The notes: generated by a model not told the origin, from the letters alone. A stretch of 64,000 nt of DNA from Methanolobus mangrovi (GCF_031312535.1 NZ_CP133594.1:992001-1056000); one strand, 5' to 3'. Counted from the stretch's first letter, positions 1 through 64,000 are shown. A program made the numbers and translations.

Positions 1-403
1 TAGACTAACTTTAACGTGATTAATTAAAGGATCCTATTTTCTTCAATTCAGTACAAGAAATGCTCAACATATTCTCTGCTGAATACCATCGGAATCCTGC
101 TTTAGCAGTATAATCAGTTTTCTAAAATATGTAAATTTCCTTACCTACAGAAACAAGGAACCTTAATCAATTCCTTTTCACTCCCCATTTTTCCCCATAA
201 CAACAGATCGTTACTACAAAATTTATAGAAAGTATATACCCATTTGAAACTACTGGAAGTATCCTCATCTTTTCGAAGTATCGACTATTTTTATCAGGCG
301 CATGCATGTTATATCTTTTACTAAACTTTAAATAGAGTGGCATGCTAACAAATGACATGTTGACAATTATCATGATTTTTTATAAAGAAAGGAAGGAGAA
401 AAA
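1..403. other. Gene-free A+T-rich leader region
   Basis: I see no convincing gene here. The only open frame on the minus strand (about 167-373) has no ribosome binding site, no recognisable motif and a composition like non-coding DNA. The last part carries a purine-rich ribosome binding site (about 389-398) for the small gene starting at 404. The promoter of the symporter operon presumably lies in this stretch. Confidence 0.5.
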
Positions 404-529
404 ATGCTTGGAATAGATGACCCACAAATATGGATTGCTTATGTACTTTGTTTTGTAAGCGCCATAGGCTGCATAATCTATGGAGCCCTCAAATGGAACG
501 ATGGTTCTGATGACGGAGAGGTGGAATGA
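404..529 (+). CDS. Small single-pass membrane protein, symporter accessory type
   Basis: This 41-residue protein starts MLGIDDPQIWIAYVLCF, has one transmembrane helix (about residues 9-29) and ends in an acidic, charged tail. A strong purine-rich ribosome binding site (GGAAGGAG) lies about 8 bases before the ATG. Its TGA stop overlaps the ATG of the following symporter (ATGA), so the two are translationally coupled. Small one-helix proteins in this position next to SSF symporters are known in archaea and are annotated as symporter small accessory proteins; a role as obligate partner of the transporter is inference from size, topology and coupling. Confidence 0.8.
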   Translation: MLGIDDPQIWIAYVLCFVSAIGCIIYGALKWNDGSDDGEVE

Positions 530-2115
530 TGGTATTGAGCACACCCGTACTTGGAGTTATCATACTGGTCTATCTGATGGTAATCTTTTACCTTGGATGG
601 CTCGGATATAAGAAAACAAAAGAAACTGAAGATTACATGGTGGCAGGAAGGAAGATACATCCTTACATACTTGCATTATCCTACGGTGCAACTTTCATCA
701 GTACTTCAGCCATAATCGGATTTGGTGGAGCCGCCGGCGCTCTTGGTATGGGACTGTTATGGCTTGCTTTTATGAACATCTTTGTCGGAATATTCATAGC
801 ATTCGTTGTATTCGGTTCAAAAACACGCCGTATGGGCCTGAATCTAAATGCAGTTACATTTCCTGAGCTGATTGGAAGACGTTTCCAGTCCAGATTCATC
901 CAGGGATTCTCAGGAGCACTTATAGGCATATTCATGCCACTTTATGCAGGTATCGTACTTATCGGAGGCGCAAGGTTCCTTGAATCCACCCTCAATATAA
1001 ACTATGATGTTGCCGTTCTTATTCTCACTGTTATCGTTGCCGCTTACGTTATCACAGGCGGACTTATTGCTGTTATGTATACAGATGCCCTGCAAGGCAC
1101 ACTGATGTTTATAGGAATGATCTTCCTGCTCGTATTCACTTACGCCAAACTGGGAGGAGTTAGTGCAGCTCACTCTGCTCTTACAGCCATGAATGACCTT
1201 GTGCCTGAAAGTCTCACTGCCGGAGGACATCTTGGATGGACATCAATGCCGGTATTCGGATCACCCATCTGGTGGACCCTGATATCAACACTGGTCCTTG
1301 GTGTTGGAATTGGTGTGGTGGCACAGCCACAGCTTGCAGTCAGGTTCATGACAGTAAAGAACGATACAGCACTGAACAGAGCAGTACTTGTCGGAGGACC
1401 ATTCATCCTAATGATGACAGGTGTCGCATTTACTGTTGGTGCACTCTCCAATGCATATTTCTATGAAACACTTGGTAAGATATCAGTAGTAGTTGCAGGT
1501 GGCAATACAGATCTTATCATGCCTGAATTCATAAACAGTGCAATGCCGGATACCTTCGTTGTCCTGTTCATGCTAACCTTGCTTGCAGCAGCCATGTCCA
1601 CGTTAAGTTCCCAGTTCCATACAATGGGAACATCCATAGGCCATGACTTCTACCGCGAGTACATCAAGAAAGGAGAACTCGGTCAAACTATCAACATAAC
1701 CAAAGTAGCAATTGCAGGCACCATTCTTGCAAGTGTTATTCTTGCATACATACTTCCAATTAGTATCATCGCACGTGCAACGGCAATTTTCTTCGGACTT
1801 TGTGCAGCAGCATTCCTGCCAATGTACGCAGGTGGCCTTTTCTGGAAACGCATGACCAAAGAAGGTGCAATTGCCAGTCTGCTGGTAGGAACATTCTCAA
1901 GTCTGTTCTGGCTCGCATTCGTACACAAATCAGAAGCTGTACCACTTGGAATAAGCAAAGCGATATTTGGTGTTGACACGATCCTGACAGGTACCTGGAC
2001 AGTTGTGGACCCTATACTTGTTGCTACTCCACTTGCTATTGTTGTTGCGATTGTCGTAAGCCTTATGACAAAGCCAACACCACAAGAACATCTGGATGCT
2101 TGTTTTAAAAAATAG
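526..2115 (+). CDS. Sodium:solute symporter (SSF family)
   Basis: This 529-residue polytopic membrane protein has about 13 hydrophobic helices spread over its full length, as expected for the SSF/LeuT fold. It uses the sodium gradient to import a small solute. Typical family segments are the early YKKTKETEDYMVAGRK stretch after helix 1, the AAAMSTLSSQFHTMGT segment near residue 355, and repeated glycine-rich helix breaks. The substrate cannot be told from sequence; relatives carry proline, pantothenate, acetate or other organic solutes. It overlaps the 41-residue membrane protein upstream by 4 bases. A strong hairpin plus T-run follows the stop, so the operon probably consists of just these two genes. 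Confidence 0.88.
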   Translation: MMVLSTPVLGVIILVYLMVIFYLGWLGYKKTKETEDYMVAGRKIHPYILALSYGATFISTSAIIGFGGAAGALGMGLLWLAFMNIFVGIFIAFVVFGSKTRRMGLNLNAVTFPELIGRRFQSRFIQGFSGALIGIFMPLYAGIVLIGGARFLESTLNINYDVAVLILTVIVAAYVITGGLIAVMYTDALQGTLMFIGMIFLLVFTYAKLGGVSAAHSALTAMNDLVPESLTAGGHLGWTSMPVFGSPIWWTLISTLVLGVGIGVVAQPQLAVRFMTVKNDTALNRAVLVGGPFILMMTGVAFTVGALSNAYFYETLGKISVVVAGGNTDLIMPEFINSAMPDTFVVLFMLTLLAAAMSTLSSQFHTMGTSIGHDFYREYIKKGELGQTINITKVAIAGTILASVILAYILPISIIARATAIFFGLCAAAFLPMYAGGLFWKRMTKEGAIASLLVGTFSSLFWLAFVHKSEAVPLGISKAIFGVDTILTGTWTVVDPILVATPLAIVVAIVVSLMTKPTPQEHLDACFKK

Positions 2116-2125
2116 GACTTTTTAA

Positions 2126-2160
2126 TTGGGCATTTTATGCCCAAAATTCTTTTTTCTTTT
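2126..2160 (+). terminator. Intrinsic-type terminator after the symporter
   Basis: A perfect 8-bp stem (TTGGGCAT / ATGCCCAA, 2126-2133 and 2137-2144) with a 3-base loop is followed by a T-rich run to 2160. It lies between the convergent symporter and histidine kinase genes. Confidence 0.7.
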
Positions 2161-2177
2161 CAGATAACGGATTTTCC

Positions 2178-3488
2178 CTAATTAGAAGGAGGCATGCAAT
2201 TTGCAAAATGTTCTTTTATAGGGAAACCGATGTGGAACGTAGAACCTTCATTAACCTTACTTTCAACACGTATAGTTCCTTCATGACGTTCAATTATACG
2301 CTGGCAGATGTTAAGTCCCAGACCCACTCCCGGATATTTTCTTGTGAGAGAACTATCTACCTGGTAAAATCCTTCAAATATGCAGGATAACTGCTCTTCA
2401 ACAATACCAATACCGTTGTCCTTCATACTCAAATATAAACGACCATCTGCTTCAGTTACAGATATAGCTATAGTACTCCCCTGAGGAGAGAATTTTATAG
2501 CGTTGTCAAGCAAGTGGAAAAGTGCCTGATATAGTTTTTTGCTGTCGCCATGGATCATAGGAACCTTTTGAGGAATATCAGTTTGCAAGCTCAGATTCTT
2601 ATCTTTAAGAGCTCTTGCAGACTTAACAGCCACTGACTCAATAACCTCTGAGATATTCAAAGGCAGAAAATCGTAAAAATGCTCATCCAAATGTTCCATT
2701 CCAAGATATAAAAGTGAATCAACTATGTTTTCAAGCCTGTTGATATTAAGAATAGCGGAATCTAAAGCATTTTTTTGACGCTGATCGACCGGACCCAGAC
2801 ACCCATCATAGAGAAGTTCGTTATATCCTTTTATTATTGACAAAGGAGTCTTGAGCTCATGACTGAATGTTGAAATTAACTCATTTTTCATATTGTCAAG
2901 AGAACTTAATGCCTCTTTGTTTGCAGCAAGTTCCGATGCATGTGCATTACTCCTGATCTCATGCATTTTTTGTTTACTATTCAGAAGAGCCACGTCAACT
3001 ATCAGGTTTGTAAACTTTGAGCAATACCTCACGACTTTCCAGGCTTTGTCCTTACTGAAGATGGGAACTTCATCAAGAGCTTTAAGGTATGAGTCTACAT
3101 CAAAACCTATAGACTCCGCCTGTTTCCGGAAAAAATCATAGTCAGGTTCATCAAAAAGAAACTGAGAAAAGATTAATGTTGCAAGATGCTTGCCGTGAAC
3201 ATTAATGGGTATTGCAATATTCACAAGGCCATTTTTGCATTTATACTCATAGTAATTACTCTTTGTTTCCATGCACGATCTGATGTTGCCGTTACTTTCA
3301 ATGCACCTTTTTGCTGTAACGGGATTAGTACGATGGAATTTTGAGCATAGTCCGATCCATCCTGAAGCTATGAGAACATTGTCATTATCATCTATCAGGG
3401 AAAATGATAGATCTGAAAATTCACAGAAACTATGCATTAATTCCTGCAGCTCATCAATGTTCACCAGATCGGTAAATTTATAATCCAT
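2178..3488 (-). CDS. PocR-domain sensor histidine kinase
   Basis: The protein has 436 residues from the ATG at 3488, chosen because AAGGGAG precedes it by 5 bases; a TTG seven codons upstream overlaps this site. Residues about 10-165 form a cysteine-rich PocR-type sensory domain (several CxxxN/C motifs, as in PocR and related redox/ligand sensors). A HisKA dimerisation domain follows with the phospho-acceptor in STFSHELKTPL near residue 210, then a HATPase domain with N, G1 and G2 boxes (LLDNAIKFS, DNGIGI, GVGLGLNI). There are no transmembrane segments, so it is a cytoplasmic sensor. No response regulator is adjacent; the partner is unknown. It converges on the symporter. Confidence 0.85.
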   Translation of the reverse strand: MDYKFTDLVNIDELQELMHSFCEFSDLSFSLIDDNDNVLIASGWIGLCSKFHRTNPVTAKRCIESNGNIRSCMETKSNYYEYKCKNGLVNIAIPINVHGKHLATLIFSQFLFDEPDYDFFRKQAESIGFDVDSYLKALDEVPIFSKDKAWKVVRYCSKFTNLIVDVALLNSKQKMHEIRSNAHASELAANKEALSSLDNMKNELISTFSHELKTPLSIIKGYNELLYDGCLGPVDQRQKNALDSAILNINRLENIVDSLLYLGMEHLDEHFYDFLPLNISEVIESVAVKSARALKDKNLSLQTDIPQKVPMIHGDSKKLYQALFHLLDNAIKFSPQGSTIAISVTEADGRLYLSMKDNGIGIVEEQLSCIFEGFYQVDSSLTRKYPGVGLGLNICQRIIERHEGTIRVESKVNEGSTFHIGFPIKEHFANCMPPSN

Positions 3489-3774
3489 ATAACTCCCTTC
3501 AAAATACAAAATATATTACGTGAAAAACGTAACTCGTTCATAACTTTTTATTTTGGCAGGTAAATTACTTTCTAGCATATAAAACAATACGAAACAAAGA
3601 TACCTATATTATTGAAAATATTAGAAATGTATGTTAAAGTTGAGATCAATACGGCAAAATTGGAATTTGTCACGATAAAGTAGAAAAGAATATATAGAAT
3701 GATATAGGGGTTTTCGAATTCAAACCATAAAAGTATACAAATTAGAAGGAATCGTAAAAAAATTATTATTTATC

Positions 3775-3844
3775 AGGCAAAAGTCGTATGACGAGAACTA
3801 GAGGGGATGTTTATTCTAATATAAATATAACTCGACTTTTGCCT
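3775..3844. repeat. Perfect 12-bp inverted repeat in a gene-free gap
   Basis: AGGCAAAAGTCG at 3775-3786 is repeated in inverted orientation at 3833-3844 with 46 bases between. The whole gap 3489-3922 has no supported gene. The arms could pair as the stem of a small RNA, or be the ends of a very short decayed mobile element. No T-run follows the second arm. Confidence 0.55.
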
Positions 3845-3922
3845 ATTGGTACTTCGACATAATCAAATATAAACCTATCCGTAGGCGTATAGTGAAAACT
3901 AAAATATTTTATATACAAGCCC

Positions 3923-4618
3923 TTATAAAATGATGAAGCTGTCAATTTCCATAATTAAAACATCTGTGTCAGACACCAGATCTACATACTTTTTAAAAAT
4001 ATCCGGATCCTGGGATATGACATCAAATGTATTGTAATGCATAGGAATTGCAATTTTTGGACGTAACATCTCAACGGCAATTGCAGCAGCTTTTGCATCC
4101 ATAGTAAACCTACCACCTATAGGAAGAATGGCAACATCAGGATGGTAAAGTTTGGCTATCAATTCCATGTCCCCAAAAACACCCGTATCCCCTGCATGAT
4201 AAATAGAAGTCCCACCTACCTTGATCACAAAGCCTGCTGCTCTTCCACCGTCAAAACTCCAGCAGGATTCATCAATGGACGAAGAATGACGTGCATCAGT
4301 CATTGTAAAAAGAATACCCTCAAGCTCAACATTTCCCCCAATATTCATTCCACATGTCTTTATTCCTTTTGACTTAAGGTAGTGGGAGATCTCATGGATG
4401 CATACGACTGTGCAACCCGTCCTTTTTGCTATGCTGACAGTATCCCCAAGATGGTCACCATGACCATGTGTGACTGCAATTATATCGGGTTCAAGGTCTT
4501 CAGGTTGTACTGTTGCTGCCGGATTACCTGTTATGAAAGGATCTATAAGTACAGTAATTCCTTCAACATCTATTTGAAAACACGAATGCCCAAGCCATGT
4601 TAATCGGATGTCACTCAT
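3923..4618 (-). CDS. MBL-fold metal-dependent hydrolase (UPF0173 type)
   Basis: The product has 231 residues if it starts at [14 protein letters not shown] (ATG at 4618). The open frame runs further upstream into the divergent neighbour, but that extension has no family match. The metallo-beta-lactamase fold is shown by GHSCF at the N terminus, the metal-binding [10 protein letters not shown] motif (HxHxDH) near residue 53, HAGDTG near residue 143 and the late IPMHYNTF. Length and motifs fit the UPF0173 family of predicted metal-dependent hydrolases, for which no physiological substrate is established. It is transcribed divergently from the DUF2117 gene, with 79 bases between. Confidence 0.85.
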
Positions 4619-4697
4619 ATATCCAGAAATATGCCTCTCAGGATAATAGTTTATCGGCAGGAAAGTATAATTGTAAAAGACCCTAAAAAGAAAGTAT

Positions 4698-5852
4698 ATG
4701 GAAATAGGCGTAGTTATCCATGGACCGGATATTGTCGATTCCGGTATGGCAAAGGAAATGCTGGACATATTAAAAGAGTATGGTAACACCTCTGCAATAA
4801 TGGCCGGGACTATAGGTAAGACAGCGGTTCTTGATGCTCATCTTGAAGATATTATTGATATCAGAAAGAGCCTGAAACCAAGCCGTTGCATAGAAGAGTT
4901 CTTCTTAACAAAAGATATTGTTATTCTCCTGAATCATGGAAAAACAACAAATAATGGGATTCTTTTTGCTAATATAGTAGTTTCAAGGATGGCAGATCGT
5001 ACTATAAAGCCCCTTGTTCACATTGAAAGACCTGGATTGCCTGATGGAAAAATTATCCCATGGAATCAGAAATCTCTTGATTTTGCCTTGAAAATGGAAA
5101 AGGTTCTCGACCTTGAAATGACAGATGTCCCAGAGCTAATCACACCGATAAGTGTTGAAGACCAGGGTCATCGCATCATAAGGACCGTTTATGGTGTGCA
5201 TATCGGAGAGAAAATAATGATCAATGGAATAATTGTGGGGTTTGCAAAAAGTGAAGATATACAGATAATAACTGAAAATGGCTTTATTAAGGAAATCAAG
5301 GGTGCAAGAGTCAAAGAACATGGACTCGAAAAACTTCACGGATACAACCTGAGAATTCCTATTGACCTTAATTCATGCTGGGTAAAAAGCGGACCTTTGA
5401 GGGGAAATAACTTTTCTGTTCGCAAAAATGTTTCGGAATCAAAATACATATCTAATGAAGGAAAAAGTTCTCCGGATTCAGTAGATAAAATAAAAGCAGT
5501 AATAATTGACCATGAAGCGGAGAGGTCTTTTGAACTGGTTGAAGGTGCTCAGGTCGCTGTAACTATCGGGGATGACACAACAGATGTTGCAGGGGATATA
5601 CTTTACAGACTGAGAATACCCATCATAGGAATAACTGATGGAGATATCGATGGTTTTTCGCATAATAAACACATATATCCAGGCTCAACTGTGCTCAGGT
5701 TACAGCCCGGAAGTGATGATATTGTCGGCAAAGAAATACGCAGGCAAATATTTGATGGAAAAGAGTTTGCCTATTTTGATTCGACAAATATCCTCAAGAA
5801 TAAAATATTCACACTGGCGAACAATTTACTCATTTTTAGCACAGATTATTAA
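4698..5852 (+). CDS. DUF2117 family protein
   Basis: This 384-residue soluble protein opens with [18 protein letters not shown] and contains the conserved glycine-rich segments [12 protein letters not shown] and [12 protein letters not shown] typical of the archaeal DUF2117 family. The C-terminal third holds an acidic segment ([18 protein letters not shown]) followed by GITDGDIDG, which suggests nucleotide or metal binding, but no function is known for the family. The ATG lies just after a purine-rich AAAGAAAG stretch. It stands alone, divergent from the MBL-fold hydrolase. Confidence 0.75.
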
Positions 5853-5960
5853 TTATTAAGTGTTTTAATTTTGCGCATATATAACTTTAAATATAATAAT
5901 GTCATAGTAAGTATTGGAGCTCGAAAGAGCGCCTGTCAAAAATAAAGGGGTTATTTGATT

Positions 5961-6341
5961 ATGAAAGACTTTGAAGTAAAGATACTAGACGATACAGACT
6001 ATAAGTTCATTGAAGCATTGAAAAGCCTGGGAATGTCAAGGAATGTTGCAACCACACTCACATACCTGTCAAATGTTAATGAGGCATCATCCCAGGAAAT
6101 AGAAATGAGCACCGGTTTGAGACAGCCAGAGGTCAGCGTTGCCATGAGGCATATGCGTGAAAGAAGCTGGATCGATATCCACAACAAAAAGGCAGTTGGA
6201 AAGGGCAGACCTACAAAGATCTACCAGCTCTCCGCACCTGTTGAAGATATCATCAAACACTATGAACAGAAGATCATAGCAGACACAAAAACAACGATGG
6301 ATGCCATCACCAAACTTAAAGATATTACCCAAAGAATGTAA
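5961..6341 (+). CDS. Winged-helix transcriptional regulator
   Basis: This 126-residue DNA-binding protein carries a winged helix-turn-helix of the MarR/ArsR-like kind: LSNVNEASSQEIEMSTGLRQPEVSVAMRHM forms helices 2-3 and RERSWIDIH...GRPTKIYQL the wing (about residues 37-90), followed by a helical tail for dimerisation. It matches the archaeal 'predicted transcriptional regulator' type (COG3355-like). The ATG at 5961 is preferred over a TTG two codons upstream because AAAGGGG (5944-5950) sits about 10 bases before it. The target is unknown; the gene stands alone, convergent with the MoaD-like gene. Confidence 0.75.
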   Translation: MKDFEVKILDDTDYKFIEALKSLGMSRNVATTLTYLSNVNEASSQEIEMSTGLRQPEVSVAMRHMRERSWIDIHNKKAVGKGRPTKIYQLSAPVEDIIKHYEQKIIADTKTTMDAITKLKDITQRM

Positions 6342-6367
6342 CGTTTTTGAGTGTGCCTGGTTAGAAT

Positions 6368-6580
6368 CTATCCTTGTGATGCAATGCACATGATAGTCAA
6401 TTTACCGGGCACTGCTATTCCATCAATAGGAACAGCTTTTTTTTCTTTTAAAAGAAGGACAGTTTCCTGGTTTATACCAAGAATGTCCAGTACGTGTTCA
6501 TAAGTGGTCCCATTCGGAACATTCAACTGTTTGTCTGAAAAATCCGAATTGATCAATTCGATGTCAAGGTTTATAGTCAC
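6368..6580 (-). CDS. MoaD/ThiS-like ubiquitin-fold protein (SAMP-like)
   Basis: This 70-residue protein has the beta-grasp pattern of MoaD, ThiS and archaeal SAMPs: an N-terminal strand pair (TINLDIELINS), a helix (TYEHVLDILGI), a central strand (ETVLLLKEKKAVP) and a last strand ending the protein (KLTIMCIASQG). The C terminus is QG, not the usual diglycine, so use in sulfur transfer or protein conjugation is uncertain. It starts with GTG at 6580. The start overlaps the TGA of the preceding 41-residue gene (GTGA), and GGTGAG lies 8 bases upstream. Confidence 0.7.
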   Translation of the reverse strand: MTINLDIELINSDFSDKQLNVPNGTTYEHVLDILGINQETVLLLKEKKAVPIDGIAVPGKLTIMCIASQG

Positions 6581-6702
6581 TCTGAAATCTCACCATCCGA
6601 GGATTTTAGATCTTTGAGGTTTTCCTGGATTAGCTTTGCATCTAGTTCTTCGTTTTTCTTATCGCCTTTACGTTCATAATCTCTTTTATGGAAGTTTGAC
6701 AT
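6577..6702 (-). CDS. Small charged protein coupled to the MoaD-like gene
   Basis: This 41-residue, highly charged, probably helical protein begins MSNFHKRDYERKGDKKNEE and ends SSDGEISE. AGGTG lies 7 bases before its ATG. Its TGA overlaps the GTG start of the MoaD-like gene by the GTGA arrangement, which strongly supports translation. I do not recognise a family. Context suggests a partner, chaperone or substrate of the ubiquitin-fold protein (inference). Confidence 0.6.
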   Translation of the reverse strand: MSNFHKRDYERKGDKKNEELDAKLIQENLKDLKSSDGEISE

Positions 6703-6903
6703 ACGAAAACACCTCGAATTTTAATCTGCTGCTATAGGTATTAACCCTTTCGGAAAAGAAAAATAAAATATTATATTTCGAACGATTATAATACCACAGT
6801 GTAACTTTTCTGTTCATGCAGGATTATTTAGAAACATATAAATCCATGGTCACCATTGATATTATATATAACAAATAATAAAATCGTAGCGACAGAGATA
6901 AAG

Positions 6904-7581
6904 ATGGGCACCAGGAAACAAAATCAGACATTAGTAAAGTTTCTCGATATCGTTAAAGAAAAGAGTTCTATTTTTTGCTACGATAAAGATCCAAGAGCAG
7001 AAGAACTTATAAGACAAATCATAAAAGAGATGCGAACAAAGGAAACTTTGCCAGTTATCAGAATCTACTGGAATGAGAATGAACAAAATAACTATTCCGA
7101 TGTAGATAATGTTGCGTCATTCCATGTATTCAGAAACTTTACAAGTACCCTAATCAAAGTAGAGAAATTACTTTCCGGAAGTAGACATCTGATACTTGTT
7201 GCAGACTTGACCACCCTCAAACAGCTACAGAACAATAAACCATACATTAATTTTATCTCAATTCTCCTACGTAAAAGTAGAGAATATAATAATCCGATGA
7301 TAAGTATAGTCAGCGAAGAAGAGATTAGCATTCAGGTAAAGACTGAACTCATCCCATACTTTAAAAATGAATTTGTGCTGAAAGACGCAAGGATGAAGAA
7401 AAGAAGTGATGAACTTATCGATATCAGGTATGAAACAAGTGGAGATGCATTATACCTTGAACCATACATGCAAAATGATATTAATAAGATAAAAGAGATC
7501 TTCAGCCTGACACCCGAAGAAAAAAAAGAACTTGACAAAATTGTGGGCCGGAGTATCGAAGAATACAGAACCACAATGTAA
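6904..7581 (+). CDS. Degenerate RecA/KaiC-like protein of unknown function
   Basis: From the ATG at 6904 the protein has 225 residues; a TTG at 6856 would add 16 but has no better ribosome binding site. It alternates strands and helices like a RecA-fold protein. SRHLILVADLTTLKQ resembles a Walker B strand with its conserved LxxVAD pattern, but there is no Walker A loop, so ATP hydrolysis is unlikely. The C terminus is a charged helix (TPEEKKELDKIVG). It lies at the edge of the KaiC/ParA cluster and may be an inactive KaiC relative. The family assignment is tentative. Confidence 0.45.
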   Translation: MGTRKQNQTLVKFLDIVKEKSSIFCYDKDPRAEELIRQIIKEMRTKETLPVIRIYWNENEQNNYSDVDNVASFHVFRNFTSTLIKVEKLLSGSRHLILVADLTTLKQLQNNKPYINFISILLRKSREYNNPMISIVSEEEISIQVKTELIPYFKNEFVLKDARMKKRSDELIDIRYETSGDALYLEPYMQNDINKIKEIFSLTPEEKKELDKIVGRSIEEYRTTM

Positions 7582-7596
7582 TCAAGAATTATTAAT

Positions 7597-8322
7597 TTAT
7601 GTTATCAGTTTTTCTGCTACTATTTTTAACTGAGTACAATAATCGCAGTCAGGATCATCTTTCATTGGAATTTTTCGTGACCAGGTCCTTGCTACGGATT
7701 CATCATAGGAGATTAGTCCAAGAAGCTCCGTACCAAGTTTCTTGCTGAAATCAGAAACGATCTCATTTATATCATCCCTCTTTTCCCGGGGAATTCTGTT
7801 AAAGAGAAGAGCTGCATGAGTACCTAGTTTAGCTGACATACTTGATAATAGATAAGTACCCCTTATATCCTGAATATCAATTGTTGATACGATAGTTGCC
7901 TTGTCCACGATGTTCATTGTCAGAAGACTGGACTTGTTGATGCCTGGACTGCAATCGAAGAGGAAATAATCAATTCCAATACTGGTTCCTATTTTCCTGA
8001 TAAGTTCCAACAGTTTTTCCCTGGCCTCACCGGGAGTATTGAACATAGCGGAAATATCCTCCTCACAAGCTTTGGAAGGAACTACGTAAACATCAGTATC
8101 ACCATACCTGTAAACAACCTCATCAGCGCTGCAAATGCCCTGCAGGAAGTCAATTAGCGTCATATCATACCTGATATCGAACAATGAATGTATGCCCGGA
8201 CCATTTACATCAGTATCTATGATACACACTTTCTTACCCTGCTGTGCCAGCATGACACCAAGGTTTCCGACAAACGTAGTCTTACCGGTACCGCCTTTAT
8301 AGGAATGAAAACTTAGTAGCAT
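7597..8322 (-). CDS. ParA/MinD-family ATPase
   Basis: This 241-residue P-loop ATPase starts at the ATG at 8322; the GGGTGA five bases before it is a clear ribosome binding site and contains the stop codon of the upstream gene. The deviant Walker A KGGTGKT (about residues 9-15), switch I-type IDTDVNGPG, and Walker B YFLFDCSPGI with the following RIPR segment are those of the ParA/MinD/SIMIBI class. Such ATPases position cellular structures, including chemosensory arrays, archaella and gas vesicles. A CxxC near the C terminus (DCDYC) is unusual. Together with the winged-helix partner it forms a two-gene operon at the edge of the KaiC island. A role in positioning is inference. Confidence 0.85.
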   Translation of the reverse strand: MLLSFHSYKGGTGKTTFVGNLGVMLAQQGKKVCIIDTDVNGPGIHSLFDIRYDMTLIDFLQGICSADEVVYRYGDTDVYVVPSKACEEDISAMFNTPGEAREKLLELIRKIGTSIGIDYFLFDCSPGINKSSLLTMNIVDKATIVSTIDIQDIRGTYLLSSMSAKLGTHAALLFNRIPREKRDDINEIVSDFSKKLGTELLGLISYDESVARTWSRKIPMKDDPDCDYCTQLKIVAEKLIT

Positions 8323-8327
8323 TGTAC

Positions 8328-8747
8328 TCACCCAAGTAATCTGTCAAGTTTATTTTCGACTTCTTCTACTGCAGACCAGTGCTCATTACTTTTGCTTTCT
8401 ATCTTCTTGCTTAAAGAATAATATATCTTTTTACCCTTTCGTTCTCTTTCAAGCCATCCGGCCCTGTAAAGTTCATTAAGATACTTATTTTCTATAGAGC
8501 GGTGCCTTCCCGTAATCTCGCTAACCTCATCTGCCGTACAAGAATTTAGTTTTGAAACAGCGAACAAAGATTTGCGGATAGAATCAGGAACGGTGAGAAA
8601 AACAGCCATTTTATCATTGATCTGGGGAGAATTACGAGCTTCAAGGTCAGCTATACGTAATTCAAGTGATTTCAATCGCTCGTTTATATCACTCAGATAT
8701 GTTAAAATTCCATTGTTATTATGCAGGTCAGACATGATTATCAACAT
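8328..8747 (-). CDS. Winged-helix protein with N-terminal coiled coil, ParA partner
   Basis: The product has up to 139 residues (ATG at 8747; a second ATG four codons later is possible). Residues about 10-40 form a short leucine-rich coiled coil (LSDINERLKSLELRIADLEARN). A winged helix-turn-helix follows (SKLNSCTADEVSEITGRHRSIENKYLNELYRAGWLERERKGKKIYY). Its stop lies inside the ribosome binding site of the ParA-like gene, so the two are co-translated. ParA-type ATPases are often paired with a small DNA-binding adaptor; that this protein is one is inference. Confidence 0.7.
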   Translation of the reverse strand: MLIIMSDLHNNNGILTYLSDINERLKSLELRIADLEARNSPQINDKMAVFLTVPDSIRKSLFAVSKLNSCTADEVSEITGRHRSIENKYLNELYRAGWLERERKGKKIYYSLSKKIESKSNEHWSAVEEVENKLDRLLG

Positions 8748-8902
8748 AAGAAAAGTGAGTTAGTGTTTATATCTATTTTAATTGAACTGATAATATATAA
8801 GGTTGCTTAAATGCTTTTGATAGGGCTAAAAAATTTAATGTTAATAATTTTTAGAACTACGACAAATTTATAAAATATCAAAGCGTACGCGTTTGTGAAA
8901 AT

Positions 8903-9580
8903 ATGAAAGTACCGTCCTACATCACAAAACTTGATGATCTTCTCGGGGGAGGATACATAAAACCATCAAATATCCTTATTGCAGGTTCATGCGGAACAGG
9001 CAAGACAAACATGTGTATGCAATCACTGTTCAATGCTGCAAAACAAGGAGAAAACTGTGCTTACATATCTATGCTCTCAGAATCAGAAGACAAGATAATC
9101 AGAGCTTTGTCATCCTTTTCATTTTATGATGAAAAACTGCTAACTGATAAAATAAAGATATTTCCCATCAGTTCAGATGTGGTGGCAAAAGGAGATTTTG
9201 CCATATTCGAGTATCTGAATGAGAACATCCTTAAGCATAAGATCTCACGAGTTGTCATAGATACCATAAACATCCTGGAAGATATTGAAAGTACATTTGA
9301 TGAGAGACCATTTTACACATCTGAATTAAGAGCATTTGTCCAGAACCTTTTTCAGCAATTCGATGAATGTGGCATACTCCTTATAGCGACTGCCGAGATA
9401 CCTGCTTCAAACATATATTCCAGCTTATGGTCCTATATATTTGATACAGTGATCGTACTTGATACTGAAAGGGACGAACAGAACACCAAAAGATACCTTG
9501 AGATAATTAAGGTACGGGAAAGTGATTTTACAATGGGGAAACATGAGTTCATGATTACAGACCATGGAATTGTATTTTGA
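8903..9580 (+). CDS. KaiC/RecA-like ATPase, single domain
   Basis: This 225-residue protein opens with the KaiC-type LDDLLGGGYIKPSNILIAGSCGTGKT, so the Walker A (GSCGTGKT) is intact at about residues 29-36. The Walker B strand is SRVVIDTINIL near residue 118, and late LLIATAEIP and VIVLDTERDE segments complete the RecA fold. It is single-domain, like archaellar FlaH/ArlH and many archaeal KaiC homologues. The catalytic Glu pair after Walker B is not obvious. It is divergent from the winged-helix/ParA pair and convergent with the eight-gene KaiC operon, so it probably belongs to the same signalling cluster. Confidence 0.75.
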   Translation: MKVPSYITKLDDLLGGGYIKPSNILIAGSCGTGKTNMCMQSLFNAAKQGENCAYISMLSESEDKIIRALSSFSFYDEKLLTDKIKIFPISSDVVAKGDFAIFEYLNENILKHKISRVVIDTINILEDIESTFDERPFYTSELRAFVQNLFQQFDECGILLIATAEIPASNIYSSLWSYIFDTVIVLDTERDEQNTKRYLEIIKVRESDFTMGKHEFMITDHGIVF

Positions 9581-9613
9581 GCTTTCAAATATCAAAATAA
9601 CTCTGTATATAAA

Positions 9614-9641
9614 GGATTCTTCAGATCAAAGCTGAAGATCC
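9614..9641. terminator. Hairpin at the convergent junction
   Basis: A 7-bp stem TCTTCAG/CTGAAGA (9618-9624 and 9632-9638), extended by GGA/TCC, lies between the convergent KaiC-like gene and the 193-residue gene and overlaps the latter's stop. The T-run is weak on both strands, so it is only a possible terminator. Confidence 0.35.
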
Positions 9642-10207
9642 AGAACCTTAAGTTCACGTTGACTGTGGTCTTTTATGATGTTATTGAGTTTCATGCGGAC
9701 ACTTTTTATTCCTTTTTCACTTGTAAAGTGAGAAAGAATTTCTGTAAGCTGATCTATCATGAACTGATAGTCACGTTCTGTCCCTGAATCCCTTAATTTC
9801 TGCATAGACATTTCAGCTAGTTCGGAAGTCCACTCATTATCCTTATAGTAGATCTTTTCATCGACCTCTAATTTTTTCCTTGCAACTTCATTATTGACTC
9901 TTGCAAAAATAAGTTCGACTGTATGAGGATCACCAACAAATTCATTCATGAATTGCATGATATCCATTACAACTTCAAAATAAGGAATTTCAGGATTCTC
10001 GCATTCCTTGAACATCTGTGACAATTCCAGGCGCATATTCCTTTCTGCAGGCTTAAGAATATGATTTGTAATATCATCTATTGTAGCAACACAGCTTTCA
10101 ATATCCATATCACTGGATAACTCATAGGTATTACCCGGCAATACATTGAATCTGCTGTAATATTTCAATAAATTCTTACGCAACCGTTGAACATCTAAAT
10201 TAGCCAA
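9626..10207 (-). CDS. Helical protein of unknown function, last gene of the KaiC operon
   Basis: This 193-residue, almost wholly alpha-helical, charged soluble protein has no cysteine-rich, nucleotide-binding or membrane motif. The TTG start at 10207 is chosen because GGGTGA lies 4 bases upstream. I do not recognise the family. It closes the apparent eight-gene operon that begins at 16532 and follows the GNAT gene after 28 bases; a scaffold or adaptor role is possible but unsupported. Confidence 0.6.
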   Translation of the reverse strand: MANLDVQRLRKNLLKYYSRFNVLPGNTYELSSDMDIESCVATIDDITNHILKPAERNMRLELSQMFKECENPEIPYFEVVMDIMQFMNEFVGDPHTVELIFARVNNEVARKKLEVDEKIYYKDNEWTSELAEMSMQKLRDSGTERDYQFMIDQLTEILSHFTSEKGIKSVRMKLNNIIKDHSQRELKVLDLQL

Positions 10208-10235
10208 AATATCACCCGAACCATTATATCGTCAT

Positions 10236-11030
10236 TTAAGCATCAAGTCTTTTAATAAATGAATCAAGTTCGTTCATTAGTTTGTTATCAAGCAATTCTT
10301 TTGAGTTTTGAAACAGTACCTGGAAGTCGCTGATGTCACTCTTTGATATAGATTTACCCATATTATCCCGGAACTTTAGCGACTCATAGCTACCAATGAG
10401 CTCAGGCAGCACCATACGCGGATAGTTTACAGCCATGGTCTTTAGCATGGCCCTGGCTCTTGGATATGGAAGTATCAGATAATCCTTATATCTTGAAGAA
10501 AGGCCATTGTTACCCGGATTCAAACACTTGAAGTTTAACTTATCTTTGAAAAAACGGGCAGCTCCCTGATTATCAGGCAGTGTTATAACGTTGGTTTCCA
10601 ATTGATTGACAGATATTGCAAATAATAAACGCCCTATACCGACATGTCTGTGTGCCGGATGTACCTCTATACTCCTGAGCAGATGAACTGAATAATTAAC
10701 AATATTCGTTTTGCCTTTGTATGTCTTCTCAGTTTCATCAGATATCTTTTCAAATCGTGCAAAACCCAGTAGTTGGTCTGAACCCTTAACAGCAACAAAA
10801 AGTGAATGTCCCGAACTTATTGAGCTTTTCAGCAGGAAATCATAAGGCATCCCAAACTTATTATGGAAATAATTAAAACCCACGTTATTGGATTGTCCAA
10901 TATCTATAGTGAGCTGGTCCACCGATATGCCTGTTTCCAATACGCCATACCCGATATCTCCGGCCATGTGCAATACATTTAAACCTTCAATTGCCATTTT
11001 ATCATCTAATATCTCAAGCATTTGCATGAT
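10236..11030 (-). CDS. GNAT-family N-acetyltransferase
   Basis: The open frame extends to a TTG at 11078, but the likely start is an ATG at 11030 (or 11024), overlapping the end of the coiled-coil gene by 17 (or 11) bases; the product has about 264 residues. The GNAT core is in the first 160 residues: strand SLFVAVKGSDQLLGFARFE, then the acetyl-CoA loop RSIEVHPAHRHVGIGRLLF (R/Q-x-x-G-x-G/A, motif A), and the C-terminal GAARFFKDKLNFKCL (motif B). The remaining 100 residues are helical and unassigned. The substrate is unknown. It is the acetyltransferase of the KaiC operon. Confidence 0.72.
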   Translation of the reverse strand: MMQMLEILDDKMAIEGLNVLHMAGDIGYGVLETGISVDQLTIDIGQSNNVGFNYFHNKFGMPYDFLLKSSISSGHSLFVAVKGSDQLLGFARFEKISDETEKTYKGKTNIVNYSVHLLRSIEVHPAHRHVGIGRLLFAISVNQLETNVITLPDNQGAARFFKDKLNFKCLNPGNNGLSSRYKDYLILPYPRARAMLKTMAVNYPRMVLPELIGSYESLKFRDNMGKSISKSDISDFQVLFQNSKELLDNKLMNELDSFIKRLDA

Positions 11031-12735
11031 CTGCAACAGAATAGAAAGTATACCTTCCTTTTTTGGTGGAATGAACAAGCTGTTCCTGTTCCAGATATGA
11101 CATTACAAGAGCCAGTTTTTCAAAATCTATAGAAAATCCATTTTCCTGAATTTGCTTTTCAAGCTGCTTCAGAGTTGCGGAACCAAGTACCGACAGTTGG
11201 CCGGTTATGACATCTTCTATTGGCATTTCAGAAAGTTTTAGGGGCCGTGGCTCCTCCATACCATACAAATCAGGAGTTTCTTCACGGACTTCCGATATTT
11301 CATCCTCTGTTACCTGTAATTTCTGTGAATTTAACATAGTTTCCTGAACTTGCTGTTGTATCGAGGAAAACATATTCTCCACACTGGCTTTGAAAGATTC
11401 CATCTCACAGGAAATAGCTATTATATCTTCATGGCTTGCTTTTGAAGCAACCATTTCCTCAATCCTTGACAGATCAGGAAGTTCAAAACTCTCAGATATT
11501 TGATTTTCTGTGATGGGTGAATTCCGGAACTCGGAAAGAATCGTGCCCAATTTGTTTATTGCCTTTGTATGTAGATTGACAGCCTTTGCTATGCTCTCCA
11601 TCTGTTCCTTTATCTCAATGAGATCCTTGGAATTAGAGGCTGTTTCTTCAAGCTGATTGTTTTGTAACTCAGCCATAAAACTGACATTCTCCGTGATATT
11701 AGCCAATTCATCCCTGAACAGGCCAATGTCGGAATTGATCTTATCAATATACCCCTCGTGAGATACTACTTTTTCGATAGTGTATTCCCGACTTCCAGTT
11801 TCAACAAAAGAACGGAAATCCTGGGAATTATAATTAGGAACATACTGGAAAAGCATCTTGAATAATTCTATATACGTCCCATGTATCTGTTTTATGGAAA
11901 CTATCTTGGAAGATATTGCTTCAGAAAGTCCCCGTATTATGAAAGATTCGTTTTCAAATCTGAAAAAATCAATACCTGCACTGAACTGACGTACACTGTC
12001 CCTGGCATCCTCCACCATTTCGGCAGCTTCCCTATCGCCGTATACCCCAAGCATGGCACTGTAAATATCATTCAGAGTCTTTGCATAAGTTATCTCAAGA
12101 ACATCAGGAGGTACTTTTGTAGCATCAAGAGATTCGGCATTAACAGAATCTTCAGCCTGCACAACCCTTTTAAGTCTCTTAGAGAACTGGTCAAAATCTT
12201 TTTTGAGCAGTTTTAACTCGGTCTCATCAGCCCTTGTTTGAAGATCGTTCTCTATAGAAGATAATAAATTTCCATTTGACTCAAGAAGTTCATCCATCCT
12301 TTCTTGAAGGTCCGTGAACTTTTTCTCAAATCCATATAACCGGGATTCCATTTCAGCATTGAGCGTTTCGGCTTCTTCCAGTCTGGATAACATACCCTCA
12401 TGAACTGCATTGAACGAAGTTTCATATGATATATCAGAAGAATTTGCCGGGTTATTAGCTTCATGAGAATCAGAAGCCTTTGGGCTATCAGAGACCACCA
12501 CCAGAGATGTTACCATCCCGGACTTCGAATCATCTTCATACCCAGAATTATCCTTTGTGATAGAACCATCCGCCTTATCATCCTTATTGACCATCACTTG
12601 ATCTGCATCTGCATCATAATCCGTTTCAGGAAGTGTGATTGCATGATTATCCATCTCAGTTTCCGTTGTCCATTCATCTTGAAAACCCGGATTTTTTGTT
12701 TCACAGGCATTTAAGACACATATTTCATCATCCAT
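11014..12735 (-). CDS. Long coiled-coil protein with C-terminal winged helix
   Basis: This 573-residue protein begins with an acidic, low-complexity region (about 1-115). Coiled coil follows (about 120-205, EEAETLNAEMESRLYGFEKKFTD), then a folded helical centre (about 210-330) and more heptad-like coiled coil (about 340-480). The end is a winged-helix-like domain (LSVLGSATLKQLEKQIQENGFSIDFEKLALVMSYLEQEQLV...GRYTFY). GGTGATC precedes the ATG. Its size and coiled coils recall scaffolds of chemosensory or archaellar motor-switch proteins (FlaC/D/E), but I do not see the FlaD/E domain itself. It lies 14 bases after the Roadblock-like gene in the KaiC operon. Confidence 0.65.
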   Translation of the reverse strand: MDDEICVLNACETKNPGFQDEWTTETEMDNHAITLPETDYDADADQVMVNKDDKADGSITKDNSGYEDDSKSGMVTSLVVVSDSPKASDSHEANNPANSSDISYETSFNAVHEGMLSRLEEAETLNAEMESRLYGFEKKFTDLQERMDELLESNGNLLSSIENDLQTRADETELKLLKKDFDQFSKRLKRVVQAEDSVNAESLDATKVPPDVLEITYAKTLNDIYSAMLGVYGDREAAEMVEDARDSVRQFSAGIDFFRFENESFIIRGLSEAISSKIVSIKQIHGTYIELFKMLFQYVPNYNSQDFRSFVETGSREYTIEKVVSHEGYIDKINSDIGLFRDELANITENVSFMAELQNNQLEETASNSKDLIEIKEQMESIAKAVNLHTKAINKLGTILSEFRNSPITENQISESFELPDLSRIEEMVASKASHEDIIAISCEMESFKASVENMFSSIQQQVQETMLNSQKLQVTEDEISEVREETPDLYGMEEPRPLKLSEMPIEDVITGQLSVLGSATLKQLEKQIQENGFSIDFEKLALVMSYLEQEQLVHSTKKGRYTFYSVADHANA

Positions 12736-12749
12736 AGCAGATCACCATA

Positions 12750-13520
12750 TCATACAAAAGACTCAAGTTTGTGTTTTATATCCGGTATCCATTCAGCCTC
12801 ACAGATATCAGCCACATAATCACCGTGCAGAGGACGTATCTGGTCCCTAATTATCATTTCAACAAGCAAAGGCCACAGGTCTTCTGTCATCCATTTTGGA
12901 GATGAGGCTATCTCATTGAAAGCCATTGCAAGCACCTGTTCAACTTCCCCCCTACCCATGACACCGGTGATCTTCACCTTTATATCTGCAAGGATCTCCA
13001 TGTTCTTTTTATACTCAGAAGACTGGGTGTACATTTCATTGAATACTATCTTGGACAATACACGTAACTCATCAGCCACTTCTTCAGGATAGGTAGCCAA
13101 CTGCTCTGCAGTCATTGGACGCTGCTCAAAGATATGCTGCATCACATGTTTAGCGATCTCGATCTTACCCATATTTTCTGAAAGATCCGCCCTTCCTGTG
13201 AAAAGGGAGATCAAAAGCGCTCCGCGACCAACTGCCGAGAAAATAACAGTACCAAAGTCATATTCAATGACCGATTGTCTGAGCCCCATTGCAAGCTGCT
13301 GGCTCACGTGTAACAGATTATGGCTGATCAGGTTGGTAAGCTCAAATATCTTCGGGCCGATACTATCCGGTATGTAGGAGGCGTATATCTTTCCGTCTGC
13401 ACCTGCAAATAAAAGTACATCCACATCACTGGATTGGTGTGTCCTTTTCAGCTGTGCGACCAGAGCAAACTTCAAAAGGGAAACATCCTCAAGGTCATCT
13501 TTTGTTTTTTTAACTGACAC
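12750..13520 (-). CDS. Roadblock/LC7-like domain protein
   Basis: This 256-residue protein starts with GTG at 13520, set by GAGGTGG 7 bases upstream. Residues about 15-120 show the Roadblock/LC7 pattern: strand DVDVLLFAGADGKIYASYIP, a long helix (KIFELTNLISHNLLHVSQQL), then VIEYDFGTVIFSAVGRGALLISLF, strands ending in a conserved small-residue turn. The rest is helical with a possible second wHTH-like segment. Roadblock proteins in prokaryotes serve small GTPases and polarity control; in archaea they also occur with KaiC-like signalling modules. It lies 19 bases behind the KaiC gene. The assignment rests on pattern only. Confidence 0.55.
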   Translation of the reverse strand: MSVKKTKDDLEDVSLLKFALVAQLKRTHQSSDVDVLLFAGADGKIYASYIPDSIGPKIFELTNLISHNLLHVSQQLAMGLRQSVIEYDFGTVIFSAVGRGALLISLFTGRADLSENMGKIEIAKHVMQHIFEQRPMTAEQLATYPEEVADELRVLSKIVFNEMYTQSSEYKKNMEILADIKVKITGVMGRGEVEQVLAMAFNEIASSPKWMTEDLWPLLVEMIIRDQIRPLHGDYVADICEAEWIPDIKHKLESFV

Positions 13521-13539
13521 GTCAATCCACCTCAGGTAA

Positions 13540-14625
13540 TCATTGAATTAATTCTTCCAGTTCACTCAGACTATCAATCTCTATAACTCCCCCATCATCT
13601 GAATCTGAAAAGAGAGTTTCATCCTGCATAAATTTTGTATCTTCGATCTGCAGAGTTCCACCGGATAGATCACCGATATCCAGCGGGACTTCAGGAGAGC
13701 TTGCTTCTTTTTCTTTTCGTCTTGCAAGGTCTTCCCGGGTCACTGCATCATTCAGGCCCTGGGATTCAAAGAATATCTGGAGTGTTTCCTTTGGAGAGAA
13801 CGGATATGACCAGTTTTCCTTAACGTAAACGAGACGTTCAAGCATCCTCTCACCTGCTCCGAGATCTGCAGCAGTCCTTATAGCCTTGTCAAAGACATCA
13901 TCATACTTGCGCATATCTTCAGCAGATACAAGTGGAGTGGTTCTTACAACAACCCCGACGCCACGAACAAATATGTAGGGATATACTTCTTCCCCATGCC
14001 TTGTTGCACGCATTTTGATAATTTCAAGAGCTCTGTTAAAAGCGCCCCCAATAGGCCTGTATGTCAGGTGTACAGCACCATCGGACATGTAAATTGGGAT
14101 CAGCACATCCTCACCGACAGTCTCTCCCGGAGAAGAGTGTTCTTCTGTTGTGATAAGGACAGGGCCGAGCTGCTTTAAAGTGTAGAACAGCTTCGTGATA
14201 ATCTCACGCTGCTCCTGTTTGTCCTGTATAGCCCATATAAGAGGAGTTAAAGGATCAATGATAACACGGGTCTTTACAGAATAGTTCCTGTTAGCTTCTA
14301 CAAGTGCAGGGAGTTGCTCATCTACAAGTTTTACGAAGTCCTTTCCTTTTGAATGGAAGAAAAAAAGCTCCTTTTCGTAGTACTTGTCGAGATTGAAACC
14401 CAGCATTTTCGCTTCACGCATGATCTGTTCGGGAGGTTCTTCCATACTGATGTAGAGACCATTCTCACCATGTTCAAGACCGTAATTCAGATATTGCATT
14501 GCAAATGTAGACTTTCCGGTACCACTTGAACCAACAACCAGAAAAGTCGTGTTGTCACGTACGCCACCTTCGATCACTCTGTCAAGACCTGCGATCCCGG
14601 TTGGTATTCTTTTCTCAGCACTCAT
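13540..14625 (-). CDS. KaiC-domain ATPase with acidic tail
   Basis: This 361-residue RecA-superfamily ATPase has the classical KaiC start RIPTGIAGLDRVIEGGV and an intact Walker A, GSSGTGKST (about residues 32-40). The EE pair after strand 2 follows (LYISMEEPPEQ), then Walker B RVIIDPLTPL near residue 125, LITTEEHSS, and the late RALEIIKMRATRHG arginine/lysine finger segment. After residue about 300 comes a flexible acidic tail (SDSDDGGVIEID) that could be a docking peptide. A strong GGAGG lies 6 bases before the ATG, which overlaps the previous gene's stop (ATGA). KaiC-like ATPases have been proposed as signal-transduction hubs in archaea; here it is the central enzyme of the operon. Confidence 0.88.
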   Translation of the reverse strand: MSAEKRIPTGIAGLDRVIEGGVRDNTTFLVVGSSGTGKSTFAMQYLNYGLEHGENGLYISMEEPPEQIMREAKMLGFNLDKYYEKELFFFHSKGKDFVKLVDEQLPALVEANRNYSVKTRVIIDPLTPLIWAIQDKQEQREIITKLFYTLKQLGPVLITTEEHSSPGETVGEDVLIPIYMSDGAVHLTYRPIGGAFNRALEIIKMRATRHGEEVYPYIFVRGVGVVVRTTPLVSAEDMRKYDDVFDKAIRTAADLGAGERMLERLVYVKENWSYPFSPKETLQIFFESQGLNDAVTREDLARRKEKEASSPEVPLDIGDLSGGTLQIEDTKFMQDETLFSDSDDGGVIEIDSLSELEELIQ

Positions 14626-14987
14626 TTATATTCCTCCGGGAATCCTGATTCATTAAAATTATTCAGGTCCTGTAAAGCTGGATCAGAATCCGGCATTAGT
14701 GAACCATTCTCAATTGAAAGTATCAGGGATTCATTACTGTCAAATGGAAAGCTTTTTTCTATGTAGATGGACTCGATGGCATGCCCCATTACCAGCATAC
14801 GGCCAGTAATGTCAACCCATCCAGTATCGTTTTTCATTACAACATTTATCAAGAGAACATTGTTGTTCTTTTGATCGATCCTTACACATTCACCCCTGTA
14901 ATGTGACTTATTCGTAATCACCCTTACAAATTCACCCATGAAATCTCCCAGATGATTATTAGCTGAAACTGATCTGTAACCTGACAT
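14622..14987 (-). CDS. Sm-like (Lsm-type) beta-barrel protein
   Basis: In this 121-residue protein, residues about 16-75 match the Sm fold by eye: GEFVRVITNKSHYRGECVRID resembles the Sm1 strand set (G..V.V......y.G....D), NNVLLINVV the third strand, and GRMLVMGHAIESIYIE the Sm2 motif. The rest is an acidic tail. Archaeal Sm proteins form RNA-binding heptamers and are normally stand-alone, so one translationally fused to a KaiC gene is unusual. AGGT lies 8 bases before the ATG. The assignment needs structural comparison; a generic SH3-like barrel is the alternative. Confidence 0.5.
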   Translation of the reverse strand: MSGYRSVSANNHLGDFMGEFVRVITNKSHYRGECVRIDQKNNNVLLINVVMKNDTGWVDITGRMLVMGHAIESIYIEKSFPFDSNESLILSIENGSLMPDSDPALQDLNNFNESGFPEEYK

Positions 14988-14995
14988 TCATATAC

Positions 14996-15910
14996 CTACT
15001 GATTTTTTTTCATTTTTGCAAGAAGTTCGGCAAAACTATCTGTCTTTTTAGCTTCTTCCTGCAGTTGTTTTGTTTCCTCGGAGACAACTGGTTCAGGAGT
15101 TACAGGCTTCTCTGATTGCTGTTCCTGGATTGTTTTGGTCATTGCACCAAATGCACCACCAAAAGTACTGTGAGTATCAGCAATAGATGAGAGTTTTTCT
15201 TTGAGCTTCCATGGTGGATCGAATATTTTTTCCTCGACCTTCATGCTGCTTGCAAATTGCATGTAAGCATTGCCTATTTCTGACAAACGACCATTTTCCA
15301 GTAACTTGTACACTGTCAGTGCCCTTACCCTGTCCCTCAATTCATTATCATCAACAGGTGGTCTGACACCTGAGAGTATCATCTTGTCATATTCATCCAG
15401 CATTACCTGGTATGCAGATATAGGCTGGAGATCTACTTTGAACTTACATACCTCATTGCCATTTTTGATACACTCGATCTCTTCAACTGAACATTCAAGT
15501 TCAAGCTCCTCCCTGAAGAACCTGTGGAGAGCATCAGTTGTAGCTACACACACTTTCTGATTGTTGAGTGCCGGGTAGAAATTACAAACAGGATTATTGG
15601 GAACTGCATAAATGTAATGCATTGGCGCATACGATATCAACTGCATATTACCAAGACCAATTTCCCGGAAGAAATCCATGTGGAAACGATAAAGCGAAGT
15701 GGACCTTATCAGCTCAATGGTACTGGCCTTGAGGAATTCCCTCGTCCCACTCCACGGGACCTTGGCTTTGGGGAATCTATCACTGATATTTTGCTGTAAT
15801 TTGAGCATTGCTCCAAAAGCACCCATTGACTGCCCAAAACTGCTATTGGACATAGGAGGAGCATCTCCACCAGGAGCACTCATGAAAGGAGGAAGACCTG
15901 GATCAGTCAA
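14996..15910 (-). CDS. V4R-like sensory domain protein
   Basis: This 304-residue protein begins at a TTG (15910), fixed by the near-perfect AGGAGGTG at 15917-15924. Residues 1-45 are glycine/proline/methionine-rich and probably disordered. Residues about 55-165 resemble the V4R (4-vinyl reductase-like) small-molecule-binding domain. Clear features are the cysteine- and histidine-containing segment NPVCNFYPALN, a helix with HRFFREELELE, and the terminal IECIKNGNEVCKFKV. The C-terminal third is helical and acidic. V4R domains occur in archaeal signalling proteins, often with chemotaxis or HTH partners. As second gene of the operon it may be the sensor for the KaiC module (inference). Confidence 0.55.
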   Translation of the reverse strand: MTDPGLPPFMSAPGGDAPPMSNSSFGQSMGAFGAMLKLQQNISDRFPKAKVPWSGTREFLKASTIELIRSTSLYRFHMDFFREIGLGNMQLISYAPMHYIYAVPNNPVCNFYPALNNQKVCVATTDALHRFFREELELECSVEEIECIKNGNEVCKFKVDLQPISAYQVMLDEYDKMILSGVRPPVDDNELRDRVRALTVYKLLENGRLSEIGNAYMQFASSMKVEEKIFDPPWKLKEKLSSIADTHSTFGGAFGAMTKTIQEQQSEKPVTPEPVVSEETKQLQEEAKKTDSFAELLAKMKKNQ

Positions 15911-15944
15911 TCAAAACACCTCCTTTTTGGTGATTAAGTTCATT

Positions 15945-16532
15945 TCACATCATCTCCCTTATTTGCTTTAGACCATGTTCAGTAAGTGTTCCCGAAGTGT
16001 CGCAGAAATTTTGCTCCCTCAGGTTCTTGAAACTGGCAGCCAGAGTATCGTTGTCAACACCGATGAAAAAAACAAGCTTCTGTAAGTCATTTACACCAGT
16101 TGAAAGCATGTAAAGGAGCTTTTTATCAACATCAGAAAGTGATTGTTTTTTCGGAGGAGTGCCACACATTGGCTGAAGATAGGTCTTTAGCGTATTGATC
16201 ACCGCTTCGTTACCTGCCAATAATGCAGTAGCTGAAGCCGTAGCTCCTTCTACAACAGATGAAGGCTGAAGATAATCGATCATGAGTACATGTGAAGTAC
16301 CAATGGTTCTCTGTGCCTTCATACGGATAGGATCAGTAACCTCCCTGCCCACCATCGTAATGCTTTTTAGAGGTATTGTTATCCATCCACCACCCTCAGA
16401 GAACCACAGGTTCAGGTTGGTAAGATAGAGAACACCTTTCTCCCAATTCTCGGAATAAAGGGAATTACCCATCATCACTGCTTTGTAAATGTAAGTTAGA
16501 TCAACTTTTGCGATACCCTGCTCTTGAGCCAT
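15945..16532 (-). CDS. CheF-like protein (PH-like domain plus winged helix)
   Basis: This 195-residue protein has two parts that match the archaeal CheF layout. The N-terminal beta-rich PH-like domain (about 20-120) contains KGVLYLTNLNLWFSEGGGWITIPLKSI, the 'ligand tag' strand pattern. The C-terminal winged helix (about 135-195) contains DKKLLYMLSTGVNDLQKLVFFIGVDNDTL and TLTEHGLKQI. Halobacterial CheF links CheY to the FlaC/D/E complex of the archaellum motor. Its presence as first gene of the KaiC operon therefore points to motility control. The protein is shorter than typical CheF, so a divergent relative is likely. Confidence 0.55.
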   Translation of the reverse strand: MAQEQGIAKVDLTYIYKAVMMGNSLYSENWEKGVLYLTNLNLWFSEGGGWITIPLKSITMVGREVTDPIRMKAQRTIGTSHVLMIDYLQPSSVVEGATASATALLAGNEAVINTLKTYLQPMCGTPPKKQSLSDVDKKLLYMLSTGVNDLQKLVFFIGVDNDTLAASFKNLREQNFCDTSGTLTEHGLKQIREMM

Positions 16533-16769
16533 ATGGAAACCCCATATATAAGAATTATATATATTATAATATAATTATAACTAATATTGTATTTGCCATA
16601 TTAATACTCTTCTGTTGAAAATCAAAATAAGTAACTTCTGCTTTTATGAGAACTTAACTTTTTAAGATATACTATAAAAACAAATAATAAAGTAAGTGAC
16701 TAAAACAAACTAGATCAAAACAAAATAGATTATGAACTAAAGTTACTGACAAATAAATTAGGAATCGTC
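16533..16769. promoter_or_regulatory. Promoter region of the KaiC operon
   Basis: This 237-bp A+T-rich gap separates the 3' end of the deacetylase/GNAT unit from the CheF-like gene, both read leftwards. The segment at about 16545-16575 is almost pure A/T with TATATATTATAATATA-like stretches and is the best candidate for the TATA element of the minus-strand operon. I see no operator-like dyad or terminator hairpin. Confidence 0.4.
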
Positions 16770-17648
16770 TTATTTAGACAAGTTCTTAAGTGGAAGGAAA
16801 TACCGTTCAACATTGCAACTGGCACATATAAAAGCAGTACCTTTCCTTTTGCCAGTGACCTGATATTTATACACAAGATAATGCCCGCATTTGCAAGGAG
16901 ACATCATTTTTTGTTCGCCTACAAATTTACCATCAAATACGATAGGATCCTGAGAGTCGGCAACATTTTCATCTTCAGATGGAGTTAACGGAGCAGTCTG
17001 ACTATCTGCAACAATAACAGTTTCAAGGACAGCACAATCATTTGCTTCTGCCGTATTGACATCATTTTTCGCAGTCTCAAGACATATTTCTTTAGGAAAT
17101 ATCTTAGCTTTACAGGACATTATATTACTTTCAAATACTGAAATATCCTCAAAGGATAATAATTCCTTTTTACCTTCATCAAGTATCAGATAACCCGGAT
17201 AATCACCAAGATTTACCGGTGAACTTGAGGAAGGTTCTACAAAATTAAGAGATTCGAAGAACAACTTTGCATTCTTATTTACAGGCTTTGTAATAACGTG
17301 ACCAAGTAGTACATTGGCTATAAGGAAAAACATATTTTTCCCCACGCCCCTCCTTGCAAGCTGAGGAGATATCTCAATACCTCGCAACACATACACAGGC
17401 CTTCCATCAGTTGAAGGTGAACTCCATTTTTCATTCATAGCCCATCCAACAACAGTATTGCCTGATATTGCCAGCACCAATGCTACAGTAGGTCTTTTAA
17501 GCCAGCTATTAAAATTGGAGAAATAATCCGCCATACCAAGATATTTTCTGAAGTAACTGAATTCACCTATCTTCAACTTGTCAAGCTCAAAAGCATGCTC
17601 AAGTTTACAGAAAGATATACCATCATCAGTTCTTGCAAGTTCAAACAT
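16770..17648 (-). CDS. GNAT acetyltransferase with zinc-ribbon-like tail
   Basis: This 292-residue protein has a GNAT domain over residues about 1-165. VALVLAISGNTVVGWAMNE is the central strand, and RGIEISPQLARRGVGKNMFF is the acetyl-CoA binding loop (RRGVGK). After it comes AKLFFESLNFVEP. An acidic linker (about 190-245) leads to a four-cysteine metal site (CKCGH...CASC, about 255-282). GNAT fused to a zinc ribbon suggests docking to a protein or nucleic-acid target. It lies 28 bases behind the two deacetylase-family genes, so opposing modification enzymes share a unit. Confidence 0.72.
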   Translation of the reverse strand: MFELARTDDGISFCKLEHAFELDKLKIGEFSYFRKYLGMADYFSNFNSWLKRPTVALVLAISGNTVVGWAMNEKWSSPSTDGRPVYVLRGIEISPQLARRGVGKNMFFLIANVLLGHVITKPVNKNAKLFFESLNFVEPSSSSPVNLGDYPGYLILDEGKKELLSFEDISVFESNIMSCKAKIFPKEICLETAKNDVNTAEANDCAVLETVIVADSQTAPLTPSEDENVADSQDPIVFDGKFVGEQKMMSPCKCGHYLVYKYQVTGKRKGTAFICASCNVERYFLPLKNLSK

Positions 17649-17676
17649 TTAATCAACTACCTTTTTAAGTATGGGC

Positions 17677-18738
17677 CTATAAACCCCAGTATGGTTCCAA
17701 TCTCATTTTCAGAAGGGATAAATTGTTGTTAAAATCTTTTCTGGTTTTAGCATGTCTTGAAGCCAGCAGGTCTACAAGGTTTACATCATCCTTAATGCTA
17801 CTTTCCCCGACCAATGCACGCAGAACAACTGATGTGAGCAGACCAAGATCATTATGATAACCGCCTTCCAGCAAAGCTACAATATTCCATTTAAGTGCTA
17901 ATTTAAATATAATTTGGTAGTACCCATCAATTGTAAGATTCAGTTTTGTCAGAGCTTCTTTATGATAAGCATCAAAACCACATTCAAGTATGACCATCTG
18001 CGGATCGAATTTTGCCAGTACCTTTTCCACCACTTCATCATATAATACGTTATATTCCGGGTTACTGGCCTCAGGAGGCATTTCCATATTTATACAATAA
18101 CCAAGTGCAGGCCTTACACCAATATCCCGAATAAAACCCTTATATGGATAAAGAGTTGATTGGTCCTGATGAATTGATATGCAGAGAACACTGGGATCTG
18201 CCTCAAATACCGCATGCGTCCCATCGGAAGCATGTGCATCAATATTTATGATTGCAATTCGCTCAAGCCCATGCACTTCCTGGAGATACCTGGCCAATAC
18301 ACCGGAATTGTTAAAAACACAAAATCCACTGGACGTATCAGGACCTGCATGATGGCCAGGCGGACGTATCAGGGCAAAAGAATGTTTACATTTACCCGTA
18401 ACAACAAGATCGCCTGCATTCAGAACACATCCTGTAGCCTCCAAAAGTACATCAAATGAAGAAGGGCATACATATACATCCTTACTACTTAAACGAGAAT
18501 CTTTAGTACACGACTTCACAAACTCAACATATTCTTTTGTATGAACTCGTAAGATATCATTGACAGAAGCAGCTTTCGAATCATACATACGACACCGAAC
18601 ACCATCAAGTAAATCTGTAGACTTCAGGTACTCCTGTATCTGTTCTAACCGTGAAGGATTTTCAGGACAGGGATAACCATTAAGCAAAGAGTCATGCAAA
18701 GAATGATTTTCATTAAGGGTAAGTCCAACATTAACCAT
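17677..18738 (-). CDS. Histone deacetylase-family amidohydrolase
   Basis: This 353-residue enzyme is of the arginase/deacetylase fold. The signatures are RPPGHHAGPDTSSGFC (tandem catalytic His, near residue 126), zinc ligands in NIDAHASDGTHAVF (Asp and His, near residue 170) and the third ligand in ECGFDAYHKE (near residue 260), plus EGGYH. The usual DxHxGDGT carries Ser in place of Gly. Family members remove acetyl groups from lysines, polyamines or small amides. It overlaps the upstream deacetylase gene by one base (TGATG). It probably acts in the cytoplasm, as no signal peptide is present. Confidence 0.85.
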   Translation of the reverse strand: MVNVGLTLNENHSLHDSLLNGYPCPENPSRLEQIQEYLKSTDLLDGVRCRMYDSKAASVNDILRVHTKEYVEFVKSCTKDSRLSSKDVYVCPSSFDVLLEATGCVLNAGDLVVTGKCKHSFALIRPPGHHAGPDTSSGFCVFNNSGVLARYLQEVHGLERIAIINIDAHASDGTHAVFEADPSVLCISIHQDQSTLYPYKGFIRDIGVRPALGYCINMEMPPEASNPEYNVLYDEVVEKVLAKFDPQMVILECGFDAYHKEALTKLNLTIDGYYQIIFKLALKWNIVALLEGGYHNDLGLLTSVVLRALVGESSIKDDVNLVDLLASRHAKTRKDFNNNLSLLKMRLEPYWGL

Positions 18739-20702
18739 CAGGACACCTGCAAAGATAATATTGGATTATGCTTTTTCGATTCCTCTATCTTCTTCTGCGT
18801 ATCTGCAAATATCTGTTTTTTCTGATTCAATTTATAACTTGATATTTGCAGGGAGTCACTAACCGGATTAGGTTTTTCATGAAGGGAACTAAGCACACTA
18901 TGGCATAACTGACCATTAAAATCGTGATACCCACCTTCCATCAGGAAAACCATTGGCCCATGGAATACTGAACGCATCTTTGATGTCATCTGATGATAAC
19001 CTTCAGAGTCCAGAGTAAGGCCTATATTTTTTTCCTTATAGTATGCATCAAAACCACAACTGACTATTATATAATCAGGAGCAAAACGGTTTACCATTGG
19101 AATGACTACTTCATCAAATGCCAGCATGTACTCATCATTGCCGGCACCCTCTGGCATTTCAACATTCATGGTATACCCTTTGCCTGCATTTTCCCCTATT
19201 TGCGTACTGAAACCTTTACGAGGGTAGAAACCATGCGGATCCCGATGAAGTGATAAGAACATAACAGTGGGATCGTCGTAAAAGATTTCCATTGTGCCGT
19301 CACCGGCATGTGCATCCCAGTCAAGTATCAGTACTTTTCCTATATTCCTGTTACTTTGCAAATGCCTTGCAAGAATAGCTGCATTATTGAAAAGGCAAAA
19401 TCCCCCATACTTCTGGGAACTTGCATGATGACCAGGCGGACGTGCCATGACAAAAGCATGTGAGAATTTCTTATCCACCAACAGATCACCTGCCGTTATC
19501 GCAGCGCCTGCTGCCGCCTTGGCAATTTCATAAGAACTTGGTGTCATGTAAGTACTGTCACCTAAAAAACCGCCCCCTGCACTTGCGTAAGATCGGACAA
19601 ATGAAATATATGATTCATCATGGACCCTTAATAGATCAGTTTCTTCAGCCATTCCAAATTCATCTATTAGTGTACAAGTACCGTCACTGAAAACTTTATT
19701 CTTTTCCAGATACCACATCGCTTTAATAAGACGCTCTGGTTTTTCATGAGTATTAATAGATAGAGAAGCAGCATCATGATGTATATGGTCCTTGCTGTAA
19801 AGAAAAGCAATGTTTACAGGAGACTCAGAAGTGCTACTTTCTTTTACCCCCAATACTTTCATTTCTTTAATCCCGGGATTAATAGAAGATAATTGATCAT
19901 CTGGAACCTTTTGCAATTTAAGAGGCTTTTCAATCTTCTTAACTTCTTTCTTCATTAAAGATTCATTCAGAGAGATTTTTTGAGCTGAAGTCAATGTTCC
20001 GGAGCTATTTGATTTAGATAATGCGGCCTTTGATTCTGCTTTGGCAGATATCGGCACGTTTTTTACTACAGTGACAGGTTCTACTTCTATAGAAGAATCA
20101 GAAGCGTTAACATTCTCATGACCAGACTCTGATTCTTTTGAAGGAATATTCTTTTTTAAAGCCGACAGATCAACAGATAAACTATCTTTTTTATCGACAG
20201 ATTCTGAAGACGATAAAACAGGAGCCTTTGGAGTCTTTTTCAGAATATCAGACACAATTTCAGAATATCGAAAATCTCCTTCATGTTCTACAGTATTCCC
20301 AATTTCATCAATCTCAATTTCGACCGATTGATATACAACATCGTCAAAAACTCCAGATAATGTGTCCGGAACGATAATATTAACATCAAGATTTAATGGT
20401 TCATCATTCTGAGGAAAATAATCAGGCTCTTTTTCCGTTTCAACAAACTCTGCATCATTAATACCTGAATCTTCACCTTTTGAATCAGAAAATGAATTTG
20501 AGTCTTGTTTTTCAATTATCCCGGATTGAACTAATTCCAGAAGTGAATCCTTTTCAAATTGATCAGCATTAGAGTTTGCACTCTGATCCCCATCAAGATA
20601 AGAGGAAAATGCATCATTCAATTTTTTCATAATATCCGGAGATACTTTTTTAGAAGACTCACCTGCTTCGTTATTATCTGATGACAACGGCCCCATCTCC
20701 AA
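18738..20702 (-). CDS. Histone deacetylase-family enzyme with long disordered N-terminal region
   Basis: This 654-residue protein has two unlike halves. Residues 1 to about 285 are acidic, Ser/Asn-rich and lack hydrophobic core pattern, so probably disordered. Residues about 290-620 are a complete deacetylase domain: RPPGHHASSQKYGGFC, ILDWDAHAGDGTMEIF, VSCGFDAYYKE and MEGGYHD supply the tandem His and the zinc ligands. Unlike the next gene, the canonical DAHAGDGT is kept. The start is uncertain: TTG at 20702 or ATG at 20696, right behind the previous stop. A 290-residue disordered extension is unusual for prokaryotic members and may be a tether or target-binding arm. Confidence 0.82.
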   Translation of the reverse strand: MEMGPLSSDNNEAGESSKKVSPDIMKKLNDAFSSYLDGDQSANSNADQFEKDSLLELVQSGIIEKQDSNSFSDSKGEDSGINDAEFVETEKEPDYFPQNDEPLNLDVNIIVPDTLSGVFDDVVYQSVEIEIDEIGNTVEHEGDFRYSEIVSDILKKTPKAPVLSSSESVDKKDSLSVDLSALKKNIPSKESESGHENVNASDSSIEVEPVTVVKNVPISAKAESKAALSKSNSSGTLTSAQKISLNESLMKKEVKKIEKPLKLQKVPDDQLSSINPGIKEMKVLGVKESSTSESPVNIAFLYSKDHIHHDAASLSINTHEKPERLIKAMWYLEKNKVFSDGTCTLIDEFGMAEETDLLRVHDESYISFVRSYASAGGGFLGDSTYMTPSSYEIAKAAAGAAITAGDLLVDKKFSHAFVMARPPGHHASSQKYGGFCLFNNAAILARHLQSNRNIGKVLILDWDAHAGDGTMEIFYDDPTVMFLSLHRDPHGFYPRKGFSTQIGENAGKGYTMNVEMPEGAGNDEYMLAFDEVVIPMVNRFAPDYIIVSCGFDAYYKEKNIGLTLDSEGYHQMTSKMRSVFHGPMVFLMEGGYHDFNGQLCHSVLSSLHEKPNPVSDSLQISSYKLNQKKQIFADTQKKIEESKKHNPILSLQVS

Positions 20703-20705
20703 CTA

Positions 20706-21656
20706 TCACTGAACCTGCAGCCATACAGGATCGAGTACACCGACATACTTTGTGCCCACATAATCAAATATCACGGTTGGTTCTTCAATAGATGCCCAGC
20801 CGGCAAGTTTAGGTTTTACAACCCATGTCCTTTTTACCGTTTCACCTGGCGCAATGGTGTCAAAGAAGAGATTGACTTTTTGTGCTTCAAGCGAATTCGG
20901 AAATTTAGCTTTCATTGAAAAGTTATGATAAGGCTCCTGAGTAAAGTTCTTGACCCATACATCCACACTTGTGGCATTACCAACTGTAATCTGTTGTGCA
21001 GGAACAAACCTGACGTATTGTGCAATTGCTTCTTTCTGGATAGGAACTGCACCCGAAGTGTCTATTGTCCTACTATTTTCTTTTTTCTTAGCTTTGTCTT
21101 TTTTATCCAGATAAAGACCCGCACCAAGCATAGCAAACGCAAATACAGATATGACAGGGGCGTTATCAGTAATTACATCAACAGATGTTTTTTCAACCTC
21201 AATATTCACAATCTCAGCATTTTCAAATGTCAAGGGTTCATTAAAAGCAACCCTTGTTATGATCCAGCCTAATTCACTGTTCTGCAATCTGAAATAAACA
21301 GGAACTATAGTAGTACTTTTTGCATTTCCAGAAAGGTCAAGGGTTGCTACAGAACATTCAACATTTACTATAGCAAGATTATCGACTATTTCCCTGGAAA
21401 CAATATTAGTTTCCATTATACATCCTGCTTTCATGCCTTTGTTATTGAATATCATTGTGATGCTTGCAGGCGCAAGAAAATCCTTACCAGTATATAGAGA
21501 ATAAGCTATACCAGCTTCGTCTTCGTTGACAGCGTTCAAAAAATCCAAAACCTTTGATTCGACTGATTCTTCGGGGGAGTTGGCAACACAACCACTGTTA
21601 AATACAGCAGCTGCAAGAACAAGAAAACAAATGATATAGGATGAACTGTTTTTCAT
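20706..21656 (-). CDS. Predicted membrane-anchored surface lipoprotein
   Basis: From the ATG at 21656 (GGTG just upstream) the protein has 316 residues. It opens with a lipoprotein-type signal (hydrophobic segment ending FNSGC). An NTF2-like or beta-sandwich part (about 25-145) follows, then one internal hydrophobic helix (APVISVFAFAMLGAGLYL) with a basic flank (DKKDKAKKK). The last part is an Ig-like/CARDB-like beta domain (about 215-316, VTVGNATSVDVWVKNF...APGETVKRTWVVKP). This suggests an extracytoplasmic protein with a second membrane pass. It lies between the EF-hand protein gene and the deacetylase genes. Confidence 0.6.
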   Translation of the reverse strand: MKNSSSYIICFLVLAAAVFNSGCVANSPEESVESKVLDFLNAVNEDEAGIAYSLYTGKDFLAPASITMIFNNKGMKAGCIMETNIVSREIVDNLAIVNVECSVATLDLSGNAKSTTIVPVYFRLQNSELGWIITRVAFNEPLTFENAEIVNIEVEKTSVDVITDNAPVISVFAFAMLGAGLYLDKKDKAKKKENSRTIDTSGAVPIQKEAIAQYVRFVPAQQITVGNATSVDVWVKNFTQEPYHNFSMKAKFPNSLEAQKVNLFFDTIAPGETVKRTWVVKPKLAGWASIEEPTVIFDYVGTKYVGVLDPVWLQVQ

Positions 21657-21694
21657 GTGAGCACCGTAAATAGGTAGATGATTAGAGAACATTT

Positions 21695-22435
21695 TTATTG
21701 AGATTTCTTTATTTTATTCATTCTAATTATATATAATGCTATTGATGCAAGTATGATCTCAATTATAATCAAAAGAGGCAGAAAGAAACTGCGTTCATAA
21801 ATGGACTTTTCCTCTATAGTGACATATGCTGCATATTCGAATGCAGGCGTGTCATTTATCATAAAGGAACGTATGCCACTGACACCTTCAAGCACTACAC
21901 GCCCATCCTGCACTGACTGTGATGCATTATCGAGTCCATCATATGAGACCAACTCCATATCAGCAGGGAGAACGAATCGCATGTTGTCGATAAGAGGATG
22001 ACCTAGTACCCATACACTATGCTTTCCTTCGGAAATTGTTGAATTTGCCCCATATTGAACTATTGTGGTCACATTCAATTGAGAAATATCAACCATACCA
22101 TCTGCACCTTCAAACTGAAGATCAGCAGAATCTATATTCAATGGAAGTGAGCCATTATCTATTAGAACATATTCCAGGAATTGTGCTTTGCGATCCGATA
22201 GATAGCTTTCCTTGAATACTTCGACCTCTGAAGCATTCACATTTCCACTATTGTCTGCATCCAGATCCTCTCTGAAACCCAGCGCATCATCAAGTGTATA
22301 TGTTTCATGTATCACAAATGTGATAGATTCCTCATGCATTTCGATGTTATTAGTAAACGAAACATCTGCTGAAGCTTTTAAAGCAAAGCAACAGAAAAAT
22401 AAAATAAACAATAAAATGATAGTTCTTTTGCTCAT
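21695..22435 (-). CDS. Secreted membrane-anchored protein with EF-hand-like loop
   Basis: The protein has 246 residues from the ATG at 22435 (GAGGGATGAT upstream). It has a signal peptide (KRTIILLFILFFCCFALKASA), an ectodomain with a calcium-binding type loop DLDADNSGNVNASEVEVF (dockerin/EF-hand pattern, about residues 55-72), and a C-terminal transmembrane helix (FFLPLLIIIEIILASIALYII) with basic tail. Most of the mass is therefore outside the cell. It follows the second archaellin by 33 bases with no terminator between, so it belongs to the archaellin unit. A role as filament-associated or anchoring protein is inference. Confidence 0.6.
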   Translation of the reverse strand: MSKRTIILLFILFFCCFALKASADVSFTNNIEMHEESITFVIHETYTLDDALGFREDLDADNSGNVNASEVEVFKESYLSDRKAQFLEYVLIDNGSLPLNIDSADLQFEGADGMVDISQLNVTTIVQYGANSTISEGKHSVWVLGHPLIDNMRFVLPADMELVSYDGLDNASQSVQDGRVVLEGVSGIRSFMINDTPAFEYAAYVTIEEKSIYERSFFLPLLIIIEIILASIALYIIRMNKIKKSQ

Positions 22436-22468
22436 ATCATCCCTCATAAAATATAAGAAAAGTCCGAC

Positions 22469-23257
22469 TCATGGATAGAGCTGGACTGTTTCCCTAGTAC
22501 CATACGACGACGGAGCCAAAAAGGTTGCCATTGTTGTTGCACCGAATTCGGGCGTAAGTACTATAGTTACAGTAGTACGTGGCTCGATGTCAAGGGTGGA
22601 ATCCTTCTGACCGCCAGCAGTATTTACCTCACCTATTGTAGTAAATGAAAGATCACTGCCCGAGACTGCAGATACATAAATAATCGCAATATCCCCGGTA
22701 TTCATAATCGGGCTGTTCTGAGAGAACGATGTATCCTCATCCCTGATCTTCTGTACCGTGAAGAAATATTTTGCATTGTCACCAGGTGTTGCCTGCGTAT
22801 CCTTAAGCAAAGCCCCCAGATTAGCAATTGCAGCGGTGGCATCAGACGAAAAATTGCTCATACTGTAATCGTAGATCCGGTCATTGTTTGCATAAAGAAG
22901 ATCATTGGTGTTAGTGCCATCTGTAACGGAAACTATCAACTGGTTAAGATCAACAGGAGAACTCCCAACATTCAAGCCGACCCGTATCTTTAATAAAGAG
23001 ATGGCATCTGCCATGTCAGTAGCATTATTCTTTGCACGAATACCTTCTATATGTTTAACTACCAGATTAGAGGAAACTTCCTGAGTTGCCTGCTTACCAG
23101 TCGATTGTGCCTGCTGCTGAAGAATACCAGATGTCTGTATAATCACAGAAGCAGCCACCGTAGCAATGAGCACCATAGCAATGAAAATAATAAGGGTACC
23201 AATACCCACCTGAGCCCGAGCATCCTTAAACATTCCGGTCTTTTTATTAGCCTTCAT
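22469..23257 (-). CDS. Archaellin (second of pair 1)
   Basis: This 262-residue archaellin precursor begins at ATG 23257 (GGAG about 10 bases upstream). Its class III signal peptide ends [13 protein letters not shown], followed by the conserved hydrophobic assembly helix (IAMVLIATVAASVIIQTSG) and the [19 protein letters not shown] stretch seen in all four archaellins here. Cleavage after Ala by the FlaK/PibD peptidase is expected from the family. The protein ends TVQLYP. It is separated from the first archaellin by a hairpin and runs into the surface-protein genes downstream. Confidence 0.9.
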   Translation of the reverse strand: MKANKKTGMFKDARAQVGIGTLIIFIAMVLIATVAASVIIQTSGILQQQAQSTGKQATQEVSSNLVVKHIEGIRAKNNATDMADAISLLKIRVGLNVGSSPVDLNQLIVSVTDGTNTNDLLYANNDRIYDYSMSNFSSDATAAIANLGALLKDTQATPGDNAKYFFTVQKIRDEDTSFSQNSPIMNTGDIAIIYVSAVSGSDLSFTTIGEVNTAGGQKDSTLDIEPRTTVTIVLTPEFGATTMATFLAPSSYGTRETVQLYP

Positions 23258-23284
23258 GAAAAACATCTCCGGGAAAAAAGAATG

Positions 23285-23305
23285 GTGTGTAGAACTTCTA
23301 CACAC
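23285..23305 (-). promoter_or_regulatory. Intercistronic hairpin between archaellins of pair 1
   Basis: GTGTGTAGAA (23285-23294) and TTCTACACAC (23296-23305) form a near-perfect palindrome with one central base, between the stop of the first archaellin and the start of the second. No T-run follows on the transcribed strand, so a role in RNA processing, stability or partial termination fits better than full termination. Confidence 0.55.
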
Positions 23306-23314
23306 AAAGTTATC

Positions 23315-24073
23315 TTATGGATACAACTGTACGTTTTCCTTAACTCCGTATGAAGATGGAGTTACAAATTCAGCAACTGTTGCAGCACCAGATTCCGGAG
23401 TCAGCACAATGTTGACCATTGTCCTTGGAACAAGAGTCATGTCAGATGTTACAGGTGTTGTACTTGCTCCAAGAGTAGTTAAGGCAGCTCCAGCATCCGA
23501 TGTTGTTGAAATATATACAACTATAAGGTCACCGGTGTTCATTACAGGATTACCCTGTGAGAAGGACTGGTCTTCATCACGTATCCTATCTACAGTATAA
23601 AACTGAGCAGGATTACCAGCAGTAGTAAGCAATGCATCCAAATTCGTTGCAGCATCTGCAGTGGTCGCAAACCCAGACATGACAGCATCATATGATTTAT
23701 CATTACCCGCATATACCAGATTATGCGCAATTGTACCATCTGTGATAGAGATGACTACCTGATTCACGTCTACTGGAGAACTGCCCACATTAAGAGCTAC
23801 CTGTAGTTTGAGCAAGTCAATGGTTTCTGAAAGATTTGTACCAGTTTTTGCACGTATGCCTTCGATGTTCTTGACCATCAGGTTGGATGATACTTCCTGG
23901 GTTGACTGCTTACCGGTTGACTGCGCTTTCTGTTGCAGTATACCGGATGTCTGAATAAGTACTGCTGCAGCAACTGCGGCAACGAGTACCATTGCTATGA
24001 AGATTATAAGAGTACCAATACCCACCTGAGCTTTGGTATTTTGTTTCATATTTAATGATTTGTTTGCTTTCAT
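23315..24073 (-). CDS. Archaellin (first of pair 1)
   Basis: This 252-residue archaellin precursor opens [23 protein letters not shown], with the class III cleavage site and assembly helix ([20 protein letters not shown]). The outer domain carries [14 protein letters not shown] and the C terminus reads ENVQLYP. GAGGAGG precedes the ATG. It heads the minus-strand unit and is nearly identical over its first 70 residues to the first archaellin of pair 2 at 26883-27656, so the two arose by recent duplication or are held alike by conversion. Confidence 0.92.
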   Translation of the reverse strand: MKANKSLNMKQNTKAQVGIGTLIIFIAMVLVAAVAAAVLIQTSGILQQKAQSTGKQSTQEVSSNLMVKNIEGIRAKTGTNLSETIDLLKLQVALNVGSSPVDVNQVVISITDGTIAHNLVYAGNDKSYDAVMSGFATTADAATNLDALLTTAGNPAQFYTVDRIRDEDQSFSQGNPVMNTGDLIVVYISTTSDAGAALTTLGASTTPVTSDMTLVPRTMVNIVLTPESGAATVAEFVTPSSYGVKENVQLYP

Positions 24074-24240
24074 GTACGATCCTCCTCTTATATCCAGATA
24101 TTTTTGGATATACCGATATTATAGAAATGAATATTATATATATTATTTGGTTGGAAATGTCAAACATCAAACATCATCTTTTTGTACTATCAGACTATTA
24201 ATATATAATAACAAATAAGAATTAAATATGAGGTTAAGAT
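24074..24240. promoter_or_regulatory. Divergent promoter of archaellin pair 1 and 7TM gene
   Basis: This intergenic region is closely matched by 27657-27817. Shared elements are the Shine-Dalgarno GAGGAGG (complement at 24081-24087), a 6-bp dyad ATATCC/GGATAT (24090-24095, 24106-24111) just upstream of it, and the TATA-like run near 24130-24150 followed by the conserved TTTGGTTGGAAATGTCAAAC. On the minus strand that block reads CCAACCAAATAATATATA, a good BRE/TATA arrangement. The dyad falls in the archaellin 5' leader. Confidence 0.6.
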
Positions 24241-25047
24241 ATGAGCACCGGATTACTGTTAAATGCAACGATTTGTTTTGCAATAACCATATCTTCATTC
24301 GCATTTGCATGGGTACTTTCCCAAAGTGATTCGCAGCATAACAACAAAAGCAGACCTGCACTCTGGTCACTCATAACATTATGGGCACTTGTTGGCCTGA
24401 CCTACCTGCCTACAACAATAAGGATGATAGCAGCATACATGGGCAATCAGCAACTGGACTTAACTATGTATTATATAGCTGCATTACCATTCTCTTTCGT
24501 TGCAGTACCATTGGTCTTTTTCATCCTGTATATCATCGTAGGTGACCAGAGGATCAGCGGTTACACCTCGTTACTTTTTGTTTTGTTTGGTGCAACCTAT
24601 CTGACATTATTTTATTCCAGCGGAGTTATTGGCCCAACCATTACACCCCTTACATCCCTGTTTACCATCAATAGCGATATCGCAATTAACATATATCTGA
24701 TAGGACTTTTTGTGATACCTACTGCTATGATAATAGGACTGCTTTTCCTTATCTTCCTACAACGCATGCCAAAGAGACTGCGCTACAGGACTGCATTGCC
24801 CTTAGTAGCTATTTCATTTGTGTTCGATTTCATGCTTACTGACATGATCACGCTTGATGATACTATGCAGCTTGCTGCCAGAATATTTGTACTCATAGGC
24901 ACAGTACAGGCTTTCCTTGCCTACTTCCCACCAATGACCTTGCAGGAAAAATTAGGGATAAAAAAATATGAGTATATACTCTATGAAACTGATGAAGAAG
25001 AAGACTACGATGAAGACGATGTAGAGGAGACCTATATCAATGTCTGA
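24241..25047 (+). CDS. Seven-helix membrane protein, copy 1
   Basis: This 268-residue protein has seven clear hydrophobic helices (about 3-25, 40-62, 76-98, 106-130, 146-172, 182-202 and 210-232), a conserved LQRMPKRLRYRTALPLVAISFVFDF loop/helix block, YFPPMTLQEKLGI after the last helix, and a strongly acidic tail (DETDEEEDYDEDDVEE). I do not recognise a named family; it is not FlaJ-like. It is divergent from the archaellin pair and has a paralogue at 27818-28624 in the same arrangement. It overlaps the winged-helix gene behind it by 8 bases. A sensor, scaffold or anchor related to the archaellins is inference. Confidence 0.65.
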   Translation: MSTGLLLNATICFAITISSFAFAWVLSQSDSQHNNKSRPALWSLITLWALVGLTYLPTTIRMIAAYMGNQQLDLTMYYIAALPFSFVAVPLVFFILYIIVGDQRISGYTSLLFVLFGATYLTLFYSSGVIGPTITPLTSLFTINSDIAINIYLIGLFVIPTAMIIGLLFLIFLQRMPKRLRYRTALPLVAISFVFDFMLTDMITLDDTMQLAARIFVLIGTVQAFLAYFPPMTLQEKLGIKKYEYILYETDEEEDYDEDDVEETYINV

Positions 25048-25402
25048 AGACATCGATGTCAAGCTGGAACAGGAAGTTGCTGAATTTTACCAGTCGCTGG
25101 GAATTCATCAGGGACCGGGAGATATACAATACAGACTAATACTTAAAGTCCTCGGAAAGAATGAAGGTAAGGTTACAGAATTTTCAGAGATACGTGAGTA
25201 CACAGACATGTTTGCAGACAAAGGGAGTATTGGAAGCAAGATGAAAACCATCTTTCAGCTTGAAGGCCTGGCCGTGAAAGTGAAAAGAGGAGGATATACC
25301 GTCACTGACAAAGGCATGACAGCATCTAATTTCCTAAAGGACACGACAACATTTTATAAGAAAAATAAGAGGATGGGCGAAATTATAGAAAGAATGCCCT
25401 AA
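25040..25402 (+). CDS. Winged-helix DNA-binding protein
   Basis: This 120-residue protein overlaps the end of the seven-helix membrane protein by 8 bases. Residues about 35-100 look like a winged helix (VLGKNEGKVTEFSEIREYTDMF...GSIGSKMKTIFQLEGLAVKVKRGGYTVTDKG). The gene is present only behind copy 1 of the duplicated locus. It may regulate archaellin expression, since it sits next to the promoter and is coupled to the membrane protein (inference). Confidence 0.6.
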   Translation: MSEDIDVKLEQEVAEFYQSLGIHQGPGDIQYRLILKVLGKNEGKVTEFSEIREYTDMFADKGSIGSKMKTIFQLEGLAVKVKRGGYTVTDKGMTASNFLKDTTTFYKKNKRMGEIIERMP

Positions 25403-26038
25403 AACCACATCCTATACTTTTTTCATATACACCTTATTACATAGCATTATTCGGATGCGTTTAGGAACCTTTTAAATCAGTATTCAAATAAGGAAATACA
25501 GACACTACTTATAGATAGTGAGTTTTGAAAGAGAACAAATTCCATTTTATTTAATAATAGTCTAAAATAAAATAGTAAATTGATTATTGCCCATCAGATG
25601 TAAATAGTTAGTTTTTTTAAAATATATTACTACAACAACCACTAAGCTGTTTCACCAACATGAAAATATAGAAATAATTACCATCATTGATCTAATCAGC
25701 ATTATACTAGATAATTTTTCATTTTGGCAGATTCCCCACAAAGAACAGAAAAGAGTTCAGGTATTCTATATTTGTATAGATATATAATGTTCATTTTATT
25801 AATTTTAACTTAGATTAAAGGCATATAATGTAGAAAATACTACATTGTAGGACAAATACTACATTGTAGGACAAATACCACATCCAACTTCCAAAGACAG
25901 AATCCTAAAGATTCAAACGCCTTCTTTTTTGATATTTAATAAGAATCCTATAAAATTGAAAAGCTGGCCTGCAAGACTCAGGCACCAAAATAACTCATAG
26001 AGAATTTTTTAATAGGAAAGTTTATAAAAAAGAAAGAA
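25403..26038. other. Gene-free A+T-rich region with dyad repeats
   Basis: I see no supported gene in this 636-bp gap between the winged-helix gene and the second archaellin pair. It is A+T-rich, with short T-runs after 25402 and the tandem dyad cluster at 25827-25877 described separately. Its size and lack of reading frames suggest the scar of the segmental duplication or a lost gene. Confidence 0.45.
25827..25877. repeat. Tandem 19-bp direct repeat of dyad elements
   Basis: CTACATTGTAGGACAAATA occurs twice in tandem (25840-25858 and 25859-25877). Each copy contains the dyad CTACA-T-TGTAG. A half-site AATGTAG at 25827-25833 pairs with CTACATT at 25840-25846, so three ordered dyad arms lie at regular spacing. 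The layout is that of a multi-site operator. Confidence 0.6.
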
Positions 26039-26057
26039 TAAGGTGAAAATCACCTTA
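26039..26057 (-). terminator. Terminator of archaellin pair 2
   Basis: A perfect 8-bp stem (TAAGGTGA, 26039-26046; TCACCTTA, 26050-26057) with a 3-base loop overlaps the archaellin stop. On the minus strand it is followed by a T-rich stretch (complement of the A-rich 26018-26038). No such element follows pair 1. Confidence 0.65.
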
Positions 26058-26834
26058 TGGATAAAGTTGCACATTCTCCAGAGTACCGTATGAAGATGGA
26101 GTTACAAACTCTGCGACGGTCGTAGCACCGGCTTCAGGAGTTAATACAATACTCACTGCACCCCTTGGTCCAATAACAAGACCACTGTCTTTTAACCCTG
26201 AAGTAGCCAGAGAACCTACCTGAGTAAATGCGGTATCACCAGAGGCAACTGTGGATATATAGACAGTAACCAGATCACCCGTGTTCAAGATGGGTTTTTC
26301 CTGAGTAAAAGATCCATCCTCATCACGTATTTTTTCTGCGGTGAAGAAATATTTTGCATTAGTACCAGGGGGCGTCTGCTCATCAATCAGTAGCTCCTGC
26401 AAGTTTACAGATGCATTGTTTGAGGCAGAAAAATCTTTCATTACTACATCATATGATTTTGCATTGTTACCATATACCAGATTATTGGTTGTGGTACCAT
26501 CCGTAATGGAGATAACTACCTGATTCATGTCCACCGGAGAACTCCCTACATTCAGGCCTACATTGAGTTTCAGTAGAGATATATTTCCCGATACATTAGT
26601 GCCGTCCGTTGCACGGGCACCCTCAATGCCTTTGATCATTAGATTGGACGATACTTCTTGAGTTGACTGCTTACCAGTAGCCTGTGCTTTCTGTTGCAGT
26701 ATACCAGAAGTCTGGATAAGTACAGACGCCGCGACAGCAGCAACCAGAACCATGGCAATAAAGATTATAAGAGTACCAATACCCACCTGGGCATGCGTAT
26801 CCTTCTGCAGGCACATCTTGCTATTTGCTTTCAT
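26055..26834 (-). CDS. Archaellin (second of pair 2)
   Basis: This 259-residue archaellin precursor has the signal [23 protein letters not shown], an assembly helix ([20 protein letters not shown]) and the shared [19 protein letters not shown] stretch. GGAGGGTG precedes the ATG. The outer domain differs from the other three. The C terminus ENVQLYP overlaps a terminator hairpin, so this pair is a closed two-gene unit, unlike pair 1. Confidence 0.9.
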
Positions 26835-26851
26835 ATTACACCCTCCTTAAA

Positions 26852-26878
26852 AACATGTACAGACAAGCTGTACATGTT
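26852..26878 (-). promoter_or_regulatory. Intercistronic hairpin between archaellins of pair 2
   Basis: AACATGTACAG (26852-26862) and CTGTACATGTT (26868-26878) form a perfect 11-bp stem with a 5-base loop, between the first archaellin's stop and the second's ribosome binding site. The position matches the hairpin of pair 1 although the sequence differs. It also contains TGTACA twice, the core of the TrpY-type box, which may be coincidence. Confidence 0.6.
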
Positions 26879-26882
26879 CTGC

Positions 26883-27656
26883 TTATGGATAGAGTTGTAC
26901 GGTTTCCTTGACACCATATGAGGAAGGTGTTACGAACTCTGCAATAGTAGCTGCACCAGATTCAGGAGTCAGAACTATGTTCACAGTAGTCCTTGGAACA
27001 AGGTCAAGTGATGAAGACACCAAAGCTGCCCCTGCATCGAGAGAACCCATATAATCATAGGAACTAGAAACTGCACCTGCAGACGTAGCTGAGATGTATA
27101 CTATGATGAGGTCACCAGTATTCATTACAGGATTAGCCTGTGAGAAAGACTGATCTTCATCGCGTATCCTATCTACAGTATAAAATTTCGTAGGGTTGCC
27201 AGCAACTGTAAGCAATCGCTTCAAGTTATCATCAGCAACATCATCAAAAGAGGCCATTGAACCTGTGGAATATGTTTTATCATTACCTGCATATACCAGA
27301 TTATGTGCTATTGAACCATCAGTTATTGATACAACTACCTGATTCACATCGACAGGAGAACTACCAACATTAAGTCCTACTTGAAGTTTGAGCATATCAA
27401 TAGTAGAAGAAACATTAGAACCACCATCTGTTGCACGTACTCCCTCAATATTTTTAACCATCAGATTGGACGATACTTCCTGAGTTGACTGCTTACCGGT
27501 TGACTGCGCTTTTTGTTGCAATATACCGGATGTCTGAATAAGTACTGCTGCAGCAACTGCAGCGACGAGTACCATTGCTATGAAGATAATAAGAGTACCA
27601 ATACCCACCTGAGCTTTGGTATTTTGTTTCATATTTAATGATTTGTTTGCTTTCAT
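26883..27656 (-). CDS. Archaellin (first of pair 2)
   Basis: This 257-residue archaellin precursor has the same first 70 residues, apart from a few changes, as the archaellin at 23315-24073, including [23 protein letters not shown] and the helix [20 protein letters not shown]. The outer domain diverges (VSSSYDYMGSLDAGA insertion). The C terminus reads ETVQLYP. GAGGAGG and the ATATCC/GGATAT leader dyad are kept. It is divergent from the second seven-helix protein gene. Confidence 0.92.
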   Translation of the reverse strand: MKANKSLNMKQNTKAQVGIGTLIIFIAMVLVAAVAAAVLIQTSGILQQKAQSTGKQSTQEVSSNLMVKNIEGVRATDGGSNVSSTIDMLKLQVGLNVGSSPVDVNQVVVSITDGSIAHNLVYAGNDKTYSTGSMASFDDVADDNLKRLLTVAGNPTKFYTVDRIRDEDQSFSQANPVMNTGDLIIVYISATSAGAVSSSYDYMGSLDAGAALVSSSLDLVPRTTVNIVLTPESGAATIAEFVTPSSYGVKETVQLYP

Positions 27657-27817
27657 GTACGATCCTCCTCTTATATCCCAATATTTTTGGATATATCACT
27701 AATATAGTAATGAATAATATATATATTATTTGGTTGGAAATGTCAAACAACAAACGAGTAACTCTTGCACAATGAAAATATATAAATAAAATAAATCAAA
27801 TACAAGTAAAGACAGAG
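27657..27817. promoter_or_regulatory. Divergent promoter of archaellin pair 2 and 7TM gene
   Basis: This region duplicates 24074-24240: GAGGAGG complement at 27664-27670, leader dyad ATATCC/GGATAT at 27673-27678 and 27689-27694, and the TATA-like run followed by TTTGGTTGGAAATGTCAAAC. Conservation is strongest on the archaellin side and fades towards the seven-helix gene. Confidence 0.6.
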
Positions 27818-28624
27818 ATGAATTCAGGATTATTATTAAACGGTACAATCTGTTTTGCAATCACGCTCTCATCCCTTGCATTTGCATGGGTACTTTCCCG
27901 GAATAAGGAGAGTTATAAAGAGAATAGCAAACCTGCTCTTTTTTCACTTATAGTTTTCTGGACAATTGTAGGACTGACATATCTGCCAACGTCACTAAGG
28001 ATGTTCATGGCTTATGCAGGCAGTCAAGAGATGGATGCCATCCTATATTTCATAACAGCAATCCCTTTCGCTTTTATTTCTGTTCCACTCGTATTCTTCA
28101 TCATATACGTGATAACAGGCAGTACTAAAGTAGGAGAATATATTGCACTGATCTTCACTTTAACAGGAGCAGCTTATCTTGCATTTCTGTATAATAATGG
28201 CATCATAGGACCCACGGTTACAGAGTGGGGGTCCTTATTCATAGTTAATAGTGATGTCGCCATAAGCCTGTATCTTATGGGCCTTTTTGTCATACCAACC
28301 TCCATGATACTTGGATTGTTGTTACTCATACTGCTTCAAAGAATGCCAAAAAGAATACGATACAGAACTGCACTTCCACTTGTAGCTATATCATTTGTTT
28401 TTGACTTTATACTTACAGACATGATAGCAATTGTAGACGTAATGCAGATGTTTGCAAGGCTATTTGTCTTAATAGGTACTGTGCTTGCATACCTTGCATA
28501 CTTCCCACCAATTACGGTTCAGGAAAAATTAGGCATACAGGAACAGATCAATAGTACCCAACATTTGGAACACATAGATTCCAATATAGAGTTCTTTTTA
28601 AGAGATAAAAGTGGGAATCCTTAA
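27818..28624 (+). CDS. Seven-helix membrane protein, copy 2
   Basis: This 268-residue paralogue of the protein at 24241-25047 has the same seven helices. It shares the block LQRMPKRIRYRTALPLVAISFVFDF, the TYLPTSLRMF segment after helix 2 and YFPPITVQEKLGI after helix 7. The cytoplasmic tail differs: it lacks the long acidic run. No winged-helix gene follows it. The family is unknown to me. The close conservation of helices 5-7 and loops against a variable tail suggests the membrane part has a common partner. Confidence 0.65.
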   Translation: MNSGLLLNGTICFAITLSSLAFAWVLSRNKESYKENSKPALFSLIVFWTIVGLTYLPTSLRMFMAYAGSQEMDAILYFITAIPFAFISVPLVFFIIYVITGSTKVGEYIALIFTLTGAAYLAFLYNNGIIGPTVTEWGSLFIVNSDVAISLYLMGLFVIPTSMILGLLLLILLQRMPKRIRYRTALPLVAISFVFDFILTDMIAIVDVMQMFARLFVLIGTVLAYLAYFPPITVQEKLGIQEQINSTQHLEHIDSNIEFFLRDKSGNP

Positions 28625-28689
28625 TACAGACTTGCTTATTAGTGAAAGCCATAGATAGCATCAATAGATGGCAATATATACCGTTATCA

Positions 28690-28725
28690 TTAAATATAAT
28701 TACATCTATGTACACTTTTGTACAT
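28690..28725 (+). promoter_or_regulatory. TATA element and TrpY-type operator before trpC
   Basis: TTAAATATA (28690-28698) is a good archaeal TATA box. Just downstream the dyad ATGTAC-N6-GTACAT (28708-28713, 28720-28725) contains two TGTACA cores. TGTACA is the published box of the TrpY repressor of methanogen trp operons. The position over the expected transcription start fits repression. The repressor gene itself is not in the window. Confidence 0.65.
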
Positions 28726-28748
28726 CATTGGACTAACGTGGTTGTTAT

Positions 28749-29549
28749 ATGCACTCTGTAATAAATAATATCGTTAAATCTACTGAAAAGAGAATTCAAA
28801 GAATAGAAAATGAAGCGGATCCTGAAGAAAATGGAAGTATACGAACCGAAAAGAGAGACATTGTTAAGGCCATAACCGATAAGAAATCGCAAAATAAAGT
28901 TGCAGTCATAGCTGAGGTCAAGCCTGCATCACCGGGAAAGAAGCTAAGGGACATAATGCCAGATGATGCTGTAATGATAGCAAAGGAGATGGAAAAAGCT
29001 GGTGCTATTGCAATATCAGTACTTACAGAACCTGAGTTTTTCCATGGGTCACTCAATAACCTTGAAGCTGTGAGAAAAGAAGTATCTCTGCCAGTATTAC
29101 GCAAGGATTTTATAATCAATAAGGTCCAGTTCAATGAGATAGAAAGTGATCTCATATTACTAATAGCAGGCATTCTTAGAGACAATCTTGACGAGATGGT
29201 AAATTTGGCCATAGCGAAAGGTTTCGAGCCACTTGTTGAGGTCCATAATCAGAATGAACTTGAAGAAGCCCTGAAGACAAAAGCAAGACTCATAGGCATT
29301 AATAATCGGAACCTCAGTACTCTGGAAATTGATCTGGATACTACCCTTAAACTTGCCCCGATAATAAAGGAATATGATATTAATAACAATTTGCACCACA
29401 CAATAATCAGTGAAAGCGGAATGCACAATATAGAAGATATAAAAATGGTTATAGAGGCAGGAGCAGATGCAGTGCTCGTAGGCACCTCAATAATCAAAAG
29501 TGGTGACATATACGCAAAAACAAAAGAATTAGTTGATGCACTTGATTAA
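28749..29549 (+). CDS. trpC: Indole-3-glycerol phosphate synthase
   Basis: This 266-residue TIM-barrel enzyme closes the indole ring in tryptophan synthesis: CdRP to indole-3-glycerol phosphate with loss of CO2. Family signatures are VAVIAEVKPASPGK (catalytic Lys near residue 54), VLTEPEFFHGSL, LPVLRKDFI, and the late AVLVGTSIIKSG phosphate site, with IGINNRNLSTLEID between. It is the first gene of trpCBA behind the TrpY-type operator; trpB follows after 21 bases. Confidence 0.95.
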   Translation: MHSVINNIVKSTEKRIQRIENEADPEENGSIRTEKRDIVKAITDKKSQNKVAVIAEVKPASPGKKLRDIMPDDAVMIAKEMEKAGAIAISVLTEPEFFHGSLNNLEAVRKEVSLPVLRKDFIINKVQFNEIESDLILLIAGILRDNLDEMVNLAIAKGFEPLVEVHNQNELEEALKTKARLIGINNRNLSTLEIDLDTTLKLAPIIKEYDINNNLHHTIISESGMHNIEDIKMVIEAGADAVLVGTSIIKSGDIYAKTKELVDALD

Positions 29550-29570
29550 TTTAAGAGATGGAGGAAGATT

Positions 29571-30788
29571 ATGAAAAAATCAATGTATGGCAAATTCGGC
29601 GGACAATTCGTTCCCGAAGTACTTATGCCGGCACTTACGGAGCTTGAAGAAGCTTATGAACGTTACAAGAATGATCCTGAATTTCTTGCAGAGCTTGACT
29701 ATTTTATGAAGGACTTTGCCGGTAGAGAGACTCCACTTTACTTTGCAAAGAACCTTAGTAAAAAATATGGCATCAAGATATACCTCAAAAGAGAAGACCT
29801 TGTACATGGAGGTGCCCACAAACTGAATAACACGCTTGGGCAGGCACTTCTGGCCAAATACATGGGAAAAGAGCGCATTATTGCAGAGACCGGTGCCGGA
29901 CAACATGGAACTGCAACTGCTATGGCTGCTGCTAATATGGGATTTGAATCTGAAGTATACATGGGTGCAAAAGACGTCATGCGCCAGCATATGAATGTAT
30001 ACAGGATGGAACTCATGGGCTGTAAAGTACATGCAGTAGAGTCCGGTTCAAAGACACTGAAAGATGCCATCAATGAAGCACTCAGGGACTGGGTCACCAA
30101 TGTTGAGAATACGCACTATCTGATAGGATCTGTTGTAGGACCTCACCCCTATCCCATGATAGTACGTGACTTCCAGAGTGTGATCGGAAAGGAAGTTAAG
30201 GAACAGATAATGGAAAAGGAAGGCCGTTACCCTGATTCTATTGTTGCCTGTGCAGGTGGCGGAAGCAATGCAATGGGCATATTCCATCCATTCATTGAAG
30301 ACAAGGAGGTAAAACTCTTTCCGGTAGAAGCAGGTGGGAAAGAAATGAAGACCACGGAGAAAGAGGCATTGCATTCAGCTTCCCTCTGTGTTGGCGAGGA
30401 AGGAATTCTCCAGGGAGCACATACACTTATTCTCCAGGACAAGTACGGGCAGATACTTGAATCAAGTTCTGTGTCTGCAGGCCTTGATTATTCAGGAGTG
30501 GGACCCGAACTTGCGTATCTTGCAGATATTGGAAGGATAAAACCATGCAATGTAAACGATGATGAAGCATTGGAAGCATTTTATGAGCTTAGCCGCCTGG
30601 AAGGTATCATCCCTGCACTGGAATCATCACATGCAGTAGCATATGTCATGAAGATGGCAAAGACAGGTGAACTCGGTAACCTTGTAGTCATAAACCTTTC
30701 AGGAAGAGGGGATAAAGACCTTGAAACAGTGTTCAAGCTGAAGGAAGAAGGAGAAGAGGCAAAGGAAGAAAAGGAGGTCTGCCTGTGA
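29571..30788 (+). CDS. trpB: Tryptophan synthase beta chain
   Basis: This 405-residue PLP enzyme condenses indole with serine to tryptophan in the alpha2-beta2 complex. The cofactor lysine is in [16 protein letters not shown] (near residue 85). [12 protein letters not shown] is the alpha/substrate segment and [13 protein letters not shown] binds the PLP phosphate. The TrpB1-type length and the adjacent trpA show this is the catalytic partner of TrpA, not the stand-alone TrpB2. It has a charged Glu/Lys-rich C-terminal extension. The end overlaps the trpA start by 4 bases. Confidence 0.96.
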
Positions 30789-31561
30789 GAATAGCAGATA
30801 AATTCGCTGAACTTGGGAAAAAGAAGGAAAAAGCCCTTATTGCTTATGTGTGCGCAGGAGATCCTTCTGCAGAAGCTACAAAGGAAATAGTACATGCACT
30901 TGTAAAAGGTGGTGCGGATATAGTTGAATTAGGATTACCTTTTTCAGATCCTGTGGCAGACGGACCTACAATACAGGCTGCATCTACCCGTGCACTGGCA
31001 GCAGGCATGAATCCGGACCTGTATTTTGAAATGGCTGCATCCATTAAGGAAAATGTCCCTCTCGTCTGCATGACATATTACAACCTGATATACAAGCGAG
31101 GAACTGAGAAGTTTGCAGAAGATTGTGCAAAATCAGGAATTACAGGGATAATCGTGCCAGACCTTCCGGCAGAGGAATCCGATGAGCTGCACGATGCATG
31201 CAAAAGAAATGGTGTTGATCTTATATTCCTCATCACACCTGTGACAAACGGTGCAAGAATGAAGAACACACTTGACAGGACTTCCGGTTTTGTCTACATT
31301 GTATCAAGACTTGGAGTTACCGGAGAAAGAGTTGATGTTGCAGATTCTACAAAGAACATACTCGGACGCATTCACACGGATGTACCAAAGGCAGTTGGTT
31401 TTGGAATATCCAATGGCCAGCAGGCTGCAGAAGTAATTAAAGCAGGTGCTGATGCCGTGATCGTTGGTTCTGCATTCGTCAATATCGTCGCTTCAGGCGA
31501 CAATGTTAACGAGAGGATAGAAAACCTTGCGTCTGAACTTAAAGATAGTTGCAGGGAATAA
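30785..31561 (+). CDS. trpA: Tryptophan synthase alpha chain
   Basis: This 258-residue TIM barrel cleaves indole-3-glycerol phosphate and passes indole through the tunnel to TrpB. Catalytic Glu lies in [20 protein letters not shown], catalytic Asp in the same region, and the phosphate-binding loop in [11 protein letters not shown] and [11 protein letters not shown] start at 30785, overlapping the trpB end. It is the last gene of the unit and converges on ftsY. Confidence 0.95.
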
Positions 31562-31603
31562 ATCAAACAAAGAATATTAAATAAAAAGAGAAGGGGATGA
31601 GGA

Positions 31604-32734
31604 TTATTCTGCAAATAACTGATCCACAAACCATTGTGGGTCAAATTTGCGCAGGTCATCATACCCCTGCCCCATTCCTAGGAATAATATTGGTTTATTG
31701 GTGATGTATGCAATTGATATTGCTGCACCACCCTTTGAATCAGCATCTGTTTTTGTCAGGATTGAACCATTTATTGGAACTGCATCATTGAACTGAGCTG
31801 CCCGCTCCACTGCATCATTTCCTGCAACTGCCTCATCAACAAAGATGAGAAGGTCAGGAGGACTTACACGACAGACTTTTTTCAACTGCTCCATCAGATT
31901 AATATTTGTATGCATCCTGCCCGCTGTGTCTGAGAGCACTACATCTACCCTGTTGGCCTTTGCATGTTGTATTGCATCATAGATGACAGCTGCTGGGTCA
32001 CCCTGTTCCTGGTGTTTGATAATTTTCACGCCTATCTTAGACGCATGTATTGCAAGCTGGTCTATAGCACCTGCCCTGAAAGTATCACCTGCAGCCACTA
32101 CAACAGACAAACCCTGATCTTTAAAACGCTTTGCCAGCTTGGCAATGGAGGTTGTTTTCCCGGTACCGTTGATACCGACAAAAACAATATGTACAGGCTT
32201 TTTAGCATTTTGCACATACTCATCAAGGTCAAATACATTGGCACTCATCACATCATAGATAGCTTTCTTGAGTGCATCTTCAACGATGTTACCAGTGTTG
32301 CTGCCGATACGGCGTCTTGTCCCGACAAGCTGACTCTTTACAGACTCAACGATAGCTTCTGATACGGAAAGTGCAATATCACTTTCAAGAAGAGCCATCT
32401 CCAGCTCCCATAAAGGTTCTTCCAGATCGCCTTCGTCAAGAATGAATTCCCTTTCAAAAACAAGGGCCTTTGCTTTTTGAGCAAAACCAATCTTTTTATC
32501 TGAAACTGTTTTTGGAATGCCTTCGGAGCCTTTTATTGGAATTGAGGTATCTTCATGAACTATTTTTATATCCTCAACGATTTCCTGAGCTAAATTATCA
32601 GTAACCAGAGTCGTACGAGAGTTGTCTGCAGCATCCACAGATTCTACAGCAACTGCTTTCTCGTCAATCTTGGCCCCTATCTTTTCCTTGAATCCACTAA
32701 GTTTTGCCTTAAGCTTATTGAACACTTGATACAA
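31604..32734 (-). CDS. ftsY: Signal recognition particle receptor FtsY
   Basis: This 376-residue SRP receptor GTPase docks SRP-bound ribosomes to the membrane. The N-terminal 70 residues are the charged A-like region. The helical N domain follows (LEEPLWELEMALLESDIA), then the NG GTPase with FVGINGTGKTTSIAKLA (G1), DTFRAGAIDQL, LSDTAGRMHTN (G3), ILTKTDADSKGG (G4/G5) and GMGQGYDDLRKFDPQWF at the end. The start is TTG at 32734 or GTG at 32725 (beginning FNKLKAKL); the second fits the usual start better. It lies 33 bases behind the prefoldin gene, an order widespread in archaea. Confidence 0.95.
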   Translation of the reverse strand: MYQVFNKLKAKLSGFKEKIGAKIDEKAVAVESVDAADNSRTTLVTDNLAQEIVEDIKIVHEDTSIPIKGSEGIPKTVSDKKIGFAQKAKALVFEREFILDEGDLEEPLWELEMALLESDIALSVSEAIVESVKSQLVGTRRRIGSNTGNIVEDALKKAIYDVMSANVFDLDEYVQNAKKPVHIVFVGINGTGKTTSIAKLAKRFKDQGLSVVVAAGDTFRAGAIDQLAIHASKIGVKIIKHQEQGDPAAVIYDAIQHAKANRVDVVLSDTAGRMHTNINLMEQLKKVCRVSPPDLLIFVDEAVAGNDAVERAAQFNDAVPINGSILTKTDADSKGGAAISIAYITNKPILFLGMGQGYDDLRKFDPQWFVDQLFAE

Positions 32735-32767
32735 CCCGTGAAATTTTTAAAAATAGAAAAAAAAGGT

Positions 32768-33205
32768 TCACTGGGAACCTACTTGCCCCTGAGCTTGCTG
32801 AAGCTTGGTGAGGTAAGATTCGATGGCCTGCATCTGCTGGCCTAATTGAAGCATAGCATTGTTCATGTTGTTAAGGGCTGTAGTTAGCCTTTCCCTGCGG
32901 CGCTGCAAAATTTCCTTTGCATCCGAAATAGGTCTTTCAACACTTAACCCTGCTCCGATATCAACCACTGCTTTATCAGTATGGCTGATACTGGCATATA
33001 TAAATGAACCGGAACCGATTGGGAACATCATTTCAGAACCCATTGAAATATTGTTGAGCTCTTCGATAGTTGTAAGAGCACGATTACAATCTTCCATTGA
33101 GATCTGGACCATGCCTATTTGCTGCTGCACCATTTCCGCACGCTTTTGGAACTCACGATGCTGATTTGCGAGCACCCTCGGATCCTGTCCATTCATATCT
33201 ACCAT
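32768..33205 (-). CDS. pfdA: Prefoldin subunit alpha
   Basis: This 145-residue chaperone subunit has two long coiled-coil arms (about 10-50 and 95-140) linked by the beta-hairpin region with MFPIGSGSFIYASI and VVDIGAGLSVERP. Prefoldin is a hexamer of two alpha and four beta subunits that passes unfolded proteins to the thermosome. GAGG lies about 8 bases before the ATG. The gene sits between L18Ae and ftsY as in most methanogens. Confidence 0.93.
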   Translation of the reverse strand: MVDMNGQDPRVLANQHREFQKRAEMVQQQIGMVQISMEDCNRALTTIEELNNISMGSEMMFPIGSGSFIYASISHTDKAVVDIGAGLSVERPISDAKEILQRRRERLTTALNNMNNAMLQLGQQMQAIESYLTKLQQAQGQVGSQ

Positions 33206-33208
33206 GGA

Positions 33209-33385
33209 TTATGCCTCATTTACGCTATCTATTTTAATCAAGCTCCTTTTAAGACCATGCTTGCTGCCAAAAAGGGAATACACTTTATCAAGTGCGTTCT
33301 TTTCATTCTGGCTTTCAATGATCTTTGTGAACTTTTCCCATCCTACTCCGGCCTTAAATGTGCCTTTGACCTGAAATGTCTTCAT
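33209..33385 (-). CDS. rpl18a: Large ribosomal subunit protein L18Ae (LX)
   Basis: This 58-residue archaeal LX/L18Ae protein starts [19 protein letters not shown]. The start at 33385 is set by AGGTGA six bases upstream; the longer open frame is not used. Its end is 3 bases before the prefoldin alpha start. Confidence 0.92.
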
Positions 33386-33404
33386 TTGAATCACCTGTTT
33401 AGTA

Positions 33405-34058
33405 TTATATAAATCCCAGGGCATCTTCTATTCTTCCAAGCTCATGACCAGTGGTCTGTGAACCTGCAACGTAACCTTTAGAATTGGCAATCAACCCGGA
33501 AGCTACCATCTGCGTACCAAAATTTGTAGTACCAATAGCCACTGGAAGTCCAAAAAGCTCTTCGAGAACCTCAAGTTCCAGACTTGTTGCACGTGGATTA
33601 ACAAGTAATCCTTTGTTGGTCGCGATTCCGGCCATGCCTACAGTCTTGACACCACCTATTGTGCCACGTCTGACATCGACCTTCAAGGCTTTTTCTATTG
33701 CCTCAACAGCCCGGTCACTAAGTTCAGGATGAACCAGTGCAGCAGTGTCATTTACCATGACAACATTACCTACGGCATTTAATTTGCCAGGCAATTCACA
33801 GATAGGAACTCCTATCTTGTCCTGCCCCCTGACTGTGGACCCTCTTGGAACAAGTATTGCATTGGAATTTCCACGACAAAGTGAACCCACAATAGTACTT
33901 CCATTGATCAGAGTCTCCACTACATTTACCTGTAACAATTGCCCGATATCATCCCGAGTATTTTCCAGAGTGCCCAGAGGCACCAGTGCTACATCTTCAG
34001 TACACGTTGCAAAAGCCCCTATAACGGGGCTTTCCTGAATAGTTATAGTTCTTATCAT
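33405..34058 (-). CDS. eif6: Translation initiation factor 6
   Basis: This 217-residue aIF6 binds the large ribosomal subunit and prevents early joining with the small subunit. The pentein fold shows as repeated units: [58 protein letters not shown] and [22 protein letters not shown]. It lies between L31e and L18Ae in the usual archaeal order. Confidence 0.95.
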
Positions 34059-34094
34059 TATTTATGAATAAACTTAAATGATGCCCAAGAGCAC

Positions 34095-34361
34095 TTATGC
34101 GAGTTCTGCCTGTACTTCGCCATCCTCGAACTTTGCAGCCCTTACACGAATGGACGAAGGTGGTTTCTCTGAACCGCGTTCCCATACTTTCTCGTTGATG
34201 GTCTTGTCGATCTTAACCATACCAGGTTCAACCTTCATGTGTTTTGTAAGATATTCCCTGATCATCTTCACAGACTTCCTGGACCTCTGCCAGCGAGGGG
34301 TTGCCTTCACTTTACCAAGAGGGATTGTGTAAATCTGTTCTTTTACTATATCATCTGCCAT
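34095..34361 (-). CDS. rpl31e: Large ribosomal subunit protein L31e
   Basis: This 88-residue protein begins [16 protein letters not shown]. The ATG at 34361 is chosen because AGGTG lies just upstream; two upstream in-frame codons overlap that site. The [16 protein letters not shown] helix and [19 protein letters not shown] strand are characteristic of L31e. Confidence 0.95.
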
Positions 34362-34374
34362 TGTCATCACCTGC

Positions 34375-34530
34375 TTACTTCACATCAAGACTGCTTCTTC
34401 TCCAGTGCCTTCTCTGTGGATGGCTTACAACCTTACGGTTGGTTTTTATTATGACCCAGGTAGGAACCCTGTGGTTCTGCCTGTGGGCTTTTGCCAACCT
34501 TGTCTTCTGTCCTTTAGTATTGTGGCTCAC
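34375..34530 (-). CDS. rpl39e: Large ribosomal subunit protein L39e
   Basis: This 51-residue, highly basic protein starts [18 protein letters not shown], contains [14 protein letters not shown] and ends [12 protein letters not shown], the L39e signature. It begins with GTG at 34530, with AGGTGA about 5 bases upstream. The gene directly precedes L31e. Confidence 0.95.
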
Positions 34531-34615
34531 TTGTCTCACCTATGCTATGATTGATATGTATTAAGGTATTGATTGAATTTTGAACTTATAACATAATTAT
34601 TGTATAAATCATTAA

Positions 34616-35245
34616 TCATGTTGTTCTGTTCGGTCCTGCTTTCCTGCGTTCGATAACATGCGATTGAACATGAGTGGGAAATATCTCCTTGATCTTCCCC
34701 GGACCATGCCGCTGACTTATTAATTCCCGAAGTTCGGTTTCGTAATCCGCTTTAAGTACGTTCTCGCTGAGGCCTTCATCAATGACCAAGTGTTCCTTCA
34801 CAAGTTCATTGACAGCAGCACGCCCGAACCCTTTTAGGGGACAAATATAATGAACCCCAAAGCGGTCTTCTATGCTCCTTATCTCAGGTTGGCCCATCAC
34901 AGGGACGCGATCATCACGGCGAATTCCATCTGCAATGAAAGTTATATTATTGTCAGCTGCAAGGTACTCAATAACACTCTTATGAATGAAATTGATAGCA
35001 TTCTTTGGAAAACCATCCTGCATGATCATGTCATATGCCTTTTCAAGAATTGATATGTCGGGTTTGATTTGCCGGTGCGGAAAACCAAGCGCCTCTGCAG
35101 TTTCAGATGCTACTTCCCCTATAGGAAGTAACGAAAAACCACACGTCACAAGTTCAACCTCAAAGAAAGGCTCCAGCAATATTGCGGAAAGAGAACTGTC
35201 TTTCCCACCGCTGAATAAGACTGATACCTGCATGAAGGTACTCAC
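34616..35245 (-). CDS. PP-loop ATPase (diphthine-ammonia-ligase/asparagine-synthase-like)
   Basis: This 205-209-residue protein of the adenine nucleotide alpha-hydrolase fold has the PP-loop VSVLFSGGKDSSLSA at its N terminus and IADGIRRDDRVP near residue 110. It activates a substrate with ATP, releasing pyrophosphate. The archaeal block gene between L39e and PDCD5 is conserved but its product has no established role. The start is GTG at 35245, overlapping PDCD5's stop, or ATG at 35233. The late HVQSHVIERRKAGPN is probably RNA- or tRNA-related (inference). Confidence 0.75.
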   Translation of the reverse strand: MSTFMQVSVLFSGGKDSSLSAILLEPFFEVELVTCGFSLLPIGEVASETAEALGFPHRQIKPDISILEKAYDMIMQDGFPKNAINFIHKSVIEYLAADNNITFIADGIRRDDRVPVMGQPEIRSIEDRFGVHYICPLKGFGRAAVNELVKEHLVIDEGLSENVLKADYETELRELISQRHGPGKIKEIFPTHVQSHVIERRKAGPNRTT

Positions 35246-35589
35246 ATACGCTTTATGGTCGGTTCCCTTTTCTTTGGCTGCATCTGAACCAGAAGCTGTT
35301 TGAGTTTCTCATCATCGATCATTGATTGAAGCCTGCCATTTTGTGCAAGCATGATCAACTGTGACTCAAGCTGATCTACCAGTTCCTTACGGGACATGCG
35401 TAGATTGGTCAGCCTTTCACGTGCTTCCGGAGTCAGGATCTGACGCATCAGAGCCTGCTTTTTTGCATCCATATCGGCCTGTGCCTGCTCTTGCTGCATG
35501 GCCGCCTGCATGTCGCCGGCACCCATCTGCTGCTGTTGCTGCATTTGAGCAAGCCTTCTTCGTCTTATTTCTTCAAGGTCATCCGTCAT
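35242..35589 (-). CDS. PDCD5-family DNA-binding protein
   Basis: This 115-residue helical protein begins MTDDLEEIRRRRLAQMQQQQQM and has the PDCD5/TFAR19 core LTPEARERLTNLRMSRKELVDQLESQLIMLAQ...DEKLKQLLVQM. AGGTGA five bases before the ATG at 35589 sets the start. The Gln-rich N-terminal helix is normal for the family. It follows S19e in the operon; function in archaea is unclear beyond DNA binding. Confidence 0.92.
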   Translation of the reverse strand: MTDDLEEIRRRRLAQMQQQQQMGAGDMQAAMQQEQAQADMDAKKQALMRQILTPEARERLTNLRMSRKELVDQLESQLIMLAQNGRLQSMIDDEKLKQLLVQMQPKKREPTIKRM

Positions 35590-35661
35590 GAAAGTCACCT
35601 ATGCTTTACAGGAATGTAAGCAATGATTCTTTATAGGGTTACCGAAACAGGAAATACTCGA

Positions 35662-36111
35662 TCAGTATTTAGCAAGACCTGGGATGCTTTCTACAAGGTC
35701 CTGTTTTACCTCGTATGCAACATTGTCAAGCAAAGACTGTCCCTGAGGAGCTACCACACGGCCGCTTTTAAGGGCACGTACAAAACCTGCCTCTTCCAGC
35801 TGCTGCAGAGCTACTCTTGCAATCGAACCGCTTCCTTTTGCCTTTACAGAAGGAGCGACACCTCTGTTCTTCTTACCACCATAAACAGATCGTAGCCTCT
35901 CAACACCGATTGGGCCCTGTGTATATACGGTCCTGAGTACTGCGGCACATCTTGTATACCACCAGTCACTGTCTGTAGGTGGAAGTTCTTTGTGTACACC
36001 AGTCTTTACATATGCTGCCCACTCAGGGGGATTAACCTTATCATTTTCTTTTAACTTCGCTGCTACCTTTGTGATTAACTCGGTTGCAGGAACGTCGTAT
36101 ACAGTTGTCAT
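35662..36111 (-). CDS. rps19e: Small ribosomal subunit protein S19e
   Basis: This 149-residue protein starts [17 protein letters not shown], at ATG 36111, with CAGGAGAA 4-5 bases upstream. The core [43 protein letters not shown] and [19 protein letters not shown] matches S19e. It heads the archaeal translation block read leftwards. Confidence 0.95.
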
Positions 36112-36253
36112 AATATTCTCCTGAATTATAATATCTGTTAAGATACTCACCATCTGCCGGACTCAATGGCATCTGGTAATTAGTTCAGCTGGATTGTGAT
36201 GTTTAAACTATCGAGTAGTATATACGTGTTTCGGCAGATTTTACTTATCGGAC

Positions 36254-37525
36254 CTATTTTTTAAACGTTTGTGCCCTTGCAGGTCCCACTGAGATATACT
36301 CAATAGACACACCCATCTTGTCTTCAAGGTAAAGGACGTAATCCTTTGCTGCCTGTGGCAAGTCATCAAACTCCTTTACACCAGTAAGATCATTGTCCCA
36401 TCCAGGAAGATCTTCATATACCGGTTTGCATCTTGCAAGCTCTGATGTGTCTTCCGGAGGATAATCCAGAGTCTTTCCATCCAGCTCATATGCCACACAT
36501 ACCCTGACAGGATCAAGGTTGGATAAAACGTCAAGTTTTGTAAGAGCAATAGAAGTGTAACCATTAAGATAGATAGCTTTTTTAAGCAATGGAAGATCGA
36601 ACCAGCCACAACGCCTTGATCTGCCGGTAGTAGTACCGAATTCATGACCAACCTGCTGGATCTGCTGACCCACATCATCAAGAAGTTCTGTTGGTAGCGG
36701 ACCTTCACCAACACGAGTAATATATGCTTTTACTATAGCCAGTACACTGTCAACCCTTGTGGGTCCGACACCAATATTTGCACAGGCAGAACCTGCAATA
36801 GTACAGGAAGAAGTTACAAATTTCTGGGTTCCGTGTATCACATCAAGATGTGTGCCCTGAGCGCCTTCTGCAAGAACATTCTTCCCTTCATCAAGAGCCT
36901 TATTTACTTCATATGATACATCAGTGATATAAGATGCAAATCGTTCACCGAGCTTTACATACTTATCTATTAGTGCCTCATCCATTACAATGGAAGGGTC
37001 ACCACCAAGCTCTTTTATTGCTGCCTCTTTGGATGGTGCAAGCTCTTCAAGCCTCTTCAGGAATTTTTCCTTATCAACAAGGTCAGCCATGCGGATCTCA
37101 TCCCTTGCAACCTTGTCTATATATGCGAATCCAATACCACGCTTTGTTGTCCCAATCTTTTCAGTTCTTAGAGATTCTTTCAGACCATCAAGTTCGATGT
37201 GATATGGCATTATGATACTTGTCTTTGCATCCACACCAACTCTTTTTGCATCTAGTTTTATGCCACCCTCTGCAAGCATATCCACCTCAGTTGCAAGTAC
37301 CTCAGGATTCATAACCGTACCCGGACCGATCAAAACCCTTGAATCCAGGAGAAAACCTGATGGAATTAGATGAAGTTTGTATACATCTTCACCTACCTTG
37401 ACCGTATGTCCTGCATTGTCGCCTCCCTGAAAACGGACAACCAGATCATATCCCTCGGACATGAGGTCAACTATCTTACCTTTGCCTTCATCGCCAAACT
37501 GCGCACCTGTGATGATTGTAAACAT
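36254..37525 (-). CDS. purA: Adenylosuccinate synthetase
   Basis: This 423-residue enzyme joins IMP and aspartate with GTP to adenylosuccinate, the first committed AMP step. Signatures: GAQFGDEGKGKIVDLMSEGYDLVVRFQGGDNAGHT (the P-loop GDEGKGK and catalytic Asp/His), VGVDAKTSIIMPYH, TTKRGIGFAYIDKVAR, and the GTP-binding SNLDPVRVCVAYEL and TTGRSRRCGWFDL near the end. Length and order are normal. It is a single gene between S19e and an unknown gene. Confidence 0.96.
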   Translation of the reverse strand: MFTIITGAQFGDEGKGKIVDLMSEGYDLVVRFQGGDNAGHTVKVGEDVYKLHLIPSGFLLDSRVLIGPGTVMNPEVLATEVDMLAEGGIKLDAKRVGVDAKTSIIMPYHIELDGLKESLRTEKIGTTKRGIGFAYIDKVARDEIRMADLVDKEKFLKRLEELAPSKEAAIKELGGDPSIVMDEALIDKYVKLGERFASYITDVSYEVNKALDEGKNVLAEGAQGTHLDVIHGTQKFVTSSCTIAGSACANIGVGPTRVDSVLAIVKAYITRVGEGPLPTELLDDVGQQIQQVGHEFGTTTGRSRRCGWFDLPLLKKAIYLNGYTSIALTKLDVLSNLDPVRVCVAYELDGKTLDYPPEDTSELARCKPVYEDLPGWDNDLTGVKEFDDLPQAAKDYVLYLEDKMGVSIEYISVGPARAQTFKK

Positions 37526-37570
37526 GGGTGCAGGATTATCCTGTTCGCTTAATAAAGTTTTGATTGGCTT

Positions 37571-37936
37571 TTAAAGGTCTTCTTCAAACGCTAGCATACG
37601 AGCACCTTCATCAAAAAATCCAGAGGAATCTTCCCTGCGACATCTCAGTGCCTTGGTTACTCCCATATCAACCAGAGTATCTATCTGCTTTTCAGCAATT
37701 GTAATACTGACATTGAATTCCGACTGAAGCATATAGATGGCATCCGGCCTTTTTATAGAATAAAAACAGGCTTTTGACCTCTTGTCAGACGTGCAGGTGT
37801 CATAACTGTCACATTTCAATACGCGGGAACTGTTCTTAAAATGGATAGCAAGCCCCTGCCAGGAATGTACATTATGCATACCCTTGATGCCATAGATAGT
37901 AGATTTTGTTTTTTCCTTGAGTTTTCTCACAAACAT
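37571..37936 (-). CDS. Hypothetical protein with conserved cysteines
   Basis: This 121-residue protein I do not recognise. The N-terminal half is basic and has four cysteines (KCDSYDTCTSDKRSKACF and LRC), which could bind a metal or form a redox site. The C-terminal half (IYMLQSEFNVSITIAEKQIDTLVDMGVTKALRC) reads like an HTH-like helical domain. It lies 45 bases upstream of purA on the same strand, so it may be the first gene of a two-gene unit. Confidence 0.45.
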   Translation of the reverse strand: MFVRKLKEKTKSTIYGIKGMHNVHSWQGLAIHFKNSSRVLKCDSYDTCTSDKRSKACFYSIKRPDAIYMLQSEFNVSITIAEKQIDTLVDMGVTKALRCRREDSSGFFDEGARMLAFEEDL

Positions 37937-38100
37937 AACTACTAGATATTAATATAATTATTTTATGCATATATCACGTGTGAAATGCATGCATTCAAAT
38001 TAAACTGCAGTAGCAACCATAACATATTCTCATGCTTTTTCTTAGCTTTTTTCTTTTCCTCCAACGGAAGTGAAGTCACATAACCACAAGAGACATCCAG

Positions 38101-38175
38101 TCACTTCTGCATTTTTTCATGATCATCATACACAGATGGAGGCAGGAGCGCCTAGTCTTTAATTCGCCTGCCCAT
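38101..38175 (-). pseudogene. Decayed reading frame (weak)
   Basis: On the minus strand an ATG at 38175 begins MGRRIKD, meets TAG, continues ALLPPSVYDDHEKMQK and meets TGA. A shift of one base at that point would continue VTGCLLWLCDFTSVGG. This has a protein-like look (PPSVYDDHEKMQ) but no recognised family. The rest of the gap 37937-38360 holds only A+T-rich DNA and the promoter of the ferredoxin gene. Confidence 0.2.
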
Positions 38176-38360
38176 GAACTTAAAAGGTGCATTTACCCCC
38201 TATGATAGTTTATTTTTGTCACCTTTTCTATATTATAGTAACATTACTATTTACTACAGTCAAAAAAGTAAAGGACTAAAAATTCGACAACTATTTATCC
38301 GATAATCCCAGACTGAAATTGTATTATCTCTAAAACATACAGTACGGGAGTGATAGTTAA

Positions 38361-38537
38361 ATGCCAGCAATTGTCGATAAAGATGTATGTACAGGATGCG
38401 AATTATGTGTTAATTCCTGTCCGGTAGAAGCGATCTCAATGGGCGATAATGATATCGCAGTCGTTGATGCGAATGAATGTGTGGATTGTGGTGACTGTGT
38501 AGATATCTGCCCGGTTGAAGCAATTTCACTGGAATGA
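38361..38537 (+). CDS. Small 2[4Fe-4S] ferredoxin
   Basis: This 58-residue ferredoxin starts MPAIVDKDVCTGCELCVNSC and has two CxxCxxCxxxCP clusters (cysteines of CTGCELCVNSCP and CVDCGDCVDICP), as in the clostridial type of electron carrier. GGGAG lies about 10 bases upstream. Acidic residues dominate between the clusters, as usual for a soluble low-potential carrier. It is monocistronic; partners could be formylmethanofuran dehydrogenase or HdrA further along, but that is only suggestion. Confidence 0.93.
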   Translation: MPAIVDKDVCTGCELCVNSCPVEAISMGDNDIAVVDANECVDCGDCVDICPVEAISLE

Positions 38538-38713
38538 ATACATCAATTATTCTATTTTTTATTTTACTTGATACTTTTTAAATGTGGTTATGCTACTTCA
38601 TGTGATATGAGCTTTGCTTGAATCGGATGAATTGCCATAATATGAAGCAATATTAAGAACACCTTTTTGATGAAACACGAAAGAGAGAAGGGAAACCCGG
38701 AGAAGTTTTCCCA

Positions 38714-39913
38714 TTACTCTGCAATCTGTTTATTCACGTTAAGCTTGTTAAGGCATACTGCCAGCCTGTTGATACCTTCTTCAATCTGTTCAAAGTCGGA
38801 ATTAGAAAAATTCAATCTCAGGGTGTTTTCTCCTAAACCGTCTTCAGTATAGAATGGTGTCCCCGGAACAAAGGCTACATTCTCTTTTATTGCCAGTTCA
38901 AACAGGTCCATTGATGAAATCCCATCAGGCAGTGTAACCCAGACGAACATCCCACCTTCAGGTTTTGTGTACCCTATTTCCCCCGGGAAATGTTCAGCCA
39001 TCATATTTACCATGAGATCACGGCGTGCCCCATATGCAGCCTTTATTTTCAGAATGTGCTCATCGATATCATTATCCAGCAGGTACTGGTAGATTATTCT
39101 CTGGGAAAGGTAATTGGAATGCAGATCTGCTGCCTGTTTAGCTATGAGTAGCTTCTCCATTACTTCCTTTTTGGCACATATCCATCCCATCCGCAGTCCC
39201 GGGGCAATTATTTTTGAGAACGAACCAAGAAGAATAGTATTATCAGAATAATTCCTGATGGTCGGCAGATCCTCACCTGCAAACCTAAGCTCACCGTATG
39301 CATTGTCCTCAACACAGATTACATTGTGCCTATCGAGCATTGCAGCAGTATCCATTCTCTTCTGCATTGAATAAGTGATACCAGATGGATTCTGGAAAGT
39401 TGGAACCGTGTAGAAAAGCTTTGCACGACCTTCACTTAAAGTCCGGTCCAGCAAATCAGTATCAATTCCATCGTCAAGAAGAGGAACATTACTAAATTCC
39501 GGTTCGAAGAGAGAAAAAGCCTGGATTGCTCCAAGGTAGCCAGGGCTTTCAATTATGACTCTATCCCCTTTGTTCAAAAAGACCTTGCCTATCAGGTCTA
39601 AACTCTGCTGTGAACCATTTGTTATCAAAATCTCATCAGGATCTATCTTAAGCCCGCTCTTTTCCAGATATCTTTGAGCAATGAACTCCCTCAAAGGCAG
39701 ATATCCTTCAGTAGTACTATATTGAAGGGCATTTGTACCCTCTTCTGACAGAACTTTTTCAGAAGCTGCTGCAATTCCTTCCACCGGGAAAAGACCTGGA
39801 TTCGGCAGTCCACCGGCAAAGGATATAATCTCTGGCTGCTGGGTAACTTTCAGGATCTCCCTGATGAAGGACTTGCGAGTGTTCTCCATTCTGTCAGCAA
39901 ATATAGTAGTCAT
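38714..39913 (-). CDS. PLP-dependent aminotransferase, class I/II
   Basis: This 399-residue fold-type I aminotransferase is of the LysN/2-aminoadipate/aromatic type (COG1167-like without the GntR head). Signatures are FAGGLPNPGLFP, ITNGSQQSLDLI, ITYSMQKRMD before the PLP site, CVEDNAYGELRF, and the Schiff-base lysine in LLGSFSKIIAPGLRMGW near residue 243. EGGMFVWVTLP and the final NTLRLNFSNS are family landmarks. Exact amino acid specificity cannot be read off. It is divergent from the dolichol-kinase-like gene. Confidence 0.88.
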   Translation of the reverse strand: MTTIFADRMENTRKSFIREILKVTQQPEIISFAGGLPNPGLFPVEGIAAASEKVLSEEGTNALQYSTTEGYLPLREFIAQRYLEKSGLKIDPDEILITNGSQQSLDLIGKVFLNKGDRVIIESPGYLGAIQAFSLFEPEFSNVPLLDDGIDTDLLDRTLSEGRAKLFYTVPTFQNPSGITYSMQKRMDTAAMLDRHNVICVEDNAYGELRFAGEDLPTIRNYSDNTILLGSFSKIIAPGLRMGWICAKKEVMEKLLIAKQAADLHSNYLSQRIIYQYLLDNDIDEHILKIKAAYGARRDLMVNMMAEHFPGEIGYTKPEGGMFVWVTLPDGISSMDLFELAIKENVAFVPGTPFYTEDGLGENTLRLNFSNSDFEQIEEGINRLAVCLNKLNVNKQIAE

Positions 39914-40040
39914 AAAATTCGTTTCAGGCTTTGATAGAAATTAAATGTTTTCATCAAAGTTGAATTCAAGAAGAATTGTGCATTACATCTATTCAATTTT
40001 TACTATGATATACACATTTATATATCTAAAGATCAAATTA

Positions 40041-40628
40041 ATGGCAATGGCTTCGATTTCCTTTACTAACGAGCTCATGAGAAAGGGCATACATTTAACC
40101 TCAATACTTATCATACTTGTCTATGCCTTTTTTGGAAAACAGGAAACACAGACGCTATTAATAGTCTATCTTGTGCTGATTATGATTATCGAACATCTGA
40201 GACTTGATAGAGGTATCAAACTTCCCGTATTCCATATTCTTCTACGCCAGAAAGAAAAATCAGGAATAGGTTCACATGTCTATTTTACTCTTGGTGCACT
40301 TGTTGCGGTTTCGGTGTTCAGTAAAAATATTGCTTTTGCAGCCATTCTCATGACAACTTTCGGAGATATGAGTGCAGCACTGATAGGAAAGAGATTTGGA
40401 AAGATTAGAATATTTGGAAACGGCAAAAGCTTAGAAGGCTGCATTTCAGAATTTATCGTAGACATTTTTATAGTGGTTCTTTTAATTCAAAACCCTTTTG
40501 TCTCTGTTTTTATGGCATTTGTTGCAACTTATGTAGAAACTACATTCGTGAAAATAGATGATAACATTGCAATCCCGGTATTTTCCGGTGCCTTTGCAGA
40601 ACTTGCTTTTTTATTGATACCGCATTAA
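40041..40628 (+). CDS. Dolichol kinase / phosphatidate cytidylyltransferase-like membrane protein
   Basis: This 195-residue protein (ATG at 40041; the frame is open further upstream without support) has about six hydrophobic helices. It shows the ELMRKGIHLTSILI start and the TTFGDMSAALIGKRFGK...KSLEGCISEFIV stretch that marks the SEC59/dolichol kinase and CDP-diglyceride synthetase superfamily. Such enzymes phosphorylate polyprenols or activate lipid phosphates with CTP. In archaea this may serve glycan-carrier or ether-lipid metabolism. The short length argues for a dolichol-kinase-like rather than full CdsA enzyme. Confidence 0.72.
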   Translation: MAMASISFTNELMRKGIHLTSILIILVYAFFGKQETQTLLIVYLVLIMIIEHLRLDRGIKLPVFHILLRQKEKSGIGSHVYFTLGALVAVSVFSKNIAFAAILMTTFGDMSAALIGKRFGKIRIFGNGKSLEGCISEFIVDIFIVVLLIQNPFVSVFMAFVATYVETTFVKIDDNIAIPVFSGAFAELAFLLIPH

Positions 40629-40864
40629 TGGTGCCATGAAAGGACAACATATTTTGTGTGACGAACATGGATAATGATCTCCATAAGCACCTGTTCCCAA
40701 ACCGAAGATTTCTACAGAACTGAAGAATGGTTCGAATTATCCCTAAAACACTATAGTTTTGCTTAATGCAGATATGCCAGTTAATTCTGAAATTCTGTTT
40801 CTATGACTGGTTTTTGCAAAATTGTCAGAATCCTTTAATAATCATGAGAGCAATCTACTAAGAT

Positions 40865-41131
40865 ATGACTGACAACAAAACAGATGAGCAGGTTATGGCA
40901 GAAGAAAAGAACAGGAAAGATTCTGGCAGTTCATCGCTTCAAAATACATTTGCTAGTTCTGTTACTGGTGAAGCTCCTACTACACCCGGTTTTGAGATCA
41001 AGTACGTTTCTCACAAATCCCAGGGTTTGCAGAGTGCATCCGATATGTGGATTGATAAGGGCAGGCTTTTTGATGGTCTTTCAAAGGAAAAGATGGACCT
41101 TGACAGTATTAAGAAACTGTCACGCCAATAA
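40865..41131 (+). CDS. Small hypothetical protein
   Basis: This 88-residue, charged, Ser-rich protein has a disordered-looking N-terminal half and a C-terminal helix (DSIKKLSRQ). I do not recognise a family. A terminator hairpin at 41195-41217 lies behind it, which supports a real transcript. It is monocistronic. Confidence 0.5.
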   Translation: MTDNKTDEQVMAEEKNRKDSGSSSLQNTFASSVTGEAPTTPGFEIKYVSHKSQGLQSASDMWIDKGRLFDGLSKEKMDLDSIKKLSRQ

Positions 41132-41194
41132 CCCTCCAATACTTTTTTATTAATTACAAAGGGAAATATTCCGATACTCCCGTTTCATCTGAAA

Positions 41195-41217
41195 GCAGGG
41201 GAATAACCTGCCTTTTT
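41195..41217 (+). terminator. Terminator hairpin
   Basis: A 5-bp GCAGG/CCTGC stem (41195-41199, 41207-41211) is followed by TTTTT (41213-41217). It fits a terminator for the gene ending at 41131. Confidence 0.55.
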
Positions 41218-41420
41218 GTTTTATCGAATTAATCAATTCTGATTATTTTATTTAAAATGTTCCGGACTTGAAAAGTAGAGAGCATAATTTGTTCTGACCC
41301 ACCAATAAATCAAATTGATTTGTTTTAAACACAACTTTGTTTTTTGACAAGCTTTTTATATAACGCGATAATACCTTATTATATACTCAAATCAAACATT
41401 ACATGATCAGAGGTTAAAAT

Positions 41421-41600
41421 ATGGCACCATGGGAATACGATATAAGATCTGTTCGCTACGGAGAATGGGACAGCACAAAAGAAGACCTTAACAAGCTCGG
41501 CATAGATGGATGGGAATTGATACGCTTCTCAGAAGACATTGACGAAAGTGGGATGATAAAGGCATTCTTCAAGAGGCCGCTCGACTGTCTTGAGATCTGA
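41421..41600 (+). CDS. DUF4177-like small protein
   Basis: This 59-residue protein starts MAPWEYDIRSVRYGEW and has the WEYxV...LNKLGIDGWELIRFSEDID...KAFFKRP pattern of DUF4177. A purine-rich AGAGG site lies a few bases upstream of the ATG at 41421. No function is established. A TATA-like stretch (TTTTTATATAA near 41350) precedes it. Confidence 0.75.
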   Translation: MAPWEYDIRSVRYGEWDSTKEDLNKLGIDGWELIRFSEDIDESGMIKAFFKRPLDCLEI

Positions 41601-41685
41601 GTTATCCTCGCCCCCTTTATTTTCTTTCATAAATTTTACTTGTTTTATTTGATCGTTATTTTTAATCAATTGGAAATTTGTATTT

Positions 41686-42140
41686 TTACCTGTTAATTGG
41701 AAGTATCACATGCACAGTTGTTCCTGCATCCTTTTTACTTTCCAGCCAGATATCTCCCCCATGATTGGAGATTATCTTTTTACTTACGAACAAACCAATG
41801 CCGATTCCACCATATTTTCGGGTAGGTGATCCATCCACCTGATAGAAATCGTCAAATGCGGAGTCCATTTTTTCCTCCTCAATTCCAATACCCTTATCAT
41901 TAATGGATACATGAATCTGATCCCCTATCTGTGATGCTGGAAGAGTGACCTTCCCACCGTTTGGCGTGAATTTGATGGTATTATTTAACAAATTCCAGAA
42001 CACTTTTCCGAGATGTTCTTTTGATTACGCTCATAGACAATGAATCTGCCTGAAGGATACGTTTGGTTTCTTCTGATATTCCCAGGTCCGAAGAAAGCTC
42101 ATGTTCATACAGATTATTTACATGAGCCCATACAAGCAAA
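41686..42140 (-). pseudogene. Frameshifted sensor histidine kinase remnant
   Basis: On the minus strand the C-terminal 105 codons encode a clean HATPase domain: FWNLLNNTIKFTPNGG (N box), INDKGIGIEEE (G1), GGIGIGLFVSKKI (G2). It begins abruptly without a HisKA domain. Immediately upstream another frame reads LVWAHVNNLYEHELSSD and continues to TSRK. The two frames join by a one-base shift in the A-run at about 42003-42008. No sensor domain remains, so this is a decayed kinase. Confidence 0.7.
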
Positions 42141-42474
42141 AGAAAACAATTATGGTAATTATTGTTTTTATCGGAAGAAATGTAGGTCTCTTAGTTTTTC
42201 CCTTCCAGCGGCCATACAATATATTCCCCTTCCCCTAAATACCTTTTAAAAGAAGGATAAACAAACATTATCAATTTATGGGTTGTTGATATGTGCTAAT
42301 GTACAATGTATGATATTTATTTCAATACTCCCTTTATACCCATATAAAAATAAAGCAAAACATTTTTATAATATAATGGCGGTAAAGGGATTCTGCTTGA
42401 AGAGCATAAAAAGAATGAAAAATCATATTGATCTACAAGCAAACTGACAGAAAAATTACAGGTAGAAAGATACA

Positions 42475-42897
42475 ATGACTCAAATGGTCAATAAGTTAAA
42501 CAACATACATATCCCGGAAGGTTACAGCCTGAAGAGGATACAGTTCTATTTTTGGTTAGGACTTGTATCTGCAGTCTTCCTGAGGTTGATAATCATTGCT
42601 GATTATTACAACGGGGTACTATCAAAACTTTTATTCTACCTGGGCGTCATCGGATACCTCGTGTTCTTCGCACACAGGTATCATATTGCAACACGCCGGG
42701 TAAGTGTTTTGAAGAGCCTGGAGTTGCTGGATAAAATAGAGACTAGGACTCCTTTAAGCGAGGATGACTACCGCGGATTACAATATATCATGTGGAGTCT
42801 CTCCGTGTCAAAGGAACGCATGAATTACCTGGTGATATTTGCCTTTTCGATAATAGCTATTGTATTATCGCTGGCACTTGACCTGGGATTTGTATGA
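42475..42897 (+). CDS. Membrane protein of unknown function
   Basis: This 140-residue protein has three hydrophobic helices (about 27-47, 52-68 and 115-137) and a soluble loop of about 45 residues with RTPLSEDDYRG between helices 2 and 3. I do not recognise a family. The gene sits in a zone of decayed genes; its codon use and intact frame suggest it is functional. Confidence 0.5.
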   Translation: MTQMVNKLNNIHIPEGYSLKRIQFYFWLGLVSAVFLRLIIIADYYNGVLSKLLFYLGVIGYLVFFAHRYHIATRRVSVLKSLELLDKIETRTPLSEDDYRGLQYIMWSLSVSKERMNYLVIFAFSIIAIVLSLALDLGFV

Positions 42898-42962
42898 TTA
42901 TAAACAAGAAATAGAGAAATAACTAAACTAATAGAACAACACCAAACACGAAGGTGAAATGT

Positions 42963-43271
42963 ATGAACCCAACAAAAGAAGAGATCATTGACAGGGCAAA
43001 GCACGCCGTAATGGATCTCAACGAAAGTGCAGTTGAAATGATAGCCCATGAAGCTCTGGAAGCAGGAATTAGCCCTGTTGACCTTATTGAACAGGGATTT
43101 GTAGAAGGCATGAAAGCCATGGGTGATCTTTTTGAAGAAGGCAAGTCACAACTTGCTCAAATATTTGAAGCTTCACACATTGTAGAATCAGGGATCAATG
43201 TGCTCAGACCTGCAATAATGGGTTCAAAAAGCAATGTATGCCTGTTTGGCAACCTTGTTGTAGGCATGTAA
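42963..43271 (+). pseudogene. Truncated corrinoid protein of a methyltransferase system
   Basis: The frame (102 codons, ATG 42963, AAGGTGA upstream) encodes the N-terminal helical cap of a MtmC/MtbC/MttC-type corrinoid protein: EEIIDRAKHAVMDLNESAVEMIAHEALEAGISPVDLIEQGFVEGM and MGDLFEEGKSQLAQI. It ends with TAA at VVGM just where the cobalamin-binding domain should begin; DxHxxG, SxL and GG motifs are missing. Family members have about 210-220 residues. It is a non-functional remnant of methylamine/methanol metabolism, upstream of the Msr-type regulator. Confidence 0.8.
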
Positions 43272-43624
43272 TACTACTAATATATCCATCGTTCCGTTAA
43301 CAGCGGAACACTACCTCCTTCTTTTCTCCACATTTTTTTAAATCAGTGACAACATGAGCAAGGTTGATTGCCGAGTTTATTTGTGCTCAGAAATCTGCAT
43401 CAAGTTTGCAGTTTTATGTAATCTTAAGTTCAGTCAGAATAGTTTCTCATCATACGGTACTTATTTTATGATTTCAAATCTGACCCTTCAATGTAATGGG
43501 GGATATAGGTAACACCAAAAAACAGAACTCTTTGTTTAAAGTAACAATGTGTTGTTGACCGTGAATCACAAAAGTATTTTGTGAAGTTAGAAGTATGTCC
43601 TTTCAAGGAAAACAATCAAAAAAA
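43272..43624. other. Gene-free gap between corrinoid remnant and regulator
   Basis: No gene is supported. A 6-bp hairpin GTTCCG/CGGAAC lies at 43291-43309 right behind the premature stop of the corrinoid remnant; no T-run follows. The rest is A+T-rich. Confidence 0.4.
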
Positions 43625-44410
43625 TCAAATATCAGTTATTGGAGTAGAGTCCTTCTGATAATGTTCAAAAAGTTCTTTACCCCATTCTAATACCGCTCTA
43701 TCATTGCAGAGGATATATCTTGTATCATGTTCACCATTGCTTTTTAATATCCTCATCATAAAGTAATGGTCGTTACATGCCATGCCTAGAAAACCCATAT
43801 CTTCAGGATATACTGAAAAATGAACTAGCTCACTTAGCATGATTTTTTCAAATTGCGAGGATTGCTCTGTTTCAAATTTGTCAATCACAGATTGAGGCAC
43901 TATCATATGTACCTTTACATTGTTTGATATCAGATTTGATATAAATTGAAGAAACAAAGGATGATAAAATGTCACAATTCCATAATGTGATTTTGAAATA
44001 GGGGATGTTTCCAGAATTTCTTCATTGAGTTTATACATGTCTACATGATGAGGAGTTATAACCTTGCATTTTCTAAGTTTGTCTATGCATTGCAAAAGGT
44101 GAGGAGGAATAAAACTAAGATTGTGCGTTCCCCAGTAATCAATATCATTTTCAAAAAGATCAACAGTATCTAATAAAGGCATCATCTCGCCTATAATCAG
44201 ATTACCGATAGTTGTCAATTCATAGGTGTCATTATAGTGAATCACAAGATAATGTTCCTCTAATATCTTCATTTGAGGGAGTAAAGCCTGTCTTGTTGTT
44301 TTCAGTGACTTGAGAAGAGCATCCATTTCTTGTGCACCATTCTGTAACAATAATAGCACATTCTTTCTCTTATCTGAAGCAAATACTACATCAAGTAATC
44401 GTTTTTTCAC
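43625..44410 (-). CDS. Msr-type winged-helix regulator (DUF1724)
   Basis: This 261-residue protein has an N-terminal winged helix (about 8-75, ASDKRKNVLLLLQNGAQEMDALLKSLKTTRQALLPQMKILEEHYLV...YELTTIG) and a C-terminal effector domain of the DUF1724 type (SKSHYGIVTFYHPLFLQFISNLI, VHFSVYPEDMGFLGMACND). Members of this family (Msr proteins of Methanosarcina) control methanol/methylamine methyltransferase genes. Lying next to a truncated corrinoid protein fits. Whether it still has a target is open. Confidence 0.78.
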   Translation of the reverse strand: MKKRLLDVVFASDKRKNVLLLLQNGAQEMDALLKSLKTTRQALLPQMKILEEHYLVIHYNDTYELTTIGNLIIGEMMPLLDTVDLFENDIDYWGTHNLSFIPPHLLQCIDKLRKCKVITPHHVDMYKLNEEILETSPISKSHYGIVTFYHPLFLQFISNLISNNVKVHMIVPQSVIDKFETEQSSQFEKIMLSELVHFSVYPEDMGFLGMACNDHYFMMRILKSNGEHDTRYILCNDRAVLEWGKELFEHYQKDSTPITDI

Positions 44411-44736
44411 TTAAGCCACATCCCATTAGCAAATATTGCTCATGTTATGCATAAATACATATTAATTTTATTTAAGTAGGCTTGTTAATAACAATTATAC
44501 TATATATATATTCAATAATTTTTAAACCATCAATTATCTTACTTCTATATTCTCTCTCACATCTCCAGCCTTTCCCTTACATGAGAGCTAAGAGTAAATG
44601 ACTATCAGTTTCAGCATTTTTCTTCATGTAATGGAGAGCACCTTTTGAGAATCCCAAACTCATAGTTATATGAGCGCCAGTGGCTTATATCATAAATTAC
44701 ATAGTATAAATTGGTCATAAGGGAGTAAGCTGTAAA

Positions 44737-44931
44737 ATGAAAAAGCGTTCAGGGCGGAACCATAACCGTTCAGTAACAAATTTCATTTGCGCGTTATTAG
44801 AATGAAGAAAATTTCAGGATGGAATAAAACTTAATTCCAAACATTCTTCATCAACGTATAGCTGAAATGAAGCGAAATTCAGGACGGGGTAAAACTCGAT
44901 TCCGTAACAACCTTCAACACCTTGTGACCAA
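44737..44931. repeat. Three degenerate 65-bp tandem repeats
   Basis: Units begin at 44737, 44802 and 44867, exactly 65 bases apart, each with ATGAA(A/G) followed by a TTCAGG(G/A)(C/T)GG block and a run including AAC..CGATTCCGTAACAA-like sequence. Units 2 and 3 agree at about three quarters of the first 37 bases; unit 1 is more diverged, and the last third of each unit is unrelated. It lies in the gap 44411-44991, where I see no gene. Confidence 0.55.
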
Positions 44932-44991
44932 CTCATTATCTGTTTTTATTGAGCTTTTTCTTGATACAAAATTAAAATACATTAGATTATC

Positions 44992-45310
44992 AACCTCTTC
45001 ACCGCCGGAGTATTTAAATTTAGATCTCCATTCCCTCTTATCCTTTGCTTGATTCCCTGAAACCTGTTCCTAGAAACTCCGAGAGCTTCAGCTTCAGTTT
45101 GTGACATATTAATAATGCTATCCATAATCTTTTGTTTGTTGATGAATTCTTGAGCTTTTTAACGTCAAGAGCCTGTTCTTCTATATTATTGGATTCCTTG
45201 CCGATATAGATAACAGAATCAGCATAAACATGCCTCCTTTCCAGTATTCCAACATCCCCATCAAACTTAGGTTCGGGATGATTAGCATATTCTATTATCA
45301 TCCCAACCAA
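44992..45310 (-). pseudogene. Frameshifted ORF of unknown family with C-terminal HTH
   Basis: The N-terminal frame (from 45310) reads MVGMIIEYANHPEPKFDGDV... to YIGKESNNIEEQALDVKK. In the A-run complementary to 45156-45160 a one-base deletion shifts the frame. Putting it back gives KAQEFINKQKIMDSIINM, then an HTH-like SQTEAEALGVSRNRFQGIK, and a LNLNTPAVKRLII end at the TAA at 44992. The C-terminal HTH with a short basic tail recalls mobile-element nucleases; I cannot name the family. Confidence 0.5.
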
Positions 45311-45463
45311 TTGCTCAAAGAAATGAGAAAGACAGCTTCAATAACTATTTATTAAAAATTATCTTAACTAATATTAGGGAGAACGGATAGGAATCAAATA
45401 GATTATAGAAATCTGTACTAATATTTCTATAATTTACACATTGGACCTTCTGGAAGGTATTTT

Positions 45464-45733
45464 ATGAATGATTTGATAAAATCAAAACATCCGAGGGACA
45501 TATTTAATGAATTAAAATGGAAAGAAGATACGAGTATAAACGAATGCAGCATAGAGTATATCCACAGGGGTGTGCCTGGAAATACAAAAACGGTTTCCGG
45601 AGAGAATATAGTAGATATTGGACACTCATTCCTTACGCTTTATCCGGATACTATGATACCATATCACAGGATACTTAAAATTAAGTACAGAGGGAAAAAT
45701 ATCTACGTAAAGACTGCAACAGGACACGTTTGA
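45464..45733 (+). CDS. DUF504/UPF0248 family protein
   Basis: This 89-residue protein has the DUF504 pattern HPRDIFNELKWKED, IEYIHRGVPGNTKTVSGENIVDIGHSFLTL, ending IPYHRILKIKYRGK. The family is common in archaea and is thought to be linked with RNA metabolism, but no function is proven. It is a lone gene behind the decayed region. Confidence 0.82.
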   Translation: MNDLIKSKHPRDIFNELKWKEDTSINECSIEYIHRGVPGNTKTVSGENIVDIGHSFLTLYPDTMIPYHRILKIKYRGKNIYVKTATGHV

Positions 45734-45917
45734 TCTGTGAGTACTTCCTTTTTTCCATTTCCCTAAGAACTCCTGTACTATCAAAATCAATAAATTACAT
45801 TTATGGAGGGCAAAGTTATTTATTTCAATGCCGGTTTTTATTCCCTAGTCTGAACACCCTGCAGACATGTTACTATTATAGTTAGTATATGCAGAGAATA
45901 CAAGTGGATGGATAGGA

Positions 45918-45960
45918 GTGCCATAAGGCACAGGTACTAAATCCGACAGAAAGTCGGTTT
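45918..45960 (+). promoter_or_regulatory. Two-hairpin leader upstream of aconitase
   Basis: Hairpin 1: GTGCC/GGCAC (45918-45922, 45927-45931) with loop ATAA. Hairpin 2: CCGAC/GTCGG (45943-45947, 45953-45957) with loop AGAAA, followed by TTTT. Both lie in the leader 50-90 bases upstream of the aconitase start (46011). Hairpin 2 plus U-run resembles an attenuator. I do not recognise a known riboswitch. Confidence 0.5.
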
Positions 45961-46010
45961 TAAACTTATACGAATATCATAATCAAGGATACATTTGAAT
46001 AGGTGACATT

Positions 46011-48794
46011 ATGACATGTGATGATTTTAAAGACCCATTCAGGGCCAAACAGACCATCAATATTGCTGATAAAAAGGTAACCATTTATCGCTTACAAAAA
46101 CTGGAAGAGCTTGGAATAGCCAACATTTCCAGGTTACCTTACTCCATTAGAGTCTTGCTGGAAGCTGTATTAAGGAATGTAGATGGAAAGGTAATTACCG
46201 AAGATGATGTAAAGAATCTTGCTGGCTGGAGTCCTGATGGGGTTCCTGCACTGGATATACCTTTCATTCCATCAAGAGTTATAATGCAGGACTTCACAGG
46301 TGTCCCTGCAGTAGTTGACATTGCTGCCATAAGGTCTGCCATGCAGAGACTTGGCGGTGACCCTTCAATAATCAACCCCGTGATACCTGCTGACCTCGTA
46401 ATTGATCACTCCATACAGGTAGATTACTACGGTACATCTTATGCCCGCAACTGCAATGAGAAATATGAGTTCCATCGCAACAAGGAAAGATATGAATTAC
46501 TGCACTGGGCACAGAATGCTTTTGATAATATGAGAGTAGTGCCTCCTGCAAGTGGTATTATTCACCAGGTCAACCTTGAGAACCTGGCATCTGTTGTCCA
46601 CCTTAAAGAGAAATGCGGAGAACTGATCGCTTATCCAGATACACTCGTAGGTACTGATTCCCACACAACAATGATTAACGGACTTGGTGTCCTTGGTTGG
46701 GGTGTTGGCGGTATAGAAGCTGAAGCTGTTATGCTTGGCCAGCCATACTACATGCCAATTCCGGAAGTAGTAGGCTTTAAGCTTACAGGCGAGCTCCGGG
46801 AAGGAGTCACATCCACAGACCTTGTACTTACTGTCGTGGAAATGCTCAGAGCACACGGTGTTGTCGGCAAGTTCGTGGAATTCTACGGACCCGGTTACAA
46901 GGCACTGGAACTGACCGACAGGGCAGTACTTGCTAACATGGCCCCTGAATACGGCGCTACAATGGGATTCTGCCCGGTAGACGAAGTCACTCTTGACTAC
47001 ATGATAATGACAGGCAGAACCGAGGAACATGTTGACAGAGTAAGACAATACTGCAAAGAACAGGGCCTCTTCATGGAAGATGGACTGGCAGATCCGGACT
47101 TCACATCAACACTGGAACTTGACATCAGCACAGTAGAACCATCCCTTGCAGGACCTAAGAGACCACAGGACCGCATACCTGTACAGGAAATGTCAAAAGC
47201 ATTCCACCAGACAATGAAAGATGTCTTTGCCGCAAAGAGTGGTAAAAAGCCAAACGGAGATGACCCTGATTACAGCCGCTGGCTTGGAGAAGGCGGATAC
47301 AGTGTCTCTGAGATCACACATCCTCATCACACCGGTATTACAAAGATAAAATGTGCAGACGATGTAGTTGCAGTTACACACGGTTCTGTTGTCATTGCAT
47401 CCATAACATCCTGTACTAACACATCCAGCCCGTCACTTATGATAGGTGCCGGACTGGTTGCAAAGAAAGCTGTTGAAAAGGGACTTAAGGTAAAACCTTT
47501 CGTAAAGACAAGTCTTGCACCTGGTTCCCGTGTAGTTACTGATTACCTTGAAGAAGCAGGTCTCATGCCATATCTCGATGCACTCGGCTTCCACCTTGTA
47601 GGCTATGGTTGCCTGACATGCATAGGAAACAGCGGACCACTCAGAGAAGCAGTTTCAAACGAAATCGAGAGCAAAGACCTTACGGTTGCTGCAGTTCTCA
47701 GTGGTAACAGGAACTTTGAAGGCAGGATCAATTCACAGGTAAAGGCCAACTATCTGGCTTCACCGATGCTTGTGGTGGCTTATGCACTTGCAGGTACAGT
47801 TGACATTGATCTTATGAAAGAGCCGATAGCCTGTGATCCTAACGGTCAGCCAGTTTATCTGAAGGATATCTGGCCAGGTAAGGAAGAACTCGATGAATGC
47901 ATCAGCAAATCCGTAACCCCTGAGATGTTCAAGGAACAGTATGCTAACGTCTATCAGGGAACAGACCTCTGGAGGAGCCTCGATGCACCTAAGGGTTTGC
48001 TTTACGACTGGGATAATGATTCCACATACATACAGGAACCACCTTTCTTCAAGGACTTCCCGCTTGAAGTGACCGAATTGGCGGATATCGAAGGAGCACG
48101 TGCTCTTGCCCTGGTAGGAGACAGTATAACCACTGACCACATATCCCCTGCAGGCTCAATTCCAACGAGCTATCCTGCCGGCCAGTACCTGCTCTCAAAG
48201 GGTGTCGATGAAAAGAATTTCAATTCATATGGCTCCAGGCGTGGTAACCATGAGGTCATGATGAGAGGAACATTCGGAAACGTGCGCCTTAAGAACAAAC
48301 TCGTCGGAAGCAAGGAAGGCTCATGGACCATACACCAGCCAGATGGACAGGAAATGCCGATCTATGATGCTGCAATGAAATACGTGGAAGAAGGAACTCC
48401 ACTTGTGGTTATTGCAGGAAAGGAATATGGTACCGGAAGCTCACGTGACTGGGCTGCAAAGGGTACTCAACTGCTTGGCATTAAAGCAGTTATTGCTGAA
48501 TCATATGAGAGAATACACCGCAGTAACCTTGTTGGTATGGGAGTACTTCCACTGCAGTTCAGGGAAGGAGAATCCGCAGAGAGCCTTGGACTTAACGGGA
48601 AGGAAATCTACGAGATCAGAGGTATCGATGCACTCAAACCATTCGGTGAACTCACAGTTATCGCAAGATCAGATGATGGAGAAGATAAGACCTTTAATGT
48701 CCTTGTCCGCCTGAACTCTGATATTGAAATAGAGTATTACATGAACGGTGGTATCCTCCATAAATTCCTGAGGGACGGAATAAAGGGTGAATGA
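46011..48794 (+). CDS. acnA: Aconitate hydratase, AcnA type
   Basis: This 927-residue [4Fe-4S] enzyme interconverts citrate and isocitrate. The IRP/AcnA architecture is complete: TDSHTTMINGLGVLGWGVGGIEAEA near residue 215, the cluster cysteines in SITSCTNTSSPS (about residue 465) and YGCLTCIGNSG (about residue 535), GNRNFEGR, and the swivel domain with GDSITTDHISPAGSIP and GKEYGTGSSRDWAAKGT. AGGTGA lies four bases before the ATG. Bacterial-type AcnA in a methanogen suggests ancient lateral transfer. With citrate synthase downstream it makes isocitrate for the 2-oxoglutarate branch. Confidence 0.96.
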   Translation: MTCDDFKDPFRAKQTINIADKKVTIYRLQKLEELGIANISRLPYSIRVLLEAVLRNVDGKVITEDDVKNLAGWSPDGVPALDIPFIPSRVIMQDFTGVPAVVDIAAIRSAMQRLGGDPSIINPVIPADLVIDHSIQVDYYGTSYARNCNEKYEFHRNKERYELLHWAQNAFDNMRVVPPASGIIHQVNLENLASVVHLKEKCGELIAYPDTLVGTDSHTTMINGLGVLGWGVGGIEAEAVMLGQPYYMPIPEVVGFKLTGELREGVTSTDLVLTVVEMLRAHGVVGKFVEFYGPGYKALELTDRAVLANMAPEYGATMGFCPVDEVTLDYMIMTGRTEEHVDRVRQYCKEQGLFMEDGLADPDFTSTLELDISTVEPSLAGPKRPQDRIPVQEMSKAFHQTMKDVFAAKSGKKPNGDDPDYSRWLGEGGYSVSEITHPHHTGITKIKCADDVVAVTHGSVVIASITSCTNTSSPSLMIGAGLVAKKAVEKGLKVKPFVKTSLAPGSRVVTDYLEEAGLMPYLDALGFHLVGYGCLTCIGNSGPLREAVSNEIESKDLTVAAVLSGNRNFEGRINSQVKANYLASPMLVVAYALAGTVDIDLMKEPIACDPNGQPVYLKDIWPGKEELDECISKSVTPEMFKEQYANVYQGTDLWRSLDAPKGLLYDWDNDSTYIQEPPFFKDFPLEVTELADIEGARALALVGDSITTDHISPAGSIPTSYPAGQYLLSKGVDEKNFNSYGSRRGNHEVMMRGTFGNVRLKNKLVGSKEGSWTIHQPDGQEMPIYDAAMKYVEEGTPLVVIAGKEYGTGSSRDWAAKGTQLLGIKAVIAESYERIHRSNLVGMGVLPLQFREGESAESLGLNGKEIYEIRGIDALKPFGELTVIARSDDGEDKTFNVLVRLNSDIEIEYYMNGGILHKFLRDGIKGE

Positions 48795-48815
48795 TTGGTT
48801 CATTCCCCTTTTTAA
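48783..48815 (+). terminator. Terminator-like hairpin after aconitase
   Basis: An imperfect stem AAGGG..AATGA / TCATT..CCCTT overlaps the stop (48783-48794 with 48800-48810) and is followed by TTTTTAATTT. This and the TATA-like DNA before 48957 suggest that citrate synthase has its own promoter. Confidence 0.45.
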
Positions 48816-48956
48816 TTTAATATAAAGCTTCACTATTTTTCTAGTTAATTATATATTATGACTATGAAATTCGAGCAAACTTTATATATCGACAATTAAA
48901 AGTTAATATTGACATATTTTATCAAAACGTACACTTAATCCATCGGGGGATTTTTA

Positions 48957-50054
48957 ATGGAAGAGATGAAGAAAGGCCTTGAAGGCGTAGTAGCTTTGGA
49001 TACCAAAATTTCCTTTATTGATGGTATCCAGGGAATCCTGATGTATAGGGGGATCAAAATAGAGGATCTTGCTGATCTCTCTTATGATGCGGTTTCCTAT
49101 CTCCTCATCAATGGAAATATTCCCAATGAAACTGAGTTGTTAGAATACTCTCAGGAAATCAAAAAGAACCGTCAAATAAATGGTAAACAAATAGAAGTGC
49201 TCAATGAATTCGATTTTGGAATTGAGGCTCTTGACGGTTTAAGAACCGCTATTTCATGTACAGCTCACTTTGATCTTGAAAACAACCATCATTCACCTGA
49301 TGCGAATAAGAACAAATCCATCAGGCTTGTTGCAAAATTCCCAACTATTGTTGCAGCTTTGCATCGGGCAAGTTTTGGTCAGGAACCATTAGAACCGAAT
49401 GATGAACTATCCCATGGTGCCAACTTCCTTTACATGCTTACCGGCAAGATCCCAACAGAACTTGAAGCTGAAGCAATGGAAAAGGACCTTATACTGAGTG
49501 CTGAGCATGAATTGAATCCATCAACATTCTCTTTGAGAATTGCAGCATCAACCCTGTCAGACCTGTACTCGGCTGTTATATGTGGTCTTTGCACCCTAAA
49601 AGGACCTTTACACGGTGGTGCCAGAAAAGGTGTAATGGATATGCTGGATGAGGTTGGAACTATAGAGAACGTCCAGAGTTACGTTCTTGACAAACTCGAA
49701 AAGAAAGAGAAGATCATGGGATTCGGGCATCGTGTCTATAAGACGTATGACCCCAGAGCTAGAATATACAAAGATGTCGCAAAAAGGTTATCCATAGAAA
49801 AACAAGACAGCAGCTGGTTTGATATGGCTGAGGAAATTGAGCGCATTCTTTACCACGAATTCGTAGAAATAAGAGGAAAGTCGCTCTATCCGAATGTGGA
49901 TTTCTATTCTGCAGTGGTATACAAGTATCTGGATATTCCCGCTGAACTTGCAACTTCCATATTCGCAATCGGAAGGGTTTCAGGATGGATAGCCCATTGT
50001 ATGGAACAATATGCCGATAACCGGGTAATCAGACCAAGGGCACATTTTGTGTGA
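48957..50054 (+). CDS. Citrate synthase
   Basis: This 365-residue enzyme condenses acetyl-CoA and oxaloacetate. It is the short (Si-type, archaeal/Gram-positive) form. The catalytic residues are in GPLHGGARKGVMDM (His, near 221), GFGHRVYKTYDPRA (His, near 261) and PNVDFYSAVVYKYL (Asp, near 318). GGGGGA lies 6 bases upstream. A TATA-like element (TTTATATAT, about 48879-48887) precedes it. Together with aconitase it feeds the oxidative route to 2-oxoglutarate used by Methanosarcina relatives; isocitrate dehydrogenase is not in the window. Confidence 0.95.
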   Translation: MEEMKKGLEGVVALDTKISFIDGIQGILMYRGIKIEDLADLSYDAVSYLLINGNIPNETELLEYSQEIKKNRQINGKQIEVLNEFDFGIEALDGLRTAISCTAHFDLENNHHSPDANKNKSIRLVAKFPTIVAALHRASFGQEPLEPNDELSHGANFLYMLTGKIPTELEAEAMEKDLILSAEHELNPSTFSLRIAASTLSDLYSAVICGLCTLKGPLHGGARKGVMDMLDEVGTIENVQSYVLDKLEKKEKIMGFGHRVYKTYDPRARIYKDVAKRLSIEKQDSSWFDMAEEIERILYHEFVEIRGKSLYPNVDFYSAVVYKYLDIPAELATSIFAIGRVSGWIAHCMEQYADNRVIRPRAHFV

Positions 50055-50062
50055 GCCCTTAT

Positions 50063-50497
50063 CTATTCTTTTTCACATTCCTTTTTCAGGTTATTGTTCA
50101 TACTTTCAAAACCCTGTCTGGTCCTTTCACCTATCAGGGACAGTATAAGCGGTGCAAGTATACCCCGGAACCTTTCACACTGTATGAATCTCGTCCTGCT
50201 ATTTTCAAGTTCCTCGATTCTGAATACATGTTCACCGTCAAAGATACCTTTTACCCATAAATTGCCTATCCACCTGTATTCGTGCACAGGCTCTACTTTT
50301 GTGATAACCGGATTGAAATTTACACCTTTCATGCCCGGTGGCTGCATATAAACATCGAGCCTTGATCCGGGTTCAAGTTCACCTTTTATTCTGGTGATGA
50401 ACGGGTTCCATTTGTCAAAACTTTCAAAATCTGTAAGGAGGTCCCAGACCTCATTAATAGGAGCTTCAATTATGATATCAGTACAAATCTTATGCAT
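50063..50497 (-). CDS. SRPBCC-superfamily protein
   Basis: This 144-residue Bet v1/START-like protein shows the classic layout: first strand with IIIEAPINEVWDLLTDFESFDKWNPFI, then EPGSRLDVYMQPPG, EYRWIGNLWVKGIFDGEHVFRIEEL and the last helix ILSLIGERTRQGFESMNNNLKKECEK. Such proteins bind small hydrophobic ligands; a specific ligand cannot be named. It converges on citrate synthase with 8 bases between. Confidence 0.82.
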   Translation of the reverse strand: MHKICTDIIIEAPINEVWDLLTDFESFDKWNPFITRIKGELEPGSRLDVYMQPPGMKGVNFNPVITKVEPVHEYRWIGNLWVKGIFDGEHVFRIEELENSRTRFIQCERFRGILAPLILSLIGERTRQGFESMNNNLKKECEKE

Positions 50498-50864
50498 TGT
50501 GAGGTAAACCTCCGGTAAAAAGGAAGTTGAAAGAAAAAAATGATTTATTGTTCACACTAATTCCCTGCTTTTCTGTGAAACCGATTTAGCGCTCATTAAA
50601 TATATAATTTTAGATGATATTAAAATAGAAAACATAAAGAACAAAATCACCTGCTGATTGAGAAAGTATATTTAGAGAATTTAGTTGTAAGCATTTATAT
50701 CGTCGCCTATCCCTGTCTAAGGTTTACATGGATTAAAAGTTTTACTGTTTTAGACGGTATCAACAAAACTATCCATACAAGCAGAAACATTACCTCATGT
50801 GAGTGTTTTTATACAGCAAAATTCATATAATGTATAGTTATCGTTTACAATACAGGTAATAATC
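50498..50864. other. Gene-free A+T-rich gap
   Basis: I see no gene, repeat or hairpin worth calling in this 367-bp divergent gap. It must contain the promoters for the SRPBCC gene and the small membrane protein gene. Confidence 0.4.
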
Positions 50865-51071
50865 ATGGGTAACAAAAGAACATATGGCGTGCCGGCACTA
50901 TTATCATTTTTCATACCGGGACTGGGACAGATAATTAAAGGAGAGTTATTCAAGGCAATAGGCATATGGGTAGTTCTGGCTATTTGCTTTATATTGCAAT
51001 TCATTCTCATAGGTTACCTATTGGGAGCCATTGTCTGGGTCTGGCAGATCTATGATGCATATAACAATTGA
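50865..51071 (+). CDS. Small two-helix membrane protein (TM2-like)
   Basis: This 68-residue protein has a charged N terminus (MGNKRTYGVPALLSFFIPGLGQI), then two hydrophobic helices. The PALLSFFIPGLGQIIKGE...YLLGAIVWVWQIYDAY pattern is that of small TM2/DUF5683-type proteins. Function unknown. AGGTAATAATC lies just before the ATG at 50865. Confidence 0.68.
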   Translation: MGNKRTYGVPALLSFFIPGLGQIIKGELFKAIGIWVVLAICFILQFILIGYLLGAIVWVWQIYDAYNN

Positions 51072-51122
51072 TTAAAAGAGAAGGAAATATTACCCTCTTT
51101 TTTCTTCAATGAAAAAACAAAC

Positions 51123-51527
51123 CTAAAATATCTCCCGGATACCTGTAACCTTCTCGCCCTTTGCACCCTGCACGGTTACATCAAAATCCTTGAATTTTGG
51201 AACACCCTTGCCACCTGTTTCATCAGGCACAAGAGCATTGGACCACGGGCCATTCACCATATAGGCGATCCCGGAGTGTTCTTCCTCGTATCCTGATTTC
51301 TGTGCTTTGACAACAACTTTTCCAAAGCCATTCTTCACGATTACAGTGTCATCTTCTTTAATGGAAAGTCTGGATATATCCTTTGAATCAAGTTTGACAA
51401 CCGCTGAAAGCTTTTCATACTCTTCACCAAAACGTGAGGATTCCTGGGCAGTGTTCTGGAACACGTCCCTATAGGTAACTATCTTCAGTTTAATTTCCGG
51501 TGCAGCAAGGAATTGTCCAAATCCCAT
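51123..51527 (-). CDS. fwdD: Formylmethanofuran dehydrogenase subunit D
   Basis: This 134-residue subunit has the molybdopterin-dinucleotide-binding beta-barrel fold: VTYRDVFQNTAQESSRFGEEY, VVKLDSKDISRLSIKEDDTVIVKN, and GIAYMVNGPWSNALVPDETGGKGVPKFKDF, all characteristic of FwdD/FmdD. It assists FwdB in CO2 reduction to formylmethanofuran, the entry (or, in methylotrophs, exit) step of methanogenesis. The ATG shares one base with the fwdB stop. Whether this is the Mo or W form cannot be told. Confidence 0.9.
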   Translation of the reverse strand: MGFGQFLAAPEIKLKIVTYRDVFQNTAQESSRFGEEYEKLSAVVKLDSKDISRLSIKEDDTVIVKNGFGKVVVKAQKSGYEEEHSGIAYMVNGPWSNALVPDETGGKGVPKFKDFDVTVQGAKGEKVTGIREIF

Positions 51528-52780
51528 CAGATCGCCTCCGTAATTCTTGTCAGTATTTCCTCATCAGAAAGATTATCAGTTTCAATGATCTTTTTCAATT
51601 CGATTTCCACACCGTCCATACGTACAGCAGTGCCACCGGCTTCAACTCCGCCAAGTGCACATGGTATTGTTACTGTTGACCTTGTTGCTGTCAGGTTCTG
51701 GCATGGATCAATGGTTATAAGCGGAATCTCTGTAAGATAGCGTGCAACAGATAGTGGCAGACTTGATAAAGGGTCCGAGCCAATGATGAGTGCTGCGTCC
51801 ACAGACTTGTTTTTAAGAGCTTCGACCACTGAATACTCAGCTCCGTGGTCGGTATTGCCGGTTTCACCGTTGAACTTCAGACGGTTGACAGACCCAGTTT
51901 CTGCAAAGAGGTTCTGGTTAAAACCCCTCATATTGTACTGACCAACCATGGGTATAAGATGGAAATTGGAAACTTCATTTAGCTTTTCCATCAATTTGAA
52001 CAGGGGCTCAAGTTCTTCAAGGGAATAAACAAGTCCAAGCCCGACACAGATAACACCGAACTTTGCCTTCTTCATTACATTTGCAAGTTCCAGTATCCTT
52101 TTCTTGTCGAAATCAAAGGATGTTTTAGGAACTTTACTTGACAGACCACTTACAAGAGCATCCATGAACTCTGCATCCGCGCTCATTGGTATCTGGTAGA
52201 ATCGGGTATCTCTGCATATCTCGGCAGTCGATGATCTCCTTATATCGATGGTTATTGCAGTCCTGTCCTCTTCCCATCCCCTCTGGCGCTCCTTGCCACG
52301 GGGGAAATATGAATATCTCGAAAGATGGCGAGGGTGAGAGTTGGAAGGATCAGCTCCCCAGAAAATGATAACATCAGCCTTGTGCCTGACATCATCCAGA
52401 GTGCATGTCTTGAGCTTTTCCTGAAGAATCGCTTCTATTATAGGCCCCTGACAGAATGAGGAAGTATCATCAATGTACGCACCGGTCTTCTTTGCGAGTC
52501 CGATGGATACTTTTTGTGCTTCTGAACTTGAATTACCATGACCGAATATCAGCGGGTTCTTCGCATTCTTGAGTATGGAAGCAGCTTTTGCAATAGCAGA
52601 ATCAATATCAGCCTTCTCTCCATCCACTGTGCATTCCAGAGGATTACTGCAACCTTTCATGCGTGCAACACCTTTAAGGCATGCAGCATGCACTTTGCTC
52701 AGTTTACCATCTTCTGTTTCAACCTCTATATCATCACAGAGAAGAGCACAGCCTGTACAAACATAATATTCACTGCTCAA
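51527..52780 (-). CDS. fwdB: Formylmethanofuran dehydrogenase subunit B
   Basis: This 417-residue catalytic subunit is of the molybdopterin oxidoreductase type. The N-terminal [4Fe-4S] cluster ligands are CTGCALLC (residues 8-15) with CLKG and CSN further on. The likely metal-binding Cys is C110 in DDTSSFCQGP, aligned by eye to the tungsten/molybdenum cysteine in FwdB. FWGADPSNSHPRHLSRY and HLIPMVGQYNMRGFNQ are typical. The full complex needs subunits A and C, which are not next to it. A Cys rather than Sec is used. Confidence 0.92.
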   Translation of the reverse strand: MSSEYYVCTGCALLCDDIEVETEDGKLSKVHAACLKGVARMKGCSNPLECTVDGEKADIDSAIAKAASILKNAKNPLIFGHGNSSSEAQKVSIGLAKKTGAYIDDTSSFCQGPIIEAILQEKLKTCTLDDVRHKADVIIFWGADPSNSHPRHLSRYSYFPRGKERQRGWEEDRTAITIDIRRSSTAEICRDTRFYQIPMSADAEFMDALVSGLSSKVPKTSFDFDKKRILELANVMKKAKFGVICVGLGLVYSLEELEPLFKLMEKLNEVSNFHLIPMVGQYNMRGFNQNLFAETGSVNRLKFNGETGNTDHGAEYSVVEALKNKSVDAALIIGSDPLSSLPLSVARYLTEIPLITIDPCQNLTATRSTVTIPCALGGVEAGGTAVRMDGVEIELKKIIETDNLSDEEILTRITEAI

Positions 52781-52816
52781 ATCATCACCACATTAAAAAA
52801 TAAGGATTCAGTTCGT

Positions 52817-53278
52817 TCAAACGAACTCTATTGCCTTTGTAGGACATGTATCTATACATGCAACACAAAGAATCCTGTTATCTCCGAAACGACGGCATTC
52901 CTGCACGTTCCTTGCCCTTACAACACCATCTTCTACCTTGAAGATGACCTTGTCAGAAGTTGGAGCTTTTCCACTGCCTGCACCCAACGGATCATTTGCT
53001 ACGTTCACAGGGCATGCAACTACACAATTACCACAGCCGATGCACTTCTCGTTATGAACTATCAGACCGGTTTCAGTGACATCCTTCACGGAACCGAACA
53101 TCTCCAATAACTTCTCGTAATTGGCTTTGTATTTTGCTTCATTCATAAGTGGAGGACAATCATCCACCTTTACCTTACGTCCAGGAAGATCAACAGCAAA
53201 TGCCATACATGTGGCTTTCCCACATTCCTTACAATTCGTTTTTGGGAGTAACTGGTATATTTCCATCACATTTGCCAT
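52817..53278 (-). CDS. Polyferredoxin-like iron-sulfur protein
   Basis: This 153-residue protein starts at ATG 53278 (AAGGTGA upstream; an in-frame GTG overlaps this site). The first 60 residues contain a four-cysteine FeS domain (LPKTNCKECGKATCMAFAVDL...DDCPP), as in the corrinoid iron-sulfur and related archaeal proteins. Two ferredoxin-like cluster segments follow, CIGCGNCVVACPVN and a spread CRRFGDNRILCVACIDTCPTKAI. It lies 36 bases upstream of fwdB, so it probably supplies electrons to this formylmethanofuran dehydrogenase. Confidence 0.82.
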   Translation of the reverse strand: MANVMEIYQLLPKTNCKECGKATCMAFAVDLPGRKVKVDDCPPLMNEAKYKANYEKLLEMFGSVKDVTETGLIVHNEKCIGCGNCVVACPVNVANDPLGAGSGKAPTSDKVIFKVEDGVVRARNVQECRRFGDNRILCVACIDTCPTKAIEFV

Positions 53279-53346
53279 TATTATCACCTTCGAAGTGAGT
53301 ATCCAGTATTAATTTACTGAAATGATCGTTTTTCCTTCGGATGCCT

Positions 53347-53625
53347 TCAAACTTTGAAGAACAAAGAACAGTGGCAATTGCCATCTTCATCGATCTCATG
53401 CTCGTGATAGACACATGGACAGATTATCTTGCGGTCCTGTTCTTCATCACCGCTTATTATTCTGCATGGACAGTACTGTTTTCCATGTTCATGCTTGTTC
53501 CTTGAAAGGCCCTCAATGACCATATGAAGCATTTCTTCATCCGGATTCAGAATGAAACCTCTCTTCTTTGCATATTTTGAAGCCCATTCATGTGTTTTTT
53601 CCATTATAGGTGCAAGGTCGGTCAT
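53347..53625 (-). CDS. Ferredoxin:thioredoxin reductase catalytic-subunit-like protein
   Basis: This 92-residue protein has the cysteine pattern of FTR beta: YCPCRI, CPCVYH and CHCSLF, which bind a [4Fe-4S] cluster next to a redox-active disulfide. It reduces thioredoxin with ferredoxin electrons. In methanogens the catalytic subunit occurs without the variable subunit, as here. It is read with the polyferredoxin/fwd genes on the same strand but after 68 bases. Confidence 0.88.
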   Translation of the reverse strand: MTDLAPIMEKTHEWASKYAKKRGFILNPDEEMLHMVIEGLSRNKHEHGKQYCPCRIISGDEEQDRKIICPCVYHEHEIDEDGNCHCSLFFKV

Positions 53626-53760
53626 AGATAATCTCCGATATAGTGATTTAAAAGTATGAAAGGTATATTCTGGATATCATTATTTATCTATTTCCCACAG
53701 ACAACGGTCTAGCTATCAAAACAAAGGGGCAAAAAAGTAGAATGCCGGATACAGTCCGGC

Positions 53761-54099
53761 TTACATCATTTTAGTCTGCTCGGTCTGGCGTGGAACCTTC
53801 ACTACCAGAAAACGGAAAAGACTGTCACTTTCATTCATCAGCCTGTGGGGTATCTTTGCAGGACTTTCAATAAGCATATCCCTGGTGACAGTTTGCTGCT
53901 CATCACCGATCTCTACGATTCCCTCACCCTCAAGGACGTAAAAGAACACATCAACAGGTGTTGAATGTTTCTTCAGTGCATCACCCGGTTTTAGTTGCAT
54001 GTGCATTACCTGGGCATGCTCTGTATCATAGAGCTTGTGAACGGTCACTCCATGTGGATTGTCCTTCTTCTCTGCATCTTTGTAATTTGTTATTATCAT
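53761..54099 (-). CDS. Cupin-domain protein
   Basis: This 112-residue beta-barrel protein has cupin motif 1, MQLKPGDALKKHSTPVDVFFYVLEGEG, and motif 2, TRDMLIESPAKIPHRLMNES. One His in each motif, plus Glu, gives a possible metal site. Function unknown. It lies just downstream of the hybrid cluster protein gene on the same strand (68 bases), so a role in oxidative or nitrosative stress response is plausible. Confidence 0.82.
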   Translation of the reverse strand: MIITNYKDAEKKDNPHGVTVHKLYDTEHAQVMHMQLKPGDALKKHSTPVDVFFYVLEGEGIVEIGDEQQTVTRDMLIESPAKIPHRLMNESDSLFRFLVVKVPRQTEQTKMM

Positions 54100-54167
54100 T
54101 TATTCACTTCCTTAAATAAAATGAAATAAAGGTAGTTATTTAAGTAATGTATTTTCCTGTAAAAAGA

Positions 54168-55853
54168 TTAGAGAAGGACCTTGAGGTCCTCTTCTACTGT
54201 GGAATTTGGCCTGATATTGAAGTTCTCGACCAGGACATTGAGAACATTTGGTGAAACAAATGCTGGCAGTGTAGGACCGAGCATGATGTTCTTGACACCG
54301 AGACTCAGCAGTGCAAGCAGGACAAGGACTGCCTTTTGCTCGTACCATGCTATATTGTAAGATACCGGCAGGTCGTTGATATCATCAAGTCCGAATGCCT
54401 TTGCAAGAGCCTGTGCTATGACAACCAGTGAATAGGAGTCATTACACTGACCTGCATCGATTACTCTTGGGATTCCACCGATGTCACCGAGATCAAGTTT
54501 GTTGTAACGGTACTTTGCACATCCTGCTGTAAGGATAACAGTATCCTTTGGAAGAGCTTCTGCAAAGTCGGTGTAGTAGCCTCTTTCCTTGTGTCTTCCG
54601 TCACATCCTGCCATGACAACGAACTTCTTGATCTGTCCTGCTTTTACAGCATCGATTATCTTGTCAGCAACAGAGAGTGCGGATACATGTGCAAAACCAC
54701 CCATGATGGTTCCTTCTTCAAGCTGCTCAGGTGATTTGCATGTCTTTGCCTGCTCGATTATAGAAGAGAAGTCCTTGCCGCCATCCTCACCAGCATTGAT
54801 GTGAGTAACACCGTCAAAGCCGACTATTCCTGTTGTATATATCCTGTTTATGTAGGATTCCGATGGGGGAACTATACAGTTTGTGGTCATGAATATAGGA
54901 CCATTGAACTTTTCGAATTCCTCTTTCTGCCTCCACCATGAACCTCCATAATTTCCAACAAAGTTATCATATTTCTTGAATGCAGGGTAAGAGTTTGCAG
55001 GCAGCATCTCACCATGGGTATAAACATCGACACCTGTGCCCTGTGTCTGCTCAAGAAGCTGTGCAAGGTCACGAAGGTCATGTCCACTGATAAGTATTCC
55101 AGGATTGTCCCTGACACCTATGTTAACTGCGGTCGGCTCAGGATTTCCATAAGTTGTAGTATTTGCTTTATCGAGCAGTGCAAGGGTAGTGACACCCATT
55201 GAACCACATTCCAGTACCATTGGAACCAGTTCATCTACACCCATATCATCATCCATTGTTGCCAGAAGTGCCCTCTCGATAAATGCCATGACCCCATCAT
55301 CCTTGTAACCAAGGACATTTGCGTGATGAGCATAGGCTGCCATGCCTTTGAGACCGTAGATGAGCAATTCCCTGAGAGAGCGGATATCCTCGTTCTCTGT
55401 TGCAAGTATTCCTGTATTTATATTGACGAGACTTTCAGGTGTGACCTTTGCCATTATTGGCAGTTCCTCGCCTGCATTGGGACTTGCACCAAGGAGTTTC
55501 TCCTTGATCCATCTTGGGAAGGATGAGCCGGACTTCTCTGTGATGACCTTTGCATCCATGAGTTTCTTTTTGATGCCGTCCTTTATCTCAAACCCTTCGT
55601 TGATAAGTTTTTCAAAGTCAGCCTTGCTGAAATTGGTATTTGTAACAGTGGCAAAAAGTCCGTCAAGAATGAACTGGTCGGTCTTTGCATCATTGAGATT
55701 ATTTGCCCTTGCCTTTGAATTATAGAATGCAATGCTTTTCAGGACATAGATAAGATCATCCTGAAGGTCTGCAACTTCACCTTTCTTTCCACATACACCA
55801 TTTTTCGTACAGCCGGTAGCGTTCAAAGTTTCTTCACATTGATAACAGAACAT
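54168..55853 (-). CDS. hcp: Hybrid cluster protein (hydroxylamine reductase)
   Basis: This 561-residue protein starts [15 protein letters not shown] with the four-cysteine N-terminal cluster site (C3, C6, C15, C21); GGTGA lies 5 bases before the ATG at 55853. The hybrid-cluster ligands are in YGDPEPTAVN-type, [29 protein letters not shown] and [15 protein letters not shown] segments. Hcp reduces nitric oxide and hydroxylamine and protects anaerobes from nitrosative stress. The longer open frame upstream is unsupported. Confidence 0.95.
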
Positions 55854-56170
55854 TTTATTCACCATGCTTCCTATTGTTGATATCTTTAAGATACTGCTAT
55901 ATAAGAGATACTTAGATATAAGGAGGGCAGTTTCCAGGTGGATACCGTGCCGGAAAAATAAAACCAGCATTCAAAATGACCGGATTATCATTCTGCATTC
56001 ATGATCTATTTCTAGAAGTACAGATGTCGCTGTCCCTTCCCATAACTTTACCCAATTTTATTTAGCAACCCAGACATTATAAATCTATCTTATAAGATAG
56101 ACCGGTCTTGCAATAGGTATCTGATTCAGAAAAAAGAAAAAGTGGACAAAATAAAGATACAAAATATGCA

Positions 56171-59100
56171 TTACACATTCTTAAGTTCTTCAACCAACAG
56201 GTCATACTGCTTTTCAAGCTCAGGCAAAATTATATCCATTTTATCAACCTGATTCTTGTTGCCAGCAACTTCCATCTGTGAGGCAACAGCACTTAAAGCC
56301 ACACCTCCAATGTTTGCAGAAGCACCTTTTATTTTGTGTGCATATGCATTTACGTTTTCAAATTCTCTTTTCCCTATATCATCCTTTAGAGCAATTACAT
56401 GTTTGGGCATATCTTCAAGGAAAATAGCTATCAATCTTCGGGAAAGGTCCTCATCGTTCATTACCCTTTCAAGAAGTGCAGGCCTGTCAAATACAAGAAG
56501 ATCAGTTGGGTCTTTCGTCCCCTCTGCAGACATACCACTCCACATGATTTCGTGTTCCAGCATACTCTGCCATTTCTCCAGCAATTGCATCAGGGACTGC
56601 AATGAAACCGGTTTTGCGATATAATCATTCATACCGGCTTCCAGGCAACGTTCTTTGTCCCCTTTCATCGCGTATGCGGTCATTGCAACGATAGGAATTT
56701 CATGATCAAGGACTGCGGATTGTGAATCCCGTACAAGACGGGTGGCCTCAAGTCCATCCATGTCAGGCATCTGTACATCCATAAGCACCAGATCATAGGG
56801 CAACATTTCCAGCGCTTTTATTGCTTCTATACCATTTGCAACAGTATCCACATGATAGCCCAATTTTTGTATCATACCCTGAGCTACCTTTTGGTTTACT
56901 ATATTGTCTTCAGCCAGCAATAACCTCAAGTTCTTATGGTTCTGAGAAGAACTGGAAGGAGTGTTAACACGAGTATTGACCTTGCTCTTCTGCTTTTCCA
57001 TATTCAATATTCCGGATAGAACATCCAGCAATTCCTGATGCCTTACAGGCTTGGTTAAATATGCTGCAAAATGTCTCTCCCCCATATTCTGGAGATTGGA
57101 ACGTTGCCCTAAAGAACTCAGCATCACCAGAGGGACAGATTTTAGCTTTGCATCGGATTTAATGAACCTTGCCACAGATTCTCCATCCATTCCGGGCATA
57201 TGCATATCGAGGATAACCACATGGTATTGCTCACCGTCTTCATGTGCACGATATAGGGCTTGCAGTGCAGTAGGACCATCAACGGCCTCATCTACTTTTG
57301 CACCCCATGAACTTATACGCTTGTTGAGAATCTCGCGGTTCGTGGCGTTATCATCAACAACCAGAACATAAGAATCCATGATTTCTGCAGAATAGACTTT
57401 CTTACGGCGGCCTTCCGGCTGCTTTACAAGGCTTATTCTAAACCAGAATTCTGAGCCTTTGCCCTTCTCACTTTCCACACCGATATCACCGCCCATCATC
57501 TCAACCAGTTGTTTGGAGATAGCCAGTCCAAGTCCTGTTCCACCATATTGCCGTGTGGTCGATGCATCCACCTGATAGAATTTGTCAAATAGATCATGTA
57601 TTTTATTTTCAGGAATTCCAACACCAGTATCCCGAACTGAGAAACGCAATAATGCTTCTGTATCAGTCTCTGATTCCAGAGTCACCTGCACGACTACCTC
57701 ACCCTCATGGGTAAACTTGACCGCGTTTCCGGCAAGGTTGGTCAGTACCTGCTGTAAACGTCCTGGATCTCCCTGAACACATGCAGGCACACCGGGTGCA
57801 GGCGCACAGATGAATTCCAGATCTTTCTCATGGGCCTTTATTGAAATCATGGAACCAAAATCATCCAGCATATTATGGAGATCAAAGTCCACCATTTCCA
57901 GTTCAAGTTTGCCAGCTTCTATCTTGGAGAAGTCCAGGATATCATTGATAAGTTGAAGTAGTGATTCACCGCTCAGTCTCACGGTTTCAGCATAATGCCT
58001 TTGTTCATCACTGAGCTCAGTATCAAGAAGCAGTCCCGTCATACCGATAACACCATTCATAGGTGTGCGTATCTCATGGGACATATTTGCCAGGAACTCG
58101 CTTTTTGCCCTTGTGGCTTCCTGAGCTTTTTCCTTTTCAATGAAAAGGGTGTTTTCCAGCTCCTTCCGCTCTGTAATATCACGAGATACTCCTAAAATCC
58201 CAATAAATTCACTCTGTTTATTGTACATTCCACCAATTGTGGCCTCAGTCCATACTGCAGACCCATCTTTGCAAGGTTGTTCAAGTTCGAACCTCTGTGG
58301 GGGAAAGTCTGCCCCTGCCTGAACAATCTCTGCAACTAATTTTAGTCCTTCAGAATAGTGCTGTAAAGAAGCAGGAGTCAGGAATTCTTCTGGCTTTTGT
58401 TTTATCACTTCTTCAGGCGTATAACCACGTAGTTTTTGAACAGAGGGACTTAAGTATGTAAACCTGCCATCGATATCCATTGTCCAGATCACATCTGTTG
58501 AATTGTCTGCCAACAACCTGTGTCTTTCCTCGCTTTCTTTTAATTTTTGTTCTATAAGTTTGCGGTCAGTAATATCACGCATAATTCCCACTGAGTGCCA
58601 GCCATCGGGAAGTTCGATAACAGAAAGTGACAGTTCAACTGATATTTCCCGTCCATCCTTACAAAGAGCCTCTAATTCCAGAGTTTTGCCCACAGCATTG
58701 CCCTGACCTGTTTTGAGGAATCGTGTGAGGGCTTCCTGCTGAGATGCATGATAGCGTTGCGGTGCCAGTAGTAAATGCAGGTTTTGCCCAATAGCTTCCT
58801 CTACAGAATATCCGAAAATTCTTTCAGCAGCCGGATTCCAGAAGGATATATCACCTTGCGGATCCATCATCTGGATTGCATCCTGTGCTGACTCAGCAAT
58901 CGCTCTTATTCGAGCTTCTTCTGCTAACAGAGCCTGTTCCGAACGTTTGCTTTCAGTGATGTCTGTCAAAATGAGAGTGAGACCGGTAACATTCCCTTCG
59001 TCATCATTAAGGGGACTGTACATATTCGCATACCATCGTCGGTCAATTGCTGAATCTCCGTATTCCTCTATAAGAGTGAATGATTCACCTGCAAGTGCAC

Positions 59101-60115
59101 GGTCAAAATTCTCTTTTGCTTTTTCCCTGTCTTCAGCACTTTTAATGTAGTCGAGCATGCTAACGCCAATTTCAATATTGACACCCCATATATGCCCCAT
59201 TGTCAACCGATGATTTGTATTGAAAGAAAGGTACCTATATTCCCTGTCAAGTGCAAATATGACAACATCTTTTGGACTTTCAATAACACCCTGTAAGATA
59301 TGGTATGCTTTTCTATATCTCTGCTCTGCCTGTTTTAACGTTTCTTCAGCGCTCTTTCTATCGGTAATGTCTCTGCAGACGCAGAAAACCAGTTTCTGAC
59401 CAGCAAGGCTAGCTCCGTTCGAGCTTACTTCAACATCGATTAGAGTTCCATCTTTACGACGGTGTAGTGTCTCAAATGTGCGACCAGATTCACCAGTGTT
59501 CTTTATCACTTCAATTAGTTCTTCGGGTGTCCATTTGTCGTCCCAATCCCATACGTGTAACTGGAGCATCTCATCCATGGAATAGCCCAGTGTATCCGCA
59601 TATTTTTGATTAGCTTCGACAACCTCACCTTTGCCATTGACAACTACTATGCCATCATTGGACTGCTCTACAAGAATACGTCTTCTTGTAGTTTCTTCTG
59701 CAATCTTTTCTTCAGCTTTCTTACTCCTACTTATATCTGAGAGAATGCCCTCAATACGCACAGGAATATTCTCAGTATCGTATTTGATCTCAGAACTTTC
59801 ACGAACCCAACAAATGCTTCCGTCAGGTTTTAATATACGATACTCTGCTGAAATCTCGCCTTCCAGTTCCCTTTGTTTTGTAGCATCCTGAACAATGTTG
59901 ATATCCTCAGGATGAACTAATTGATACAACACCTTATTTTCCTTTACAAACTTCTGAGGGTCAATACCTAGAATGAGTTCAGATGATGGACTAATATAAA
60001 GTAGTTCAAGATCAGGAAAGGTTGCAGACCAGACAACCATATCTACTGACTTCAAAATAAGATTAAGATACTCTTTTTCACTGCATGTACTTCCTTCAAT
60101 ACCGTTTTCGATCAT
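56171..60115 (-). CDS. Hybrid sensor histidine kinase with five PAS domains, two receivers and HPt
   Basis: This 1314-residue protein is soluble by sequence. Domain order: five PAS/PAC units (about 15-650; e.g. [34 protein letters not shown]), HisKA with [15 protein letters not shown] (about 670), HATPase ([32 protein letters not shown], about 780-900), receiver 1 ([10 protein letters not shown]...[10 protein letters not shown], about 930-1040) and receiver 2 ([10 protein letters not shown]...[10 protein letters not shown], about 1075-1190). The HPt domain has the phospho-His in [15 protein letters not shown] near residue 1260. GGGTGATC precedes the ATG. It resembles bacterial BarA/ArcB-type relays. 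No output regulator is adjacent. Confidence 0.93.
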
Positions 60116-60437
60116 ATGATCACCCTATTAGTTCACCTTGAATCAAGATATTCTTTGAATAAACAAATTAACAATACACATACTGACGATGTAAAACACA
60201 TAAACATAGATAACTAAATGTTACACATATAGGAGATACCTAAATATATATAAATATACTGATTTAACTAAATTGAGTAGATAGATACGGTATTTATGTT
60301 TACTAAAACTAAAATAACCAGAAATTAAAAGTGCAGTAATATAGAAATAATATGTGCTCAAGAAATAGAACACACAAACACTTTGTAAGGCAATCGGAGC
60401 AAAACTGACAGAAACAAGCTGTAAAAGAAATTGAGAA

Positions 60438-61160
60438 TTATTGCACTCTTTCAAAGAAAGGCAAAGTGTCCGGATGATAATCTTCCCTGATGTAATAGTT
60501 TTTAAACTTGCCACTGGTTTCCACTTCAAGACAATCCATATCCTCCAATGTCCTTATATGCGAGCGAACAGTCCCTTTACTGATCCCTAACCTTTCTGAA
60601 AGCTCCATGTTTGTTATACCGGGATTCTCAAATATAAGCCTGCAAACTTTTTTACACATGACTCCCTGTAAATGCGGCTCTATAGTCTGCCCATGACTCT
60701 TGTTCCATAGGTCACTCTCATTCCTGAACATGCTTACATAGTTCCCATTCCTGAACAAGAGGATCTTACCTGCATCTTTCAAAGCATTAACATGATAACG
60801 GACTGTCCCCCGTTTAAGATCAAGATCCTTTTCGATCATATTAACAGTGCTGCCCGGATTATTCTCAATGAAATTCAGAATCTTCAGACGATTCTCATTC
60901 TTCGGGTCTTTCTTTGCCCATGCAGTAAGTAATGCTACGATCTTCCAGCCGAGTGCAAGGATAATGGCGACTATGGTTATTATCTGGAAGTAGAGTGGGA
61001 GGTCCCAGAAAGAATCGGTCATTTTTGCACCATCCGCATAGTTATTAACAGAAATATTATTACCGTCATAAGGTTCAATTGAAGGATTACCATAACAAGG
61101 CATTACAAAAATGAAAAAAATAATAAAAAATGTGACAGGTATTTTTTTCATACCCATCAT
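60438..61160 (-). CDS. Membrane-anchored regulator with two winged-helix domains
   Basis: The protein has about 240 residues from the ATG at 61160 (or 61151). It has an N-terminal signal-like hydrophobic segment (VTFFIIFFIFVMPCYG), an outer loop of about 35 residues and a second helix (FQIITIVAIILALGWKIVALL). Two winged-helix DNA-binding domains then follow in the cytoplasm (about 95-160, GSTVNMIEKDLDLKRGTVRYHVNAL; about 175-230, GITNMELSERLGISKGTVRSHIRTL). Membrane-bound HTH proteins of this type are common in Methanosarcinales. It lies 7 bases behind the secreted-protein gene, which may be its sensing partner. Confidence 0.75.
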   Translation of the reverse strand: MMGMKKIPVTFFIIFFIFVMPCYGNPSIEPYDGNNISVNNYADGAKMTDSFWDLPLYFQIITIVAIILALGWKIVALLTAWAKKDPKNENRLKILNFIENNPGSTVNMIEKDLDLKRGTVRYHVNALKDAGKILLFRNGNYVSMFRNESDLWNKSHGQTIEPHLQGVMCKKVCRLIFENPGITNMELSERLGISKGTVRSHIRTLEDMDCLEVETSGKFKNYYIREDYHPDTLPFFERVQ

Positions 61161-61167
61161 ACGAACT

Positions 61168-61623
61168 TTAGATAGAATAATCTTCTGTTCCACTAACAGA
61201 ATAACCATAAACCCTGTATCTCCAAGTTCCTCGTTCTATCCCGTCATTATCAATTACATTCAAATGAATCCTACCGTTAATTGATCCATCTGCTGAATCA
61301 TAAAAATAGCCAAGACAATTGTAACTTGGATCATATATATAGAGTTTGAGTGAATCGCTGGTATCTCCCCAGTTAAGGTCTACCTCTATGCTAGTATAAT
61401 ATGAACTTATCACAAAAGAATGCCAGTTTGTTTCTCCCTGAGTAATTATATCAGAAACAGTCCTTACTCCAATACTTCCGTCGTCTGATTTTGCAGGGAC
61501 GATCTTGTATCCTAAGTCGGATGCAGAGATCAATGTGAATTCGTTGTCTGTTTCAGATGTACTTGCACTTGCAACTGAAATGCACAGCAAGAATATTATA
61601 AATCCGATTGCTATTGTTTTCAT
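61168..61623 (-). CDS. Secreted PPC-domain-like protein
   Basis: This 151-residue protein has a signal peptide (KTIAIGFIIFLLCISVASA) and a single beta-sandwich (about 50-148) with TQGETNWHSFVISSYYTSIEVDLNWGDTSDSLKLYIYDP and RGTWRYRVYGYSVSG, a pattern seen in bacterial pre-peptidase C-terminal (PPC) domains. No catalytic motif. Secreted and without anchor. It is cotranscribed with the membrane-bound regulator, so it might act as ligand or sensor part (inference). Confidence 0.7.
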   Translation of the reverse strand: MKTIAIGFIIFLLCISVASASTSETDNEFTLISASDLGYKIVPAKSDDGSIGVRTVSDIITQGETNWHSFVISSYYTSIEVDLNWGDTSDSLKLYIYDPSYNCLGYFYDSADGSINGRIHLNVIDNDGIERGTWRYRVYGYSVSGTEDYSI

Positions 61624-62084
61624 GTTTGTACTCCTACTAGCTTTTACTAGTTATTGAGGAAGATGAAAAAACCTTGTATATAACTTTTCTAGCCATTTAT
61701 CAAACTAAAAAAAAGTAGATATATGGAGGAATTTTGTTGCAGAGTATAGAGTATTAGTGCATTGGTTTGAAGGAGAAGGACATGAAACATGCCCTCCTGT
61801 TCCCTCAGTTTCCGTGCAAGTTTGTGCTGGTTGGGTACAAACAATTCATTGTACACAGAATTATAATAAAACCATTATGGCCATTGGTCAAACTGTTCTT
61901 AAAATGATGATACATTTTATTCATGATGATATTTCAAAATACATATTTGAATTTTTAACTCAATAAATATGAGAACAGTTGCTGGAAATTTATAAATAAA
62001 AGTCCAATTAAATGGTTTTTCACAGAACATCCAAAACTATATCTTCCACAAAGTCATCATTTCCTGCTGTAAGGAGCCAACAAT
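61624..62084. other. Gap upstream of hdrA
   Basis: No gene is supported. A short frame at about 61757-61966 on the plus strand shows no family match and no ribosome binding site; it may be a remnant. The last 15 bases carry the hdrA ribosome binding site AAGGAG (62071-62076). Confidence 0.45.
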
Positions 62085-64000
62085 ATGCGAATCGGAGTAT
62101 ACATCTGTCACTGCGGACTTAATATCGCACATACCATAAACGTCAACTCACTTAGGGACAAGGTCAGCAAGCTGGGTGGTGTTGCAGTGGTAAAGGACAT
62201 ACAGTTCATGTGTTCTGATTCGGGACAGGATTCAATTGTCCAGGATATAACGGACCTTGATCTTAATCACATACTTGTAGCAGCATGTTCTCCCCATCTG
62301 CACGAGCAGACATTCAAGAGAGTGCTTGAAAAGGCGGGTCTCAATCCTTTCATGCTGGAAATGGTCAACATCCGTGAGCAATGCTCATGGGTTCACATGG
62401 AAGACCCGCAGATGGCAACCCAGAAAGCATTCGACCTCATCAGGATGGGTATAGCCAGGCTCAAACTGCTGGACCCGTTGCAGCTAAAGAAAATACCTGT
62501 GACAAAGGATGTACTAATTATCGGCGGCGGTGTTGCCGGAATAGAGGCTGCACTTACTCTTGCAAACTCAGGTTATCAGGTTCATATGGTTGAAAAAGAG
62601 CCTACAATTGGTGGAAAAATGGCACTGCTCAACGAAGTGTTTCCCACCAACGACTGCTCTATTTGCGTGCTCGCCCCCAAGATGACAGATGTTCACCAGC
62701 ACCCGAATATCGACCTTATCACACTTGCAGAGGTTACTGAGGTCACAGGCCCAGTAGGTAATTTCAATGTTACAGTTACCAAAAAACCCAGATATGTCAT
62801 AGAAGACAAATGCAAGGGCTGTGTGGACGAATGCGGTCGTGTATGCCCGGTGGAAATACCCAACAGATTCGACTGCGGGCTTGGAAAGACAAAAGCCATC
62901 AACATGCCGATACCACAGGCAGTACCGCAGGTGGTCTATATAGACAACGAATTCTGTGTGGGCTGCGGACTATGTAAACAGGCATGCCCGGCTGATGCAG
63001 TGGACTATCATCAGAAAGAGGAAACTCTTGAATTTACCGTTGGAGCCATAATACTGGCAACCGGATACAGTCATTTTGATGCTTCCCGCAAGCAGGAGTA
63101 TGGTTATGGCATCTACCCTGATGTAATTACCAATATGGAACTCGAGCGCCTGCTTAACGCAGCCGGTCCGACACGGGGCAAAGTACTTTCCCCGGCAACA
63201 ATGGAAGTACCGAAAAAAGTTTCCTTCATCCAGTGCGTTGGTTCAAGGGACGAAAAGGTCGGCAACCCTTACTGTTCCAGAGTATGCTGCATGTCCAGCA
63301 TGAAGAATGCACAGTTGCTCAAGGAGCGCTATCCTGACATTGACATTACAATTCATTACATCGATGTACGTGCATCCGGTGAGATGTACGAGGAATACTA
63401 CATCCGCAGCCAGGAAATGGGCATCAATTTCATCCGTGGGAAAGTAGGAGAGATTCTACAGGACGGACAGGGTAAACTGAACCTGCGTTATGAAGACACT
63501 CTCAATGGTGAGATATACGAAGAACCATCTGACCTCGTTGTCCTTGCAACCGGCATGGAAAACGTAAGGGATGCAGACAGGATATCAAGAGTGCTGAACC
63601 TCACCAGACGTACAGACCGTTTCTTCTCTATAGCCCATCCCAAGATGCGTCCGGTCGATTCCCATGTGAAAGGCATATACATAGCAGGCTGTGCATCAGG
63701 CCCCAAGGAAATCCAGGTATCGATAGCACAGGGCAGTGCTACTGCCGCCAAAGCCATGCAGCTTCTGTCAAAAGGAGAACTGGAGATGGACCCACTCAGC
63801 GCCCATGTGAATCCGGATAAGTGTATCGGCTGCGGTATATGTGTGGATGTCTGCAAATTCAACAAGATCAATATAAGAGACCGCAAGGCAGTGGTCGATG
63901 AACTCTCGTGCATGGGCTGTGGTGCATGCAGTGCATCCTGTCCGGCTGATGCCATATGGATGCGTAACAGTACCGATGAACAGATAGTTGCCCAGATACA
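62085..64000 (+). CDS. hdrA: Heterodisulfide reductase subunit A (truncated by window end)
   Basis: The frame is open from ATG 62085 (AAGGAG 8 bases upstream) to the end, 638 codons so far. HdrA is the FAD/iron-sulfur electron-bifurcating subunit of CoB-CoM heterodisulfide reductase. Features in order: N-terminal CHCGLNI, FAD-binding DVLIIGGGVAGIEAALTLANSGYQ (about residue 147), NDCSICVLAPKM, ferredoxin clusters CKGCVDECGRVCP and CVGCGLCKQACP, LATGYSHFD and the second flavin part VVLATGMEN. Two more 4Fe-4S motifs at the end are CIGCGICVDVCKF and CMGCGACSASCP. The rest lies outside. Whether the C terminus carries a fused MvhD is not visible. Confidence 0.94.
   Translation, partial: MRIGVYICHCGLNIAHTINVNSLRDKVSKLGGVAVVKDIQFMCSDSGQDSIVQDITDLDLNHILVAACSPHLHEQTFKRVLEKAGLNPFMLEMVNIREQCSWVHMEDPQMATQKAFDLIRMGIARLKLLDPLQLKKIPVTKDVLIIGGGVAGIEAALTLANSGYQVHMVEKEPTIGGKMALLNEVFPTNDCSICVLAPKMTDVHQHPNIDLITLAEVTEVTGPVGNFNVTVTKKPRYVIEDKCKGCVDECGRVCPVEIPNRFDCGLGKTKAINMPIPQAVPQVVYIDNEFCVGCGLCKQACPADAVDYHQKEETLEFTVGAIILATGYSHFDASRKQEYGYGIYPDVITNMELERLLNAAGPTRGKVLSPATMEVPKKVSFIQCVGSRDEKVGNPYCSRVCCMSSMKNAQLLKERYPDIDITIHYIDVRASGEMYEEYYIRSQEMGINFIRGKVGEILQDGQGKLNLRYEDTLNGEIYEEPSDLVVLATGMENVRDADRISRVLNLTRRTDRFFSIAHPKMRPVDSHVKGIYIAGCASGPKEIQVSIAQGSATAAKAMQLLSKGELEMDPLSAHVNPDKCIGCGICVDVCKFNKINIRDRKAVVDELSCMGCGACSASCPADAIWMRNSTDEQIVAQI

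Follow-up and report, generated by a model that had tools for sequence, protein, structure and literature searches.

A putative KaiC-centered acylation signaling module next to archaellin genes of Methanolobus mangrovi

To our knowledge, little has been established about what the KaiC proteins and the HDACs of archaea do. The KaiC-like ATPases of archaea were reportedly described as signaling hubs by Makarova, Galperin, and Koonin in 2017. KaiC arCOGs and families have been found near T4P and archaellum loci (PMC4858521). The locus described here, from a 64,000-nucleotide stretch of the M. mangrovi genome (the window), is like such hubs in that a KaiC-family ATPase shares a predicted operon with proteins carrying sensor and adaptor domains, close to archaellum or T4P genes, but it is unlike them in that its gene set adds HDACs, GNATs, a CheF-derived adaptor, and V4R and Roadblock proteins and recurs in two phyla. 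No published description of this KaiC-HDAC-GNAT-CheF-V4R set was found, the neighborhood tables of the 2017 hub study lying outside the comparison. A literature search returned no HDAC-KaiC-archaellin system, and novelty is provisional.

Other described systems share parts of this set. The chemotaxis adaptor CheF binds CheY-P through its C-terminal domain and probably contacts the ArlCDE ring through a pair of PH-like domains (PMC9126983). Like this adaptor (PMC9126983, PMC2666748), the CheF-like protein of the locus is predicted to contain a PH-like domain and a CheY-P-binding-type C-terminal domain, and in Methanosarcinaceae it is found in an archaellum and chemotaxis context; unlike it, the protein has one PH domain rather than two and a shortened dimer strand, is encoded in a KaiC module, and is also present where both che and archaellin genes are absent. 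The KaiC-like protein CirA affects motility in Haloferax (PMC13286277), so that a KaiC-like protein is tied to motility there as well, but an HDAC/GNAT/CheF/V4R module is not described in that work on CirA and CsmR. A further likeness is with AcuC-AcuB of Bacillus, in which an HDAC-family deacylase is under the control of an adaptor and a nucleotide signal (PMC13039410); that system, however, is without KaiC or motility, and its adaptor is unrelated. The locus shares with MglB/Roadblock regulators a Roadblock fold, which covers the N-terminal half of a 256-aa protein, but this protein has an extra helical half, and an MglA-type GTPase is absent among the module genes.

Layout of the locus and domains of its products

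The host genome is a 2.62-Mb single contig from a Methanosarcinaceae archaeon. Every open reading frame that a preliminary description of this DNA had named was recovered at the same position and on the same strand (Table 1). HMM searches against Pfam and NCBIfam, which were used for the domain calls, bore out most of the earlier gene assignments, including two archaellins (PF01917), two Hist_deacetyl proteins, two GNATs, and one KaiC ATPase; the Roadblock assignment was upheld by structure, and the Sm-like match is weak. The PF02830 match of the V4R protein falls just under the cut-off.

Table 1. Features of the archaellin block, the KaiC module, and the adjoining genes
Feature	Coordinates	Strand	Evidence or remark
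Archaellin 1 (arl1), archaellin block	23315..24073	-	PF01917, own-genome search
Candidate attenuator at the arl1/arl2 junction, hairpin followed by T-run	23285..23305	-	9-bp hairpin
Archaellin 2 (arl2)	22469..23257	-	PF01917 E 3e-28
A3 surface protein, N-terminal signal and C-terminal TM	21695..22447	-	sequence inspection
A4 lipobox protein, internal TM	20706..21692	-	sequence inspection
HDAC-L, first gene of KaiC module	18738..20702	-	PF00850 E 6e-85
HDAC-s, second deacylase-family protein	17677..18738	-	PF00850 E 1e-77
GNAT with C-terminal Cys4 zinc-ribbon	16770..17648	-	
A+T-rich gap, 237 nt, TATA-like tracts	16533..16769	-	by inspection
Truncated CheF, one PH-like domain and CheF C-terminal domain	15945..16532	-	hhalign, HMM
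V4R-domain protein, conserved cysteines	14996..15910	-	PF02830 E 8e-7, alignment
Small Sm-like protein, weak assignment	14622..14987	-	E 0.01
Single-domain KaiC ATPase, ∼130-aa acidic C-terminal tail	13540..14625	-	PF06745 E 4e-47
Roadblock/LC7 domain and helical C-terminal half, module marker	12750..13520	-	
Coiled-coil protein, C-terminal winged-helix-like region	11014..12735	-	weak HTH match
Second GNAT, paralogue of first	10236..11078	-	homologues suggest shorter start near 10997
Helical protein, module end	9626..10207	-	kept in most, not all arrays
Second single-domain KaiC-like ATPase, divergent	8903..9580	+	
HTH regulator	8328-8747	-	
MinD/ParA ATPase	7597-8331	-	

HDAC-L consists of a disordered N terminus of ∼290 aa and a class-IIb-like deacylase domain, and its best match among solved structures (PDB) is HDAC6 (E 3e-94). 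The features of class II-like Zn-dependent HDACs are present, namely a PF00850 match far over the cut-off, the His pair, the Asp/His/Asp zinc ligands, and the Tyr. The zinc-ligand motifs previously noticed in both HDACs held up on alignment, the zinc ligands and the catalytic His and Tyr being invariant in 20 HDAC homologues; as judged from these residues, both HDAC active sites are intact. The Cys4 ribbon of the first GNAT is kept in other genera and is absent from the homologues in Thermoplasmatota modules, and Thermoplasmatota GNATs show a degenerate CoA-loop motif. KaiC (361 aa) has one KaiC domain, not the tandem domains of the circadian KaiC clock; its GSSGTGKST P-loop and catalytic EE are invariant in 14 sequences, and neither KaiA nor KaiB was found among the array genes in the Pfam and NCBIfam searches. 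The Roadblock-like protein has no Pfam match. Its AlphaFold (AF2) model (pLDDT 85.8) gave MglB/Roadblock as the best Foldseek match (E 5e-6, TM(target) 0.7), and this reading also has sequence support.

The preliminary description had drawn two leftward units, unit A from the archaellins to the first GNAT and unit B from the CheF-like gene to the helical protein. Intergenic gaps are -1 to 28 nt in unit A and -65 to 34 nt in unit B. The 237-nt gap between them probably holds a promoter of unit B's own. Based on this A+T-rich gap and on an opposite-strand gene that separates the units in G059/L086, the two units are probably transcribed separately. It had also been stated that unit A has no visible terminator, which is inexact given the hairpin and T-run between arl1 and arl2. 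A hairpin is found as well at the matching junction of a second archaellin pair in the window, and hairpins are present at most of the Methanolobus archaellin junctions inspected. Together, these hairpins suggest attenuated read-through, by which downstream genes may be expressed below the level of archaellin 1. The arl2 reading frame opens at 23305, and the ATG at 23257 matches the archaellin N terminus. A sigma-70 promoter scan of the locus gave results at the level of shuffled sequence; the sigma-70 model is irrelevant to archaea.

The second archaellin pair (26055-27656) has its own junction hairpin (∼26845-26880). Beside each pair a divergent multi-TM protein of 268 aa is encoded (24241-25402 and 27818-28624), and the first of these loci additionally encodes a 120-aa wHTH-like protein. 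The 268-aa/wHTH pair is also an archaellin neighbor in genomes of Methanococcoides and of genus g10; both proteins, which have no Pfam match, are candidate archaellin regulators. A canonical archaellum operon, with archaellins next to the ArlH/I/J motor genes, was ruled out for the window. The motor genes (ArlD/E-like, G, F, H, I, and J, assigned by order, size, and homology) form an ArlD/E-G-F-H-I-J cluster near 2.577 Mb on the same chromosome. This cluster has no archaellin, and the window pairs are therefore likely to be the filament genes. A second ArlD/E-domain protein (903 aa, 2612191-2614902) is encoded apart from the motor cluster, and relatives have one too.

Conservation of the array and its division into two blocks

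The Roadblock-like protein was used as the module marker in a survey of 112 Methanosarcinaceae genomes. It was present in 37 of them, representing 5 of 14 genera (Methanolobus, Methanomethylovorans, Methanosalsum, Methanohalobium, and the MAG lineage SMBSF72). In all searches with this marker, one match, in L139, was discarded because its reading frame was not intact at the positions examined. A close HDAC-L ortholog was found in all 37 of these genomes and in 1 of the 75 others, the one being 70% complete. The order of the array (archaellin, archaellin, A3, A4, HDAC-L, (HDAC-s), GNAT, CheF-like, V4R, Sm-like, KaiC, Roadblock, coiled coil, (GNAT), (helical)) recurs in Methanolobus, Methanomethylovorans, Methanohalobium, Methanosalsum G073, and the SMBSF72 lineage. 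Such conservation of order and strand over five genera far exceeds what chance would produce. Co-occurrence of the archaellin, KaiC, and deacetylase genes in relatives, which had been proposed as a check on the preliminary description, was thus observed.

HDAC-s is missing from the Methanosalsum and Methanohalobium array loci. In Methanosalsum natronophilum, the array is divided between two contigs, one with the archaellins, A3/A4, and the genes for the CheF-like and Sm-like proteins, the other with HDAC-L through the helical protein. In Methanosalsum G073, the HDAC-L frame is broken (one TAA and a frame change, L070:6412-7904), and the gene is possibly decaying. Fisher tests against the Roadblock marker gave p values of 7e-29 for HDAC-L, 2e-25 for T209 (see below), and 8e-12 for ArlD/E, which overstate independence, as the genomes are related and the counts come from one family. 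Stronger evidence is provided by the conservation of order, by a deletion in Methanolobus G054 that is accompanied by loss of an unlinked partner, and by recurrence in another phylum.

Comparison of these loci divides the locus, by gene content, into two evolutionary blocks. An archaellin block comprises arl1, arl2, and the two surface proteins A3 and A4, and a KaiC module comprises ∼11 genes (two HDACs, GNAT, truncated CheF, V4R, Sm-like, KaiC, Roadblock, coiled-coil/wHTH, GNAT, and helical protein). The boundary at A4/HDAC-L was set by comparison with Methanococcoides, Methanolobus G054, and Thermoplasmatota. Methanococcoides loci have archaellins, A4, the 7TM/wHTH pair, and flanking trp genes at the corresponding site, and the module is absent. 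In the G054 genome, which is 99% complete, the archaellins, A3, and A4 are followed by a fragment of the neighboring HTH gene and then by the far-side genes; one deletion of roughly 12 kb extends from HDAC-L to the second KaiC, and MinD has been lost as well. A3 stays with the archaellins where the module has moved or been lost, and A4 is archaellin-linked in Methanococcoides too. From these results, we conclude that the genes and the conserved cluster of the two-unit layout stand, but that the split as drawn does not. Nor is a single archaellin-led unit supported: in evolutionary terms the HDAC and GNAT genes are part of the KaiC module, and G054 has retained the archaellin block after losing that module.

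The genes for MinD/ParA, the HTH protein, and the second KaiC-like ATPase (7597-9580) flank the module in Methanolobus and Methanomethylovorans, the KaiC-like gene adjoining it in both genera, and they are gone or decayed along with the module in G054. In Haloferax, homologues of MinD influence the placement of motility proteins.

Outside Methanosarcinaceae, the Roadblock protein was not found in a 393-genome sample of the same phylum. Relatives with 34-38% identity were found in a scan of named genomes and in a Thermoplasmatota sample (14 of 390 genomes). The typical Thermoplasmatota order is HDAC, TumE-like gene, HTH gene, CheF-like, V4R, KaiC, Roadblock, coiled coil, T209, T205, and GNAT, and the KaiC of these modules is 55-60% identical to the window KaiC. 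HDAC is adjacent in about half of the loci, and GNAT in nearly all of those with an untruncated contig. Archaellin and CheW were absent from the six Thermoplasmatota module genomes tested; several Thermoplasmatota genomes are MAGs whose completeness is not established, and gene absence is a caution rather than proof.

Since HDAC and GNAT are kept in archaellin-free Thermoplasmatota modules, they appear to travel with KaiC and not with archaellin, and these comparative loci bear out the earlier grouping of acyl-transfer and deacylase-family genes with KaiC. With modules that have neither archaellin nor CheW, the archaellum cannot be the ancestral output, and archaellin is not the ancestral acylation target. 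The finding that HDAC is non-adjacent in several Thermoplasmatota modules, together with the loss of HDAC-s in Methanosalsum and Methanohalobium, indicates that some modules either do without deacylation or obtain it from another source. An AglB/STT3-like gene (∼2000 aa) lies beside the module on the opposite strand in several Thermoplasmatota (L174, L180, L181, L183, and L138).

The chemotaxis operon and the truncated CheF

The Thermoplasmatota module also includes T209 and T205, two paralogues that carry conserved cysteines and match no Pfam family. In Methanosarcinaceae they were found in 36 genomes, 35 of which are module genomes (35/37 versus 1/75); a further match in G002 is weak. In 9 of 9 Methanosarcinaceae genomes inspected, the chemotaxis operon (CheY, CheB, CheA, CheC, CheR, CheC, CheD, CheC, and so on) ends with this gene pair, which in the host genome lies at about 107126-108368. 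Identity of T209/T205 is ∼80% among Methanosarcinaceae genera, and T209 is 51% identical to its Thermoplasmatota counterpart. In both Methanosalsum genomes inspected, the module runs directly into the che operon, with a set of archaellin and ArlD/E genes ahead of it in G073. G054, which has lost the module, is missing T209 as well, and the module and T209 sites are unlinked in the host genome. These data show that the module is linked to the che operon.

The module CheF (195 aa) aligned by hhalign to residues 106-258 of canonical CheF, which contain the second PH-like domain and the C-terminal domain (E 2.8e-11). It is without the first PH domain, its model having one PH-like domain, and ∼5 residues of the CheF dimer strand are missing. 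Its C-terminal CheY-binding-type domain was matched by HMM to that of CheF in 7ovp (E 7.7e-4) and 7od9 (E 0.05); the PF04283 (CheF-arch) score of 20.6 bits (E 4e-4) is below the cut-off of 25. Foldseek with the model gave marginal PH matches (E 1e-3), and the CheF assignment therefore rests on HMM comparison.

Full-length CheF (PF04283, 47 bits or more) was found in 14 family genomes, none of which has the module. Methanosarcina and M. burtonii possess it; in G017, which we take to be M. burtonii, canonical CheF is encoded with CheY, CheB, and CheA, and the archaellum cluster next to them is a different one. The module protein is the sole PF04283 match in most module genomes, and ArlD/E is present in all 37 (the family-wide search for the archaellum motor used PF04659 in place of ArlH). 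From these comparisons, we infer that the truncated CheF may be the CheY-archaellum adaptor of module organisms. Replacement of canonical CheF by the truncated form is suggestive and not strict, since some archaellated module-free genomes are also without CheF. Based on the T209/T205-che linkage, the CheF distribution, and the conserved array, the previously suggested wiring to the archaellum is likely, and the motility link is lineage-specific but well supported.

Possible roles of the module

The reading that we favor, tentatively, is that these genes encode a putative KaiC-centered protein-acylation signaling module that joins chemotaxis and the archaellum. In this proposal, of which we infer the substrates, ligands, partners, and signal direction, a single-domain KaiC ATPase would cycle at the center of a conserved cytoplasmic signaling module. 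The V4R protein and the cysteine proteins T209 and T205 would most likely sense a ligand or a redox or metal state, and the Roadblock and coiled-coil proteins would form a scaffold for KaiC. GNAT would add acyl groups to lysines of a module partner common to both enzymes, and HDAC would take them off, through which acetyl-CoA status or time would be read jointly with the ligand. The output in Methanosarcinaceae would pass through the truncated CheF, with its tail binding CheY-P and its PH domain binding the ArlCDE ring; standing in for the missing canonical CheF, it would bias archaellum rotation or assembly, and wHTH parts would perhaps pass output to archaellin expression. It is unlikely, in our estimate, that the module is a portable archaeal one in which acylation and deacylation of lysines determine the state of KaiC, so forming a switch or timer, and which was ported onto Methanosarcinaceae chemotaxis with a shortened CheF replacing the usual CheY-archaellum adaptor.

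Given its presence in unrelated archaea without a swimming filament, the module looks like a previously undescribed switch that these methanogens attached to motility. It provides a fixed cross-phylum partner set for archaeal KaiC and HDAC, with a clear motility link in some species, and the natural deletion strain and the archaellin-free species could be used as controls. If the favored reading is true, archaeal taxis would receive direct input from reversible acylation as well as from phosphorylation, and some archaea would manage without full-length CheF.

The locus could instead encode mainly a transcription switch, which we consider possible though somewhat unlikely. KaiC and the wHTH proteins (the coiled-coil C terminus, the CheF-type tail, and the neighboring HTH) would then control archaellin or che expression, GNAT and HDAC would act on histone- or Alba-like chromatin or on wHTH proteins, and motility would be a member of the regulon rather than a direct partner. 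The wHTH-like ends of two module proteins, the co-regulation of motility genes by Haloferax CirA with CsmR (PMC13286277), and an equally good fit to genomes without archaella are consistent with such a switch; however, the CheF-type wHTH is in CheF a binding site for the CheY protein and not a DNA binder (PMC9126983), and the position of T209/T205 in the che operon and the absence of canonical CheF from module genomes point to a motor interface. We regard it as improbable that the substrate of HDAC and GNAT is a small molecule (an acetylated polyamine or acyl-CoA product) or a surface sugar, the module reporting a metabolite without any protein acylation switch. Polyamine deacetylases do belong to the HDAC family (HDAC10 and APAH are among the PDB matches), and the AglB/STT3-like neighbor in several Thermoplasmatota would fit a sugar, but the closest solved structure by sequence, HDAC6, is a protein deacetylase, and a conserved acidic gatekeeper residue was not seen in the stretch after GFD in the aligned HDAC sequences. 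Sugar N-deacetylases are not known to have the HDAC fold.

The preliminary description had pointed to the archaellins or surface filament proteins themselves as the objects of acylation and deacylation by the linked enzymes, and the tight operon arl1-arl2-A3-A4-HDAC-L-HDAC-s-GNAT agrees with this. Such a substrate is nevertheless very improbable: Thermoplasmatota modules keep HDAC and GNAT in archaellin-free genomes, the archaellin block persists without the module in G054 and Methanococcoides, and archaellins are exported, whereas HDAC-L, HDAC-s, and the GNAT enzymes have no signal peptide by inspection. Equally little weight is given to the suggestion that surface and signaling genes are accidental neighbors, for which the separate contig of M. 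natronophilum with archaellins, A3, A4, CheF, and Sm-like genes might be cited. For the module, this was rejected based on the order and strand kept in five genera, the joint loss in G054, the recurrence across phyla, and the linkage of T209/T205 to che.

Some Methanolobus genomes encode, in addition to the truncated CheF, a protein of ∼400 aa with a CheF-like domain. This protein resembles two PH and CheF-tail units in tandem and is followed by a KaiC-like gene (L198:5545-7462), the two forming a second CheF-KaiC pairing.
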